Positions 1 through 46,031 of a stretch of 46,031 nt of DNA are shown one piece after another. Location of the stretch: positions 1 through 46,031 of IMG/VR virus record IMGVR_UViG_3300042553_000650; one strand, given 5' to 3'. Made by a program: the position numbers and the translations under genes. Below the pieces are notes generated by a model. That model was given only the letters and a program-made list of their open reading frames with translations, ran no database searches and had not been told where the DNA came from. Position 1 is the first letter of the stretch; each line of letters starts with the position of its first letter. The stretch comes from a virus.

Positions 1-27
1 ACTTGAGACCTTGACCTCAAAAAAATC

Positions 28-57
28 AAAAAAACCGGCGGCCTGATAAGACCGCCG
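28..57 (-). terminator. Rho-independent terminator of the DUF932 gene
   Basis: Read leftward, a CGGCGG/CCGCCG stem (52-57 with 36-41, 10-nt loop) is followed directly by a run of T residues (A-run at 28-34 on the given strand). It begins 14 bases after the stop codon of the leftward gene at 71-859, so it should end that transcript. A similar hairpin follows the neighbouring orphan gene at 1280-1302. Confidence 0.8.
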
Positions 58-70
58 TCAATTCAAGGTC

Positions 71-859
71 TTATGCGGCCTTGATCAATCCGGTTTCGAC
101 TTGACTCGCAAGGTCCCATAAGGCCCGATTGACCTCAAGGTTTCGGTCGATTGACGTGATACGTCGAGCCGAGAGATTGCGGACTTGACCTTGACCGTTG
201 ACTCGAGCATAAGACAGACCGCCTTGCAAGGCATTCTCTTGAACACGATTGAACACGGTCCACAAGTCCCGACCCGTGTCTTCAGACCGTCTCACCTTGA
301 GAAGCGTCTCATGTCGAACCAACGGAATCACGTTTGTATCAATTTGAGACGGAATAAGGATTTTTGAGGCCTCTTTCGCAAATTGAGACATCTGACCGTC
401 TGTCAATTCGATTGACGACCACGTCTCAATCTGAGACGCTATACGGTCGGTCTGTTTTTGAACACGACCGGCGGCCTCAAGGACTTTCGTCAAGGCGTCA
501 CCGACGTGGACGACTCGGATTGACTCATAAGTCTGTCCCACAACGAGACCGTTCGAGCAGACGATGCGGAAAATTCCCATCATGAGACGAAACGCCGCCG
601 TGCCATCGTATGAATTTGAGACGACGATCTCGGGCATGATACCTGATAAGGCCTCGACCTTGAGGTCTGGGTGTCTCAATCTGATAAGGTGTTTTTGAAA
701 GCCTTGCTTCTCAACGTTTCGGACTCGAGCATGCGAGACCTTAGATACTTGATACCCAGCCGCCTCGAATTGAGACACGAGTTGGGCCGTATTGACAGCC
801 TTGTATCGTTCTGATACACCGAAACCCTGATTTTTGTCGAACACTTGCAACTGACTCAT
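71..859 (-). CDS. DUF932/DUF945-family phage-plasmid protein
   Basis: This 262-residue protein resembles the DUF932 (TIGR03299-type) family common on phages and plasmids, whose biochemical role is not established. Family-like features are the NSYDGTAAF stretch at residues 82-90 and the GIFRIVCSNGLVVG core at 95-108. The start is firm because AAGGAG lies 8 bases upstream of ATG. A TTGACT-N17-TAGACT promoter lies upstream and a strong terminator downstream, so it is a single-gene transcript. Codon choice (GTC for Val, AAG, GAG, CGA) differs clearly from the phage genes further right, which favour GTA, GTT, AAA and AGA, and suggests separate acquisition. I infer a DNA-linked accessory role only from the family's usual context. 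Confidence 0.8.
   Translation of the reverse strand: MSQLQVFDKNQGFGVSERYKAVNTAQLVSQFEAAGYQVSKVSHARVRNVEKQGFQKHLIRLRHPDLKVEALSGIMPEIVVSNSYDGTAAFRLMMGIFRIVCSNGLVVGQTYESIRVVHVGDALTKVLEAAGRVQKQTDRIASQIETWSSIELTDGQMSQFAKEASKILIPSQIDTNVIPLVRHETLLKVRRSEDTGRDLWTVFNRVQENALQGGLSYARVNGQGQVRNLSARRITSIDRNLEVNRALWDLASQVETGLIKAA
424..436. promoter_or_regulatory. Operator-like 13-mer TCTCA-N3-TGAGA (intragenic)
   Basis: This perfect 5-bp-arm inverted repeat, TCTCAATCTGAGA, lies inside the DUF932 coding region. It matches the sites at 958-970, 1685-1697 (one arm mismatch), 1798-1810 (two arm mismatches) and 1842-1854. An intragenic copy could be chance or a repressor site within the gene. Confidence 0.4.
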
Positions 860-893
860 TCTGATACTCCTTGTTTGACCGTCCGTCCATCGG

Positions 894-916
894 CGGCCTT
901 ATGATTGACTTATCGG
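894..916 (-). repeat. Leader repeat, copy 1
   Basis: A 23-bp sequence, containing ATGATTGACTTATCGG on the given strand, lies just downstream of the -10 box of the DUF932 promoter. It therefore falls in the 5' leader of the leftward mRNA. It recurs with one mismatch at 1621-1643 upstream of the orphan gene. The two genes thus share promoter-proximal leader sequence, which points to duplication or common control. Confidence 0.7.
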
Positions 917-920
917 TTTC

Positions 921-949
921 AGTCTAAAGAACTTGAGTGAAAAAGTCAA
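921..949 (-). promoter_or_regulatory. Sigma70-like promoter of the DUF932 gene
   Basis: Reading leftward, a TTGACT -35 box (944-949) and a TAGACT -10 box (921-926) are separated by exactly 17 bp. The predicted start site is about 50 bases upstream of the ATG at 859. The 13-bp inverted repeat at 958-970 sits next to the -35 box, a position suited to an activator or repressor. Confidence 0.65.
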
Positions 950-957
950 ATATTTAT

Positions 958-970
958 TCTCAAAGTGAGA
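958..970. promoter_or_regulatory. Operator-like 13-mer TCTCA-N3-TGAGA upstream of DUF932 promoter
   Basis: TCTCAAAGTGAGA is a perfect 5-bp-arm inverted repeat, 8 bp upstream of the -35 box of the DUF932 promoter. Related copies lie at the same relative place upstream of the orphan gene (1685-1697), at 1798-1810 and at 1842-1854. The recurrent placement argues for a dimeric DNA-binding protein. The window does not identify that protein. Confidence 0.6.
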
Positions 971-1331
971 TTCACGCCTGAATTCAAGGCCTTAGACCTC
1001 AAAAAAAATCAATCTGAAAGCCTCAAGGTCAAGGACTGAAACCCTTAAGACCTTATAAGGATAAGACCTCAAGGACTGATAAGGATAAGGGACAGGATAA
1101 GACCGAAACCCATAAGACAGGACCGAAAGCATAAGGATTGATAAGGGACAGGCCGTCAAGGACTGGACCGCCTTAAGGATAAGACCGGACAGACTGGACA
1201 GGATAGGATAAGGTCAACGGGTTTCGGCGCTGTCTTGACTCGGCGGGTTTCGACGCTGTCAACGGCCTTGAAAGCGAAACGGCGGCCTTGACTGGACCGC
1301 CGTCTTGACGCTCGACTTATAAGGTCAAAAA
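971..1331. repeat. Low-complexity intergenic DNA built from short repeated words
   Basis: This gene-free stretch lies between the two leftward genes. It is unusually rich in a few words: by hand count 1021-1320 holds about 21 GAC and 6 GTC trinucleotides and about ten ATAAG pentamers, several times chance. GGATAAG, AAGGACTG and GGGACAGG recur without a fixed period. A 16-bp direct repeat beginning GGGTTTCG occurs at 1219-1234 and 1245-1260 with one mismatch. No tRNA, CRISPR or clear ORF is visible. It could be a protein-binding array, an origin-like element or an unusual 3' untranslated region. Confidence 0.6.
1280..1302 (-). terminator. Terminator-like hairpin after the orphan gene
   Basis: Read leftward, CGGCGG (1297-1302) pairs with CCGCCG (1280-1285) across an 11-nt loop and is followed by TTTCGCTTTC. 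The stem is the same as in the terminator at 28-57, but the U-tract is weaker. It lies 30 bases after the stop of the 1332-1586 gene. Confidence 0.5.
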
Positions 1332-1586
1332 TCACTCAAATTCAGAAAAGTCTCGATTTGATACACCGGCGGACAGGACAGGCATCGAATAGGCCTCATC
1401 GTAAATCTGTATCATTTCGAGACAAAGAGCCTGTACCGTCTCAGAACGAGACACCTTCAAGGCTCGTTCCGCTTTCGACTTATAAGACATGTCGCCACCC
1501 ATTGTTTTCTCATATTGAGACAGTGTGAGTTCGTCTGTCACTTGAGCCCATAAGGTCGCAAGGTTTCGGTCTGTCTGGTTTCGCAT
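1332..1586 (-). CDS. Orphan 84-residue protein
   Basis: I do not recognise this protein. It is small, mostly polar and predicted helical (residues 40-66), with no transmembrane segment. Its codon and word usage match the DUF932 gene and not the rest of the phage. Its upstream DNA aligns with the DUF932 promoter region: a TTTGAGAAT block, a CTCAAGT block and the shared 23-bp leader repeat all occur in the same order. It therefore looks like the second single-gene transcription unit of the same alien module. The ribosome-binding site (GAAAGGCG) is modest. Function unknown. Confidence 0.6.
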   Translation of the reverse strand: MRNQTDRNLATLWAQVTDELTLSQYEKTMGGDMSYKSKAERALKVSRSETVQALCLEMIQIYDEAYSMPVLSAGVSNRDFSEFE

Positions 1587-1620
1587 GGTTTCGCCTTTCG
1601 TTTCGGCCTGTCTTGATTGA

Positions 1621-1643
1621 CGGCCTCATGATTGACTTATCGG
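1621..1643 (-). repeat. Leader repeat, copy 2
   Basis: This 23-bp sequence matches 894-916 at all but one position and lies 35 bases upstream of the orphan gene's start. Flanking sequence on its upstream side also aligns partially with the DUF932 promoter, though the -35 and -10 boxes here are degenerate. Confidence 0.7.
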
Positions 1644-1684
1644 ACAGGACAGACAGGACTTGAGGCCTGAAAGCAAAAAAAGAT

Positions 1685-1716
1685 TCTCAAAACGAGACGA
1701 TTTGGCGATAATGTAT
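1685..1716. repeat. 32-bp direct repeat, copy A, with operator-like 13-mer
   Basis: This copy starts with the operator-like TCTCAAAACGAGA and ends in TGGCGATAATGTAT. It matches copy B (1798-1829) at 28 of 32 positions, at a distance of 113 bp. Its operator part is placed relative to the orphan gene as 958-970 is placed relative to DUF932. The GATAAT inside it could be a rightward -10 box, but no gene lies on that side. Confidence 0.6.
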
Positions 1717-1797
1717 CAGACTGAAACACTATCCAGTGAAGCGCAAGGCCGCTCGACGCTGGACTTTCGAGCGTCAAAATAAAAAAAGAATCGAGCG

Positions 1798-1829
1798 TCT
1801 CAAAACGATACACTCTGGCGATAATGTAT
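1798..1829. repeat. 32-bp direct repeat, copy B
   Basis: The first 10 and last 12 positions are identical to copy A at 1685-1716. A further perfect inverted repeat of the same family, TCTCATTGTGAGA, follows at 1842-1854. The spacing suggests a cluster of binding sites upstream of the orphan gene. Confidence 0.6.
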
Positions 1830-1841
1830 ATTATCACCACG

Positions 1842-1854
1842 TCTCATTGTGAGA
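1842..1854. promoter_or_regulatory. Operator-like 13-mer TCTCA-N3-TGAGA
   Basis: TCTCATTGTGAGA is a perfect inverted repeat. With the site at 958-970 it also shares the following TTC, so the common block is TCTCA-NN-GTGAGATTC. It marks the right edge of the word-biased block. Confidence 0.55.
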
Positions 1855-1951
1855 TTCCCTAGTGGTTACGGGGGGATAGGTCCGCTTGCAGTGAAACGCC
1901 CACACCCTGTGCATAGGGGTCTCCCTCATAATTTTTTGTGAAAATAGTATT

Positions 1952-1966
1952 TGACGCAGTGCGTCA
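1952..1966. promoter_or_regulatory. 15-bp palindromic operator TGACGCA-G-TGCGTCA, site 1
   Basis: The two 7-bp arms are perfect inverted repeats about one central base. The same arms occur at 2191-2205 and 17230-17244, and degenerate versions at 2059-2073 and 2081-2095. The precise recurrence at two loci 15 kb apart is the signature of a regulator's operator. Confidence 0.7.
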
Positions 1967-2057
1967 TAAATTCAAAATGGCAGAAATTTGTCCGACCAGA
2001 GCGTCGAAAAATTTTTTTGACTTGGTGATAATAATTACTTGATTTTTCTACTAGTTT

Positions 2058-2084
2058 TTGACACAGTGCGTCATTTTTTATGAT
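2058..2084 (+). promoter_or_regulatory. Possible rightward promoter overlapping palindrome sites 2 and 3
   Basis: A perfect TTGACA -35 (2058-2063) lies inside palindrome site 2 (2059-2073). A TATGAT -10 (2079-2084) overlaps site 3 (2081-2095), with a short 15-bp spacer. Binding at the palindromes would block it. No rightward gene follows, so any product may be an untranslated RNA, or the match is chance. Confidence 0.35.
2059..2073. promoter_or_regulatory. 15-bp palindromic operator, site 2 (one mismatch)
   Basis: TGACACAGTGCGTCA differs from the perfect palindrome by one base in its left arm. It is followed by a T-run, then site 3 only 22 bp on (start to start), about two helical turns. That spacing favours cooperative binding. 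Confidence 0.6.
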
Positions 2085-2095
2085 GCGCTGCGTCA
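2081..2095. promoter_or_regulatory. 15-bp palindromic operator, site 3 (degenerate)
   Basis: TGATGCGCTGCGTCA keeps the intact right arm TGCGTCA and has two mismatches in the left arm. It is accepted because of its phased spacing from site 2. Confidence 0.5.
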
Positions 2096-2182
2096 TTTTG
2101 AAAAGTTCGGGTCCCTTTTACGAATCCGAATTTTTTTGGAACTTATCTGAAAACTTTCCGGCATTATTTTTTGACTGTCTCA

Positions 2183-2353
2183 TTAACTTTTGACGCAGTG
2201 CGTCATAACGATCTCAGTGCCTACACGAGCACGCACCACAACCAAAGCCAATCCCAGCAGCAATCCAGCACCAGTCAACAGTGCCGCTACTTCGACTCTC
2301 TCCCCTACCCTCAATTTCCTCTTGTCGCCCGTTTTCCACTCCCCTGTCTTCAC
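2183..2353 (-). CDS. Possible small single-span membrane protein
   Basis: A leftward GTG-initiated frame encodes 56 residues: a basic, charged N-terminus (residues 1-20), a strongly hydrophobic helix about 22-40 (VAALLTGAGLLLGLALVVV) and a short tail. This charge-then-helix layout looks like a real N-in membrane protein. Against it, no good Shine-Dalgarno precedes the GTG, and its last codons are formed by the palindrome at 2191-2205. It would be the last gene of the leftward set. It is a hypothesis with no family match. Confidence 0.4.
   Translation of the reverse strand: MKTGEWKTGDKRKLRVGERVEVAALLTGAGLLLGLALVVVRARVGTEIVMTHCVKS
2191..2205. promoter_or_regulatory. 15-bp palindromic operator TGACGCA-G-TGCGTCA, site 4
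   Basis: This is a perfect copy, identical to 1952-1966. It overlaps the 3' end of the possible small membrane protein. Confidence 0.65.
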
Positions 2354-2406
2354 TTCTATAGACGATGCGCAGCAAAAAGTCTACTCATACGCCTTAAGAC
2401 CTTTCC

Positions 2407-2467
2407 TACTAGAGCTTACTAGAGGCTACTATTCTCTACTGGTAGTAAGGTAAAAGTTTTTATCTTA
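2407..2467. repeat. 10-bp-phased TACT repeat followed by AT-rich inverted repeat
   Basis: TACT recurs at 2407, 2417, 2427 and 2437, exactly one helical turn apart, and the first two units share TACTAGAG. A 9-bp inverted repeat follows (2446-2454 with 2459-2467, 4-nt loop, one G-T pair). It sits just past the last firm leftward gene. It may be a terminator-like or protein-binding element, but no clear U-tract is present. Confidence 0.45.
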
Positions 2468-2510
2468 GGGGTCATTTCTTATATCTGCCTTTTATTTTGG
2501 GGCTTGGTAT

Positions 2511-2729
2511 TTATACTTGACTGTTTTGGTCAAGTTTGCTAGGCGGTGTTGCGAGAACGTTTTTGATGTTGGACTGATCGTACTGCTTGATGGCATAATA
2601 GACGGCTTCGTAGGCTCGGTTGTAGATATCGGTCTTGGCGTCGCCAGTGATGTTTTGACGGTCGAGAGCCTCACGCACTCGGGACATGAAAGGTTCTACT
2701 CGGGCGTCACCAGGCCACCAGGATTTCAT
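2511..2729 (-). CDS. Hypothetical protein, 72 residues
   Basis: I do not recognise this protein. It is predicted mostly helical, with a tryptophan-rich start (KSWWPGDARVEPFMSRVREA) and no membrane segment or signal peptide. Its ATG overlaps the upstream gene's TGA in an ATGA arrangement, so it is translationally coupled and belongs to the leftward operon. It is the last firm gene of that operon. Confidence 0.6.
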   Translation of the reverse strand: MKSWWPGDARVEPFMSRVREALDRQNITGDAKTDIYNRAYEAVYYAIKQYDQSNIKNVLATPPSKLDQNSQV

Positions 2730-3004
2730 ACCGCCCCGCTTCTTTTACCGTCGAAGGGTTCTTCGGATTGCTCCGGTTCCCAACAGGCGTAGTAGTGTTT
2801 CGTATCGGTTTTTAGGCCTGAACCTGGGATAAGTTCGTCGAGTGTGATGTTCGGCGGTTGCATGCCCGCATCCTCAAGGGTGGTAAGGATCACGTCGGCG
2901 GCTTTTAGTTCCGCTTCCGAGAAGGTGGTACGCAAACCGTGAAAACGGCCTTTTAAGAAGTCGAGTTGGTTGGCGATCAATTTTAAAGCGTCACTGCGTT
3001 TCAT
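2726..3004 (-). CDS. Hypothetical protein, 92 residues
   Basis: No family is recognised. The protein is soluble and probably helical in its first half (residues 1-50). Two adjacent ATG codons are possible. The one at 3004 is chosen because GGAGG lies 5 bases upstream of it but only 2 bases upstream of the ATG at 3007. The start overlaps the stop of the TonB/PDZ gene, and the end overlaps the next gene by 4 bases. Its coupling to that membrane protein suggests, but does not prove, a shared role. Confidence 0.6.
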   Translation of the reverse strand: MKRSDALKLIANQLDFLKGRFHGLRTTFSEAELKAADVILTTLEDAGMQPPNITLDELIPGSGLKTDTKHYYACWEPEQSEEPFDGKRSGAV

Positions 3005-3522
3005 CATTTCCTCCCTAACGTACAAATCTTATCTCTAGTAACCTCTACTAAAAAACTACGCCCCTCACTTGGACGGTAGATTTGAAGTTTTAGCTTTGTT
3101 CCTGGTTCACCCCTAATATCAGGGTCACTTTGATATTCGATGATGTCTTCAACTTTTAGACCGCTGAGTTGAGCAGGATAACCCTCAAACACCTCTTCTA
3201 TCTTGTTGGTTCGGTAATCTTGGCGGATTCCTATTCCCCCATACCAATCATCATTTTTGCATTCAGTCACAGCATCCTCAAGAACTTCCTGTTGAGGACT
3301 ATTTTCTAAAGCGATGTCCCCTTCTTCGGGTTGGGGAGGAACTTCGACAAGCTCTACCTCTAGCTGCTTAGGGATAACCTCTGCATTTGAAGCGCCAGTT
3401 CCCGAGCCTTCCATAAGCAAGAAGTTACCATCTTGCCCCGAACCTGTAAAAACCAAAAATATAACCGCTCCGTGTAGAAGGGAAGATACGACAAAGCTGT
3501 AAAAAGTTCTAACTTTACGCAT
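3004..3522 (-). CDS. TonB-like N-terminus plus PDZ domain membrane protein
   Basis: The 172-residue protein has a short basic start, one transmembrane helix (about residues 7-25, SFVVSSLLHGAVIFLVF) of the type seen at the start of TonB proteins, and an acidic proline- and glutamate-rich linker (50-90). A PDZ-like domain follows at about 93-168: YGGIGIR carboxylate loop, EGYPAQLSGLKVEDII, then GTKLKLQIYR. This predicts an inner-membrane anchor with a periplasmic PDZ that binds exposed C-termini. Two cysteines (89, 167) bracket the PDZ. There is no TonB C-terminal domain, so it is not a TonB. It may act on envelope proteases, superinfection or lysis. The coding region overlaps both neighbours. 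Confidence 0.7.
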   Translation of the reverse strand: MRKVRTFYSFVVSSLLHGAVIFLVFTGSGQDGNFLLMEGSGTGASNAEVIPKQLEVELVEVPPQPEEGDIALENSPQQEVLEDAVTECKNDDWYGGIGIRQDYRTNKIEEVFEGYPAQLSGLKVEDIIEYQSDPDIRGEPGTKLKLQIYRPSEGRSFLVEVTRDKICTLGRK

Positions 3523-3787
3523 TCAACACTTTTACCCATCTGGCGTTTCGGACACATTCCAGGTTTTGATCCTCATGGTGAAGAATCAACCACTCTCCGA
3601 GCTTTTCTTTTTTGAAAGAAAGTGTTTGAGGATTGTAGTCGATCACAAAAGTTCGATTAAAACCTTGGTTGAGCCACACGCCTTTAATTTTTACCGTCTC
3701 TCCGTAGATACGAAAAGTATGAACTTTAAAAGCCACGTCCATAAAACGTTCGTGCTTTATGATGTCATTTGTTTTCGGAACTATCAT
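3515..3787 (-). CDS. Hypothetical protein, 90 residues
   Basis: I do not recognise the family. The sequence is rich in alternating hydrophobic and charged residues (HTFRIYGETVKIKGVW, then TFVIDYNPQTLSFKKEKLG) and looks like a small beta protein. GGTGGA precedes the ATG at a suitable distance. The gene overlaps the TonB/PDZ gene by 8 bases and the upstream gene by 23, so it is co-translated within the leftward operon. Confidence 0.6.
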   Translation of the reverse strand: MIVPKTNDIIKHERFMDVAFKVHTFRIYGETVKIKGVWLNQGFNRTFVIDYNPQTLSFKKEKLGEWLILHHEDQNLECVRNARWVKVLNA

Positions 3788-3983
3788 CTTTCCACCTTTC
3801 TCCGGCGTCTACCACTTCTTCTAGTTCTATCTTAACTTTGACGATTCCGCAAGAAGAAACGCACTTTCGTTCTGCTTTGAGATCTTCGACGCTAGGATAG
3901 ATGGCGGTACCACCTAGAGCCTCACCAAGCTCCCAATCAAAATCGACCTTACACATGTAGCCGTATCGAGGTTCGTTGCTCAT
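3765..3983 (-). CDS. Hypothetical protein, 72 residues
   Basis: The frame extends upstream to a GTG at 4076, but the ATG at 3983 is chosen. It lies one base after the preceding gene's stop, and the longer version would overlap that gene by 92 bases. The protein is acidic, has three cysteines (residues 11, 41, 45) and no membrane segment. No family is recognised. Confidence 0.55.
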   Translation of the reverse strand: MSNEPRYGYMCKVDFDWELGEALGGTAIYPSVEDLKAERKCVSSCGIVKVKIELEEVVDAGERWKDDSSENK

Positions 3984-3984
3984 T

Positions 3985-4335
3985 TTAAACTCTACGTTTA
4001 CGGTTGAGCTTTCGCTTTTTCCGTTTAGGAAGACCTTTGCCGTTGTTAATCTGTTTTCTTTGTCGTTTGCGCTCACGGGCCGAGGCCTTGTTTACGTAGT
4101 GCTCTTCAAGCTGTTCTGTTTCAGTTTTCAAGAGCGAATCTTTTACCGGCTCAATGCTTACGATGCAATCATCAGTTTCACCGTCAACGTAGGAGATGCA
4201 GTCACCGGCCAGGATGGTGAAGAAGAATGGGCCGAACATGTAGATCGTGCATCCAGCAAGGCACTTAGTATCTTTTTTAAAGCCGTACCAACCAAAAGGT
4301 CGCACCAAGCCAAATTCATACTTACCGATTTTCAT
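3985..4335 (-). CDS. Hypothetical protein with hydrophobic segment and very basic tail
   Basis: This 116-residue protein has a hydrophobic stretch at about 27-45 (LAGCTIYMFGPFFFTILAG) that could be a membrane or re-entrant helix. It has four cysteines and a long Lys/Arg tail (residues 86-116) that could bind nucleic acid or phospholipid. GAGGAAAGT before the ATG is a good ribosome-binding site. The upstream gene ends in ATGA overlap with this start. Function is unknown. Confidence 0.55.
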   Translation of the reverse strand: MKIGKYEFGLVRPFGWYGFKKDTKCLAGCTIYMFGPFFFTILAGDCISYVDGETDDCIVSIEPVKDSLLKTETEQLEEHYVNKASARERKRQRKQINNGKGLPKRKKRKLNRKRRV

Positions 4336-4682
4336 ACTTTCCTCAATTCATAATAAGAGTTTTCAGTTTCAATCAAAAAGTTCTCGCCATCTTTCTTACA
4401 CGACACGATGGGACTAGTTTTAAACCAGTCACGCAAAGATTCCACCACAATCCAGACGTGAGTTTTTTCTTCCTCGACCACGCCGACGATTGCTACTCCG
4501 CCCGCACGCATAGCTAGCATTTTATCGGGGTATCCTAAGCGTGAAGCGTTTTTGGCTCCGAGCTTGTACAGAGAATACGTTTCGTCAAAATCGATCTGAT
4601 TAAGCCCCAAAAGCGTAGCTACTCTTTTGATCTCTGACTTGTGCCTTGTCACTCCTGGATGTAGTCTCACTCTGCCCTCCAT
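4332..4682 (-). CDS. Hypothetical protein, 116 residues
   Basis: The frame begins earlier, but the internal ATG at 4682 is preferred because it gives a 16-base overlap with the preceding gene instead of 67. The protein is predicted alpha/beta and soluble, with a tryptophan-containing strand HVWIVVESLRDWF near the middle. No family is recognised. It is linked by ATGA overlap to the following gene. Confidence 0.55.
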   Translation of the reverse strand: MEGRVRLHPGVTRHKSEIKRVATLLGLNQIDFDETYSLYKLGAKNASRLGYPDKMLAMRAGGVAIVGVVEEEKTHVWIVVESLRDWFKTSPIVSCKKDGENFLIETENSYYELRKV

Positions 4683-4888
4683 AAAACTTTCTTCGTAAAG
4701 TGGTGGCGTATCAAAACGCCATCCCACCCACACACCACTTCTCCCCGCATCTGTCCTGCTCGATGCGAGGTTTTAGTAAAATATCCGACTATACCTTCAA
4801 GCTCGTCAAGCGCCAGCCCCGTAAGCTCTAAAGCCTTAGGTACGTTGTCGGGATCAGATAAATAAAAACTCTCAAACTCATTCGTCAT
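4667..4888 (-). CDS. Hypothetical protein, 73 residues
   Basis: The start is placed at the ATG at 4888 (MTNEFESFYL), which overlaps the metallophosphoesterase stop by 11 bases. A longer in-frame start would lie inside that gene. The protein is small, acidic and soluble, with no recognisable motif. Its co-translation with the phosphoesterase is the only functional hint. Confidence 0.5.
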   Translation of the reverse strand: MTNEFESFYLSDPDNVPKALELTGLALDELEGIVGYFTKTSHRAGQMRGEVVCGWDGVLIRHHFTKKVLWRAE

Positions 4889-5582
4889 CTTGTACTTTAG
4901 CTTTCCGCAAAGCCCGAGCTTCGTCAATACAATTCTGCGCAAAATCAACCAAATCTACTTCTGAGACAGGCGTCCAGTCCCAAACATCACAACCCATGTT
5001 GATCTGAGGGATAAAACGTTTATCCTGCTCGTCCCAAAAATAGTTGACTTTCCAAGCATTATGTACATGTCCGTGCAAAAGAACTTGAGCCAAAATAAAA
5101 GGCTTGGGCCTCAAGTTTTGATATCGAGGCGTGTACTCAAAGTTACCGTGATCCTCTTTGTAAGGGAAGTGACAGATTTGTGCCGATACCTTACCTTCTT
5201 CCATAAGATCCAGCATGGGTTTGTTCTCTTCTTTAGAGAGCACCAAGCTGTAGTACTCAGGGCATACGATAATACCCATGTCTTCATAACGTTTGAATGC
5301 GTTGTCCTTCTTGACCTCTTTGTTTTTATGGAACACCTGATGACACTTATCGTGATTACCTGGAACCAAGAAAACTTGACCATTCAAATACTTCACCATC
5401 TCGGCTCCCTGATAAGAGAGCGAGAGATCGCCCAAAACGTAAACCTCATCCCCAGGCTTGACCACCGAGTTCCAGCGGTCCACGATACCCTGGTTCATCT
5501 CCTCTACCGTAGCCCAAGGGCGATTGCAGTAGGTGATAACGTTTCGATGCCAAAAATGAATGTCACTGGTAAAATAGCGCAT
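4878..5582 (-). CDS. Calcineurin-like metallophosphoesterase
   Basis: The 234-residue protein shows the full metallophosphoesterase signature: D7-x-H9 with H12, GDLS (51-54), GNHD (75-78), H138 and GHVH (171-174). These residues bind two metal ions and hydrolyse phosphodiester or phosphomonoester bonds. Phage members include protein or nucleotide phosphatases and 2',3'-cyclic phosphodiesterases, so the substrate is open. The ATG at 5582 is chosen because AGGAAG lies upstream. It follows the AAA+ gene by two bases and is probably co-translated with it. Confidence 0.88.
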   Translation of the reverse strand: MRYFTSDIHFWHRNVITYCNRPWATVEEMNQGIVDRWNSVVKPGDEVYVLGDLSLSYQGAEMVKYLNGQVFLVPGNHDKCHQVFHKNKEVKKDNAFKRYEDMGIIVCPEYYSLVLSKEENKPMLDLMEEGKVSAQICHFPYKEDHGNFEYTPRYQNLRPKPFILAQVLLHGHVHNAWKVNYFWDEQDKRFIPQINMGCDVWDWTPVSEVDLVDFAQNCIDEARALRKAKVQDDE

Positions 5583-5584
5583 CC

Positions 5585-6523
5585 TCAACTTCCTTGCCCT
5601 CTGATTAGATAGTCAGAAACATCTTCAGGTCCTGAATCCCATTCTTCCACGTCTTCGCAAGCCTGTCCAGTCAAAGCTTTAGTTTTTTGCAGACGTTCCA
5701 AAACCCGTTTAAAAGGCTCCCCGATCAGGTAGCAGCTTTGAATAAGCTCTTTTAGATCGTCAATCGAAAACCCTTTAGTGCTCTTAGCCCAAAGCTCCAG
5801 ATCAGCAAAATCAGCGCCCAGCTTATGAGCGATGTATTGGCGGCGTGCTCTAATGGATGGCAGCTTTACCTCCACCGTTTGGCTAAAACGACCAGGACGC
5901 AAGAATCGTGGGGGAATCTTTTGAATGTAGTTAGTCGTACCCAAAACAATCGTGTTAGGTCTTTGCATCTGACCATCGAGAAACACCAGAAGTTGGTGCT
6001 CACTACGTAGAATCATCTCGTCCACTTCTTCCAGAATCAAAACCAGCAACGTATTAGGGTTGGTGTCTTGAAACCAGTTCAAGATAACTTCAAGCAGCAT
6101 CACGCCATCCACGTTTCCGGTGGCCGTCTTTCGATCCACGAATAAGCATATAGCTTCATTCTGAGCAACCGCTGCCTCGGCAATGCGGTTTACCAGAATC
6201 GTCTTTCCCGCACCTGGAACTCCGTACATCAACAAGTTGCGCTTGTACAAATACCCCATGCGTTCGTACCCACCACGAACCTCAGGAAGCAAGAACCGAC
6301 TCATGGTGCGTAGCACTTCTTTATACTCCTCGCTGTCCAGATCCAAGATAGCGTCGTGCTTAAGCTCCGCCTCATACAGGTATGCCCTTTTCGTCTGATG
6401 ACAAAAATCTAGCCTGTATACTCCTGTTTGTACGGCGTCTTGTTTATTTTGCGCCTTAGGCAAAACAAAATACTTATCATTCTCTCTTGAGTAGCCGTCA
6501 AAGCTAATCTCCCTCTTCCTCAT
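5585..6523 (-). CDS. AAA+ ATPase
   Basis: The 312-residue protein has a Walker A motif GVPGAGKT (101-108), a Walker B LLVLILEE (159-166; the usual Asp is Glu), sensor-1 GTTN (195-198) and the FLRPGRF arginine-finger segment (207-213) typical of classical AAA proteins such as FtsH, Bcs1 and proteasomal ATPases. The N-terminal 80 residues are unlike known adaptors, and no protease domain is fused. It probably forms a hexamer that remodels a protein or nucleoprotein complex. GGAGGG 6 bases upstream is a strong ribosome-binding site. The neighbouring phosphoesterase may be its partner. Confidence 0.85.
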   Translation of the reverse strand: MRKREISFDGYSRENDKYFVLPKAQNKQDAVQTGVYRLDFCHQTKRAYLYEAELKHDAILDLDSEEYKEVLRTMSRFLLPEVRGGYERMGYLYKRNLLMYGVPGAGKTILVNRIAEAAVAQNEAICLFVDRKTATGNVDGVMLLEVILNWFQDTNPNTLLVLILEEVDEMILRSEHQLLVFLDGQMQRPNTIVLGTTNYIQKIPPRFLRPGRFSQTVEVKLPSIRARRQYIAHKLGADFADLELWAKSTKGFSIDDLKELIQSCYLIGEPFKRVLERLQKTKALTGQACEDVEEWDSGPEDVSDYLIRGQGS

Positions 6524-6571
6524 GTTATCCCTCCGATATCAATCTAAATACAATACTAAATTAATCAAGCA

Positions 6572-6802
6572 TTAAAGTCCAGTCCATCTTCGGATCTGGG
6601 CTCGCTCGTATTGACTAATCGCTGCCATGTAGTAGCTATCCCAATCTGCGTACTTTACTAAGTTAGCCCTTATTAAAAGCTTAAACATGGTTTCGGCTTG
6701 ATTTAGCACCAGCTCGTCGGGATTTGGCACGTTTGGCCACCCTAGACTTTTTAGGTGATTTTCCATTACGGCCTTTATTTGTGCTTTTGTTTGTGGTGTC
6801 AC
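6572..6802 (-). CDS. Hypothetical protein, 76 residues
   Basis: The gene starts at a GTG with AAAGGGA 6 bases upstream, well inside the ribbon-helix-helix gene, giving a 122-base out-of-frame overlap. The protein is helical with aromatic residues late in the chain (YADWDSYYMAAISQYERAQ). No family is recognised. The good ribosome-binding site inside another gene supports it being real. Confidence 0.55.
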   Translation of the reverse strand: MTPQTKAQIKAVMENHLKSLGWPNVPNPDELVLNQAETMFKLLIRANLVKYADWDSYYMAAISQYERAQIRRWTGL

Positions 6803-6959
6803 TGCTATCCCTTTCTGCTTTAATTAGTTCGGCAGCAAGGATGACGTTAACAACCGTGTTTTGGTCGGTACCCGCAAGGCTTGCCACTTGTTTTAAAAAG
6901 TTGACGGTTTCAAGGTCAAGCATTACTTGAACCTCGACGTATTTTGATTTCTTTTTCAT
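6681..6959 (-). CDS. Ribbon-helix-helix-like DNA-binding protein with basic tail
   Basis: Residues 5-45 look like a ribbon-helix-helix (CopG/Arc-type) domain: a beta strand YVEVQVMLD, helix LETVNFLKQVASLAG, turn, and helix QNTVVNVILAAEL. The remaining half is extremely rich in Lys, Arg and Ser and overlaps the next gene out of frame. Such proteins dimerise and bind palindromic operators, so this is a candidate binder of the palindromes near 2 kb and 17.2 kb. That link is only inference. The stop of the upstream gene overlaps the start (ATGA). Confidence 0.55.
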   Translation of the reverse strand: MKKKSKYVEVQVMLDLETVNFLKQVASLAGTDQNTVVNVILAAELIKAERDSSDTTNKSTNKGRNGKSPKKSRVAKRAKSRRAGAKSSRNHV

Positions 6960-7255
6960 GGTATCCCCACGAGCATCTTTGCTAGCTTGGCGCTGCGCTC
7001 GGCAAATTCACCTTTGCGGCGAACTCCGGTGAGATTTCCGAAGTAGCGGACGATCTCGCAGTTGCAAACATTACGTGAATTTAGGTAAATGGTGTTAAAA
7101 CCTTTGGGTAGCTCGTCTAAATAGTTCAAAGTCTGAAACAGCTTTTGCCATTGTTCGTTGGGAAGCCAGATCTCAATGTTGTCATCTTGAGTTTCGGCGT
7201 AGTGCTGTTCCATGAGTCTGAACATTTCATCTTTAATGTGTTGACCGCTCTTCAT
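6956..7255 (-). CDS. Hypothetical protein, 99 residues
   Basis: No family is recognised. The protein is soluble and mixed alpha/beta, with a hydrophilic helical start and a short C-terminal basic helix. Its start overlaps the SET gene by 23 bases and its end overlaps the ribbon-helix-helix gene by four, so it is embedded in the leftward operon. Confidence 0.6.
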   Translation of the reverse strand: MKSGQHIKDEMFRLMEQHYAETQDDNIEIWLPNEQWQKLFQTLNYLDELPKGFNTIYLNSRNVCNCEIVRYFGNLTGVRRKGEFAERSAKLAKMLVGIP

Positions 7256-7604
7256 ATTCCTCCGCTTCCGTAGGGTCGTAGCCGTAGTTGATCTTTAGCT
7301 CTTGACCCTTTCTTATATCTTTTATAGCCCATACCTTGACAAAGGGCAAGCCTTTTTTAAAAAAGGTTTCAAAGTCACAGTTCGGCGTATCAGAATGATT
7401 TAAAAGAGACGTTATCCCTAAAGCGATGGCGCTAGGCGTGTCTTCGGAATCAACTTGAAAGTCATAACGACAAACCGTAGGGCCTTTACGATCATCTGGT
7501 TTAAGTAACATAAGATGATCACAAAGAATCAGCTCGCCCTCTTTAATCGACTTATCGGTATAAACTCCTCTGCCGTATTTATTCTTCTTTACCTTCAAGG
7601 ACAT
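7233..7604 (-). CDS. SET-domain protein (probable protein lysine methyltransferase)
   Basis: The 123-residue protein is a minimal SET domain: GRGVYTDKSIKEGELI (11-26), the SAM-binding and catalytic NHSDTPN (69-75), a strand VKVWAIKDIRKGQEL and the pseudoknot-forming INYGYD (105-110). SET enzymes transfer methyl groups from S-adenosylmethionine to lysine side chains. The post-SET cysteines are absent, as in many short bacterial and viral forms. In a phage it may modify a host ribosomal, transcription or DNA-binding protein. The gene overlaps both neighbours. Confidence 0.85.
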   Translation of the reverse strand: MSLKVKKNKYGRGVYTDKSIKEGELILCDHLMLLKPDDRKGPTVCRYDFQVDSEDTPSAIALGITSLLNHSDTPNCDFETFFKKGLPFVKVWAIKDIRKGQELKINYGYDPTEAEEYEERSTH

Positions 7605-7845
7605 CGTTTAAACTCTTTGTCATAGTACGAACTGCTTTTAGCACTTCGTTGTTTACTAACTGTTTAAAAGTCTCTTCGGATTCGACATAATAAGGAACAA
7701 GATGAACAACTCGGTTGTCGATCCGTTTTTCTTGCAAGGTGATACCGCAGTTGATCAAAAGTTGTCCAAATCTTTGATCAGGCATGCGTTCGTTAGCTTC
7801 GGTCAAAAGCTTCAAAATCTCCCGATTAAGTTCTTGCCTAGTCAC
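7579..7845 (-). CDS. Hypothetical protein, 88 residues
   Basis: The segment MPDQRFGQLLINCGI resembles a motif seen in small phage and bacterial proteins of unknown function. A helical C-terminus follows. There is no membrane segment. It overlaps the SET gene by 26 bases and the upstream gene by four, so the three are probably made together. Confidence 0.6.
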   Translation of the reverse strand: MTRQELNREILKLLTEANERMPDQRFGQLLINCGITLQEKRIDNRVVHLVPYYVESEETFKQLVNNEVLKAVRTMTKSLNDVLEGKEE

Positions 7846-8042
7846 GACCTACCTACCAATCTTGCTGTTGAGCTAATTTGAAGTACGCCCCCGTTTTCAT
7901 CACAAACCCAAAAACGCTTGTTAGGCTCGAGCATTAGCTTAGCCCAGTTTACAGCGTCTTCGACGCTAGTGAAGTAGTTGTCACCGTGAGCTTCTTTAGC
8001 CTTTTCAAAGCTTTCTCCCATGATAACTACGTACAGTTTCAT
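7842..8042 (-). CDS. Hypothetical protein, 66 residues
   Basis: This short alpha/beta protein begins with a beta strand MKLYVVIMG, then a helix, and ends in a strand FWVCDENGGVLQIS. I recognise no family. It is coupled by 4-base overlaps at both ends. Confidence 0.55.
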   Translation of the reverse strand: MKLYVVIMGESFEKAKEAHGDNYFTSVEDAVNWAKLMLEPNKRFWVCDENGGVLQISSTARLVGRS

Positions 8043-8455
8043 AGCTTCCCCGTGTAACAGCCCATCACCCGCATCTGACCAGAGTCACGATAAATTTTGA
8101 CGTTGAGTGAGTAGTGAACTTGTGTTTCCTTATCTTCGCCTTCTAGGATCAACCAAATAGCATCCTGCATATTCTCGTACATAACGTGAGATCGAATCTT
8201 CATCTCCACCGGCTTCATGCGAGAAAGTGCCAACTGCCTGCCAAGCCGCTTGTTAAACTGATCATCAGGATGTACCAACGCTGACCCAATTTGTACCGTG
8301 ATCTTAGGAATGGAGAGCACTGACCTCGTGTACTGCTTTCGCATCTCCTGCAGAATCTCCAAAACATGCGGCACTTCCAAAGCTACCGTTGATCTGCGCC
8401 CTGGGTTATACGCCTCAAACTCATCTCTTTCCATGTTGTGCTTAAAGATAGTCAT
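8039..8455 (-). CDS. Hypothetical protein, 138 residues
   Basis: The C-terminal half is predicted beta-rich (HYSLNVKIYRDSGQMRVMGCY), while the N-terminal half is helical and basic. No known motif is visible. A second ATG (residue 8) is an alternative start. Overlaps of 4 and 14 bases with the neighbours place it in the operon. Confidence 0.55.
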   Translation of the reverse strand: MTIFKHNMERDEFEAYNPGRRSTVALEVPHVLEILQEMRKQYTRSVLSIPKITVQIGSALVHPDDQFNKRLGRQLALSRMKPVEMKIRSHVMYENMQDAIWLILEGEDKETQVHYSLNVKIYRDSGQMRVMGCYTGKL

Positions 8456-8672
8456 AACTTCTCGCCTTCAAAGTAACTAGCATGACGTCGCCATTTACAG
8501 GATCGGAGTCTAAGGTCCAACCCTTATCAAAAGCAACCTCTTTATTAGGATGGGCTTTTTCAAAGATGAACTTAATTACCGATTTAATATCAAATAAATC
8601 GTAAGCATCTTTGATTTCCATCGCTTCCTTATGGGTAATTTTAAGTTTTATCTCTTCTATAAGCTCACGCAT
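8442..8672 (-). CDS. Hypothetical protein, 76 residues
   Basis: The protein is small and charged, with an alternating Glu/Lys helix at the N-terminus and a beta strand near the end (GDVMLVTLKARSY). No family is recognised. It overlaps the genes on both sides by 8-14 bases. Confidence 0.55.
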   Translation of the reverse strand: MRELIEEIKLKITHKEAMEIKDAYDLFDIKSVIKFIFEKAHPNKEVAFDKGWTLDSDPVNGDVMLVTLKARSYDYL

Positions 8673-8874
8673 TTTTAAACGCCTTTTTTAAAGACATCAA
8701 AGTATTAAGCCAATAATTCGAGTGGGGATTAGGAAGAACCGGATTGCCATCTTTATCTTTAAAAGATGCGACGGTAAGAGGTTCAATAATTCGCCTCGCC
8801 CCTTCGTATCCGTGTTTTTTCAACATCCCTTGCGCCATCTCGTTACAATTCATTTTTTTAGTCGATGTAGCCAT
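8665..8874 (-). CDS. Hypothetical protein, 69 residues
   Basis: The protein is soluble and basic. The stretch FKDKDGNPVLPNPHSNYWLNTLMSLKKAF is the most distinctive part in outline (a DG turn, then a proline loop, then a helix). No family is recognised. Its start overlaps the upstream gene by 25 bases, with a tandem of two possible ATG codons. Confidence 0.5.
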   Translation of the reverse strand: MATSTKKMNCNEMAQGMLKKHGYEGARRIIEPLTVASFKDKDGNPVLPNPHSNYWLNTLMSLKKAFKNA

Positions 8875-9080
8875 TTTTCCTCCGTAATTGTTACAAATCT
8901 ACCTAGGTCTGCATTTGGAATTCTAATCTGAGTCTTTTCGGACGCCATATTATTTAGGTCAAACACTAAAGCTGAGCCGCTGACTTCTACATAAACGTTT
9001 ATGTTTTGGCCTGCTGCGTTTTTATCTAAATAATCAAGAACGCTTTTTAAATCTTCGTGTTTAACTTTCACGTGACTCAC
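8850..9080 (-). CDS. Hypothetical protein, 76 residues
   Basis: This is a small protein with alternating hydrophobic residues in the middle (NVYVEVSGSALVFDLN), which suggests a beta sheet between two helices. No known family is recognised. Four-base overlap with the upstream HNH-like gene couples its translation. Confidence 0.55.
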   Translation of the reverse strand: MSHVKVKHEDLKSVLDYLDKNAAGQNINVYVEVSGSALVFDLNNMASEKTQIRIPNADLGRFVTITEEKWLHRLKK

Positions 9081-9571
9081 GCCGTTACCCCAAGCTCTTT
9101 CTTGATCACTCGGCTGATGTGTGAGCGAGAAATCTTACGTCGAAATCTACGAGCGATCTTAGCTACGGAGTTTCCAGCACAAAATAAAGCAACCATGCGA
9201 TCAATCTGGTTACGAGTCAAACGTTTTGTTTTTTCACGCTTAACTTGACCTGGATTACGGCCTCGCAGATTGTTGTTTCGATCATCCAAGCTAATACCGT
9301 TTTCTCGTTGAACTACGGTGGCGCCTAGATACTTAGAAGCAAAAATCGGCGAATAACCCAAAGTCAAAAGTCGCTGAGCGTAAACTACACGACCTACCAC
9401 CAGTTTAGTACCTTTGTAGGTAATAACTTGATAACCGTGACGCTCTGACCCCAACGTTTGGTACTTGCCGTCAGAACCTTTCTTCTTGATGACTCCGTTC
9501 TTTTGAACTTTATAGCGTGAGTCTAGAGCTAGTTGAACTGCTAGTTTATTGTTTTTTGTTGATGTGATCAT
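9077..9571 (-). CDS. HNH-fold-like protein with C-terminal helix-turn-helix
   Basis: The first 110 residues resemble the phage NUMOD4/HNH endonuclease layout: a YKVQKNGVIKKK strand pair, GYQVITYKG, a helix, then ISLDDRNNNLRG in place of the usual HNH asparagine region. The catalytic histidine is not evident, so nuclease activity is doubtful. The C-terminus (about 118-160) is a resolvase-type helix-turn-helix: LTRNQIDRMVALFCAGNSV, then SRSHISRVIKKELG. It may be a homing-nuclease relic turned DNA-binding protein. AAAGGAGAAGAT before the ATG is a strong ribosome-binding site. Confidence 0.65.
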   Translation of the reverse strand: MITSTKNNKLAVQLALDSRYKVQKNGVIKKKGSDGKYQTLGSERHGYQVITYKGTKLVVGRVVYAQRLLTLGYSPIFASKYLGATVVQRENGISLDDRNNNLRGRNPGQVKREKTKRLTRNQIDRMVALFCAGNSVAKIARRFRRKISRSHISRVIKKELGVTA

Positions 9572-9585
9572 ATCTTCTCCTTTGG

Positions 9586-9846
9586 TTAGTCTTCTGTTTC
9601 GTATCTTTTTTTAGTATTTATAAAATTAAAACTTTTATCGTCTGGTAACTGTGATTTTAGCTTTTCGTCTCTTTGCTGAATGTACTCAGCCTCCTTAGTA
9701 AAAATGTTGAAACTTCTAAGCTTATAAACCTCTACTTTAAAAACACCGTTAATGTCGGGTTTTTGAGCAACCTTCCTGTAGTATTTAGGAGGAGCTTCAA
9801 AATTCCACTCTAGGGTATTTTCGCCGATGCCTTTAACTTTAATCAT
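9586..9846 (-). CDS. Hypothetical protein, 86 residues
   Basis: No family is recognised. The first half looks like a small beta fold (MIKVKGIGENTLEWNF), and the second half is charged and helical. No membrane segment is visible. It sits between a small membrane protein gene and the HNH-like gene with short gaps. Confidence 0.55.
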   Translation of the reverse strand: MIKVKGIGENTLEWNFEAPPKYYRKVAQKPDINGVFKVEVYKLRSFNIFTKEAEYIQQRDEKLKSQLPDDKSFNFINTKKRYETED

Positions 9847-9848
9847 AA

Positions 9849-10055
9849 TTACTCCTGTTCTTGTTCTAACCTTTTTGGTATGCGAATGTCAAACTCTTTT
9901 ATGAAAAAATTTTCAGGTGTCTCAATTTGCAACAACACGTCTGCCATAGCGCCTTTATAACCCGTATCGTACCCTCGATGCCATGCCTCTAGTATTAGGT
10001 TCAAAATTATCAATATGAGAATCGTTACCCAAAAAGCTTTCCTAAAAAGTTCCAC
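9849..10055 (-). CDS. Small single-span membrane protein
   Basis: This 68-residue protein has one hydrophobic helix (about residues 8-23, FWVTILILIILNLILE) preceded by basic residues and followed by a soluble acidic tail, so an N-in orientation is likely. It starts with GTG, and AGGA lies 8 bases upstream. Function is unknown. Small inner-membrane proteins of this size in phage early regions include superinfection and lysis-timing factors, but no motif supports either here. Confidence 0.6.
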   Translation of the reverse strand: MELFRKAFWVTILILIILNLILEAWHRGYDTGYKGAMADVLLQIETPENFFIKEFDIRIPKRLEQEQE

Positions 10056-10072
10056 GGTGATATCCTAGGTTC

Positions 10073-10405
10073 ATGGTTTTAACTCCTTTAATAGTTTCAG
10101 TTTGTTTGCAGTTAGGAAGCCAGTATGATGCGGCTTGCAACACTGCTCTAGAACAAGCAGCCGTACAAAGCGGGATTGCAGGCAAGGCCCAATACCTAGC
10201 AAAAGACTTGGAACACAGAACTATTAGATATTTAGATCCTTCAGAAGAAGCTGAAATAATATTTGCAACTTTTGGATTTACAGCTAAAGCTCTAATCGAC
10301 CGTCGAGCTACGCTTGCGATACCGAACCCTTTCTTAAAAAGGTCTTCGGTAAGTTTAGGTATAGGTCCTGAAAATCTACAGCTTTCATTTCGCATGGACT
10401 TTTAA
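10073..10405 (+). CDS. Rightward 110-residue hypothetical protein, possibly exported
   Basis: It is read opposite to its neighbours. The reading is favoured because its codon usage matches the phage's other genes and its composition is natural, whereas the opposing leftward frame (10042-10395) is rich in Cys, Ser and Trp as antisense shadows often are. The first 15 residues are hydrophobic (MVLTPLIVSVCLQLG) and could be a signal segment, though no basic residue precedes them. The C-terminus alternates hydrophobic residues and ends in Phe. The ribosome-binding site is weak. No family is recognised. Confidence 0.5.
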   Translation: MVLTPLIVSVCLQLGSQYDAACNTALEQAAVQSGIAGKAQYLAKDLEHRTIRYLDPSEEAEIIFATFGFTAKALIDRRATLAIPNPFLKRSSVSLGIGPENLQLSFRMDF

Positions 10406-10767
10406 TCTTCTTTCAGCCATTTTTTACATTCAGCTAATACTTCGGCAAGGTATTGCTTGTTATTTAGTTTCCTATTTCTGCCTGAGGGATGCGGTAATCT
10501 AAAGTATCGAGCGACGCCATGATTTACCAAAGCTTGAGAAGCTTCAACTCCAAGAGCGATGATTTTGTACCGCTCTAGAGAAGCTTTTACTAAAACCTTG
10601 CTAAAATCTGGCGCAACCCTATTGATCATCACTATTTCCGCTTCTTCTTCTAAGATCTCTCGAAGCCAACTTTGAATGGTTCTAAAAGACTTAGTTCCCA
10701 CAAAAGCTATTGCGGGGTCCGTGTTTTTGCTAGAAGGCTTGTCACCAACTATCAAAAGCTTAAGCAT
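10402..10767 (-). CDS. Uracil-DNA-glycosylase-superfamily-like protein
   Basis: The 121-residue protein has the general pattern of the uracil-DNA glycosylase fold: LLIVGDKPSS near the start in the place of the GxxPG catalytic loop, a central IIALGVEASQALV strand-helix, and LPHPSGRNR (about 92-100), matching the family's DNA-minor-groove HPSxxN motif. It is shorter than active enzymes and the first motif lacks the expected acidic water-activating residue pattern. It may be an inactive binder or a distinct nucleotide-binding variant. The ATG at 10767 overlaps the upstream gene by 8 bases. Confidence 0.65.
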   Translation of the reverse strand: MLKLLIVGDKPSSKNTDPAIAFVGTKSFRTIQSWLREILEEEAEIVMINRVAPDFSKVLVKASLERYKIIALGVEASQALVNHGVARYFRLPHPSGRNRKLNNKQYLAEVLAECKKWLKED

Positions 10768-11017
10768 CAAAGCCGCCGTCTTTTCTGCCGTCTTCTTCCA
10801 AAGACTCGTTCATTCTTACGTTTTTAATATTTTCTAGCAGGTTGTTGTGAAGCTCCAGTAAAACTTCCAAAGCCCCCGTCAGGGCGTACTTTAGTTTGTC
10901 ATCAAGGGTGTCATCTTTAAGCTTTTCCCTAAGAGCATCAACATCCCCTGACAAACGCTTTAACAAGGTCCCTGCCTGAATCATATCTGTGGGTTTTACC
11001 AATACACTGTTACTCAT
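10760..11017 (-). CDS. Hypothetical helical protein, 85 residues
   Basis: The sequence is almost entirely predicted helix, with heptad-like leucines (GTLLKRLSGDVDALREKLKD, then LEVLLELHNNLLENI), which suggests a small coiled-coil oligomer. No family is recognised. It overlaps the deformylase gene by 4 bases and the glycosylase-like gene by 8. Confidence 0.6.
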   Translation of the reverse strand: MSNSVLVKPTDMIQAGTLLKRLSGDVDALREKLKDDTLDDKLKYALTGALEVLLELHNNLLENIKNVRMNESLEEDGRKDGGFDA

Positions 11018-11490
11018 GCTTTTCTCCTCTTTCCTACATGGTTATAATCTGTCATCACTATACCGTTTAAATGATCCAACTCATGCTGCACTACTCTAGC
11101 CTCTAAGCCGTCAAACTGATTCTCGTGGACGATGTTGTTCTCATCTCTATAACGTACTAAAATAGTAGACTTTCTTTCTACCAGTTTAACTAGCTTAGGA
11201 AAGCTTAAGCACCCCTCATGTGAGGTCTCCTTGTTAGGAAGCCAGTTTGTTACGAAAGGGTTAAACATTATCGTAGGGCCGGAGCCGGTGTCGAAGACTA
11301 ACAAGCGTATCTTAAGGCCTACCTGTGGAGCAGACAGTCCGATGCCCTTGCTGGCATACATAGTACGTAGCATCTTCTGCGCTACCGCTCGGTGCTCATC
11401 CGTAACCCAATGCACTTCTTCCGTAAGCTTTTCTTTTAAAGCCGGATTAGGGTAATAAACCAGCTTATAGGTGGAGTCATCATTTTCCAT
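11014..11490 (-). CDS. def: Peptide deformylase
   Basis: All three peptide deformylase motifs are intact: GLSAPQVG (51-58), EGCLSFP (92-98, metal ligand C94) and HELDH (136-140, two His ligands and the catalytic Glu). The enzyme removes the formyl group from the N-terminal methionine of new proteins. At 158 residues it has the core domain but a short C-terminal tail, as in other phage-encoded deformylases. It may keep phage proteins processed during high translation load. The gene overlaps both neighbours within the leftward operon. Confidence 0.95.
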   Translation of the reverse strand: MENDDSTYKLVYYPNPALKEKLTEEVHWVTDEHRAVAQKMLRTMYASKGIGLSAPQVGLKIRLLVFDTGSGPTIMFNPFVTNWLPNKETSHEGCLSFPKLVKLVERKSTILVRYRDENNIVHENQFDGLEARVVQHELDHLNGIVMTDYNHVGKRRKA

Positions 11491-12046
11491 TTCGCATCAA
11501 CTCCAAAAGATGTTCTAATACCAAAGTAGTCATCATCACGTCTCCATCTGCGGAATGAGCACTAGAAGAGTCGATGTTGAAGTATTCCGCAATAGATGAA
11601 AGACTGCCACTTACCGACGAAGGTAGCAATCCGGCTGCGATGCACGCCCGAGCGATGGTGCCGGTATCTAAGGTTCGGTAAGATACGAACTTGTTCCACG
11701 TGTTTTTGCTCATCAAAAGTTCTTGAATTTTCATGATGTCAAATACTACGTTGTGCCCAACTGGAATAAGTTTATCGCTGCCAAGCACGCTGTTACCGTT
11801 TAAAAAGTTATAGAGCTTAGTTCCTGCTTCTCGGTAAGTAATTGCTCTTTGATCGTGGCTTTTAAGCTCGATACCATTAACTCGTAAGGCTTCCGCAGTT
11901 ACGATGTACTTACCATCATCAGGCTTCATCTCAAGTAGCAGATTATCGCACTCTTCAAACGTGTCGTCCAAAACTGAAAAGTAGGCAGTTAGTAATGAAG
12001 TTCCTTCAAAGCCTCCGGTCTCGGTATCGAGTACTAGATATTTCAT
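11480..12046 (-). CDS. DEDDh 3'-5' exonuclease (DnaQ/RNase T-like)
   Basis: The 188-residue protein carries the DEDDh active site: DTE (7-9), the HN-x3-D block (H98-D103) and H-x4-D (H164-D169). Such enzymes use two metal ions to remove nucleotides from 3' ends. The length fits a stand-alone proofreading subunit or an oligoribonuclease/RNase T-type enzyme; the sequence does not decide between DNA and RNA. AGAAAGG precedes the ATG. It lies between deformylase and recombinase genes. Confidence 0.85.
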   Translation of the reverse strand: MKYLVLDTETGGFEGTSLLTAYFSVLDDTFEECDNLLLEMKPDDGKYIVTAEALRVNGIELKSHDQRAITYREAGTKLYNFLNGNSVLGSDKLIPVGHNVVFDIMKIQELLMSKNTWNKFVSYRTLDTGTIARACIAAGLLPSSVSGSLSSIAEYFNIDSSSAHSADGDVMMTTLVLEHLLELMRNGK

Positions 12047-12057
12047 AAAAACCTTTC

Positions 12058-12891
12058 TTAAAAATTCAGCTTCATTGCTGAAGAGTTTTTTATACCATCT
12101 CGTTTCTTATCATAAGATCCGATAGTTGTATTTACACTACTATGACCCGCAAAGTCAGCCACGTTACGAGGAGACTCGCCGTTCTCAAGAAGTTGAGAGA
12201 TGGCAGTGGCCCTGCAAGAATGTGGCGATACCGGACGAGTAACACCTATGATCTTGGCGTACTTTTTCACGATGTTATAGATCGTGTTAACGCTGATCTG
12301 CAAAAGTGGTGCAGCGTTTTTAAACTTTAAGAGTGGCGAAGTGGCGATCTGAGGTAAGAGAAGCTCTTGAAGCTTGGGGTGCGCAGGCACCATACGAAAC
12401 TTACCGCCTTTTCCCCTTACTCTGATTACAAGCTGACCGTCCATCTCCGAGATGTCGTTGAACAACAATCCCGTGATCTCGCTGCGCCGCATTCCTGCGT
12501 AAAACAAAAGACCTAGAACTACAAGATCTCGTTGACGCTCCTGCGATTTAGGTTGTTTTTCCGCAGCTTTAAACATATTACGCACTTCAGCATCTGTAAA
12601 AGCTTGCGTAGGTTCTGCAACTGAAACCTTAGGAGCTTTTACTCCAGCAAAAGGATCGATGTTGAGTTTCCCCTGTCCTCGAAGATAATCACAAAAACTG
12701 CGAACACTAGACATCTTACGAGCAATACTTGAAGGTGACAGTCCTTGCTTCACAAGAGTATCTCGAAACAGTATTACGCTTGAACGAGACAGTTCTCCAC
12801 CAGCAATAATACGAAACTGCTCAAGATCCGTTTTATAAGCTCTTACCGTTTGCTCAGAATTTTGTCCTCCGAGGAACTCGTAAAAATCCAT
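12058..12891 (-). CDS. Tyrosine recombinase/integrase
   Basis: The 277-residue protein has a SAM-like N-terminal core-binding domain (1-85) and a catalytic domain with R135 (GMRRSEITGL), K161 (RGKGGK), H224-x-x-R227 (SPHSCRA), H250 (AGHSS) and the nucleophile Y260 (SYDKK). Size and layout match XerC/XerD-type enzymes. It could integrate the phage, resolve genome multimers or act at a host dif site. It is embedded in the leftward operon without an adjacent excisionase, repressor or obvious attachment site, so lysogeny cannot be concluded. Confidence 0.9.
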   Translation of the reverse strand: MDFYEFLGGQNSEQTVRAYKTDLEQFRIIAGGELSRSSVILFRDTLVKQGLSPSSIARKMSSVRSFCDYLRGQGKLNIDPFAGVKAPKVSVAEPTQAFTDAEVRNMFKAAEKQPKSQERQRDLVVLGLLFYAGMRRSEITGLLFNDISEMDGQLVIRVRGKGGKFRMVPAHPKLQELLLPQIATSPLLKFKNAAPLLQISVNTIYNIVKKYAKIIGVTRPVSPHSCRATAISQLLENGESPRNVADFAGHSSVNTTIGSYDKKRDGIKNSSAMKLNF

Positions 12892-12897
12892 AAAGCC

Positions 12898-13194
12898 TCA
12901 TTTCAAGTGTTCAATGGAAATAATCAAATCGGGAGTATCTGATTTTTCATCCTCTTCTAAAATTACTTGATAACCTGCTTCTGCCAGCGCAGGCTCAACT
13001 AAAGGAAGGCCCCAGTAATGTTGTTCTTCATTCATGGGAACGTAGATGCGTACTACGCCGTTTTCGATCATTTCGTTGATCTTTTCAGCACACATTTGCA
13101 TCAAACCGTTAGCAACTCGTTTTTTACGAGCCAAAGAGTTTTTCTTTGCTTTAGTGATAGCTTCTGAGGCCTTAATTACTTTTTTCAGCGTCAT
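12898..13194 (-). CDS. Hypothetical protein, 98 residues
   Basis: No family is recognised. The N-terminal 35 residues are basic and helical, and the rest is a likely alpha/beta fold containing VRIYVPMNEEQHYWGLPLVE. It ends 6 bases before the recombinase start, and a Glu/Asp-rich tail follows. An accessory role to the recombinase is possible but unsupported. Confidence 0.55.
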   Translation of the reverse strand: MTLKKVIKASEAITKAKKNSLARKKRVANGLMQMCAEKINEMIENGVVRIYVPMNEEQHYWGLPLVEPALAEAGYQVILEEDEKSDTPDLIISIEHLK

Positions 13195-13408
13195 TTGCTA
13201 ATTCCTTTCTTTTACGAAACTCGTTTAAATCGATAACATCTGCGATAGGCTGAGCGACGATTTTATAAAATCCTTCTTCATCTGGGTTAGTTGCTAGCAC
13301 TCCAATACAACCACATTCTGCACACTCATCTTGATGAACTGTGCCATACGAACTCGTATACGGTACCGCTACCCATTTATGACTGCAAGTTCTCCATTTA
13401 GCTTCCAT
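13172..13408 (-). CDS. Small putative zinc-binding protein
   Basis: The 78-residue protein contains C8-x-H10 and, further on, C29-x2-C32-x-C34 (DECAECGCIG), a pattern that could bind one zinc ion. The ATG at 13408 is chosen over an upstream start because AGAGGAGG lies 5 bases before it, the best ribosome-binding site in this part of the operon. Function is unknown; small zinc ribbons often bind nucleic acid or proteins. Confidence 0.6.
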   Translation of the reverse strand: MEAKWRTCSHKWVAVPYTSSYGTVHQDECAECGCIGVLATNPDEEGFYKIVAQPIADVIDLNEFRKRKELANDAEKSN

Positions 13409-13445
13409 GTTGCCTCCTCTAACCATCATGGCGCCGTGCCGAGTT

Positions 13446-13652
13446 TTAGTCAAGAATTATTTTTAGCAAATTCCTGGTTCTAAGCCAAGCTTGTGTAGCT
13501 TGAACGTAACAATATGTCCTAAATTGAGAATCATCCATTTTTAAGTTGCGAGGATCGTGATTATTGTAATAATCAATCGCATAAGAGCGTATTTGCTCCA
13601 GATCTGTTTTAGTCATAATTACTTTTGGATCGTTGTTACTGGGTTGGTCCAC
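13446..13652 (-). CDS. Hypothetical protein, 68 residues
   Basis: The frame begins at GTG with AAAGGAAG upstream, inside the end of the HNH gene. An ATG 12 codons later is an alternative. The protein is helical and rich in Tyr, Asn and Asp (RSYAIDYYNNHDPRNLK). No family is recognised. Confidence 0.5.
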   Translation of the reverse strand: MDQPSNNDPKVIMTKTDLEQIRSYAIDYYNNHDPRNLKMDDSQFRTYCYVQATQAWLRTRNLLKIILD

Positions 13653-14200
13653 AAATGCTTCCTTTGAAATAGTTTAGTAATATAAGTTTTAAATTCGTCT
13701 AAAGATAAATCCAACTTCATAGTATTACAGGTTTTACAACAAGGAACGCAGTTTTCAATCGTATACCCTAACCGGTTATTAACCCTATCTAATCCATGAA
13801 TAGGTACAGGTATTCCTGGTGTATTTGTTTTTAAAATTGGAGGTGCCGCACAATAAAAACAAGGCTGCATAGCTAAAGTTTGAAATTGGGACAACGAAAG
13901 CGAGAATTTTATACTTCTATACGAAGCTGTTCTTTTGTAGTTGCCGTAAAAATAGTTAAAAAAAGATTTTATAGTTCTTTGGTTTTTGCCTTTTTCAATC
14001 GCTTGCTTACGCCGAACACAACCGCAACTTCTTTTTCCTGGCTTTCTTAAATTTCCGGCATCAATTTTTTTATAATTACCACAAGAGCATTCACATAAAA
14101 ATCTAGACCTTTTAGGTTTTGTCCGTAACCTAGGTAATCGTTTTATTACAGTAAGGTGCCCAAAAACATCGCCTATTTTAATTGTAGTTTTTTTTGCCAC
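13619..14200 (-). CDS. HNH homing endonuclease
   Basis: The 193-residue protein has an N-terminal zinc-binding module with cysteines at CECSCGN (36-42) and SCGC (58-61), typical of phage-borne HNH proteins that begin with GHLTVIKRL. A C-terminal HNH domain follows: CFYC (114-117), H135-GLDRVNN, N150 and CKTCNTMK (155-162). These free-standing endonucleases spread by cutting related genomes lacking the gene. It overlaps the ThyX gene by 28 bases, so insertion has created or used the overlap. Confidence 0.88.
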   Translation of the reverse strand: MAKKTTIKIGDVFGHLTVIKRLPRLRTKPKRSRFLCECSCGNYKKIDAGNLRKPGKRSCGCVRRKQAIEKGKNQRTIKSFFNYFYGNYKRTASYRSIKFSLSLSQFQTLAMQPCFYCAAPPILKTNTPGIPVPIHGLDRVNNRLGYTIENCVPCCKTCNTMKLDLSLDEFKTYITKLFQRKHLWTNPVTTIQK

Positions 14201-14853
14201 TCTAACGCCTCCGCAACTTGTGGTAGTTCATTACAAAACACTTTGGCAATTTCTTTTGCAATCTCTGCGTGTTCTAGTTGAGTGCCTGGAGTAAAAGCCC
14301 TAAGCTGCAGATAGTGAATCCAACTGCGAATAGAGCCGTTCATGTACAGTTTAGTACTAGTCGAAAGTGGTAGTAAGAATCTTGCTTGCTCTTTAGCAAT
14401 TCCTTTATCTAAGGCTTGTTGATAAGCAAACTCAGCTTCCATTTGAATATGCTTCTGCATAAGCTCAAACCACTGTTTAGCCTCTTCACTCATGTCGTCA
14501 ATACTATTTTGACGATTTTTAGGATCTTGAGATCGAGCTTGATAAGTCTCAAAACTTTGAACTTCGGCATATCTTTGACTAAACTCTTGAAAACTAAAAG
14601 ATCGATGCCGTAAGATCTGTGCTGCGATAGCTCTTGAAGTTTCAATCTCAAAAACCATGTTTGCCATCTCAAAGATAGAAACATGCCCGTGTTTTAAACA
14701 ATAGTCTAAAAGCTTTGTGTTTGTAGAAGTTTGATTTGCCGGATTTGAGACTCGAGCGCAATACATTATAAGATTTTGCGGACCAATAAGTCCCAACTGA
14801 TTTTTAAGATCCTCGTCGCAAATAACAGTTTTAGCGATTAGTCTGACTTTCAT
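14173..14853 (-). CDS. thyX: Flavin-dependent thymidylate synthase
   Basis: The diagnostic ThyX motif RHRSFSFQEFSQRY (82-95) is intact, with ARVSNPANQ earlier and LPLSTSTKLYMNGSIRSW later forming the dUMP and FAD sites. The enzyme makes dTMP from dUMP using methylene-tetrahydrofolate and reduced FAD, and acts as a homotetramer. At 226 residues it is normal length. It supplies thymidine for phage DNA synthesis. The HNH gene just downstream is a common association, because homing nucleases target conserved nucleotide-metabolism genes. Confidence 0.95.
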   Translation of the reverse strand: MKVRLIAKTVICDEDLKNQLGLIGPQNLIMYCARVSNPANQTSTNTKLLDYCLKHGHVSIFEMANMVFEIETSRAIAAQILRHRSFSFQEFSQRYAEVQSFETYQARSQDPKNRQNSIDDMSEEAKQWFELMQKHIQMEAEFAYQQALDKGIAKEQARFLLPLSTSTKLYMNGSIRSWIHYLQLRAFTPGTQLEHAEIAKEIAKVFCNELPQVAEALEWQKKLQLK

Positions 14854-15034
14854 CTACAACCTCGTATTGTTCTTTTAATAGTTCTACCGCCATAGCATAA
14901 GCGCCGTTTCTGAAGTGCCAATGTTGACTGCTTAGATGCGACTCTTCTCGCAGGTTATGCTCTGTTCTAGTCAACTTTTCTGCTTTATCCATACTGATGC
15001 GAATGAACTCATCTTTAGTAATCTTCTTTTTCAT
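14831..15034 (-). CDS. Hypothetical protein, 67 residues
   Basis: This small helical, charged protein has a distinctive central patch HLSSQHWHFRNGAYAMAVELL. No family is recognised. It overlaps the ThyX start by 23 bases and should be co-translated with it. Confidence 0.55.
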   Translation of the reverse strand: MKKKITKDEFIRISMDKAEKLTRTEHNLREESHLSSQHWHFRNGAYAMAVELLKEQYEVVDESQTNR

Positions 15035-15040
15035 AAATCC

Positions 15041-15610
15041 TCAATCCCACCAGCACTGGTGATACTTAGCCATTATGTTAAAAAGCCAGCGAACATCACG
15101 CTCACGCTGCGCATCATCCATGCGATAGGCAACCAAGGCTTCTGTGCGCTCCTGTTCTTTCTCCTCGGGCGTAACCGCTTTAGGTCTTACAATCTCTAAA
15201 CGAGAACCTCCGTTAGATATTTCTTGACCATTTTCGTCAGTTTTGTGAAAAACCCATTCACTCTCGCCCCATTTTTGATCATGAAGACCTGCAAAGTAAT
15301 GATAGTCCCGCCTGTTAATTTTTTTAAGCAGCTTGATACAAATGCGAATGCTTTGATCAGTAGCTTTATCAGGCACGTGATGCCCGTTTTTAATCTCCTT
15401 TTGCATCCGTTTGAGCTTGAATTCAATCAAGTCCAAAAGATAGCTATAATCCCAATCGTAAGAGTTCCAACCGTGAACTGCAAAAGCAAGAGCACGTTTC
15501 ACTTTACGAAGAAAAGCCCTAAGAGAGCTAGTAAGGTCTGAGATCTTTCTTCTTAGCCAGCTTTCATCCTTACTCCAAAAATCGTCCGACACCGCTTTAC
15601 TGTTGAGCAT
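15041..15610 (-). CDS. Conserved phage protein of unknown function, 189 residues
   Basis: The protein resembles, by general pattern, phage proteins with an AFAVHGWNSYDWDYSYLLDL region (42-61) followed by a long basic helix and a conserved aromatic YHYFAGLHD segment. Their function is not known. It is soluble and helical. A run of Glu and Arg near the C-terminus precedes a final WLFNIMAKYHQCWWD. The gene overlaps the upstream gene by 14 bases. Confidence 0.65.
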   Translation of the reverse strand: MLNSKAVSDDFWSKDESWLRRKISDLTSSLRAFLRKVKRALAFAVHGWNSYDWDYSYLLDLIEFKLKRMQKEIKNGHHVPDKATDQSIRICIKLLKKINRRDYHYFAGLHDQKWGESEWVFHKTDENGQEISNGGSRLEIVRPKAVTPEEKEQERTEALVAYRMDDAQRERDVRWLFNIMAKYHQCWWD

Positions 15611-15863
15611 TTAAAACCTCCTGAGATTTCATATCAATAAACAGGCCGTAAACTCTGCGGTACATTTTTTTATTCATAGAGTTAAGAACTATCGCATCAT
15701 ACTGCGCCAGTACGTAAGGTACTTTTTGTTCCGTGAATCTTTTAATCCAAAACTCAGCTTCTTTTTTACTGGTCATGGGCTCAGTCCACAAATTGTATTT
15801 TTTTAGTTTAATTTTTTTAAGTGCGTCAGTCTCACTTTGAGAAACGATACTTAAGTTCATCAT
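15597..15863 (-). CDS. Hypothetical protein, 88 residues
   Basis: No family is recognised. The protein is basic, with a lysine-rich segment (LKKIKLKKYNLW) and a likely beta-alpha core VPYVLAQYDAIVL. It overlaps the aminotransferase gene by 4 bases and follows it in the operon. Confidence 0.55.
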   Translation of the reverse strand: MMNLSIVSQSETDALKKIKLKKYNLWTEPMTSKKEAEFWIKRFTEQKVPYVLAQYDAIVLNSMNKKMYRRVYGLFIDMKSQEVLNAQQ

Positions 15864-16771
15864 CGGTTTAACCCTCTAGTAGTTTTAACAAACTCATATT
15901 TAAGCATCCGAGTAACCTTTCCGGCTTCGCCGTCAGCTATGTTACGACCATCCACCACAGTAATAGGCATAACTTCCATGTAGGTTCCTGTCAAGAACAT
16001 TTCATCAGCCGTAAAAATATCTGGACGAGTTAGTCGCCGCTCAATTACCTGTAAACCTAGTTCTTGAGCTTTCTGCGCAATCCATTGTCGAGTTAGGCCT
16101 GAAAGGATAGAGCCCGTTTGAGGCGGAGTAAATATAACACCTTGTTTTACGATAAAAATATTAGCAACACTTGCTTCTACAACATAACCATCGTTATCGC
16201 AAAACAAAAGCTCATCAACTCCTTCAAACTCAGTTTTACAGTTATGAAGAACTGCATAATTTGCAGTTGTTTTTGCTTGCATGAAGTATTGTGGGTAGCC
16301 TCGGGGTGTTGAAGATATTCGAGCTTTGAGAGCGACTTTTTCACTAGATTTAAGTGGAAAGCAATAAATATCTACATTGATTTTATTTGATTGGGCTCTA
16401 ACTGATTCGGCATCTTGTGTAGCATACACAATAGGCCTAAGATAAAGATCTCCACCGCCAGCAGCTTCGACGACTTCTTGACAAGCTACAACAAGTTCCT
16501 CGACGGTATACGGAATCTCCATGTTTAGGATTTTTGCTGAGTTAAAAAGTCTTAAAATGTGTGCTCGCAAAAGCCAAACGTGTGTAGTACCGTCTTCTTT
16601 CAGATATGCTCTGATGCCTTCCCAAACAGCCGGAGCGCCGTAATGAAGTACAAAGTTGAAACTATCTATTGTAGTTTTTTTAGCAGAGATCACGCCATTA
16701 GCCCAAACTCGTAAAGATGAGTTTGGCTTGCTCCTGGTGTTTTGTGATCTAGTTTTAAATCCCGCTCCCAT
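15860..16771 (-). CDS. ilvE: Class IV PLP aminotransferase (branched-chain type)
   Basis: The 303-residue protein has BCAT-type motifs: VWEGIRAY (49-56), YLRPIVY (110-116), the PLP lysine K167 in QAKTTANY, E199 in VVEASVANIF, SGLTR (224-228) and TGTYMEVMPI (261-270). These belong to fold-type IV aminotransferases that move amino groups between glutamate and branched-chain keto acids; D-amino-acid transferases are the main alternative. The ATG at 16771 follows GAGGAGGGTT, a very strong site. It is the first gene of the leftward operon, behind a ~410-nt leader. Such an enzyme is unusual in a phage. Confidence 0.88.
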   Translation of the reverse strand: MGAGFKTRSQNTRSKPNSSLRVWANGVISAKKTTIDSFNFVLHYGAPAVWEGIRAYLKEDGTTHVWLLRAHILRLFNSAKILNMEIPYTVEELVVACQEVVEAAGGGDLYLRPIVYATQDAESVRAQSNKINVDIYCFPLKSSEKVALKARISSTPRGYPQYFMQAKTTANYAVLHNCKTEFEGVDELLFCDNDGYVVEASVANIFIVKQGVIFTPPQTGSILSGLTRQWIAQKAQELGLQVIERRLTRPDIFTADEMFLTGTYMEVMPITVVDGRNIADGEAGKVTRMLKYEFVKTTRGLNR

Positions 16772-16983
16772 AACCCTCCTCAAAAATAAGCGTGCGACGG
16801 TGGTTTTACCCACATGTCGGCTTTACCCCGTAGCCGAACCTATCACGTGTACTCACTCAACCCCGTACAATGCCGAGGAGGTTTTACGAGCTTTCTGGTC
16901 AGTGCGTGTCTCCAGTGGCTCGTGAATTTACGGCTCTTTAAGCATCCCGATAGTTCTCGATAAGCACACCACAGCTTTTCACG

Positions 16984-17047
16984 CCGCCGCACACCTCAAT
17001 CTTCAGCGTATTTTGAGCTGAAGTCAAGAAAAAAATTCGGGCGGCGG
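16984..17047 (-). other. Nested inverted repeats in leftward leader
   Basis: CCGCCGC (16984-16990) pairs with GCGGCGG (17041-17047), and within them CTTCAGC (17001-17007) pairs with GCTGAAG (17017-17023) around a 9-nt loop. The element would form in the 5' leader of the leftward operon mRNA. No U-tract follows on either strand in the right place, so it is not a simple terminator. Confidence 0.6.
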
Positions 17048-17092
17048 AACCTTTTCAATTTTGTATTTGTTGTGAGTTTTTGTGAAATTTTT

Positions 17093-17137
17093 GAGTTGTC
17101 GCTTCCAGAGTATTTAGATACTCTGATATGACAACTC
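17093..17137 (-). other. Strong two-stem hairpin in leftward leader
   Basis: GAGTTGTC (17093-17100) pairs with GACAACTC (17130-17137), enclosing an inner perfect stem CAGAGTAT/ATACTCTG (17106-17113 with 17118-17125) and a 4-nt loop TTAG. Sixteen base pairs are perfect, with a small internal loop. It starts about 45 nt after the predicted leftward transcription start. It could be an antitermination, stability or attenuation element, or a DNA cruciform. Confidence 0.75.
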
Positions 17138-17190
17138 AGAGTGTTATTTTTAAATCCAGAATGTTAACTCATTACTAAATCCGTTGATTT

Positions 17191-17218
17191 ATTATACCCA
17201 CTGAAAAAAGCTTGTCAA
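17191..17218 (-). promoter_or_regulatory. Perfect-consensus sigma70 promoter for the leftward operon
   Basis: Reading leftward, TTGACA (17213-17218) and TATAAT (17191-17196) are both perfect, with a 16-bp spacer. The start site is about 17184, giving a long leader before the aminotransferase ATG at 16771. A 13-bp palindrome AGCTTG-T-CAAGCT (17209-17221) covers the -35 box and could be an operator. Strength and position mark this as the main early promoter. Confidence 0.85.
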
Positions 17219-17228
17219 GCTCCTACTT

Positions 17229-17257
17229 TTGACGCATTGCGTCATGAAATCACTAAT
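17229..17257 (+). promoter_or_regulatory. Candidate rightward promoter overlapping the palindrome
   Basis: TTGACG (17229-17234) and ACTAAT (17252-17257) are separated by 17 bp. The -35 box lies inside the 15-bp palindrome, so a protein bound there would block or alter it. Together with the leftward consensus promoter it forms a divergent pair. Confidence 0.45.
17230..17244. promoter_or_regulatory. 15-bp palindromic operator TGACGCA-T-TGCGTCA, site 5
   Basis: The arms are identical to the palindromes at 1952 and 2191; only the central base differs. It sits 12 bases upstream of the leftward -35 box and overlaps a rightward -35 box, a classic position for a switch operator. Confidence 0.75.
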
Positions 17258-17261
17258 GAAC

Positions 17262-17288
17262 TTGACAATTTACATAAATTAGTCTAAT
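17262..17288 (+). promoter_or_regulatory. Rightward promoter of the late operon
   Basis: A perfect TTGACA (17262-17267) is followed by TCTAAT (17283-17288) with a 15-bp spacer. The predicted start lies almost at the ATG of the sigma-like gene (17297), which has no Shine-Dalgarno, so the transcript may be nearly leaderless. TAGTCT overlaps the -10 box and recurs before the gene at 21041. Confidence 0.5.
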
Positions 17289-17296
17289 TTTGAGAC

Positions 17297-17551
17297 ATGG
17301 GTAAAGTAACTCACCGTGATAATTGTAGATGTAATGAAGATCCTGATGCTTGGAGCATTAACGCTCCCGAGTATTACGATTGCTTTTTTACCTATATGCG
17401 GCACAATAGCCGACCTCATACCCTTAATGAAATAGCCAAACTTTTAGGATTGTCTATAGCAGCAGTCACCACAATTGAGAAAAAAGCCTTAAAAAAGGTC
17501 CAAAGACGCTTGACCGATCTTGAGAAAGTAAAAAAGCTAAAAGGCTTGTGA
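17297..17551 (+). CDS. Sigma-70 region-4-like helix-turn-helix protein
   Basis: The 84-residue protein ends in a helix-turn-helix (about 42-70) that closely follows sigma70 region 4.2: TLNEIAKLLGLSIAAVTTIE, then KKALKKVQRRL. Region 4 reads -35 boxes and touches the RNA polymerase beta flap. Regions 1-3 are absent. The N-terminus has C10-x-C12 and is otherwise unique. As the first gene of the virion operon it could be a late-gene activator or an appropriator of host polymerase. No Shine-Dalgarno precedes the ATG, so translation may be leaderless. Confidence 0.75.
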   Translation: MGKVTHRDNCRCNEDPDAWSINAPEYYDCFFTYMRHNSRPHTLNEIAKLLGLSIAAVTTIEKKALKKVQRRLTDLEKVKKLKGL

Positions 17552-17596
17552 TAAGCTGGATACTGACCTGTATTGTCAGGTTCAAGGAAAACTTTT

Positions 17597-18433
17597 GTGT
17601 CTGATGAAAAAATCTTAAAGAGTTTTCAGTTCCACATTCCTGTAGAACTAGAAAAATCGCAAAATGAAGAGGGTGAAGAGGTTTGGTCCGTAAAAGGGAT
17701 TGCTTCTACACCTGACACCGATCTTCAAGGAGAAGTAGTTGACCAAAATGGTCTGGATATCTCTTTGTTGAAAGCCGGTCGTGGGTTGTTTAACGTTGAT
17801 CATCAGAAGGGTCCTGAGAACGTCATCGGCCAGATTGAGGATGCGGAATTTCTTAAGCAGGACGGTAAGAAAGTTCTTTTTGTAAAAGGCTATCTATTTA
17901 AGCATCAACCTAGGGCTCAAGCTTTTTATAACATCTTGAAATCATTAAGAAAAGGCACTGGTCCTCGAGTTCACATGAGTATCGAAGGTAAGATCCTTCA
18001 ACGAGATGTCGTAAATAAATCAGTAATCCGAAATGCTCGAATCGATAAAGTAGCTTTAACTCTAGACCCTGTAAATCCTTATACGTACCTTGACTTGGCG
18101 AAATCTATGGCAAGCGGCAACATCGAGGAGATTCCAGAACCGGCACACTTGACGATTGAAAAGTCGGAATTATCAGAAGCTGTTCAAAAGGCAGTTGAAA
18201 AAGCCCTTGCTGCAGGAGCAGGACCGGCTCTAGCACCTGCCGCTCGTTCTGGCGGAGAAGCCATGACTAAAGAGTCGTTAGAAAGCAAGCTGAAACACAT
18301 GATGGGTAAAAAAGACAAAAAAAGTCAGAAACGAATGTTAAAATCAATCTTGCAGCGCATGTGCGAACTGCACCCGCAGGAAGATCCTTTAGATCTTTTA
18401 AAGGTGATCGCATCGAAGCTCAAGAATACCTAA
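17597..18433 (+). CDS. Capsid maturation (prohead) protease-like protein
   Basis: Residues 30-165 resemble prohead/XkdF-type serine proteases: GIASTPDTDLQGEVV, FNVDHQ with H69 as likely catalytic His, a VKGYLFKHQP strand, and RVHMSIEG with S128 as likely nucleophile. The rest (165-278) is a basic and acidic helical tail that may act as a scaffold or be cleaved. The GTG at 17597 is chosen because AAGGAA lies 7 bases upstream. A short hairpin (17566-17581) lies just before it. It precedes the scaffold and capsid genes, as expected. Confidence 0.78.
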   Translation: MSDEKILKSFQFHIPVELEKSQNEEGEEVWSVKGIASTPDTDLQGEVVDQNGLDISLLKAGRGLFNVDHQKGPENVIGQIEDAEFLKQDGKKVLFVKGYLFKHQPRAQAFYNILKSLRKGTGPRVHMSIEGKILQRDVVNKSVIRNARIDKVALTLDPVNPYTYLDLAKSMASGNIEEIPEPAHLTIEKSELSEAVQKAVEKALAAGAGPALAPAARSGGEAMTKESLESKLKHMMGKKDKKSQKRMLKSILQRMCELHPQEDPLDLLKVIASKLKNT

Positions 18434-18443
18434 GGAGAAGCAA

Positions 18444-19313
18444 ATGTCTGAAGCTAAGAAAAAAATGACCGAAGAAGAAATTCTGAAGTCGCTCGATGCA
18501 ATCATCGACGAGACTATTGGCTCTGAAGAAACTACAGAAGAAGTTTCTAAAAGTGAAGAGTCCAAGAACGAAAAGAAAGACGCAAATGGCGGAGATGATA
18601 AAATCAAGTCAGGCTCTCCCATGTCCGAAAAGCAAGAAGCCGCTATGAAAGCAAAAGCTAAGAAGGCTGAAAAAGAGGACGAGGAAAAAGAGGATGAAGA
18701 AGAAGAGGACGAAGCTAAAAAAGCTGTAGAATCTTCTGCCAATCTTTCTAAAGCTGAAGATAAAGAAGAGAAAAAGGAAATGAAGCAAGTCGCTAAAGAA
18801 GAAGTAAAAGCTCATGAAGGAAAGATGCACAAGAAGATGAAAAAGTCTCTTGATGAACTTTCTTCTGTTCTCGATGAAGAAGAGCTTGAACTTATTAAAG
18901 CTTGGAGAGAAGAAAACGATGAAGAGGAGTCTGAAGAGACACCTTCTGATATCGCTAAATCTGTAGCTCAAGCTGTTGGCGCACAACTCGACGATCTGAA
19001 AAAAGCATTTAATGAAAAACTTTCTGAAAAGGATGTTATGATTAAATCGTTGAGTGATGAAGTCAAGAAATTGTCCTCTCAGCCCGCCCACGGTCGTCAG
19101 TCAATCGACTCCCTTGAGGTTCTTGAAAAAGGTGGTTCTAGCGAAACTAACCTCACCAAGGCTCAAGTTTTGGACACGATGCTTGATCTACAAAAAGCAG
19201 GAAAGGGAATCACCTCACATCACATTGCTGAATTCGAGGCAACTCGTAATCTAAGCAATCCGGTTGTTCGCAACCTTGTGATGGAAGCAACTAAAAAACG
19301 TTTTTCAAATTAA
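18444..19313 (+). CDS. Acidic coiled-coil protein, probable capsid scaffold
   Basis: The 289-residue protein is dominated by Glu, Lys, Asp and Ser and is predicted to be almost all helix and coiled coil. Scaffolding proteins are typically like this, and it lies between the protease and the major capsid protein. AAGGAGAAGC precedes the ATG. Only the last 50 residues (KAQVLDTMLDLQKAGKGI onward) look compact and could bind the capsid protein. The very biased composition also produces long shadow frames on the opposite strand, which are not genes. Confidence 0.7.
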   Translation: MSEAKKKMTEEEILKSLDAIIDETIGSEETTEEVSKSEESKNEKKDANGGDDKIKSGSPMSEKQEAAMKAKAKKAEKEDEEKEDEEEEDEAKKAVESSANLSKAEDKEEKKEMKQVAKEEVKAHEGKMHKKMKKSLDELSSVLDEEELELIKAWREENDEEESEETPSDIAKSVAQAVGAQLDDLKKAFNEKLSEKDVMIKSLSDEVKKLSSQPAHGRQSIDSLEVLEKGGSSETNLTKAQVLDTMLDLQKAGKGITSHHIAEFEATRNLSNPVVRNLVMEATKKRFSN

Positions 19314-19336
19314 AAGGTTTATTTTAAGGAGAACCT

Positions 19337-20794
19337 ATGCAAAACTATAACTTCGTAAATTTTGGCGAAGGTTTCGGTTCAACGACTGCAAATGACATCG
19401 ACGAACTGAACAAAGCCCTAGAAGCCGGTGCTGGTTACGCAGGCGCCCCTACCGCCCTTACTGGTGGTGGAGCACTTCAAGTTGAGTCTTTGGACGCTTC
19501 TTTGAAGTCTGTTACCTATGACATGAAGCACCTTAAGTTGTGGCCTATGATCGATAAAGATCAGGCTTTCAACACAATCGAAGAGTACAACCGAACTGAT
19601 GCTTACGGTGATCAAGGCCGTGGCTTCATTAAGGAAGGCGCTCTTCCCCGCTCTGAGGATGCGAGCTACACTCGTCAAATCCAAAGGGTACGTTTCATCG
19701 GCGTTACTCGTGAGTTGACTCACGTTTACACGTTGGTACGCAATGCTCACGGCGATGCAATCGCTCGTGAAATCCGTAACGGAACTATGCGTATCCTCGA
19801 AATCGTCGAGCGAGCACTTGTTTGGGGCCGTTCACACTACGCTTCGGCATCCGGTGTGTTTGATGGCGCTGACGCTGCTATCCTTGATGACGACACTGCT
19901 TGGGAAGGTTTGGATAAGCAGATCCGCAAAGGTAATACTGATGCTTCTGCAAAAGCTAAGGCTTTCACTGGGTACGGCGTTGAAGAAGACGTAATTCGAG
20001 ACATCCGTGGTGATGTTATGGATTCTGATCTTCTCGAAGATGCTGCTCGAGTTGTCGGTGAAAATTTCGGTATCCCGTCTGTAATGTTGTTGGATACTAA
20101 AGCGCACTCTGACCTTGGACGTCAGTTCTTCCCTAAAGAGCGAGTTAACCCAATGGGTGTTGCTCAAGGTAAAGCTGGTTTCGTTCTTCAGTCTTTTGTA
20201 GCTGCTGCTGGCGAATTCCAATTGATGTCAAGCGTGTTTATGCGACCTAAGCGTACTCCTGCTGCTCCTTTGGCTGGCATTGCTGCCCCTGCTGCTCCTA
20301 CTCTGTCTGCTGCCGTTGATGCACTTTCTAAATTTACTGCTGCTGACGCAGGTAACTACAGCTACCGTGTAAGTGCTATTACCGAAGCTGGTGAAGGCGC
20401 AGTTTCTCCTGTTTCCGCTGCTCAGGCAGTTGTTGCTGGCGAAAGAATCAACGTAGCCATCGTAGGTGTTGCTGGAGCGATTGCATACGCAGTTTACCGC
20501 TCTCCTAAAGGCTCTTTGACCGGACATGAGTTTATTGGTTATATTGCTCCTGCAGCAGTTGGCGGAAACGCTACTATGCGAGATCTGAACCATAAGCTCC
20601 CTGGTTTGTCACAAGCTTACTTGTTGACTAAAGATGCTGAGGTTCTGCGATTTAAACAATTGGCTCCTCTTATGAAGATGGACCTTGCAGTTGTTGCTAC
20701 TGCTTACCGCTGGATGCAACTCTTGTACGGAACTCCGATTGTATATGCACCTCGTAAGAATTTCTTGATCGAGAACATCGGTCGAGCATCGTAA
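19337..20794 (+). CDS. Major capsid protein with inserted Ig/FN3-like domain
   Basis: The 485-residue protein sits directly after protease and scaffold genes, has strong codon bias and a good AAGGAGAA ribosome-binding site, all fitting the most abundant virion protein. Residues 50-300 look like a phage capsid core (VTRELTHVYTLVRN, then VERALVWGRSHYA). Residues about 317-420 are different: a proline/alanine linker, then TAADAGNYSYRVSAITEAGE and INVAIVGVAGAIAYAVYRS, typical of an immunoglobulin or fibronectin-III-like surface domain. The chain then returns to capsid-like sequence. A terminator follows 29 bases after the stop. Confidence 0.85.
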   Translation: MQNYNFVNFGEGFGSTTANDIDELNKALEAGAGYAGAPTALTGGGALQVESLDASLKSVTYDMKHLKLWPMIDKDQAFNTIEEYNRTDAYGDQGRGFIKEGALPRSEDASYTRQIQRVRFIGVTRELTHVYTLVRNAHGDAIAREIRNGTMRILEIVERALVWGRSHYASASGVFDGADAAILDDDTAWEGLDKQIRKGNTDASAKAKAFTGYGVEEDVIRDIRGDVMDSDLLEDAARVVGENFGIPSVMLLDTKAHSDLGRQFFPKERVNPMGVAQGKAGFVLQSFVAAAGEFQLMSSVFMRPKRTPAAPLAGIAAPAAPTLSAAVDALSKFTAADAGNYSYRVSAITEAGEGAVSPVSAAQAVVAGERINVAIVGVAGAIAYAVYRSPKGSLTGHEFIGYIAPAAVGGNATMRDLNHKLPGLSQAYLLTKDAEVLRFKQLAPLMKMDLAVVATAYRWMQLLYGTPIVYAPRKNFLIENIGRAS

Positions 20795-20823
20795 ATAACT
20801 AAGATTGTTAGTTAAACTAATAG

Positions 20824-20857
20824 GCCAAGGGCGAAAATCCTTGGCTTATTTTTTTTT
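20824..20857 (+). terminator. Rho-independent terminator after the capsid gene
   Basis: GCCAAGG (20824-20830) pairs perfectly with CCTTGGC (20839-20845) around an 8-nt loop, and a long T-run follows. It ends the head-gene transcript 30 bases after the capsid stop and isolates the following RNA candidate. Confidence 0.9.
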
Positions 20858-20876
20858 AAAATGCAAGTAAAAGCGA

Positions 20877-20905
20877 TTGAATAAATCGTCTTTTTTTGGT
20901 ATTCT
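20877..20905 (+). promoter_or_regulatory. Promoter of the intergenic RNA candidate
   Basis: TTGAAT (20877-20882) and TATTCT (20900-20905) are separated by 17 bp and lie just after the capsid terminator. The predicted start is near 20912, where the 5' hairpin begins. A promoter between two terminators with no gene between implies an RNA product. Confidence 0.6.
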
Positions 20906-20911
20906 TAGATA

Positions 20912-20994
20912 AGGGTCGCAATGACTCTGTGATCTCATCCCCCTCCTGATCACTTCCTCCTTGGCCCCTAAGGTTCTCTTAGGGGTCTTTTTTT
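20912..20994 (+). ncRNA. Predicted small RNA with CCUCCU loops
   Basis: The ~83-nt RNA would fold into three hairpins. The first is AGGGTC/GACTCT (20912-20917 with 20923-20928). The second is GTGATC/GATCAC (20929-20934 with 20948-20953) with a 13-nt loop containing CCCCCUCCU. The third is the terminator stem at 20965-20985. Between the second and third is a single-stranded UUCCUCCUUGG. Exposed C-rich CCUCC tracts are how known regulatory RNAs seize Shine-Dalgarno sequences. The GAUCAC...CUCCUU order also resembles the 3' end of 16S rRNA. No coding frame of any length fits. Its targets are not known. Confidence 0.6.
20965..20994 (+). terminator. Rho-independent terminator of the small RNA
   Basis: CCCCTAAG (20965-20972) pairs perfectly with CTTAGGGG (20978-20985) around a 5-nt loop, followed by TCTTTTTTT. 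It is a second strong terminator only 140 bases after the capsid one, which is unnecessary unless a transcript starts between them. Confidence 0.9.
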
Positions 20995-21004
20995 ACAAAG
21001 CTAC

Positions 21005-21033
21005 TTGTCTTTATGTTAAACTTGAGGTAGTCT
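21005..21033 (+). promoter_or_regulatory. Candidate promoter for the adhesin-tail block
   Basis: TTGTCT (21005-21010) and TAGTCT (21028-21033) are separated by 17 bp. The start would fall at or next to the ATG at 21041, so the first mRNA may be leaderless; an overlapping TGTAAT (21033-21038) is an alternative. Some promoter is needed here because two terminators precede the gene. Confidence 0.45.
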
Positions 21034-21040
21034 GTAATCT

Positions 21041-21346
21041 ATGAAAGAGTTCAAAACGGATAATTTAGCACTCTGTCCTTTTTTAGAGATGCACGGACTG
21101 AAGTTTTTGCGCACAGAAGTGTCGCTAGGAAAGCATGATAAACCTACGGTTTTATTTGTTTTTCAAGATAATTTAGGACAAGGTCGAGATCTTCAATTAG
21201 ACTTTATGCGGTCAGATTTTAAAAGATACAGAGATTTATTGTTCTTTTTTAGAAATGAAATTGAAAAAGTAAACCGAAGTTTGACTCAAAGAAGAACTTC
21301 TAATTTAGAAGTTGAACTACGAGACGAGGAAGAAAATGGCGAGTAA
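21041..21346 (+). CDS. DUF5659-like protein, 101 residues
   Basis: The layout FKTDNLALCPFLEMHGLKFL, a lysine loop, TVLFVFQD and DLQLDFMRSDFKRY resembles the DUF5659 family of small phage and bacterial proteins, whose role is unknown. The C-terminus is a basic then acidic helix. There is no good Shine-Dalgarno: GAGG lies 13 bases upstream. It is the first gene after the double terminator. Confidence 0.6.
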   Translation: MKEFKTDNLALCPFLEMHGLKFLRTEVSLGKHDKPTVLFVFQDNLGQGRDLQLDFMRSDFKRYRDLLFFFRNEIEKVNRSLTQRRTSNLEVELRDEEENGE

Positions 21347-21734
21347 CCCAAACTTAAATCTTAAACGAACTTCTAGAAATCCATCTTCTATTGCTAACGA
21401 TCAACATAATGATGCGTCTGGAACTAGCAGATCTGCAAATGGAGATGTTCACGCTATCCAACGAATTATTCCTAGTGCAGAACATACAGCAGCAACTGGA
21501 GCAGACGTACCTGAAAGAGGAACTTTGCGAGTAGCAAATACTACAACAGCATGGCACTATGTCTCAATTACAGATCATGATGCAGTTCCAGGCACAGTAG
21601 ATATCACGACTGGTATGGCGATTGCGCCAAACTCTTCATCAATGATTTTTACTGGTTTGTCTTCAAGTGAGATGAAATCTTTAAAACTTAGAACCTCTAA
21701 TTCTGCGGTTCAAGTTATCATAATGCAGCCGTAA
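21336..21734 (+). CDS. Virion-associated protein, 132 residues
   Basis: The ATG at 21336 is chosen because GAGGAAG lies just upstream. The protein has a disordered basic N-terminus rich in Ser, Asn and Arg. A likely beta domain follows (ERGTLRVANTTTAWHYVSIT, then SMIFTGLSSSEMKSLKLRT) that resembles small decoration or fibre-associated domains. No family is recognised, and a structural role is inferred from position. Confidence 0.6.
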   Translation: MASNPNLNLKRTSRNPSSIANDQHNDASGTSRSANGDVHAIQRIIPSAEHTAATGADVPERGTLRVANTTTAWHYVSITDHDAVPGTVDITTGMAIAPNSSSMIFTGLSSSEMKSLKLRTSNSAVQVIIMQP

Positions 21735-21743
21735 TGAGAGTGT

Positions 21744-22223
21744 ATGCCTAATCAAAGAATTAGAGGTAATCAAATCACAGATCCTCGAACGATTACGCAA
21801 AACGAGCACGAGGAAAAAGCTGATGCAAAAAGATCGATACTGGTAGATGAGAACGGTAATGCGATCACTCCCGCAAACCCTCTACCAGTAGATGCCAGCG
21901 TTAGCGTAGGCGATATTTATGTTGATCTGGATGGGTTTTCAACTTTAGATCCAGATAGCACGCAAGTAGTAGGCAGTTTAGACGGAACGAAAACTGGACA
22001 AAAGTACGGATTTGTAAATAATCTCAGGCAGATGATTCTTGCATCTCATGATAGAGTAAGAAATGTAGTGTATTTAGATCCTACAAGTAGAAAAAATAGA
22101 AGAGTGGATAAATTTATTTATACAAGTTCAACTTTTCCAGGATATTCGCTTGTAAGACAATTTAATTACAGCTTAATTAATAACGAGTATGTTTTTACAA
22201 ATGATACTTGGTCAGTAGTTTAG
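21744..22223 (+). CDS. Structural protein, 159 residues
   Basis: The sequence ILVDENGNAITPANPLPVDA (33-52) is typical of phage virion proteins that carry a short beta repeat at the base of fibres or heads. A beta-rich C-terminus follows. No enzymatic motif is visible. The role is inferred from this pattern and from neighbours that look like tail or adhesin proteins. Confidence 0.6.
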   Translation: MPNQRIRGNQITDPRTITQNEHEEKADAKRSILVDENGNAITPANPLPVDASVSVGDIYVDLDGFSTLDPDSTQVVGSLDGTKTGQKYGFVNNLRQMILASHDRVRNVVYLDPTSRKNRRVDKFIYTSSTFPGYSLVRQFNYSLINNEYVFTNDTWSVV

Positions 22224-22232
22224 GAGATATAA

Positions 22233-24575
22233 ATGAAACTTTTAGATTTAAGCTTGCTTCAAAATACGGGCACAACTTACGACCAAACTCGTACAACTAT
22301 TGCTGGTCGAGTTACACAAAGAACTATTGACGCTAAGCCAGTTTTAGGACCAAGTCCAACACGCTTTCTTGACGTGTTCTCAGATACTGTAGGCGCTGTT
22401 ACTCCAGCCGCTATTATGTTTGCAAGTGATAATGGACGAATTTTTGTTCTTGGCACAATTGCCGGTGGTGCTCTTCCAATTCTTTGCTACGAAATTAATC
22501 AATCAACAGGTGTTCACACTTATGTTGGTCGTGTCAACATGGCTGTCCCAGCTTCTCCTGCCATTGTACATACAATCAGATCATTAAAGGTTTTAGATAC
22601 TGGCACATCTGGCTGGAAAATTTATGCGGTTGCTACCGGAACCATTTTGCTTGGCGGCTCTGGAGTCTTGCTGGCAAACAACATTGCTCGAAGCGACTTC
22701 ACTCAAGTTTCCCCTCCAACAATTCCTTTTGCAACAGGAAGCAATCAGAAAGCCGTTTATCAGTTAGGCCGTCTTGCTTCTTTAAATTCTCGAAGCATGA
22801 CCATTACACTTGGAACTCCTGTTAAGTTCAACTTGGCCGGACACGGATTTTCAAACAATGACCAAGTGTATTTCACCTCTCAAGTAGGTCCTGCGTGGAC
22901 ATCTTCAACTTTTGCCGTGAACACAAAATACTTTGTACGAAACGCTGGTCTTAACGATTTTGAATTGTCGGCATCTTTTAACGGCGCTTCGATTGGTGCT
23001 GCGGCTGGACCGACTTCGGTCGTAATGCAACCGCTAAACCAAGAGCTTGATGCTTTCGGTGCGATTATTGATATTGCTGGAAACCGCCTTTATACCCATG
23101 TCGGAACTGCGGCTAACCCACAATACTTTGTTCGGGATATTTCAGTTGCTCCTACGTATTCAACACAATCAGCACAAATCACCGTGGCCTCGCCTGCAAA
23201 GGTTCAAATCACAGCGCATGGTTTGACTGAAAACGAGCCAGTTCAATTCTTGTCAGGCGTTATGCCAACAGGTTTTGCGCTTAACACGACTTACTTTGTA
23301 AGAAACGTGACCGCAAACGACTTTGAGATTTCTGCTACGGCTGGCGGTGCCGGTATTAATAATACTTCAATCATCGGAACAGGCGAGCTTGGAAAAGCCT
23401 TTGGTTACACAAATTCTCAATGGCTTCATGCAACAAGCATTTTGCCAGCAATTGCCGGAACCCTGCTTGCAACAACAGACGTTGATGCAATTGCAAATCC
23501 GGTCAACGCTCCTTTGAATGGCGGTCTTTTAAACGGTCAGCGTTGTGCGTTTTTTGCGACCAGCACAAACTTATACTTAGGACGACTTGATGAGTTAACT
23601 GCCGGAGCGACTACTTGGCCTTCGCTTACAACATCAAATCTTCTTGGAACTCCGTCACAAATCGTAGCTCCTATTCCTATTTCAGCAAGTTGGTCCGATT
23701 CTCTCGATCAAGCGATTGTGCTTGTTGGTCAGGCCGCAACGAATGCTTTTAGATTTCTTTTAAAGAAAGTGGAAAACAATAAAATTACAGGGCTTTTTGG
23801 TGACTATTGCATGGAATGGTACGAAGCCAGTTCCAAAGAAGCTTATGAGCTTCGACCTTCAACGCCTTATCTCAACTTCACAAACAGCGCCGGTTGGCTT
23901 TTTGCTGTATCAACCGCTACCGGACAGCGGGGAGTTTTTGCAGCGGATCTTCGTTCAGATACCTTAACTGACTTTAGTTACATTGTTTCAAAAGTAGTTA
24001 ATCTACCTGATAATAGCATTTTAAAAGATGTTCAGATCATGCGAGAACTTGTTAAAACGGGCGGTGAAGTTAAGGTTGAGTACCGTACAAGCGGGTTTGG
24101 TTCAATTTCAGGAGGTTGGACAGAACTTGATGCGGACCAAGAACTTTCAATTCCTATTGCAGATCAAATTCAATTTAAGCTTTCTTTTAAAACTTTTTCT
24201 TTTGATCGAACAAGCCACGTTCAAGTTTCTGATTTATTTATTGGTTATGAAGCACAAGAAGAACTTTCAGACAACTGGGAATACTCTTACGACGACTCTT
24301 CAAGCGGATCTCCAACAAGATGTGGATTTAGGTTAAAAGAAGCTTATGTAAGTGGAGTTCCTTCTTCTCTTACATTTAGAGCTTTTGACTTAAGTGGAAC
24401 TCAACTTGTATCCGATTCCATCACTAGCCAGCCTAGTAAGTTTCAATATTCAACTGACAACGGAGTTACGTGGCTTGCTTTAGGTACAATTCCAAATGTT
24501 GTTGGAACTCTAGTAAGGTATACATTTACATCGCCTCCAGGAACAGACATTAGGCCATCCTTAAAGGATAGCTAA
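22233..24575 (+). CDS. Large virion protein with two internal beta repeats
   Basis: The 780-residue protein is Thr-, Ser- and Gly-rich and mostly predicted beta. Two copies of a phage structural repeat are clear: GHGFSNNDQVYF with NTKYFVRNAGLNDFELSA (about 195-260), and HGLTENEPVQFL with NTTYFVRNVTANDFEISA (about 318-385). This repeat is common in tail and capsid surface proteins. The region between and after looks like a propeller or fibre. It is probably an exposed adhesin, and AGGAGATATAA supports the start. Confidence 0.7.
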   Translation: MKLLDLSLLQNTGTTYDQTRTTIAGRVTQRTIDAKPVLGPSPTRFLDVFSDTVGAVTPAAIMFASDNGRIFVLGTIAGGALPILCYEINQSTGVHTYVGRVNMAVPASPAIVHTIRSLKVLDTGTSGWKIYAVATGTILLGGSGVLLANNIARSDFTQVSPPTIPFATGSNQKAVYQLGRLASLNSRSMTITLGTPVKFNLAGHGFSNNDQVYFTSQVGPAWTSSTFAVNTKYFVRNAGLNDFELSASFNGASIGAAAGPTSVVMQPLNQELDAFGAIIDIAGNRLYTHVGTAANPQYFVRDISVAPTYSTQSAQITVASPAKVQITAHGLTENEPVQFLSGVMPTGFALNTTYFVRNVTANDFEISATAGGAGINNTSIIGTGELGKAFGYTNSQWLHATSILPAIAGTLLATTDVDAIANPVNAPLNGGLLNGQRCAFFATSTNLYLGRLDELTAGATTWPSLTTSNLLGTPSQIVAPIPISASWSDSLDQAIVLVGQAATNAFRFLLKKVENNKITGLFGDYCMEWYEASSKEAYELRPSTPYLNFTNSAGWLFAVSTATGQRGVFAADLRSDTLTDFSYIVSKVVNLPDNSILKDVQIMRELVKTGGEVKVEYRTSGFGSISGGWTELDADQELSIPIADQIQFKLSFKTFSFDRTSHVQVSDLFIGYEAQEELSDNWEYSYDDSSSGSPTRCGFRLKEAYVSGVPSSLTFRAFDLSGTQLVSDSITSQPSKFQYSTDNGVTWLALGTIPNVVGTLVRYTFTSPPGTDIRPSLKDS

Positions 24576-24577
24576 TT

Positions 24578-25666
24578 ATGAATAATCAGTTTGTATCTGG
24601 TGGAACTATTACTCAAGGAACAACTCTTGGCGGGGAGTTTGTCAATCAGTTAATAACTGGGACAGCTAAACAACTCTCTAGTCAAGCGTGTATTGTTGAT
24701 CTTGTTCCGCCTGTATTTGCTGGAATTGACTTTTTGACAAGAGGTCCTTTAGGCCAATTAAGGGTCTCTTGGCTGCCAGCAACGGATACAAGCAATCCGA
24801 TTAGATATGAGGTTTATGTTAAGCCCAACGATTCTATCAATTTATTTTTGCCCTCAAATATAGTTATAGTCACTACGCAATTAAACGCAGACGTTTTTAC
24901 TATTGCCAACGGAACGCTATTACAAACGGGCACTAGATATTACGTTGGCGTTCGTGCTGTTGATGCGGTAGGCAACAGAGATATAAATACCGTCATACTC
25001 AATCAAACAAGCCCAGGCATTACCGGCGCTACTAACGCTCAGATTAATGGAGTTTTTGCAGTTAATACAGACAATAAACTAATTGCTACTTTTTGGGTCA
25101 ATGATAATGATGGAGTAATTACTAATCCTGCCCGCTTAGGCTCAGCAACTTACGTCATTTATGATAGCAATGGCAACTTAGTTCCTGGAATGACGCAAAC
25201 TGGAATTACTCCAGATGCTGAAGGTTTTTTTGAAATAACTCCAGTTACTTCGTTACTTGACTTGGATAATTCGTATTACACTGTTAAAGTTTCAATTCCA
25301 GTAGATGGAATGCAGATTATCTATAATTTACCAATTACATATCCAGAAGCTGGCCCAGAGTACGAACCAAGAGCTGTTTTTTCAATTAATGCAGCTAATC
25401 AACTTCAAGCTACTATGTGGGTTACTAAAAACGGAGAACAATTAAGCTCCAGCTTAGGAACCGCCTCTTTTAGTATTTATGATAAGGACGGTAATCCAGT
25501 AGGAATTTCTCAAACAGGGCTGACAGCCGATGTTAACGGTTTATATAAATCTACTCCAGTTTCAGCAGCTTCTTTGACTGATCTTACACATTACACGGCC
25601 TTGTTCTCTGTTACTGCGGACTCGGTAGTTAGAAAAGGAGCAGTTGGTATTACTATCGCTGAATAA
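24578..25666 (+). CDS. Fibronectin-III-containing virion protein with tandem repeat
   Basis: Residues 43-140 look like a fibronectin type III domain (LGQLRVSWLPATDTSNPIRY, then YYVGVRAVDAVGNRD). Two homologous beta domains follow at about 157-250 and 265-358; each has NKLIATFW or NQLQATMW, a YVIYDSNGNLV-type hairpin and a TPVTS or TPVSA loop. The protein is therefore a modular surface or fibre component with an internal duplication. The start lies two bases after the previous stop. Confidence 0.72.
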   Translation: MNNQFVSGGTITQGTTLGGEFVNQLITGTAKQLSSQACIVDLVPPVFAGIDFLTRGPLGQLRVSWLPATDTSNPIRYEVYVKPNDSINLFLPSNIVIVTTQLNADVFTIANGTLLQTGTRYYVGVRAVDAVGNRDINTVILNQTSPGITGATNAQINGVFAVNTDNKLIATFWVNDNDGVITNPARLGSATYVIYDSNGNLVPGMTQTGITPDAEGFFEITPVTSLLDLDNSYYTVKVSIPVDGMQIIYNLPITYPEAGPEYEPRAVFSINAANQLQATMWVTKNGEQLSSSLGTASFSIYDKDGNPVGISQTGLTADVNGLYKSTPVSAASLTDLTHYTALFSVTADSVVRKGAVGITIAE

Positions 25667-25667
25667 T

Positions 25668-26201
25668 ATGGCTCGTAGAGTTCAAACTTTAATAAAAAAT
25701 CAATATGTACAAACTTTAAAGTTAAAATTTTATGAAAAAACACTTTTAACTAATCATAGTCAGGTTTTAACAAAGTTATCCTATATTAGACCTAAATTCA
25801 GTGATTATAAAGTTAGAAGTTGGGCCAAGTTTGAATCGGATAATTTTGATGGCATGCAACTTATTGCAGGACTTTTTATACAAAGCACGGCTAAAACGTG
25901 CGCAACTTGCACCTTCAAAATTTATGCCATTTCTACTGACAACAATTGGACAGAAACCTTGATTGCAACACTCCCTGGTATTGAGATATCAGGAAAGCGT
26001 TTTAAAGCTTCTTTATCAGAAGCCACTTTAGCTCCTTTACAGTTGACTGGTGAAGTCAGTTTTAGGGTAGAAGTAGAGCTAACTAGAGTAGACAAAGTTT
26101 ATAAAGACTTCTTTTACGTAAATCATATTGGAATTTTTGGCGAAGTCTTTATCCTTAAAAAGGATGTGAAGTTTTTAGAACTCACTAAATTGGATGAATA
26201 A
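25668..26201 (+). CDS. Virion-associated hypothetical protein, 177 residues
   Basis: The ATG at 25668, one base after the preceding stop, is chosen over an upstream in-frame start inside the previous gene. The protein has a basic helical start then a beta-rich domain with a CATC pair (CATCTFKIYAIST). No family is recognised. Position between adhesin-like genes suggests a fibre or connector part. Confidence 0.55.
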   Translation: MARRVQTLIKNQYVQTLKLKFYEKTLLTNHSQVLTKLSYIRPKFSDYKVRSWAKFESDNFDGMQLIAGLFIQSTAKTCATCTFKIYAISTDNNWTETLIATLPGIEISGKRFKASLSEATLAPLQLTGEVSFRVEVELTRVDKVYKDFFYVNHIGIFGEVFILKKDVKFLELTKLDE

Positions 26202-27388
26202 TGCCTAAACTCAGCAAAGCCGCAAAAGATCATTTAGTAATAGCTCTTGCCAGCAATCCCGTTGGTTTAGAAGTTATTAAAGCTATCGAAGAGGGAGATG
26301 AGGTCCTTTCGGGAGAGGGTCCTCCAGCTAGCGATCTTGGAGAAAATGGCAACTTATACATAGACACTCTAAATGGCGACTTATACAAAAAATTTAACGA
26401 CGCATGGAGTTTACAAGCTACCGATGATACAGAGCAACCTGTTGGAATTAAAGATCCTAGTTTAGTAAGTTTAAGCGTAGATGATAGTCAAAGGATGCTT
26501 ACGGTTGCACCAATCGGGCCTTCTTATGTTTGCTACGTTAAAGGCAAAAGAATCACCATAACTGATACTAAAACTATAGTCTGGCCTAATACTCCAGGAT
26601 TGCACTTCTTTTTCATAGATGCTAATGGAAGTTTAAACGCAATACAGTCTTTCAATGAAAGCTTAATTGTAGAAAACACGTTTTTGTCAATCGTATACTG
26701 GGATGTCGCCGCTCAAAAGCATATTTACTTTGCTAACGAGCGCCACGGTATAAAAATGTCACCTGTTACGCACATGTATCTTCACCGTACTAAAGGTGCA
26801 GCGTTTGATAATGGGTGTAAATTAGTCAACTTTTCGGTTGATGGCGCAGGTTCTCTACCGGCGCATGCTCAATTTACCGCAAATTCTGGCACCATTTGGG
26901 ACGAAGACATTAAAATTACGCTGCCAGCGCAGGCAACAATACCAGTTCTATACCGTTCAGGTCCAACACAGTGGAAAAGAAAAGAACCCAACTCTTTTCC
27001 TATTGTAACTGCAGGCGAAGAAGGGTATACTGGAGTTAGGCTACCATACAACAGATTTAATGGTTCAACTTGGGATTTAGCAGAAGTTGATAATAACAAG
27101 TTTGTATTAGTTCATATCTTTGCTACCAATGACATTGAGTACCCTTTTATGGCTATTCAAGGTCAAGCTCAGTATGACACTAAAACTGCAGCTCGAGACG
27201 GTGCTATAAACGAGATTAAAAATTTAGCAGCACTTCCTCTTGCTGAGTTTTGTCCAGTAGGTTCAGTTATTTATCAAACGAACACTGCGTATACTAATGC
27301 CCCTAAAGCGGCTATCGTATCTACTTCCACAGGGGAAAACTATGAAGATCACCGAACGGAAATTTTAAGACCAGGATCGTTGGCATAA
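26201..27388 (+). CDS. Tail-fibre or adhesin-like protein, 395 residues
   Basis: A helical N-terminus is followed by PPASDLGENGNLYIDTLNGD (41-60), a motif frequent in phage fibre and collar proteins, then beta-rich sequence. It starts in a TAATG overlap with the preceding gene. A glycan or host surface is the likely partner, but no catalytic motif is visible. Confidence 0.62.
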   Translation: MPKLSKAAKDHLVIALASNPVGLEVIKAIEEGDEVLSGEGPPASDLGENGNLYIDTLNGDLYKKFNDAWSLQATDDTEQPVGIKDPSLVSLSVDDSQRMLTVAPIGPSYVCYVKGKRITITDTKTIVWPNTPGLHFFFIDANGSLNAIQSFNESLIVENTFLSIVYWDVAAQKHIYFANERHGIKMSPVTHMYLHRTKGAAFDNGCKLVNFSVDGAGSLPAHAQFTANSGTIWDEDIKITLPAQATIPVLYRSGPTQWKRKEPNSFPIVTAGEEGYTGVRLPYNRFNGSTWDLAEVDNNKFVLVHIFATNDIEYPFMAIQGQAQYDTKTAARDGAINEIKNLAALPLAEFCPVGSVIYQTNTAYTNAPKAAIVSTSTGENYEDHRTEILRPGSLA

Positions 27389-27398
27389 GGAATTCGCT

Positions 27399-27794
27399 AT
27401 GAGCAAACTAGATGAACAGTTGATAACGTTGATGTTAGAGAAGCTAGATAAAACTCATGGTATAGTCACGAATTTAGATAAAAAGCTAGATCTTCACGTT
27501 CAACGCACCGAACAAGAGTTCGAGGCCATTAAAGTATTAGACGAACATCAAAACAGACTTCTCGAAGAACATGCCAAACGAAGTGATAGATTAGAACAAG
27601 ATAACAAGCTTAGAGAGCAAGCTTTACGTTTAGATATGCAGAATACAATCAAACCTATCGAATCTCGCTTGTCTGCTATTGAGGCTCCTTGGAAGTGGGT
27701 TCTAACAACTAAAAAGGGACTAATTTGGTTGGCTACTATTGCTGCCGCTGTCGCAGGTATTGTAGAGTTGATAAAATTAATCTCAGGAAATTAA
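27399..27794 (+). CDS. Coiled-coil membrane protein, holin-like
   Basis: Residues 1-95 are a long charged coiled coil. A single hydrophobic helix (about 107-126, GLIWLATIAAAVAGIVELIK) lies near the C-terminus. This layout is like XhlA-type lysis proteins, and an M15 peptidoglycan peptidase gene follows two genes on. I call it a probable holin or holin partner; a membrane-tethered tail protein is the alternative. Confidence 0.6.
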   Translation: MSKLDEQLITLMLEKLDKTHGIVTNLDKKLDLHVQRTEQEFEAIKVLDEHQNRLLEEHAKRSDRLEQDNKLREQALRLDMQNTIKPIESRLSAIEAPWKWVLTTKKGLIWLATIAAAVAGIVELIKLISGN

Positions 27795-27795
27795 A

Positions 27796-28173
27796 ATGCT
27801 TACATTAGACATAGTTTCTCAAAATCCACAGCTAAACTCCCACAACATCTCAAAAGTAGCCAAGTTCGTTGGAGGTGAGACGGTTAAGGTTATCATGCGC
27901 CTGTGGCAGGTAGAGCAAGGAATTCGTTATATCCCCTCAGCCGCAGCAGTTATTACAGTAGATTTAAAAAAGTCTGATAATACCACCCTGACTAAAACTT
28001 GCTCCTTTACTTTTGCGGACGATAGATCTATCATTGAATTCAGTATGACGGCCTTAGAAAGTGCCGCAGTAATTGGACAAAATCTAGTGGTAAAGATTGT
28101 AGACGGAGCAGATACCAAGTTTGCCCTTTTACAGTACGGCCTTCAAAGAGTAAAGGTAGATGGAAGTTGCTAA
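27796..28173 (+). CDS. Hypothetical beta-rich protein, 125 residues
   Basis: The protein has alternating hydrophobic strands (AAVITVDLKKSDNTTLTKTC, then SIIEFSMTALESAAVI) as in small immunoglobulin-like or baseplate accessory domains. No family is recognised. Its stop overlaps the peptidase ATG (TAATG). Confidence 0.5.
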   Translation: MLTLDIVSQNPQLNSHNISKVAKFVGGETVKVIMRLWQVEQGIRYIPSAAAVITVDLKKSDNTTLTKTCSFTFADDRSIIEFSMTALESAAVIGQNLVVKIVDGADTKFALLQYGLQRVKVDGSC

Positions 28174-28583
28174 TGGCTAAGTTACGTGCATACAAGAAAA
28201 AGGCAAATACGCAACTTACTAAGAATTTTAACTCTTCTGAGTTTGATTGCTCTTGTAAAGCATGTAAGGAAACCATCATAGACCTGGACCATGTAGACGC
28301 TCTGCAAAAGCTTAGAGATAAGCTAGGAAAGTCAATTAAAATAAACTCAGCGTACAGGTGTCCAGCCCACAATAAAAGTGTTGGCGGAGCGACTAACTCT
28401 AGGCACGTCATTGGAGATGCCACAGATATCGTGGTAGAAGGGCTTACCCCTGACCAAGTGGCCGACATGTGTGAAGCTGAATTTAGCGGACTAGGACGAT
28501 ACGACACATTTACGCATGTAGACAGTCGTCCCCTCTTAAAGAAAGGTGTAAAAGCTCGTTGGGATTTTAGAACGAAAAAATGA
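28173..28583 (+). CDS. M15-family peptidoglycan peptidase (endolysin)
   Basis: The 136-residue protein has the M15 zinc site: S-x-H-x2-G-x-A-x-D at 76-85 (SRHVIGDATD) and H115 in FTHVD. SAYRCPAHN (59-67) is also family-typical. These enzymes cut peptide bonds in peptidoglycan. An extra CSCKAC cluster (26-31) may bind metal. The ATG at 28173 overlaps the preceding stop. Small size and a nearby holin-like gene favour host lysis, though a tail-borne entry role is possible. Confidence 0.88.
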   Translation: MAKLRAYKKKANTQLTKNFNSSEFDCSCKACKETIIDLDHVDALQKLRDKLGKSIKINSAYRCPAHNKSVGGATNSRHVIGDATDIVVEGLTPDQVADMCEAEFSGLGRYDTFTHVDSRPLLKKGVKARWDFRTKK

Positions 28584-28584
28584 T

Positions 28585-28845
28585 ATGGACAACTATCTTA
28601 CTTTGGAACAACTGCAAGACGACTTAGAATATGTCAGAGAAAATCCTGGTGACTATGTTTTTTTTGATCGCATAATAGAAAAATATCAAAATTCCACGCT
28701 TGAGATGAAGGCGGTTATGAAGGCCTTCTTATATGATAAGATGTTAGAAGACAACCCTACCTATCTTATCCAAAAAGTTGCAGAAGAAAATCCTAATAAG
28801 ATTATCTACTGCAATACACAGGAAGATCCTTTTTTTAGGGTTTGA
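28585..28845 (+). CDS. Hypothetical acidic protein, 86 residues
   Basis: The protein is small, acidic and helical (YLTLEQLQDDLEYVRENPGD). No family is recognised. It begins one base after the peptidase stop without its own clear Shine-Dalgarno, so it depends on coupling. Confidence 0.55.
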   Translation: MDNYLTLEQLQDDLEYVRENPGDYVFFDRIIEKYQNSTLEMKAVMKAFLYDKMLEDNPTYLIQKVAEENPNKIIYCNTQEDPFFRV

Positions 28846-28852
28846 GGTTAAA

Positions 28853-29632
28853 ATGTCATTTCAATTTCCTCCAAATGCAACAGGTCCGGCTAGCTTCACT
28901 AGAGGTGAAGCTTTGCTTACTCCTGAGCAATTAAAACTTCGCTATTTGTTTGGAGTGGATTTGACAGATAAAAACGGAAACCCTATTCCAGATGAAGTAT
29001 TGCAACATCAGATCAATGCTGCCATTTCTTATGTAGAGCATAAGTTAGATATCATCATACTGCCAACGGACATTATCGATAAGCACGACTACAGACTTAT
29101 CGACTATCAAAATTTTAACTTTTTACAGCTTAAAAAACGACCAACGATGGAAGTAAAGCAATTAAAAGCCAAGTTTCCTAATAATAGGGAGCTGGTAAAC
29201 TATCCATTAGATTGGCTAGTAATAGAAAAGGAGTCTTCACAGTTGCAATTGGCTCCAGTCGAAGGGTCTTTTAACGGTTTAATTTTAACTAATGGTGGCT
29301 CCTATATTCCTCTAATTTTTGGAACAAGGGATTATTGGCCGCACATGTTTGAGGTTTACTACACTGCAGGCTTTTGCAGCGATCAAATACCCATCATACT
29401 TAACGAAATGATAGGACTTCAGGCCGCCATTTCCGTGTTTGAAATTTTAAGGGACACGGTTTTTGGGCCTATTGCGGGAGAAAACACCAGCATCGACGGC
29501 GCTTCTACTGGACGAAGCCTAGCGGCTCAAGGTCCTTATGGACCTAGAATTGAGTCTTACACCAAACGACTAGGCGAATACCTAAATGTTGCCCACAAAT
29601 ACTACAATGGGTTTGCATTTACAGTGCCTTAA
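28853..29632 (+). CDS. Head-tail connector-like protein, 259 residues
   Basis: The start at 28853 follows GAGGTTAAA. The protein has a conserved-looking helical segment (VLQHQINAAISYVEHKLDI, 51-69), then beta-rich sequence and a helical C-terminus. This resembles head-completion or adaptor proteins, which bridge portal and tail. It lies at the head of the connector group. The assignment rests on pattern and position. Confidence 0.55.
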   Translation: MSFQFPPNATGPASFTRGEALLTPEQLKLRYLFGVDLTDKNGNPIPDEVLQHQINAAISYVEHKLDIIILPTDIIDKHDYRLIDYQNFNFLQLKKRPTMEVKQLKAKFPNNRELVNYPLDWLVIEKESSQLQLAPVEGSFNGLILTNGGSYIPLIFGTRDYWPHMFEVYYTAGFCSDQIPIILNEMIGLQAAISVFEILRDTVFGPIAGENTSIDGASTGRSLAAQGPYGPRIESYTKRLGEYLNVAHKYYNGFAFTVP

Positions 29633-29640
29633 GGATTTAT

Positions 29641-30297
29641 ATGAGTAAAACAAAGGCGTTTGTAAAAGATTACATTGCTAAATCCTACGACTACCCCGAT
29701 AGTCAGATAATCATTGATGCAAAAGATCAGCAAGCTGCAGAAGAGGGAACTCCTAAGCAGTTTTTAAAATACTTGTCTGATAACATAGATCAGCAAAAAA
29801 CTGTGCATAAAATCGCTCTTCAAAAGGGAGCTTTGACAATAGCCAATAAGGATGCTAATCTGTACACAGGATTTTTCTCAGATGAGCAAGGCCAAATAGT
29901 TGAAAAATTTGATGCGCATACTTTAGAAATGATTGCTAAGACTTTAATAGTTAAAAAGTTGGCAACCGAAACTGACATCTTTAGAAAAGATGAAGATTTA
30001 GAAGAAGATCGCCCTATAAAGCCGTCAAGTTCTCCAGTACAAGTTCGTTTAAAAGTTGGAGATGTGGAAATAGAAATTAGAAAATCTATAAAAAACTTCA
30101 TTGATGATTTTAAGAAGGCTCGATCAATGGATGATGAGTTGCTAAAAAAGGCAATTAAATCCTGGAGAAGGCAACAACGATTTAACAGCTATGAATCTGA
30201 TAAAGATGCTGCACAAGCTATATTGGCAGAGTGGGATTCTCAAAAGGAAAGCTTTAGTCAAACTCTATTTGCAATTAGGCAGATGTCGAGGAAGTAA
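29641..30297 (+). CDS. Hypothetical lysine-rich protein, 218 residues
   Basis: The protein is highly charged and mostly helical, with no membrane segment or known motif. It is first in a run of four or five basic proteins that may be packaged inside the head or ejected. It ends in a TAATG overlap with the next gene. Confidence 0.5.
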   Translation: MSKTKAFVKDYIAKSYDYPDSQIIIDAKDQQAAEEGTPKQFLKYLSDNIDQQKTVHKIALQKGALTIANKDANLYTGFFSDEQGQIVEKFDAHTLEMIAKTLIVKKLATETDIFRKDEDLEEDRPIKPSSSPVQVRLKVGDVEIEIRKSIKNFIDDFKKARSMDDELLKKAIKSWRRQQRFNSYESDKDAAQAILAEWDSQKESFSQTLFAIRQMSRK

Positions 30298-31079
30298 TGT
30301 CGAAATTTAAAGATTTCATCATTGCTAGAAAAGTCGCCAAATTTAAAAAGGCGCAAGTTGATCAAAAGGTGCCTGATCAAGGAGCTTACGTATCTTTATA
30401 CAACAACTTGTATAAAGTTCTTACAAAAGCAGATTCTAAGATTTGTATTTTAGAAGATTCAAAAGCGAATAAATTCGCCATGTCCAAGGAAAAGTTAGCT
30501 AAGCTACTTAGCAAGTCCCAAGATGGAGAATTAGAAAAAGCTGACGGTTATTACGGACAAAAACCTAGAACTTTAGTTAGAGAGATTGGAGAAAACGCAA
30601 AACCTTCTAGCTCGCCTTCTAGTCCAAAAGCTGCCGAAGCGCCGACACCTAGAGCCGTAGACCCAGTTGGAACTATTAGAAACGGTAGAAAAAAGGTAGT
30701 CAGTAAAAAAACTGGCAAAACCATGTGGGTGGATATTACTTCCGGTGAAGCTCACGAAAGTCATGACAAACCCTCTGAAAAACAACCTTCCAAAGAAATA
30801 GATCAGCAAAGTAAGGAGTTTTTTGATTCTTTAAAAGATGAACTGCACCCTGCTGATAAAATGAAATTACAAAGACAATTTAAAGAGTTACTTGCTCAAA
30901 AACAAAAAATGACTAACATGCTAGCTTTAGCACATCAAGATGTTAGAACGAAAGACCCAACGTCTAAGCAAAGCAGAGATAAGTTTTTTCAGGCACAAGA
31001 ATTTTATAATGCTGCATTTTCCAAGTTTAAAGAGCAAGTTAAAGCTTCTGCAAAGAAGCGAAAAAAGGAAGGTCTATAA
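30297..31079 (+). CDS. Hypothetical basic virion-region protein, 260 residues
   Basis: Two basic helical regions flank a Pro/Ser linker (SSSPSSPKAAEAPTPRAVDP, 103-122). A small KKVVSKKTGKTMWV motif follows; a similar GGQYIQTSSGKKKY motif occurs in the next gene. The composition suits an internal head or DNA-binding protein. The family is not recognised. Confidence 0.5.
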   Translation: MSKFKDFIIARKVAKFKKAQVDQKVPDQGAYVSLYNNLYKVLTKADSKICILEDSKANKFAMSKEKLAKLLSKSQDGELEKADGYYGQKPRTLVREIGENAKPSSSPSSPKAAEAPTPRAVDPVGTIRNGRKKVVSKKTGKTMWVDITSGEAHESHDKPSEKQPSKEIDQQSKEFFDSLKDELHPADKMKLQRQFKELLAQKQKMTNMLALAHQDVRTKDPTSKQSRDKFFQAQEFYNAAFSKFKEQVKASAKKRKKEGL

Positions 31080-31642
31080 TGGCGCACAAAGATAAAATTC
31101 CAGGGGGCAAAGCCGACAAAAAGAACCCCAAAGATTTTAATCCTCAGGCCTTAGCTCAAGGAATTAAAATCGAGATGGAGCATACTAAAGATAAAAAAAT
31201 TGCGCAAGAAATTGCTATGGACCATCTTACAGAAGACCCTAAATACTATGAAAAACTTAAGCAAGTTGAAAAGGCAGAGCTAAGTAAAGCTTTAGACCCA
31301 GCGGCAGAAGTATCTGCAAAGCGTGATAAAATTAAAAACGTAATTCGGAAGCTTAAAAGAAAGCGTAAGCAAATGCTAGGACAAGTACACATACCTGGGA
31401 TTACTAAGCCACAGAAAAGAAAGAAAGGTAAGGTTAAAGAAGCTGAACACAAAAAGCCGGAAAAGGCTTCCACACCAAAACGACCAACTAAGCAAGTGCT
31501 TGTCGGTCCAAAGGGCGGCCAGTACATTCAAACCAGTTCCGGCAAAAAGAAGTACGCAGATAAGGTTAAAAAGGCCCTAGAAACTTTTGTAGAAACAGAA
31601 CAAGAACTATTTGTAAAAAATTTTAGGAGGAAAAGTGAATAA
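31079..31642 (+). CDS. DUF5661-like protein, 187 residues
   Basis: Residues 24-64 (QALAQGIKIEMEHTKDKKIA, then AMDHLTEDPKYYEKL) closely match the DUF5661 pattern found in phage proteins of unknown role. The remaining chain is very Lys-rich and ends with GPKGGQYIQTSSGKKKY, a module seen as a short tail in phage structural genes. The start is in a TAATG overlap. Confidence 0.65.
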   Translation: MAHKDKIPGGKADKKNPKDFNPQALAQGIKIEMEHTKDKKIAQEIAMDHLTEDPKYYEKLKQVEKAELSKALDPAAEVSAKRDKIKNVIRKLKRKRKQMLGQVHIPGITKPQKRKKGKVKEAEHKKPEKASTPKRPTKQVLVGPKGGQYIQTSSGKKKYADKVKKALETFVETEQELFVKNFRRKSE

Positions 31643-32213
31643 ATTAACACCCTACGACGTACACAGATCGTTAGACTCTATGCTCTTGGCGGCTGAAGCC
31701 AAGAAGGATAAGGAGCACATGAAGCTTTGTATGGAAGAAGTACAAAAACGAAAAAAGCAAATTGCCACTCTTATGAAGGATATGGCAATAGAAAAATCTC
31801 AAAGTATTAAGAAAGCCGTAGCAAAAAGGTTAGCTAAAGCTATTGAGAATAAAAACATCTCAAATAAACGAGTGTCAGTAATTGCCGTAGACACTTTACT
31901 AAAAGCTTTGCAAGCCGGTTATGATACGTCTGTAGCTGCGTCTCCACAACCTGGATCTGAAGCAGAAAAAGTTTCACAGGCAGCGGGGACTGAAATCATA
32001 GCAGACCCTACACAACCTAAAGAAGTAAAATTTGCACAAGGACTGTTTCAAAATTATCAACTTGGAAGCGTAATTAGCAACAGTCCGCAAGGGGCAGTTT
32101 TACAAAACGCTAAAAAACAAGCTATTGACTACGTATCTACTGCGGCAAAGACTTCTAACAAGACGTACACAGAAGAGCAGCTAAAACAAGAGCTTTCTGC
32201 GAAGAAGGAATAA
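31635..32213 (+). CDS. Hypothetical helical protein, 192 residues
   Basis: The gene starts at GTG (31635), with AGGAGG 5 bases upstream, overlapping the previous gene by 8 bases. The protein is helical and lysine-rich at the N-terminus. No family is recognised. It continues the basic-protein run. Confidence 0.55.
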   Translation: MNKLTPYDVHRSLDSMLLAAEAKKDKEHMKLCMEEVQKRKKQIATLMKDMAIEKSQSIKKAVAKRLAKAIENKNISNKRVSVIAVDTLLKALQAGYDTSVAASPQPGSEAEKVSQAAGTEIIADPTQPKEVKFAQGLFQNYQLGSVISNSPQGAVLQNAKKQAIDYVSTAAKTSNKTYTEEQLKQELSAKKE

Positions 32214-32936
32214 ATGGTCGATCCAATTGACGAATTATTTGATGCTGTAGATTCTCAATTTCCTAATTGGGAATCTATGAGCGATGCTGAATTAACAGAT
32301 GCGATCTTAAAGGCAAAGCCGTTTCATGGCTATAACAAAAAACGGCATGCTCGTTCAGGCGGCTTGAATGCCAAGTTTCGTGAAAAATATAATCGGGAAA
32401 CAGGATCAAAATTAAAAGCTCCAGTTACGGAAAAGAACCCAAAAGGAAAGCGAGCTGCTAGACGTAAATCGTTTTGCGCCAGGATGAGTGGAGTTAAAGG
32501 TCCAACGTCTAAAGATGGAAAACTTACTCCAAAAGGAGCTGCACTGAAGCGTTGGCGTTGCAGTAAAGCTTTAGAAATTTACGAACAACTATCTGAGCAA
32601 GCTCAAGACATGCTCATGAAAAGCGAGTCTATGCAGCAAAAATTTAAAGATGCTTTGGAAAAGGCAGGGCGTTGCTGGGAAGGTTACGAGCCAACTCCTG
32701 GAAAGAAACCTTATTCAGAAGGAAGCTGTAGACCAGCTAAGAAGTCAAAAGAGGGCGTGTCAAGTAAGATTAGAGAACTAAGAGCAGAAGGTGTACCTCA
32801 GGAACAAGCCGTAGCAACTGCGCTTAACATGGAAAGAGAAGGACGCCTCACACCCGCAGGAAAATATAAAAGGGTAAAAAAATCGGTAACTCCAAAAGAG
32901 TTTGCCAAACTAAAGAAAATGTTAAAAGATGGCTAA
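32214..32936 (+). CDS. DUF6321-like protein, 240 residues
   Basis: Residues 49-115 (GGLNAKFREKYNRETGSKLK, APVTEKNPKGKRAARRKSFC, ARMSGVKGPTSKDGKLTPKG, ALKRWRC) match the DUF6321 pattern common in large environmental phages. A CWEGYEPTPGKKPYSEGSC module (153-171) follows. Both are Cys-, Lys- and Arg-rich and may bind metal or nucleic acid. Function is unknown. Confidence 0.7.
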   Translation: MVDPIDELFDAVDSQFPNWESMSDAELTDAILKAKPFHGYNKKRHARSGGLNAKFREKYNRETGSKLKAPVTEKNPKGKRAARRKSFCARMSGVKGPTSKDGKLTPKGAALKRWRCSKALEIYEQLSEQAQDMLMKSESMQQKFKDALEKAGRCWEGYEPTPGKKPYSEGSCRPAKKSKEGVSSKIRELRAEGVPQEQAVATALNMEREGRLTPAGKYKRVKKSVTPKEFAKLKKMLKDG

Positions 32937-33732
32937 ACAATTAACAAATGGAATTAATGCGGTCAACCTCAATCAGCTAGTTGAGGATTTAGGAATACGG
33001 GTTCGTATTTGGAAGGCAACTACTTGTCCAAATATGAAGTCTATTGAATCTTTTGATCACGACCCAAATTGTCCTATTTGTAACAATAACATGATTGACT
33101 TTGACTGCTATGAGTCGGTAGCTACGTTTCAACAGCAAGACTTAAACGAGCAATTTAAAGTGCATGGTACTTTTAGCATTGATGAAGTTATTGCCACTTT
33201 TAAAATTGGTGTAAGTTTGCAGACTTTTGCCAAGATCGAAGTACTAGATTTTACGGAAGATTTTTACGAGCTAATTCAAAGAAAGCAAACTAGCGTAGAC
33301 CCTAAATCTTTGATTGATACTTTAAAATACCCCGCCTGCGCAGTAACAGCTTTATTTGTTGTACGCAATAATGTACAAATTCGTTTTTATGAAGGCGTTG
33401 ATTTTCAACTCGATGTCAACGGTTCAATTAAATGGTTAGGCAGTAACAGGCCTAACAACAAAGAAATATACTCCGTGTACTATAAATATCATCCGGTATT
33501 CAGAAGCGTAAAAGCGGTACATCGAGATCGTTTTTCGCAGTACAACGTTTTAAGAGATATAAAAACTTCAGCTATTCCGGAAAGCTCTTACAAAACGGTA
33601 AACAACAAAACTTACATTAAGCTTCCTGAAACGTGGATTCTAAAACGAGATTACCTTTTAGATCGTAAAGACGAAACTCAGGCTAATCCTACAAAATTGC
33701 AGCCTAATGATTATTACGATCCAAATGGGTAA
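32929..33732 (+). CDS. Neck/connector-region protein with zinc-ribbon-like N-terminus
   Basis: An N-terminal C33...C48-x2-C51 group (TTCPNMKSIESFDHDPNCPI, then CNNN) could bind zinc. The rest is beta-rich, with aromatic-rich strands (YSVYYKYHPVFRS). It lies between the basic-protein run and likely neck genes, overlaps the previous gene by 8 bases, and probably forms part of the head-tail interface. Confidence 0.5.
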   Translation: MAKQLTNGINAVNLNQLVEDLGIRVRIWKATTCPNMKSIESFDHDPNCPICNNNMIDFDCYESVATFQQQDLNEQFKVHGTFSIDEVIATFKIGVSLQTFAKIEVLDFTEDFYELIQRKQTSVDPKSLIDTLKYPACAVTALFVVRNNVQIRFYEGVDFQLDVNGSIKWLGSNRPNNKEIYSVYYKYHPVFRSVKAVHRDRFSQYNVLRDIKTSAIPESSYKTVNNKTYIKLPETWILKRDYLLDRKDETQANPTKLQPNDYYDPNG

Positions 33733-33735
33733 TTT

Positions 33736-34440
33736 ATGCGTGTCAAAGTTAAATTGGATCTTAAAGCGGACGAGCTAGTTGCTGATCTTGAGCCTCGTCT
33801 AAAAGCAGCAGGCGCAGCCACGGCAGGGCAACTATATCAAAGAGGATTTGAACTTGCTAAGCAAGGTTTTGGCCCTAGAGGGTTCAACCATTGGAAAAAT
33901 GGTTACAAGTTTGCAAAAGTAGAAGATGGCCTGTATATTATATCGGTAGAAGGTAAACTTGCCATGATGATGGAGGACGGTATCAAAACCGGCGAAATCT
34001 CCAAAATGATCATGCAAGGAAATAGAGCTGCCCATAACCGAGGAGAAGGCAAAAACTACGTAGACGTTCCAATTCATAAGGATGCTGATGCTGCCGGAAA
34101 TATTAGTATAGGCGGTCAAAAGTTTCAAGTTCAAGCTTTTAGAAATGCTGACGAGTTAATGAAGCAATTCTCAAAGCCTGAGAAAAAGCAGGTAAAGTTT
34201 AGCCGAGGAAAGACGGTAGAACAGGAAGAGCGTATAGTTCAAAGGGCTAAAAAGTTAGAAGGGTTGATTAAGTCTCAAAACCCTAAAGACAGCTCTACCG
34301 CCTATATGACGATACGAAGGGTTACAGATTCCTCAGTTTGGCCTCAAAGCCCTTATGAAGGTCAGGATATCCTTGGTAAGTTGGAGTTGGAAATTGAGAA
34401 AATCTTTGGTAACATGTTGGAACAATTCATAGGAAAATAA
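33736..34440 (+). CDS. Tail-completion or neck protein-like, 234 residues
   Basis: The first 100 residues (KADELVADLEPRLKAAGAAT, then LYIISVEGKLAMMMEDGI) have the general form of HK97 gp10-like neck or tail-completion proteins, with a helical start and a beta core. The role is suggested by position ahead of the sheath. No firm motif is visible. Confidence 0.5.
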   Translation: MRVKVKLDLKADELVADLEPRLKAAGAATAGQLYQRGFELAKQGFGPRGFNHWKNGYKFAKVEDGLYIISVEGKLAMMMEDGIKTGEISKMIMQGNRAAHNRGEGKNYVDVPIHKDADAAGNISIGGQKFQVQAFRNADELMKQFSKPEKKQVKFSRGKTVEQEERIVQRAKKLEGLIKSQNPKDSSTAYMTIRRVTDSSVWPQSPYEGQDILGKLELEIEKIFGNMLEQFIGK

Positions 34441-35364
34441 ATGAGCGCCCCTTTAACTGAATTTGTAATCGAGACTGTAATACGAGATGGTCTAGGAAAT
34501 CTAAGATCCAATCCTGCTATTCTTGAAGACATCTTTAGTAAATTTACGGCCACGTTTTTTAATAACCAATACGGCACGAGCAAGATTAACCAGTTAAAAC
34601 AATACATTCAAGATAATCAAGTAAAAATAGTCCACTCTTTTGCTCAGGTACCTACCAATACTCCTTGCGTGTCCATTCAAATCCTGCGTAGTTCCGAGAC
34701 GCCAAAACTGCAACAATTCAGCGACGAGTATGAGGATGTAGATACGCCAATCAGTCCAATAGTAAGAGTTGCCGATATTCAGCCTATTTCTTATGACCAG
34801 GTCACAGGAAAGCTGCAAGTAGATCCAGCAAGCAATTTAGCTAATGTATATCCTGGTATGATCTTTAAGGATGGTTCTAACGTAGAATTCACAATCCTTA
34901 GTGGAAACAGTAACTTAGCTGGAAATAAGTATATAAATATCGGACCAGGACAAAGCCCCAACACGGTGGACACTGGGGACATCATTAGCAGCATCAGGAT
35001 TCAAAGAGTCGAGCGCAGAATGATTCGACTTGAGGAAACCATCTCCTTGGGCGTTCACAGTAGAAATGACGTTCACATTACTAAGTTTTTGTACTATATT
35101 TTGGTGTTCATTCTAAAGTCCCGAACAGACTCCCTAATTGAAAGGGGAATTCACTTGGACTATGGGACCGGAGGCATTTTTGATAGGGTTGATGCCTTTG
35201 AAGGTGAGAACGTTTTTACCCGCATGATTGAGGTAAATTGCATTACCGAATTTGATTGGAACCAGAAACAGGTATCCTTGGTAGATAACTTCGATCTAAC
35301 CATCCAAGCTCCAGACGGCATAACGCCAGACGGAAAAGTTACAACCTATCCTAATGAAGACTAG
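34441..35364 (+). CDS. Neck or tail-terminator-region protein, 307 residues
   Basis: The protein mixes helical and beta segments: a helical start (1-50), a central small beta insertion (TGKLQVDPASNLANVYPGMI) and a C-terminus with YYILVFILKSRTDSLIERGI. It starts immediately at the previous stop. The position just before the sheath fits a tail terminator or neck component. The family is uncertain. Confidence 0.5.
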   Translation: MSAPLTEFVIETVIRDGLGNLRSNPAILEDIFSKFTATFFNNQYGTSKINQLKQYIQDNQVKIVHSFAQVPTNTPCVSIQILRSSETPKLQQFSDEYEDVDTPISPIVRVADIQPISYDQVTGKLQVDPASNLANVYPGMIFKDGSNVEFTILSGNSNLAGNKYINIGPGQSPNTVDTGDIISSIRIQRVERRMIRLEETISLGVHSRNDVHITKFLYYILVFILKSRTDSLIERGIHLDYGTGGIFDRVDAFEGENVFTRMIEVNCITEFDWNQKQVSLVDNFDLTIQAPDGITPDGKVTTYPNED

Positions 35365-35387
35365 GATTTGAAAACTAAAGGCTATAT

Positions 35388-35636
35388 ATGGTAGAATCAG
35401 ATAAGCAAATGAAGGACAAGAAACATAAAAAAGAACAAGAAGAAGCTGATAATCTAATGGAAGCGGCTTCTCAAAATTTTGCTGAAAAGGTGAGTTTTGA
35501 GGTCTACTTTCAGATTTTACTGAAGGAAAAGAAAGTTCTAGCTCATCATAAGCCGCCTATGCGACAGTTTGCTGAAGCTAAAGGCTTAAGTAGCGGAACA
35601 AAATCAGAGTTTGACGAACTCTTTAAGACTTACTGA
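35388..35636 (+). CDS. Hypothetical charged protein, 82 residues
   Basis: The N-terminal 25 residues are highly charged (DKQMKDKKHKKEQEEADNL), and a helix follows. No family is recognised. It lies between neck and sheath genes. Confidence 0.5.
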   Translation: MVESDKQMKDKKHKKEQEEADNLMEAASQNFAEKVSFEVYFQILLKEKKVLAHHKPPMRQFAEAKGLSSGTKSEFDELFKTY

Positions 35637-35651
35637 TAAGAGGAGTAGAAA

Positions 35652-37463
35652 ATGGCAATTAGAATCCCTTTCAATGGAGCCAGCCTTGCGAAACCAGGAG
35701 CGTATTCGCAAACACGTGTAAACCTGTCTGGCGGTTTTCCGCTTGCTGCAACAGGAATTGTTGCGCTAGTAGGAGAGGCTCTTGGTGGGCAACCTGGATC
35801 GAGCGCCGGTGTGAAAACTTACACTAGCGAAGACATCGCTTCGTTGATTGCTGAATATAAATCTGGTCCCATCGTAGATGCAGCTAGACTGCTTATTGCA
35901 CCTGCTCGAGATAATCGAGTTCCTAACGGAGCATCACTAATTCGAGTTTACAAAACTAACGCAAGTGCTTCTGCTTCTGCAGCTCTTCAAAACTCTGCAT
36001 TGGTTAACTTGATCAATCTACAGTCTAAAAATTATGGCGAAGATGAGAATCTTATCAACGTCTCTGTAGCTAACGGCACAAGTGCTAACAACAAAGTTAT
36101 TACAGTTAAAAAGGGCGGTTTGACTGAGACTCTCTCAGAAAACGCTTACGATGCAATTATGTCAATCGAGTACACAGGTGCAGCAGCATCGTGTACTATG
36201 ACTATCCAAGATATCTCTGGAGTTAAGACGTTGGTAACAGTACCCGCTGCCACTCCTGCAGATGCTTTGAGCATCCCTTTAACAAACAAGACTATTCAAG
36301 ATCTAGTTAACATCATCGATGCTAGCCCAGTGTATGTTTCTTCTTCTTCATTCCGAAATAAAAGCACGACGGCTGCTGCAGATCTTGATTACATCAGTAC
36401 TGCTTTGGCTATCAAGCCTGCCGCTCAAACACTACGTCGAGCACAAAAAGAATTGTTAGACATCATCAATAGTCAATCAACATTGGTTTCTGCTTCGCAA
36501 GCAGCTAACGTTGAAGGACTTCCTGCTAACGTTTCTAATAAGTTTTTGTCAGGCGGAGCACGAGGAGCGTCTACTAATGCAAGTTTTCAAGCTGGGTTTG
36601 ATGCGCTTTTGGCATCGAGATGCAACACTGTTGTACCTCTGATCTCAAGAGACGCTTCTGCGCTCATCTCTCTTGGAGAGACAGATCCTGCATCGACTTT
36701 TACAGTTGACGCCGTAAATCTTCAAGCTTTGACACACTGCATTACTGCATCAAATACTAAGAATCGTTCTGAGAGAAATTGTTATCTTTCTAAAAAAGAT
36801 TCTTTTGCTAATGCTCAATTAGCTGCTCAAGCCCTTAACCACGAACGTTCATCTCTGGCTTTCCAAGATGTACAAGTTCTTGGTGCTGACGGTAACTTGA
36901 AGTTTGTAGATCCATGGGGCGCTGCTTGTATGGTAGCTGGTATTCAAGCTGGAACGGAAGTAGGAACTCCTGCGACCTTTAAGTTTGTTAACGCCAACGC
37001 AATTCGCCATCAGGATTACAACTCTAAAACTCAAGCTGATCTTGCAATTGACGCTGGTCTTCTTCCTCTTGAGGAAGCTGATAGCGGCGGTTTCCGAGTA
37101 GTTGTACACAACACTACTTATGGAGCAGATGCTAACTTTGTATTTAATAGAGTTTCAGTTGTTGAGGCAGCGGATTACGTAGCATACAATTTGAGACAGC
37201 AGTTGGAAGCTATCTTTATCGGTAATAAGGCTGCAACAGGAACTGCACAAGCAATCAAGAATACTGTAGTTTCTATTATGGATTCTTTCTTGCGAGCAGA
37301 TATTATCGTAGGAGATGATACTAACGATAAACTGGGTTATAAAGACCTTGTAGTAAGCCTGTCTGGAAATACAGCTTACATCGATGTCACTATTACTCCG
37401 GTACAAGGTGTTGACTTTATCTTGAACCGAATTACTCTAGATAATATTCGACAAAGCGCATAA
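35652..37463 (+). CDS. Contractile tail sheath protein
   Basis: The 603-residue protein opens with the sheath pattern KPGAYSQTRVN, followed by ATGIVALVGEALGGQPG. Central adhesive domains are Ser/Ala-rich. The C-terminus has DFILNRITLDNIRQSA, with the VAYNLRQQLEAIFIGNKA helix typical of sheath C-domains. Strong codon bias, AGAGGAGTAGAA upstream and a following tube gene all support it. It makes this phage a myovirus by morphology. Confidence 0.85.
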   Translation: MAIRIPFNGASLAKPGAYSQTRVNLSGGFPLAATGIVALVGEALGGQPGSSAGVKTYTSEDIASLIAEYKSGPIVDAARLLIAPARDNRVPNGASLIRVYKTNASASASAALQNSALVNLINLQSKNYGEDENLINVSVANGTSANNKVITVKKGGLTETLSENAYDAIMSIEYTGAAASCTMTIQDISGVKTLVTVPAATPADALSIPLTNKTIQDLVNIIDASPVYVSSSSFRNKSTTAAADLDYISTALAIKPAAQTLRRAQKELLDIINSQSTLVSASQAANVEGLPANVSNKFLSGGARGASTNASFQAGFDALLASRCNTVVPLISRDASALISLGETDPASTFTVDAVNLQALTHCITASNTKNRSERNCYLSKKDSFANAQLAAQALNHERSSLAFQDVQVLGADGNLKFVDPWGAACMVAGIQAGTEVGTPATFKFVNANAIRHQDYNSKTQADLAIDAGLLPLEEADSGGFRVVVHNTTYGADANFVFNRVSVVEAADYVAYNLRQQLEAIFIGNKAATGTAQAIKNTVVSIMDSFLRADIIVGDDTNDKLGYKDLVVSLSGNTAYIDVTITPVQGVDFILNRITLDNIRQSA

Positions 37464-37473
37464 GAGGTAGATC

Positions 37474-37755
37474 ATGGCTTTAACTAAAAAACAACGACAA
37501 GAATTAGAGATCATGCTCTGCGACAAAAAGGCTGCTAAAGAAATGGAAGCAGCCATGGCAACTGATGGTGTCATCTCAAAGCGCACTGAGCGAATTTTGG
37601 CTATTGGCCTTGGTAGCGTTGAATTGGCTGCTGATGTGAAGGCTCAAATTCAAGCTGCTGCAGGACAAGTTAGTAAACAAAACGAAGAGGTTCTGGACAT
37701 TGCAATGGCTTCTAAAGAAGCTGGCGATGCGCTAGAAGCTGAGATCGAGTCGTAA
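37474..37755 (+). CDS. Small helical protein between sheath and tube, 93 residues
   Basis: The protein is all predicted helix, Ala-rich and acidic (VELAADVKAQIQAAAGQVSK). It has a good Shine-Dalgarno (AGAGGTAG). No family is recognised. Conserved placement between sheath and tube genes suggests a minor tail part. Confidence 0.6.
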   Translation: MALTKKQRQELEIMLCDKKAAKEMEAAMATDGVISKRTERILAIGLGSVELAADVKAQIQAAAGQVSKQNEEVLDIAMASKEAGDALEAEIES

Positions 37756-37767
37756 TAGGAGAATAAA

Positions 37768-38181
37768 ATGAGTCAAACTTCAACTGGCGCAAGGATTGTC
37801 TTCCGAGTAAATGGACAGAAAATCGCTTTCGCAAACTCTTTGAACTATACTGTTGCTCACGCTCACCAACCTGTTGATGTTCTTGATCAATTGGAACCGG
37901 CTGAGTATGCAGAAACAGGCTATACTGTAAACTTTACGGCAACTCAGTTTCGAGTGTCTAATCAGTCTGCAATGGCTCTGGGCCTTCGCCCACGTCTTCA
38001 GGACATCCTGACGCAGCCTGAATTGACGGCTGAACTTGTTGACCGCATCACTGGCGCAACTTTGATGTTGATCCAGCGTGTTAAGTGTACTCAAGAAGAT
38101 TTCAGCGTTGATGCTCGATCTATCGGGCAAACTACTTTGTCGTTCGTAGGCATCAAGCAAGACGACGAAGGCTCTCTCTAA
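37768..38181 (+). CDS. Tail tube protein
   Basis: The 137-residue protein is beta-rich and starts with an ARIVFRVNGQKIAFANSLNY strand pair. It ends with SIGQTTLSFVGIKQDDEG, the usual tube architecture. It follows the sheath gene and precedes the chaperone genes and tape measure, the standard order in myoviruses. GGAGAATAAA precedes the ATG. Confidence 0.82.
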   Translation: MSQTSTGARIVFRVNGQKIAFANSLNYTVAHAHQPVDVLDQLEPAEYAETGYTVNFTATQFRVSNQSAMALGLRPRLQDILTQPELTAELVDRITGATLMLIQRVKCTQEDFSVDARSIGQTTLSFVGIKQDDEGSL

Positions 38182-38385
38182 TCTGAAAGGATAGGGTTAG
38201 AGAGTTCTAGCTGACGGCACAGGAAAATAGGTCCTCTAGTGCCCAGCGATGGGGGCATCTTAAAACCAATTAATTAAGGGCTGGTCTAAAGACTGGCCCT
38301 TTACTTTTTAAGCTCCTTGTCGTATCATGTGTTATGATAAGAATGTCAGCTAAAGCTGGCAATAATACAAGAAAAGGAGCAAATT
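38182..38385 (+). other. Structured 3' region and intergenic gap after the tube gene
   Basis: No gene is present. GGCACAGGA (38216-38224) and TCCTctaGTGCC (38232-38243) form a bulged hairpin (5 bp outer, 4 bp inner). A CCCA/TGGG mini-stem follows, then the terminator at 38278-38310. A further TGTCAGC/GCTGGCA hairpin (38344-38361) lies just upstream of AAAAGGAGC and the chaperone ATG. The features look like an mRNA end and a new start. Confidence 0.55.
38278..38310 (+). terminator. Rho-independent terminator after the tube gene
   Basis: GGGCTGGTC (38278-38286) and GACTGGCCC (38291-38299) form nine pairs with two G-U wobbles and a TAAA loop, followed by TTTACTTTTT. This separates highly expressed sheath and tube transcripts from the less abundant chaperone and tape-measure ones. 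Confidence 0.82.
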
Positions 38386-38814
38386 ATGTCTATCGCTACT
38401 CTCCCCGCAATGGAGCACACGTTTACCATTGACGTTCGGGGCACCGATACCGGTCAGCAGTTTCAAGGCACTTTTACCTATAAAAGGCCAAATCTTCGAT
38501 CAAAATCTAATGCTGCAAAATTAGCGGCACGTCTAAACGAGGACCTTAAGAACCTCGACGACGATACAAAACTACTTCACTCTATTTTGGCAGAACTCCG
38601 TTTTTCACTTGTTCAATTTCCTGAATGGTGGCAGAAGTCTGATTTTGGCTTGGAATTGTATGATGCTAACGTAATTTTTGACGTATACAGAGCTTGTGTA
38701 GACTTTGAGAACGCATGGACTGATAAGGTTTGGGGTAATCAAGAAGCTGCTAAAGAAGAGCTTCAAAACACGGTCAAAAAAGAAAAAGACGAAGCTAAGA
38801 AGAAAGAGAAGTAA
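38386..38814 (+). CDS. Tail-assembly chaperone, first frame
   Basis: The 142-residue protein begins with a beta segment (EHTFTIDVRGTDTGQQFQGT), then a helical core, with FPEWWQKSDFGLELYDANVI near the middle and a Lys/Glu tail. This is the usual look of the first chaperone (gpG-like) ahead of a tape measure. The next gene lies in the -1 frame, as in gpG/gpGT pairs. AAAAGGAGC supports the start. Confidence 0.68.
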   Translation: MSIATLPAMEHTFTIDVRGTDTGQQFQGTFTYKRPNLRSKSNAAKLAARLNEDLKNLDDDTKLLHSILAELRFSLVQFPEWWQKSDFGLELYDANVIFDVYRACVDFENAWTDKVWGNQEAAKEELQNTVKKEKDEAKKKEK

Positions 38815-38828
38815 TCTCGGGGCATAGC

Positions 38829-39269
38829 ATGTCAAAGTTCGGCATTCTGAACTTTGTGCGAGCCGCCAACGAGATGGTTAACGCTAAAACGGAATCTATG
38901 GAAGGTCTAGAGCGTTGGCTGGTATCCTGGTTTTGCGCTAAGTTTAATACCACTCCTAATGACGACCGTCTTCAGGAAATGACCCTGGAAGAGCTTGTTA
39001 CGTTTTTTTACATGCACAAGATTCAAGAAGACGCCCAGTTTGTCGAGCGTATGTCTTTTGATCAGGATGACGACTTTGAGCGTTGGCTTAAAGAAGAAAT
39101 GGCCGAGGAGTACGTTACCGATGAAGAGATGGTACAAGGAATGTTACAATATGAACAGAACAGTAAAGATAAACGAAAACAGCAGGATGAACATTTTAAA
39201 GCACAGTTAAAAGATCTTCCTGCTAAGATTACAACTAACTTTTCGGTATTTGGCGATGAAGACGTGTAA
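38829..39269 (+). CDS. Tail-assembly chaperone, second frame
   Basis: The 146-residue helical, acidic protein occupies the place of a T-like chaperone. Its frame is -1 relative to the previous gene and is open back to 38799, so a frameshift product could exist. It also has an ATG of its own but only a weak Shine-Dalgarno (CGGGGC). It carries two helical halves and a Gln/Lys-rich tail. Confidence 0.6.
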   Translation: MSKFGILNFVRAANEMVNAKTESMEGLERWLVSWFCAKFNTTPNDDRLQEMTLEELVTFFYMHKIQEDAQFVERMSFDQDDDFERWLKEEMAEEYVTDEEMVQGMLQYEQNSKDKRKQQDEHFKAQLKDLPAKITTNFSVFGDEDV

Positions 39270-39372
39270 CAAGTGTCAACAAGAAAGATTGTTGACTGAT
39301 TTTGTCAAGCATAAAGGTCAGAATTTCCTAAGTTATTGTTTAGCTCGCAGGATGAAGAATGAAGTTTTGTAA
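39256..39372 (+). CDS. Remnant zinc-knuckle ORF, 38 residues
   Basis: An ATG overlapping the end of the chaperone gene opens a 38-codon frame whose start (KTCNKCQQERLLTDFVKHKG) matches the N-terminal zinc module of phage HNH nucleases, including the one that follows (CKHCNKQKELEEM). A third cysteine (NFLSYC) is kept and the fourth is lost. It overlaps the HNH start. It is probably a decayed or duplicated end of the mobile element. Confidence 0.45.
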   Translation: MKTCNKCQQERLLTDFVKHKGQNFLSYCLARRMKNEVL

Positions 39373-39907
39373 GCACTGCAATAAGCAAAAAGAATTAGAG
39401 GAAATGGCTAAGTCAAAAGCTTATAAAGATGGCTATAGAAATGAGTGTAGATCGTGTAGGGCTAAACTTTTTAAAGCTTGGACAAAATCTAGTATTAAAA
39501 GACAAGCCTACAATAAACAATACAGACAGGAAAATGCAAAAAAATTTAACGATCCAGAGTATGCAAAACGCTATTATCAAGAACATAAGGAACGTTTAGA
39601 CAAAGAAAATAAAAAGTGGGCTAAAAATAATCGAGAGCAGAGTAATTTAATAAAGCGCAATTGGAGAAAGCTTAACCCTAAACAGCACAGAAAAACTCAA
39701 GCTGCCCGACGAGCCAGACTTTTAAAAGCAACTCCTAAATGGGCAGACTTAGAAAAAATAAAACAGGTTTATCTAAATTGCCCCAGCAACATGGAAGTCG
39801 ATCATGTTATCCCCTTAAAGGGAAAGAATATTTGTGGATTACACATTAAAACAAATCTTCAATATCTTTCTAAATCGGATAATTGCAAAAAGGGAAATAA
39901 ATTTTAA
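39359..39907 (+). CDS. HNH homing endonuclease
   Basis: The 182-residue protein has an N-terminal zinc module (C4, C7, C30, C33), a long basic helical linker (35-125) and an HNH domain: EVDHVIPLKGKNICG (146-160), LHIKTNLQYL and SDNCKKGNKF. It is inserted between the chaperone and tape-measure genes, which normally adjoin, so it is a mobile intruder. AGGATGAAGA before the ATG is a good site, and its stop overlaps the tape-measure start. Confidence 0.85.
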   Translation: MKFCKHCNKQKELEEMAKSKAYKDGYRNECRSCRAKLFKAWTKSSIKRQAYNKQYRQENAKKFNDPEYAKRYYQEHKERLDKENKKWAKNNREQSNLIKRNWRKLNPKQHRKTQAARRARLLKATPKWADLEKIKQVYLNCPSNMEVDHVIPLKGKNICGLHIKTNLQYLSKSDNCKKGNKF

Positions 39908-42099
39908 TGGATATTAAAAAACAATTAGTACTGGAAGTAAGTGTCAGTACTCAAAAACTTAAAGCCGAACTTGAAGGTTTAAAGAAAGATCTTGGTAAAG
40001 CATTAAACCAGGGCGGGCCTACCCGTGCTGGCGGAAGCCAAGTAGACAATGAGTTAAAAAAGACAAAAGAGATTAACGCTGCTTATAAACAGCGCCAACG
40101 AGAACAAGATCAAATTGATAAGGCGTATAGACAAAGAGAACAGGAACGTACTCGAGAAGCTTCTAAAGCTGATAAACAGTTCGACAAGATAGCCTCTAAA
40201 AAAGCTCAAGTTCAAAAACGTGAAGAAGAGCGTATTGCTAAACAGACTGAAAAAGAGATCAAGCAAAACGAGACCGTCTTACAAAAAGAAGAAGCTGCAA
40301 AAATTCGTGCTCAGCAAAAACAACAGCAACAGGCTGAAAAAGCTCGTAAGCAAGAGACTGAGCGAGAAAAGCAGCAAATTAACGCTCGTTATGAATTCTT
40401 AAAAAAACGACACCTTGAAAGTCAAGTTGAAAAGTCCAGGCTTGATAGATCCTTTATAGCAAAGGCTGCTAGGGGCTTAGGCATGTCTGAAGAGGCTGCT
40501 AGAGACCTAGCTCGAAAAGGAGAAGGCATCTCTGGTATCGGACGCAGAGGAGCACTCGGAATGTTAGGGCGTGCTGGTGGCTTAATGGCACTAGGCGGCA
40601 CAATGTCTGGGATGGCAAATGCTTACGAAGATTATCGTATGCTGCAAGCTTCTCGTAGACAAGAACAAGTTAGTAACATCATGAGCGGTCAGTTTGTAAC
40701 TCAATCAAGTCGAGATTATGGACGTCAATTTAGCGGTGGGCATCTTCTAGCTTCTGGTGGAGGCGCTCTAATGGGCGCCGGTGCTGGAGCCGCAGCAGGC
40801 GCAGCAGTAGGTTCTATAGTTCCGGTCATAGGAACTTTAGCAGGAGCTATTATAGGAGGAATCGGTGGAGCAGTCTATAAAGGCATAGACTCTTACATGG
40901 GATTCTCCGAAAAGCGTGCCGCAAGATTCCAAAAAGAAACGCAACCTTTGCAAGACGCTACTAACAGAGCTATGGCGCTAAATCCAGCTAGATTAGATCT
41001 TTTGAAGCGAGGCGCATCAGAACCTCTTCTTAATTTAGCCGAAAGACAAGGTGTCGGTTTTGGATTTTCTCCTGAAGAGTCAATTCAACAGTATCAGCAA
41101 CTTCAAGGTATTCTCGGAAATGAAGGAGCAGCGTCCACTTTAAATACAGCGAGACGATTAAACTTAGCTACTGGCGCTGATATTGGAACAACTGGACAAA
41201 TGGTTCAGTCTTTAGTCGGCGGTAATAGACAAGGCTATGGCGCAAATGCAATGCAGACCGAATCCATTGTGTCTAGAGCTATGGCCAATGGCTTAGACCG
41301 AAGTAAAACTTCTAAATTTCTACAAGAGACTAGCAGCGTAATTCAAAGTGCTACGTTATTCTCGAAGATCGATACTGAAGGAGTTTCAAATCGCTATATG
41401 CAGCTTGCGGGGGCGTTTGGCGAAGGTAAGATTGATGAAACTTCTATGCGTCAAGCCAGAGCTGCCATGGACTTGCAACAGCAAGGTAGCTTTGCAACAC
41501 AGGGCATGCAAGGGTTAGGAAACTACTTTTCATACCAAAAGATATTTGGTGATACTAAAATGAGCGGAATTGATATGAGAGCTTTAATGGGCCTCAGTCA
41601 AAATGCCACCATTGAAGATGCTATGAAAGCTTTGTCACCCGAAACTGCAGCTCAACCTGGAATGCAGGATAAAGTTCGTCAATTTTTAGCAGCTAAACCA
41701 AATACTTTACAGGAAGCAGAAAGAGTTTTAGGGCCTCAACTAGCTAGAACAGTCTTCGCTGAAGAAAAGGGACTGGCTACTGAACAAGCGATTGCATTTT
41801 CTGAAAGAACAAAAGGTGGAGCTTTAAAAGAAGGCGTCCCTCTATCTGATGAAGAAGTTAGAAAATCTCAAGCATTTCAGATGCAACAACGACAAGCGCA
41901 GTTAGACCAAGAACAAATAAACTTAGGGCGTACTACTTTTTCTACCGCAATAGCTAATACAGCTAAAGATCTTGAAAAGTTACAAACTGCTTTTAGTGAC
42001 GCTGTAAAAGTATTTAATGACGTACTAAAAGATATGAACATGCAGCAAATTAAATACTCTCCAGCTTACTCAGGTAGTGGTAGAGGAAATGGTCAATAA
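39907..42099 (+). CDS. Tape measure protein
   Basis: The 730-residue protein has a long Lys/Glu/Gln-rich coiled coil (about 15-190), then a Gly/Ala hydrophobic stretch (281-325, GGALMGAGAGAAAGAAVGSI, then VPVIGTLAGAIIGGIGGAVY) that may insert in the host membrane, and further helices. This is the classical tape-measure layout, and it follows the chaperones. Length implies a tail of roughly 100 nm by the usual 1.5 angstrom per residue rule (inference). Confidence 0.82.
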   Translation: MDIKKQLVLEVSVSTQKLKAELEGLKKDLGKALNQGGPTRAGGSQVDNELKKTKEINAAYKQRQREQDQIDKAYRQREQERTREASKADKQFDKIASKKAQVQKREEERIAKQTEKEIKQNETVLQKEEAAKIRAQQKQQQQAEKARKQETEREKQQINARYEFLKKRHLESQVEKSRLDRSFIAKAARGLGMSEEAARDLARKGEGISGIGRRGALGMLGRAGGLMALGGTMSGMANAYEDYRMLQASRRQEQVSNIMSGQFVTQSSRDYGRQFSGGHLLASGGGALMGAGAGAAAGAAVGSIVPVIGTLAGAIIGGIGGAVYKGIDSYMGFSEKRAARFQKETQPLQDATNRAMALNPARLDLLKRGASEPLLNLAERQGVGFGFSPEESIQQYQQLQGILGNEGAASTLNTARRLNLATGADIGTTGQMVQSLVGGNRQGYGANAMQTESIVSRAMANGLDRSKTSKFLQETSSVIQSATLFSKIDTEGVSNRYMQLAGAFGEGKIDETSMRQARAAMDLQQQGSFATQGMQGLGNYFSYQKIFGDTKMSGIDMRALMGLSQNATIEDAMKALSPETAAQPGMQDKVRQFLAAKPNTLQEAERVLGPQLARTVFAEEKGLATEQAIAFSERTKGGALKEGVPLSDEEVRKSQAFQMQQRQAQLDQEQINLGRTTFSTAIANTAKDLEKLQTAFSDAVKVFNDVLKDMNMQQIKYSPAYSGSGRGNGQ

Positions 42100-42104
42100 T
42101 AAAT

Positions 42105-43736
42105 ATGAGTAAAGTCTTATTAAAAAACAGACCAAAAGTCCCAGGCACCACTTCTATAATTAGTGCCGCAAGATCTCATTGTGAAGCTCATTTTTACAGA
42201 TGGAAAAGACCGGAGACTACAGAAGTAGTTCTTTTGGATGCTAAATCGGTTTTTAGGGGAGAGTTTTCAAGAGATAATTCTGAAAGTCCAGTTGTAGTAG
42301 TCAACAATGACATCGTAAGGTGTACTGTTAGCAAGGATAAAAGCTCCCACGCAGGGACTTTTACTATAGTACTCAAAGCTGGCAGAGTAGGAAGTGATTC
42401 AGATGAATTTTCTAACAAGGATTTAATTGACTACACTAAAACAGTAAAACCAGGAGACTGGGTAAATATTTATATTACGAAAACTGGCGGTCCAAACGAT
42501 ATATCTAAAGACTCTCTAAAGATGCTAGGAATCGTAGAGCAAGTTACTTTAGAGGAATTTGACAATCCTGCCTCTGGAGCCCCTACTCAAGTATTTGTAG
42601 TTTCGGGTAAGGATTTTGGAAAAGTTTTTGAGTCTCAGATATTTTTTAATCCCATAATGAACTCTGAAACAGCCGCTACAATATTTGGCGCTGACTTTTT
42701 AAACGACTCTTTAAAAGCCGTTAGTGCTAGCCCAACTCCTTCACCAGACGATGTTATGAAAGCTTTAGTTAGCTTTTTTTATGGTGGGGCTTTTGCGAAG
42801 TCTAACAGAGAACACGAAACATGGTTCGTACCCCCAAGTCTTGCAAAGTTTTTTGGCGTAGATTTGCAAAGCAAAACAAAACCTTCTTTTATAGATATTT
42901 TTGATTACAATTCACGTATCGGTTTAGAAGGAGCTAATGGCGCTATAAAAGGCAAACTTCCTGGGCAGACTGTTATTAAAAGCCTTCCAACTTCTGGCAC
43001 AATCTGGCAAGTTCTATCGTACTATTCAAACGCCTTACTAAATGAATTATATTGTGACTTAGTACCCACAGCAAAAGGTCTAAAACCAACTTTAATTTTT
43101 AGACAGCTTCCTTATTCTGTAGCAGGAGGCAATCTAAAAATCTCAACAAACGTAGGGCAGGATCAAAGAACTTTTTTACACGCCCTTCCAAAAACAACCA
43201 TAAACTCTTCTATGATTAAGAGGAAGGTGGTTTCTAAAGTTGACGCCGAAAGAATTAATCATGTCGTAGTAATACCTAGGATTGAAACGCCATTTCCTTT
43301 TGGTTACAAATCAGCATTAAATCCAACTAGCGTACAGAGATACGGTTTGAGATCGCTAGCAGTAGAGACCGCTTATGCTGCAAATGGAGAAGATTCATTT
43401 GAAGCTTATTGCTTGTTATGTGTAAATCTATTGGCAGAATGGTTTTTTAACAACGAAGACTATTACAACGGGAGTATTACTGTAGAAGGTTTAGACAAGC
43501 AAGTTCCTCTTGGTTCTAACTTATTTATTGAAGATATTGGTCAACTATATCATGTAGAAGGTTACACTCACAATTTTGAACAAATGGCAGATGGTAGAAC
43601 AACTTTTACTACAAGCTTCTCAGTTATTAGAGGCTGTGATATCACGGGACAAGCTTTAAATAGACTAGAGACAGGAATCAGTACTACTGTAACAAAGTCA
43701 GTCTTAGAGAATATTCCGTCTAGGGTGAGGAGATAA
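42105..43736 (+). CDS. Baseplate hub-like protein
   Basis: The 543-residue protein is mixed beta/alpha and lies between the tape measure and a spike gene, the usual place of a gpD/gp27-like hub. Segments such as NDIVRCTVSKDKSSHAGTFT and VKPGDWVNIYITKTGGP resemble the first beta domain of hubs. The C-terminus (SITVEGLDKQVPLGSNLFIE) resembles the last hub domain. No enzymatic motif is visible. Confidence 0.7.
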   Translation: MSKVLLKNRPKVPGTTSIISAARSHCEAHFYRWKRPETTEVVLLDAKSVFRGEFSRDNSESPVVVVNNDIVRCTVSKDKSSHAGTFTIVLKAGRVGSDSDEFSNKDLIDYTKTVKPGDWVNIYITKTGGPNDISKDSLKMLGIVEQVTLEEFDNPASGAPTQVFVVSGKDFGKVFESQIFFNPIMNSETAATIFGADFLNDSLKAVSASPTPSPDDVMKALVSFFYGGAFAKSNREHETWFVPPSLAKFFGVDLQSKTKPSFIDIFDYNSRIGLEGANGAIKGKLPGQTVIKSLPTSGTIWQVLSYYSNALLNELYCDLVPTAKGLKPTLIFRQLPYSVAGGNLKISTNVGQDQRTFLHALPKTTINSSMIKRKVVSKVDAERINHVVVIPRIETPFPFGYKSALNPTSVQRYGLRSLAVETAYAANGEDSFEAYCLLCVNLLAEWFFNNEDYYNGSITVEGLDKQVPLGSNLFIEDIGQLYHVEGYTHNFEQMADGRTTFTTSFSVIRGCDITGQALNRLETGISTTVTKSVLENIPSRVRR

Positions 43737-43738
43737 CT

Positions 43739-44725
43739 ATGAGAGTGAGTTCTTATTTTTCTCCTTCTGAAATTTCCGCAGGTCAAGTTCAAAAGTTAAG
43801 CTCTGGCATTTACAAAGGCCAAGTACAAAAGGTAATTTATCCCGATCAAAAAGAGAGTGTATCTAAAGTTTACGTAGAGTATGAAATTTTAGTAGAACTC
43901 ACATCCGGAGTCTCTACTTTTACTAACGTACCTTCGATCAGTTCTTTTGGCGGTTTTAACGACTACGAAGACTTTGTGTATGAGCCTTCAGAAGTTGCCC
44001 TGTCTGGAAAAAACGACAACACTAACACTTTTCAAAATAGAAACGGAACTTTAGTAGCAGTATCTTTTCTAAATAATAATTTTCAACGCCCTATTATCAT
44101 CGGAGCCCTTAACCACCCTAAGACTGGTAGAAGAAAGTCTTCGGATGGAATTTCTTATATTCGACTTTTTAGAGGGGTAAAAACGGAAATTAATAAAGAC
44201 GGTGAATGGTCAGTAACTTATCAATCTCCGTATGGTCCGGATGGAAAGCTGAAGGCAGAAGCAACTGGACCATCCTATATCAAGTTAGATAAAACTGGCA
44301 GCTTTGAAATTTCTTTAAAAAAAGGTACTATAAAACAAAAGCATGATGTCGATGCAGAAAAGACTGAGCTTGAGTATAAATCAGGTTTAAAGATAAGTTT
44401 TGACGGTAAAGGCGATAAAACCTCTATAGTTACTAAAGGTGGGGTGGAAGCTAATTTTGACGGCACGGCAAATAAGGTAAGCATTAAGGCAGGCTCGACT
44501 GAGATTGAGATTGATGGGGGCTCAGGTAAAATCTCCATCAAAGCTAATTTAGTAGATGTTGGCGAGTCTGCTTCTGCTTTGGCGGCTTTAGGTCCTCAAC
44601 TAGTAGCATGGCTGTCTTCTCATACGCACATGGGAGACGGGGGTCCAGTGCCAGCCCCAACTTCACCGCCACTCGTACCGCCTCCGGCATCTTTACTGAG
44701 TAAGACTGTCAAATTAAAGGATTAA
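43739..44725 (+). CDS. Baseplate spike protein (gpV/gp5-like)
   Basis: Residues about 20-125 look like an OB-fold (IYKGQVQKVIYPDQ, then RNGTLVAVSFLNNNFQRPII). A repetitive beta stretch follows (GSFEISLKKGTIKQKHDVDA, then TSIVTKGGVEANFDGTANKV) that probably forms the trimeric beta-helix spike. The HTHMGDGG and proline-rich end (PAPTSPPLVPPPAS) is frequent at spike C-termini. It punctures the outer membrane after sheath contraction. Confidence 0.78.
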   Translation: MRVSSYFSPSEISAGQVQKLSSGIYKGQVQKVIYPDQKESVSKVYVEYEILVELTSGVSTFTNVPSISSFGGFNDYEDFVYEPSEVALSGKNDNTNTFQNRNGTLVAVSFLNNNFQRPIIIGALNHPKTGRRKSSDGISYIRLFRGVKTEINKDGEWSVTYQSPYGPDGKLKAEATGPSYIKLDKTGSFEISLKKGTIKQKHDVDAEKTELEYKSGLKISFDGKGDKTSIVTKGGVEANFDGTANKVSIKAGSTEIEIDGGSGKISIKANLVDVGESASALAALGPQLVAWLSSHTHMGDGGPVPAPTSPPLVPPPASLLSKTVKLKD

Positions 44726-44726
44726 A

Positions 44727-45944
44727 ATGGCAAAACCTACACCTTCACCAGATCAACTAGCCGCTTTAAATGCTGAGATCGCAGGCAACAACGCCCAAGC
44801 TACGGCACTTGCAGAGTCAGCGGCGTTGCAAGGTCCCATCATTGCCCAAAAGCAAGAAGTAGATGATGCCTTTAAAGCTCTTTTTGATTATTACAATTTG
44901 CAAATCATAAAGCCGTATGACGATGAGCGTAAAGCAATTAATGGCACTTTTGTTGTCAGCCCAGTTGTTGAAGCAGACATCTTAGCCGTGGGAGGCAACC
45001 CTCCAAGTGGACGCCTCGTCCCAACTCCACCTACGACTGATATTGTAAGGATTCCCGAGTTTGACGCCGGAGCTTATTCTGGATTAAACACTAATAATGA
45101 ACAACAACGGATTTTAGATCAGCAAGCTGTAGAGAACACTTTAGTAAACGGCTATGGTCCAGGCACCTACCCTTTAACACTTACTACTACGACGGCAATT
45201 ACACCTTCCAGTACCACCTTAACTTTAGAAGATACCGCAGTCGCTATCACCATAGCGCCTAACGACGTTTTCATAGTATCCTCTGGTGGAGATTTGGCCG
45301 TGGTAAAAGTCCTCACTATTACACCTAACAATCCACCGGTCCCACCTCCTTATGAGTCAGATTTAACTATAGAACTAATAGTCCCACCAACTGGCACCAT
45401 TGCGGCAGGAGCTACTTTAGACTCTTTTACTGGATTTACCAATCTAGAACGAATTTCTAAAACAGCCTCCGACCCCGACTTTCAGCCCCTTATGGACTAC
45501 TTAATTAGCCTGCTTCAAAGTAAAATAAATGACCGAATTAGTAGACTAAATAATCAGTTGGCCGCCCTTGCGCTAAATGAAGATCCAGATGCCACAGCAC
45601 AAATTACGAGCGCCACGAATGACGCCAACGTTAGTAAAGGATTTTTAACCAACTATCTATTAACAACAGATATCTCTAACGTCGGGTTGGCAAGTCTAAG
45701 TTCCGAGCGAAGCTCTAGAAGCGGACAGCTAACAACTCGTTTGGGACAGATCCTAGCCAACTACACAGGACAAACTGAAGATTACTACGAGCAGCGGTAT
45801 CAAACTGCCAATAATAGAGGTAATACCCAAAGAGGAACGCTGAGAGCAGTAAAGAATGCCGAGCAAGTTCAATCTACGCTTAACGGTATGGTTGCTGGTT
45901 TAGCAGCTTCTAATGCAGCATTAAGCAGTATAATTCCGCCGTAA
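44727..45944 (+). CDS. Baseplate-region protein, 405 residues
   Basis: Helical ends (1-65 and 245-405) flank a Thr/Pro-rich beta region (LTTTTAITPSSTTLTLEDTA). Low-complexity Asn, Gln, Ala and Ser are common. No family is recognised. It follows the spike by one base and probably contributes to the baseplate or a fibre attachment. Confidence 0.55.
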   Translation: MAKPTPSPDQLAALNAEIAGNNAQATALAESAALQGPIIAQKQEVDDAFKALFDYYNLQIIKPYDDERKAINGTFVVSPVVEADILAVGGNPPSGRLVPTPPTTDIVRIPEFDAGAYSGLNTNNEQQRILDQQAVENTLVNGYGPGTYPLTLTTTTAITPSSTTLTLEDTAVAITIAPNDVFIVSSGGDLAVVKVLTITPNNPPVPPPYESDLTIELIVPPTGTIAAGATLDSFTGFTNLERISKTASDPDFQPLMDYLISLLQSKINDRISRLNNQLAALALNEDPDATAQITSATNDANVSKGFLTNYLLTTDISNVGLASLSSERSSRSGQLTTRLGQILANYTGQTEDYYEQRYQTANNRGNTQRGTLRAVKNAEQVQSTLNGMVAGLAASNAALSSIIPP

Positions 45945-45986
45945 TCGTGTTAGAATGAAGGAATAAAATAAAAAATAGGAATAAAC

Positions 45987-46031
45987 ATGTCTTTTAAATT
46001 TCCCTCCATTTCAGGATTTGGCCCTGCGGAT
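45987..46031 (+). CDS. Start of a further structural gene (partial)
   Basis: An ATG at 45987, with TAGGA 7 bases upstream, opens a frame that runs off the window after 15 codons (MSFKFPSISGFGPAD). The opening resembles that of the connector-like protein at 28853. It probably continues the baseplate operon. Confidence 0.5.
   Translation, partial: MSFKFPSISGFGPAD

Follow-up and report, generated by a model that had tools for sequence, protein, structure and literature searches.

The first 1860 bases of the window, the whole 46,031-base stretch that was analysed and that corresponds to one complete IMG/VR virus record, are unusually rich in a few short words, and the question raised by this locus is what such a bias represents. 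A preliminary description had taken it for an alien, self-contained and perhaps mobile unit of two genes, encoding a DUF932 protein and an orphan protein. The comparison with related phages, the distribution of a palindrome and the promoter-like elements preceding the genes lead to another answer.

Extent and composition of the word-biased DNA

The hand count of 27 GAC and GTC words previously given for positions 1021-1320 was exact (21 GAC and 6 GTC upon recounting). Segments of 300 bp contain 12 to 29 such words inside 1-1860, versus a mean of 6.2 and a maximum of 15 in the rest of the contig. Taken as a whole, positions 1-1860 comprise 125 GAC/GTC words, where the remainder of the contig would predict 38.8 (67/kb versus 21/kb elsewhere), i.e., a threefold enrichment, together with a strong depletion in CTA/TAG (7 versus 58 expected) and a 13-25 fold enrichment in GTCTCA, CCTTGA and ATAAGG in the k-mer profile. 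The GAC/GTC density reaches 68.0/kb in coding and 66.2/kb in noncoding DNA, versus 20.9/kb in the rest, so that the bias spans both kinds of DNA, as had been claimed, and is therefore not a matter of codon choice alone. The boundary near position 1860 is sharp. The noncoding stretch between the two genes (1021..1320) is rich in GTC/GAC and mostly fails to align with the relatives. Both this stretch and a segment of a related phage, G002 (L003 7690-8130), are noncoding and built almost only of GTC-containing words such as GTCGAG, GTCCAG and GTCAAGG, accompanied by CTGTCC and CTTATCC, mostly unalignable between phages.

Position 1 is the contig end, and the k-mer profile together with the syntenic biased blocks of relatives identifies 1..1860 as the contig-end part of a larger word-biased compartment, cut at position 1. 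Relatives of the DUF932 gene, 81% and 76% identical, sit in G001 (78 kb) and G002 (58 kb), two contigs syntenic with most of the window and in which the bias starts at the same place. The bias continues for about 5 kb in G002, up to the contig end, and in G001 it is strong for 7 kb and then weak for about 5 kb. A third, near-complete and circularly permuted relative of 118 kb, G003, the capsid of which is 89% identical, possesses a biased block in the same place despite a DUF932 protein only 30% identical, and the bias is therefore tied to the location rather than to particular genes. In this comparison of the window with three relatives (contigs of 58-118 kb), where the window, G001 and G002 are fragments, the block measures 7-10 kb in G001 and G003 and continues 5-8 kb past the part equivalent to the window. 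It comprises at least 10 genes, namely the orphan, DUF932 and GP88 genes and others, followed by AAA ATPase, rIIA-like and rIIB-like genes, among which the families DUF932 (PF06067), GP88 (PF17338) and the rIIA and rIIB PHROGs were identified. A continuation of the same profile leftwards, which the preliminary description had named as speaking against its own reading, thus occurs in the relatives over several kilobases, after which the background composition returns. The observation of biased DNA is confirmed, but its extent as first given is wrong. Positions 1-1860 are best explained as the terminal part of a compartment of 7-10 kb, carried by a myovirus whose genome measures about 118 kb.

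Searches for similar DNA in phage and plasmid collections by DNA similarity found none, and a search with the pattern AAAGGAGTATCAAAATGAG yielded no further member of the lineage. With respect to the host, alignment of the capsid found no relative in genome_contigs, the N-terminus of the phage GroEL gave only scattered matches of 34-47% in many phyla, and capsid and terminase indicated no close known phage. Among its other genes, G003 encodes a GroEL-like protein (44663-46312), a protein with a PHB/PHA-regulator domain (PF07879, 48000-48278) and an Rrf2-family regulator (PF02082, 80848-81204), and the phage encodes an integrase. On the minus strand of the window occur a SET-domain gene (7236-7604, PF00856, E 8.8e-15) and a class IV aminotransferase gene (15863-16813, PF01063, E 1.6e-45), the latter being kept in the relatives. 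The SET domain usually corresponds to a protein methyltransferase fold.

Palindromic sites of the compartment

A 15-bp palindrome, GTMTCANNNTGAKAC, was first flagged by gapped-repeat counts. With up to 2 mismatches allowed, it occurs 25 times in the window versus 4.3 expected, and 20 of these 25 copies are located in 1-1860, where pattern count and conservation delineate a field extending over 289..1855 (starts at 289, 336, 375, 423, 535, 574, 608, 673, 762, 803, 853, 957, 1350, 1409, 1438, 1507, 1684, 1713, 1797 and 1841). The four blocks contain 231 sites altogether, versus about 4.5 expected from an order-2 Markov model, and the density outside the blocks amounts to 0.1-0.2 per kb. All three reading frames contain sites, coding and noncoding DNA are equally dense in them, and the median distance between neighbours is close to 50 bp. 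A single compartment contains up to about 80 copies, i.e., approximately one per 50-100 bp, in genes and intergenic DNA.

At fourfold-degenerate positions, the identity between phages reaches 81% in the palindrome arms, a figure that may be inflated by the choice of sites from their letters, versus 46.5% in the rest of the block (p 2.5e-17) and 42% in other genes. The arm conservation persisted in a codon-matched test (odds ratio 2.4, p about 1e-9), and 134 of 265 aligned sites occupy exactly the same position, versus 3.3 expected from their density, shared ancestry contributing to this number. Selection on the palindrome arms at synonymous sites is shown by these sequence comparisons. The variable positions of the two arms are independent of each other (p 0.22), which fits recognition by a protein dimer and not an RNA stem; for want of covariation between the arms, an RNA hairpin was discarded as a reading of the palindrome. 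The earlier proposal that the words might be protein sites finds support in the GTCTCA/GTATCA word family, which behaves like protein-binding sites. The KfrA operator was considered as a relative of the motif and discarded, the match in the literature being only a primer sequence and the KfrA repeat being TGTATTGTA.

Most genes of the dense zone carry one palindrome across their start codon, AAAGGAGTATCAAAATGA, as exemplified by the copy located across the DUF932 start codon (853..867, GTATCAGAATGAGTC on the minus strand), a layout that the relatives share in most genes of their dense zone. At the block edge (1797..1855), two palindromes located 44 bp apart surround a conserved GATAATGTATATTATC, with a spacing of 43-44 bp in G001 and G002. 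Another conserved pair, separated by exactly 88 bp, occurs outside the block in a small membrane-protein-like gene (9919-9933 and 10007-10021 in the window, 50910 and 50998 in G001, 103495 and 103583 in G003). The palindrome is also found beyond the closest relatives. One contig devoid of detectable relationship to the lineage (G007, L144 11286-11368, IMGVR_UViG_3300006527_000002) contains five tandem copies of the GTATCAAAATGAGAC type with a 17-bp period, an array that precedes an exact sigma-28 promoter by about 290 bp, and a distant relative, G008, displays a palindrome field at one end together with two sigma-28 promoters.

The palindromes and promoters explain only part of the biased words. 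When the palindromes (up to 3 mismatches) are masked, GTC/GAC words remain enriched about threefold, CGGTC 14-fold and CAAGGC 18-fold, with TpA depleted and CpG raised. Leader and terminator hairpins cover, by inspection, part of these residual words, the GTC-rich noncoding stretches such as 1021-1320 being among what is left over. No consensus emerged when a single longer motif was sought behind CGGTC and CAAGGC.

Genes of the block and their sigma-28-type promoters

According to gene calls made with a simple script, the DUF932 gene (71..859, minus strand) encodes a protein of 262 aa matching Pfam PF06067 with an E-value of 1.4e-37 and a score of 130 bits, versus a curated cut-off of 23. The orphan gene (1332..1586, minus strand) encodes a conserved protein of 84 aa, the aligned counterparts from the relatives being 61% and 56% identical, and this protein has no Pfam or PHROG match and no known family. 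As originally described, both genes possess their own promoter-like element and a leader hairpin of a shared type, located at 877..898 for DUF932 (minus strand, -11.9 kcal/mol, z -2.1) and at 1605..1625 for the orphan gene (minus strand, -10.9 kcal/mol, z -2.0); most orthologous leaders have similar hairpins. The CGGCGG hairpin said to end both genes indeed occurs 3' of each of them, but a real T-tract exists only after DUF932, where it forms an intrinsic terminator (36..57, minus strand, z -3.5), the hairpin after the orphan gene (1280..1305, minus strand, z -2.7) being followed by a weak T-tract. Rfam gave no match in 1-2500.

Most block genes are preceded by a match to TAAAGTTT-N11-GCCGATAA, the pattern of promoters of the flagellar sigma-28/FliA type. 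All 16 positions match upstream of the rIIA-like gene, the rIIB-like gene and another small gene of G001, and upstream of two corresponding genes of G003, and the dense-zone genes mostly carry TCAAGTTT-N11-ACCGATAA. In the window, the putative promoter of DUF932, TCAAGTTC-N11-ACCGATAA (910..936, minus strand), deviates from the consensus at 3 of 16 positions, and that of the orphan gene, TCAAGTCC-N11-TCCGATAA (1637..1663, minus strand), at 4 of 16. The family pattern matches exactly twice in the 46-kb window, before these two genes, versus 0.04 matches expected. Considered alone, these two promoters with 3 and 4 mismatches would make a modest case, which is carried by the orthologues, namely the 2-mismatch promoters before DUF932 in G001, G002 and G003 and the 3-mismatch promoter before the orphan gene in G001. 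Of random 230-bp stretches taken from other phage loci, 0.02% contain a match with 2 mismatches or less.

A search of IMG/VR yielded 94 stretches with the exact pattern versus 5 for the reversed control (about 19 times), and such promoters therefore exist in many phages. Exact promoters of this type, often several per contig, occur in many phages without obvious relationship to the lineage (L143, L145, L146, L194, L195, L214 and others). Most contigs with sigma-28 promoters do not contain the first palindrome. The possibility that DUF932 and GP88 genes generally rely on such promoters was rejected, no excess being found in 81 loci. Within the dense zone, no palindrome is centred between -60 and +15 of 17 promoters, an absence that may partly reflect the fixed promoter bases, and the centres are most frequent at +30 to +45.

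Possible control of the compartment and comparison with known systems

A candidate for the protein that recognizes the sites is encoded on the plus strand of the window (17297..17551), where the structural operon that runs rightward begins. This 84-aa helix-turn-helix (HTH) protein resembles sigma-70 region 4 (PF04545, E 6.5e-7, 29.2 bits versus a curated cut-off of 24.1, one of four homologues falling just below) and occurs in five relatives. Its predicted structure is of low confidence (mean pLDDT 65), and the best Foldseek E-value, 0.79, is not significant. A copy of the first palindrome, GTCTAATTTTGAGAC (17282..17296), adjoins its start codon, in the same position in G001, G002, G003 and L117, and the palindrome adjoins the HTH-gene start codon in five relatives. 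A second palindrome, TGACGCANTGCGTCA, is represented by four intergenic copies at the block edge (1952..2205) and by the copy TGACGCATTGCGTCA upstream of the HTH gene (17230..17244). In all four phages, its best copies are intergenic and restricted to just these two places, the block edge and the HTH-gene start (62837-63111 and 44103 in G001, 53192-53464 and 36622 in G002, 93231-93505 and 110046 in G003). Since this second palindrome occurs both at the promoter of the HTH gene and at the edge of the block, either palindrome may be the site of the HTH protein. The Rrf2-family gene located at 76.4 kb in G001 was also considered as encoding the binder and discarded, no palindrome with 2 mismatches or less occurring nearby.

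Judged from sequence, the reading that the analysis tentatively favours, at a probability somewhat short of even, is that of genes driven by the sigma-28 of the host and placed under a field of binding sites that would act downstream of the promoters, like roadblocks. The compartment would mostly consist of single-gene units, each equipped with a promoter of the sigma-28 type and a strong ribosome-binding site, to which a 5' hairpin is often and a terminator hairpin sometimes added. The flagellar RNA polymerase of the host would transcribe these genes, which would thus be switched on in the motile state of the host. A dimeric DNA-binding protein, either the phage HTH protein, whose own start codon is adjoined by a palindrome, or a host factor, would occupy the degenerate palindromes across the compartment and block or damp elongation, or access to the start codons, over its whole length, with the result that the block would be shut off or silenced. 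Since the core promoters themselves carry no site and the DNA downstream of them is densely covered, a block of elongation or of the start codons is most likely, rather than a covering of the promoters. With lesser assurance, and only as a possibility, the DUF932, GP88 and rII-like genes may form an early or host-takeover compartment, tied to a motility or attack-phase sigma factor of the host and silenced as a unit by a dimeric regulator through dense operators that extend into coding sequence. The compartment would then be a silenced domain of a prokaryotic kind, specified by sequence-specific sites that lie within genes.

It is rather unlikely, but deserves serious weight, that a host regulator acting alongside sigma-28 uses the palindrome as its operator, in which case the phage would have adopted a life-stage control of its host and its HTH gene would be a mere target. 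This is suggested by the tandem array of G007 near an exact sigma-28 promoter and by the field of G008, no HTH homologue being detected in either contig, so that a host factor has to be taken seriously; that search was run without a positive control, however, on contigs that may be incomplete. Moreover, about 70-80 sites in one phage compartment far exceed what a host regulon would need, and the palindrome is missing from most contigs with sigma-28 promoters. Improbable is a role in partition, packaging or nucleoprotein formation, with centromere-like or DNA-coating sites devoid of any transcriptional function: dense dimer sites recurring regularly over coding DNA, at the median spacing given above, would suit it, but the copies found where the HTH gene and most genes of the dense zone start, and the conserved spacing at the block edge, point to gene control, and the integrase of the phage also speaks against such a role. 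Slightly less credit still is due to the view that the word bias is only a compositional signature of imported DNA or of a local mutation pattern. The GTC/GAC, CpG and TpA bias left after masking and the shifted codon use agree with this view, which may hold for the residual bias, but the conservation tests contradict it as far as the palindromes are concerned, their arms being selected at synonymous sites; in addition, an import signature should have faded in phages that already differ at about half of their fourfold sites, and the block edge is common to all relatives. The alien, mobile two-gene module of the preliminary description, in spite of the promoters and terminator-type hairpins owned by both genes, is very improbable, its left border being simply the contig end inside the block, the pair belonging to a larger block in the same syntenic place in three relatives, and DNA-similarity searches of the phage and plasmid collections having revealed no copy elsewhere.

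If the favoured reading of sigma-28-driven genes under a field of sites is true, the gene program of a phage would be gated by the flagellar sigma factor of its host, and the success of infection would depend on the lifestyle of that host. Over many kilobases, protein-coding sequence would be bent so as to accommodate one regulator site per 50-100 bp, a field-like regulation otherwise approached only by the mycobacteriophage stoperators. The excess found in IMG/VR suggests that phages with sigma-28-type promoters may be common. No account of a phage compartment functioning as a sigma-28 regulon was found in the literature, where subscription papers mostly lie outside the searchable scope.

Among known systems, the attack phase of Bdellovibrio offers a first term of comparison, FliA driving there many non-flagellar genes, with TTAAG-N16-CCGATA present in 92 of 140 promoters (PMC3627812). 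Here, the genes that would be driven are phage genes gathered in one compartment; a Bdellovibrio-like predator as the phage host would be a guess. The promoters share with the flagellar sigma-28 type the -35 element TAAAGTTT, the N11 spacer and the -10 element GCCGATAA, and differ by the TCAAGTTT/ACCGATAA form prevailing in the dense zone. The DUF932, GP88 and T4-type rIIA/rIIB genes of phages belong to the same protein families as the block genes, but the DUF932 and GP88 genes of other phages, unlike this block, show no excess of sigma-28-type promoters.

The closest comparison is with the L5-type (cluster A) mycobacteriophages, in which more than twenty asymmetric 13-bp operator/stoperator sites, distributed genome-wide in promoters and short intergenic spaces, are bound by a monomer and oriented with transcription, some of them away from promoters, where a block of elongation has been proposed (PMC9283540, PMC6550527). 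The present field fails two defining features of an L5-type stoperator system: instead of an asymmetric monomer site, it consists of a 15-bp palindrome with independent half-sites, and instead of being dispersed over promoters and intergenic spaces of the whole genome, its sites are concentrated in one compartment, in coding DNA as densely as in noncoding DNA. It resembles the L5 system by the numerous copies of one regulator-type site in a phage genome, 231 in the four blocks, and, by analogy, possibly also by its working principle, a block of elongation.

Follow-up and report, generated by a model that had tools for sequence, protein, structure and literature searches.

A conserved small RNA gene with exposed C-rich, anti-Shine–Dalgarno-like tracts in phages with SPO1-like head genes

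Main finding

A gene for a small RNA of about 84 nt lies, close to certainly, behind the capsid gene of the virus record analysed here (46,031 nucleotides over its whole length, referred to as the window). Comparison with related phages establishes that its fold and its accessible C-rich tracts are retained. Anti-Shine–Dalgarno (anti-SD) pairing would be the most economical function, and a stand-alone, trans-acting sRNA that pairs with GGAGG-type SD sites and blocks translation was given a probability of roughly 0.6; transcription, base-pairing with SD sequences, repression and the mRNA targets are what we infer from the sequences.

Locus and neighbouring genes

The window (a 46-kb virus record) derives from a phage whose head and tail genes are SPO1-like; PHROG matches to a head protease, a major head protein and a tail sheath were obtained. 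Structural genes occupy the plus strand (17297–45944); a block of small genes on the minus strand (71–16813), called early from the gene order, has those for an aminotransferase, ThyX, an integrase-type recombinase and an AAA ATPase among them. The gene of the SPO1-like major capsid protein (19337–20794, plus strand; PHROG 752 major head protein, E 2.5e-72; ca. 31–34% identity to SPO1-like Bacillus phages by tblastn) is followed by the intrinsic terminator of the capsid transcript (20819–20850, plus strand), which insulates the RNA gene and is found at the same place in relatives. The gap of 246 nt between the capsid gene and the gene of a 101-aa protein (21041–21346, plus strand) contains the candidate RNA. 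The 101-aa protein, the conserved downstream neighbour (43–92% identity in relatives on viral contigs), gave no PHROG match, a Pfam match below the cut-off only (DUF5659) and no match in cultured phages. Its gene has a separate promoter, TTGTCT-N17-TAGTCT (21005–21041, plus strand; from sequence, conserved in relatives), the start codon stands 7 nt after the −10 box, and the mRNA is probably leaderless in the clade of the window; in L026 the 101-aa gene has a longer leader and an SD-like site.

In the host search, no relatives of the capsid protein were found in 84,980 genomes and the aminotransferase gave a single match (33%) in an unclassified MAG; blastn of the RNA region against cultured phages returned no match. 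The RNA family is known from a single metagenomic lineage that has no cultured members.

The position directly behind the capsid terminator, ahead of the RNA or the downstream gene, has taken up differing ORFs again and again (L005, L007, L023, L028, L034, L035, L039) and has the appearance of a hot spot for insertion. Most of these ORFs are small, with HNH-like motifs judged by eye; that at L034:7552-8160 had no Pfam match, and that of L028 (554 aa) matches Pfam Mom (E 1.8e-7).

Promoter, fold and terminator

All sequence elements that had been predicted earlier (promoter, two terminators, three hairpins, exposed tracts) are present. The RNA is placed at about 20911–20994 (plus strand) by covariation and by covariance-model matches in relatives; its 5' end is taken from the promoter (± 2 nt). 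The sigma-70-type promoter TTGAAT-N17-TATTCT (20877–20905, plus strand) consists of a −35 box TTGAAT (20877–20882), a 17-nt spacer and a −10 box TATTCT (20900–20905). In the window it is below the usual threshold and absent from the consensus promoter scan list, and taken alone it is unremarkable; it carries weight because TTGAAA...TG-T-TATATT is conserved in relatives. It is kept in L002, L003, L004, L006, L018 and L020 as TTGAAA-N16-18-TATATT with an extended −10 TGT; the extended −10 (TGTTATATT) occurs in 6/6 close relatives, with TTGAAA 16–18 nt upstream.

The predicted fold runs hairpin 1, hairpin 2, linker, terminator, all on the plus strand. Hairpin 1 (20912–20928) has the stem AGGGTC/GACTCT and a GCAAT pentaloop (20918–20922); hairpin 2 (20929–20953) has the stem GTGATC/GATCAC and the C-rich loop TCATCCCCCTCCT (20935–20947). 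The single-stranded anti-SD linker TTCCTCCTT (20954–20962) follows, which is conserved and reads TTCCTCCTCCTT in most relatives, and then the RNA's own intrinsic terminator (20963–20994: hairpin 20963–20987 with loop GTTCT, then T7 to 20994). Folding of the region from about 20911 to 20994 thus gave the three hairpins expected, with the loop of hairpin 2 and the adjoining linker unpaired in both the MFE and the centroid structure (probability near 1); MFE −30.7 vs a shuffle mean of −19.1, z = −4.1; with the terminator left out, z = −2.7.

Conservation and covariation

Relatives were gathered by capsid and downstream-gene searches of viral contigs. The same RNA gene, in the same place and with the same fold, was found in six close relatives (L002, L003, L004, L006, L018/L007, L020/L005), flanked by the capsid gene on one side and the same downstream gene on the other; in two of the six an ORF with HNH-like motifs has entered upstream, and directly behind it the RNA and its −10 region are intact. 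A sequence-based alignment of the seven sequences showed double changes at 8 of 22 pairs, 98.7% of cells being paired; none of 500 shuffles reached as high, and sliding the partners by 1–3 columns left 30–53% paired. Double changes were distributed over hairpin 1 (3/6 pairs), hairpin 2 (3/6 pairs; GTAACTGA/TCAGTTAC in L002) and the 10-pair stem of the terminator.

More distant sequences were reached with the covariance model, which matched at the capsid-neighbour position in L025 (37.9 bits, E 5e-5) and L033 (29.5 bits, E 0.002); a sequence-only model scored 14.4 and 13.7 bits, respectively, so that structure adds 16–24 bits. In both, hairpin 1 keeps its GCAAN loop on wholly different, complementary stems. 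With the two added, double changes were counted at 15 of 22 pairs in nine sequences, a count that leans towards the model because the nine-sequence alignment was fitted to it. Across the nine, GCAA of the hairpin 1 loop is invariant on stems replaced with compensation, as is the terminator loop GTTCT; the invariant GCAAN pentaloop suggests a protein or tertiary contact.

At the same site L028 has a terminator-ended RNA with loops CCCCUCC and CCCCC and a CCUCC linker (model score 18.8 bits), an analogue by position and layout, not by score. The RNA is missing at this site in L023, L024, L026, L027 and L029–L032 and so is not essential to the wider group. G009 likewise has none at the capsid site; elsewhere it carries a C-rich three-part RNA (L051, G009:C1:95942-96038; 22.2-bit match), terminator-ended, with loops of CCCCC and a 12-C run. 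A wider search with the 17-mer CTTCCTCCTCCTTGGCC gave 31 contigs; seven inspected matches in non-relatives (≤25 model bits) fall within long reading frames and seem fortuitous. Since chance-like matches reach 25 bits, the RNAs of L028 (18.8) and G009 (22.2) were not counted as homologues on score alone.

The original prediction had also seen the 3' end of 16S rRNA in the succession GATCAC-TTC-CTCCTT. The letters are there; the mimicry did not survive comparison. GATCAC is the 3' arm of the covarying hairpin 2, it is AGTTAC with a compensated partner in L002, it differs again in L025 and L033, and its spacing to CCUCC varies; the likeness is a consequence of the stem and is not itself conserved, because the arm covaries and differs in these three.

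Accessible C-rich tracts

The unpaired stretches (loops and linkers) of ten sequences add up to 241 nt, of which 113 are C and 6 are G, most of the genomes having ca. 21% C; the sequences share ancestry, and the count is to be read with that in mind. The hairpin 2 loops of the seven close sequences are unalignable and differ in length, yet all keep CCCC or CCUCC, the chance of which in a random loop is ca. 2% each. The loop of L006 is free of CCUCC and retains CCCCCC. In the linker the exact anti-SD core CCUCC is kept in 7/7 close sequences. L025 and L033 have short hairpin 2 loops free of C-runs and more weakly C-rich linkers (UCUCCCUACCC, CCUUUCC); for these two alone the C content is not significant. 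The structured sRNA gene with exposed CCUCC/CCCC that had been proposed was to be judged by conservation, and hairpins and C-rich tracts are both conserved.

Such tracts exceed what chance would give: 36 of 47 strong terminators have no accessible C-rich motif in the ca. 75 nt upstream, and the RNA and its orthologues have 7–10 motifs. In 11 related phage records, four transcripts combined a promoter, a terminator and at least two accessible C-rich motifs, and all four are this RNA. A C-rich hairpin in G006 (73401–73507, minus strand) apparently lies in the 3' UTR of a gene of the late block; chance may account for it.

Comparison with known RNAs

No Rfam family matched the RNA at its cut-off. 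The statement that no named RNA has this layout nevertheless proved wrong: the hairpin loops of alpha-r14/NfeR1, 6C/B11 and sX13 likewise expose CCUCCUCCC or C-runs. In the case of NfeR1, the target ntrB is silenced at the point where its translation begins (PMC10746234, PMC3927594). The alpha-r14/NfeR1 RNAs of alpha-proteobacteria ('cuckoo' RNAs; SmelA075, SmelA099) and the phage RNA are alike in their hairpins, freely diverging stems and unpaired CCUCCUCCC anti-SD motifs, and both are encoded by stand-alone intergenic genes. Where alpha-r14 repeats an identical motif on 3–4 hairpins, the phage RNA combines a GCAAN hairpin with one or two C-rich loops and a linker that stays single-stranded; set against at least three hairpins with the loop motif CCUCCUCCC, one variable C-rich loop and the linker UUCCUCC(UCC) were found, and no alpha-r14 family, should the Rfam library include one, was among the matches at gathering threshold or E ≤ 10.

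The 6C/B11 RNA of actinobacteria pairs with G-tracts beside ribosome-binding sites and represses translation (PMC12395582). It shares two C-rich loops and a terminator with the phage RNA; its active C-run lies in the terminator loop, whereas the phage tracts lie in hairpin 2 and the linker. Instead of two loops with ca. ≥6 C, one of them in the terminator, all nine sequences have the terminator loop GTTCT, and the 6C covariance model gave no match at gathering threshold or E ≤ 10. The G009 RNA, with its C-run in the terminator loop, is nearer to 6C and close to it in layout. The sX13 RNA of Xanthomonas has three stems topped by C-rich loops and represses mRNAs that carry G-rich motifs close to their start (PMC3771888); it is bacterial and differs from the phage RNA in sequence, stem arrangement and host.

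The best sub-threshold Rfam match of the RNA was suhB/MmgR (RF00519, alpha-r8; 18.0 bits vs a cut-off of 41, E 0.16), which has a similar succession of hairpin, UUUCCUCCC linker and terminator with a UUCU loop; the match aligns the hairpin 2 loop, linker and terminator and does not cover hairpin 1. In phages P1 and P7, c4 RNA uses its loops to pair in the surroundings of a ribosome-binding site (PMC12197685); c4 is a gene-specific antisense to the antirepressor message of temperate phages, not a generic anti-SD RNA, and gave no Rfam match in the phage RNA. The literature search turned up anti-SD or C-rich-loop RNAs in bacteria and c4-type RNAs in phages, and none of this layout in a virulent phage, an absence that a search of papers cannot prove.

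Two traits of the anti-SD sRNA class are seen in the phage RNA: its own promoter and intrinsic terminator (from sequence and conservation; the transcript is a predicted one), and CCUCC or C-runs unpaired in loops and linkers. Its complementarity to the G-rich start sites through which repression would act is of a generic kind. The RNA is classified as a putative new family, a variant of the known functional class of C-rich-loop anti-SD RNAs.

SD sites and possible targets

Most genes of these phages have SD sites; in the window these were found at 57 of 73 genes (dG ≤ −4.5). Leader SDs include AGAGGAGG at 13172, GGGAGGAA at 2726 and AAGGAG of the capsid gene. As had been pointed out, the aminotransferase gene has AGGAGGG shortly before its start, and these 7 nt can pair without mismatch with CCCUCCU of the hairpin 2 loop. 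The target scan that had been called for found complementarity to phage SDs, but no phage gene clearly exceeded generic SD strength, and the RNA pairs no better with GGAGG sites than the 16S tail does.

A shut-off of early translation was part of the original prediction. In its favour, GGAGG sites are more frequent among the presumed early genes than among the structural genes of the window (21% vs 3%, p 0.02) and of the relatives G001 (14% vs 2%, p 0.03) and G003 (29% vs 8%, p 0.03), but not significantly so in G005 (9% vs 4%); the asymmetry is thus present in 3/4 carriers of the RNA. Because the skew is much the same (15% vs 2%) in G006, where the RNA is missing from this site, the asymmetry lends the switch weak, nonspecific support. 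An early-to-late switch of translation is possible.

Proposed mechanism and competing readings

The trans-acting anti-SD repressor is favoured because alpha-r14/NfeR1, 6C/B11 and sX13 use open CCUCC or C tracts on G-rich start sites, as experiments on those RNAs have demonstrated. Transcription would start at the RNA's host-type promoter and end at the terminator that belongs to it. The anti-SD tracts (CCCUCC, UUCCUCC), kept single-stranded in hairpin 2 and the linker, would then be free to bind mRNAs of the phage, the host or both at ribosome-binding sites of the GGAGG type. Pairing would block binding of the 30S subunit and lower translation, probably with decay of the mRNA as well. Hairpin 1, with its invariant GCAAN pentaloop, is likely to be an element of stability or of protein or tertiary contact.

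It is rather unlikely, though it deserves consideration, that the C-rich tracts serve as a decoy or sponge titrating a host factor (a G-rich regulatory RNA, ribosomal protein S1, a cold-shock or another pyrimidine-binding protein) and leave mRNA ribosome-binding sites alone. Richness in C and U and absence of G are retained, no single exact word is, and complementarity to particular phage genes is not tailored; the pentaloop of hairpin 1 is of a type usual in recognition elements. The exact CCUCC core in every close linker argues for SD pairing instead, as does the action of known RNAs of like layout on mRNA G-tracts.

The order of the hairpins also allows a cis-acting leader or anti-termination signal controlling read-through of the terminator into the genes from 21041, a reading of low probability. 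The RNA begins with two neighbouring hairpins and has a hairpin with a GNRA-like pentaloop, features that call put and boxB elements to mind, and synteny with the downstream gene is kept; against this, the gene at 21041 has its own conserved promoter past the terminator, the conserved unpaired CCUCC linker would have no role, and G009 has a similar C-rich RNA elsewhere.

That the locus is nothing but a terminator pair with a spacer, as its two flanking terminators and the sub-threshold promoter of the window might suggest, appears largely refuted, and very improbable, in view of the covariation in both non-terminator hairpins, the conserved promoter and linker, and the structural homologues in divergent phages. 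Hardly credible is a minus-strand small ORF for which the CCTCC tracts would be SD sites (AAGGAGGAA-GTG, AGGAGGGGG-ATG): GGAGG does precede GTG and ATG codons in the window (longest ORF 35 codons), but the frames have 35, 18, 17, 15 or 14 codons in five phages and are absent in L002 and L018, they share no conserved peptide, and the promoter and the terminator T-tract are on the plus strand. A leader peptide, ATG ACT CTG TGA at hairpin 1 of the window, was rejected; its start codon is missing in several relatives.

Returning to the anti-SD repressor, the probably leaderless message from 21041 would, judging by its sequence, be immune to such an RNA. A wider scheme, in which a general anti-SD RNA made in the late region of a virulent phage from a host-type promoter dampens GGAGG-led early phage and host genes while late genes with weaker AGGA-type sites and the apparently leaderless neighbour escape, is put forward as a speculative extension that is itself doubtful.

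Conclusion

Small RNAs of the anti-SD type are known as bacterial regulators, and gene switching in lytic growth is usually explained by transcription factors and nucleases. The RNA described here supplies a sequence family, along with a structural model, for the search for such RNAs in other phages, and it offers a concrete, easily tested hypothesis on translational control during infection. A conserved anti-SD RNA in large virulent phages, if true, would mean that viruses use the same trick in lytic growth.
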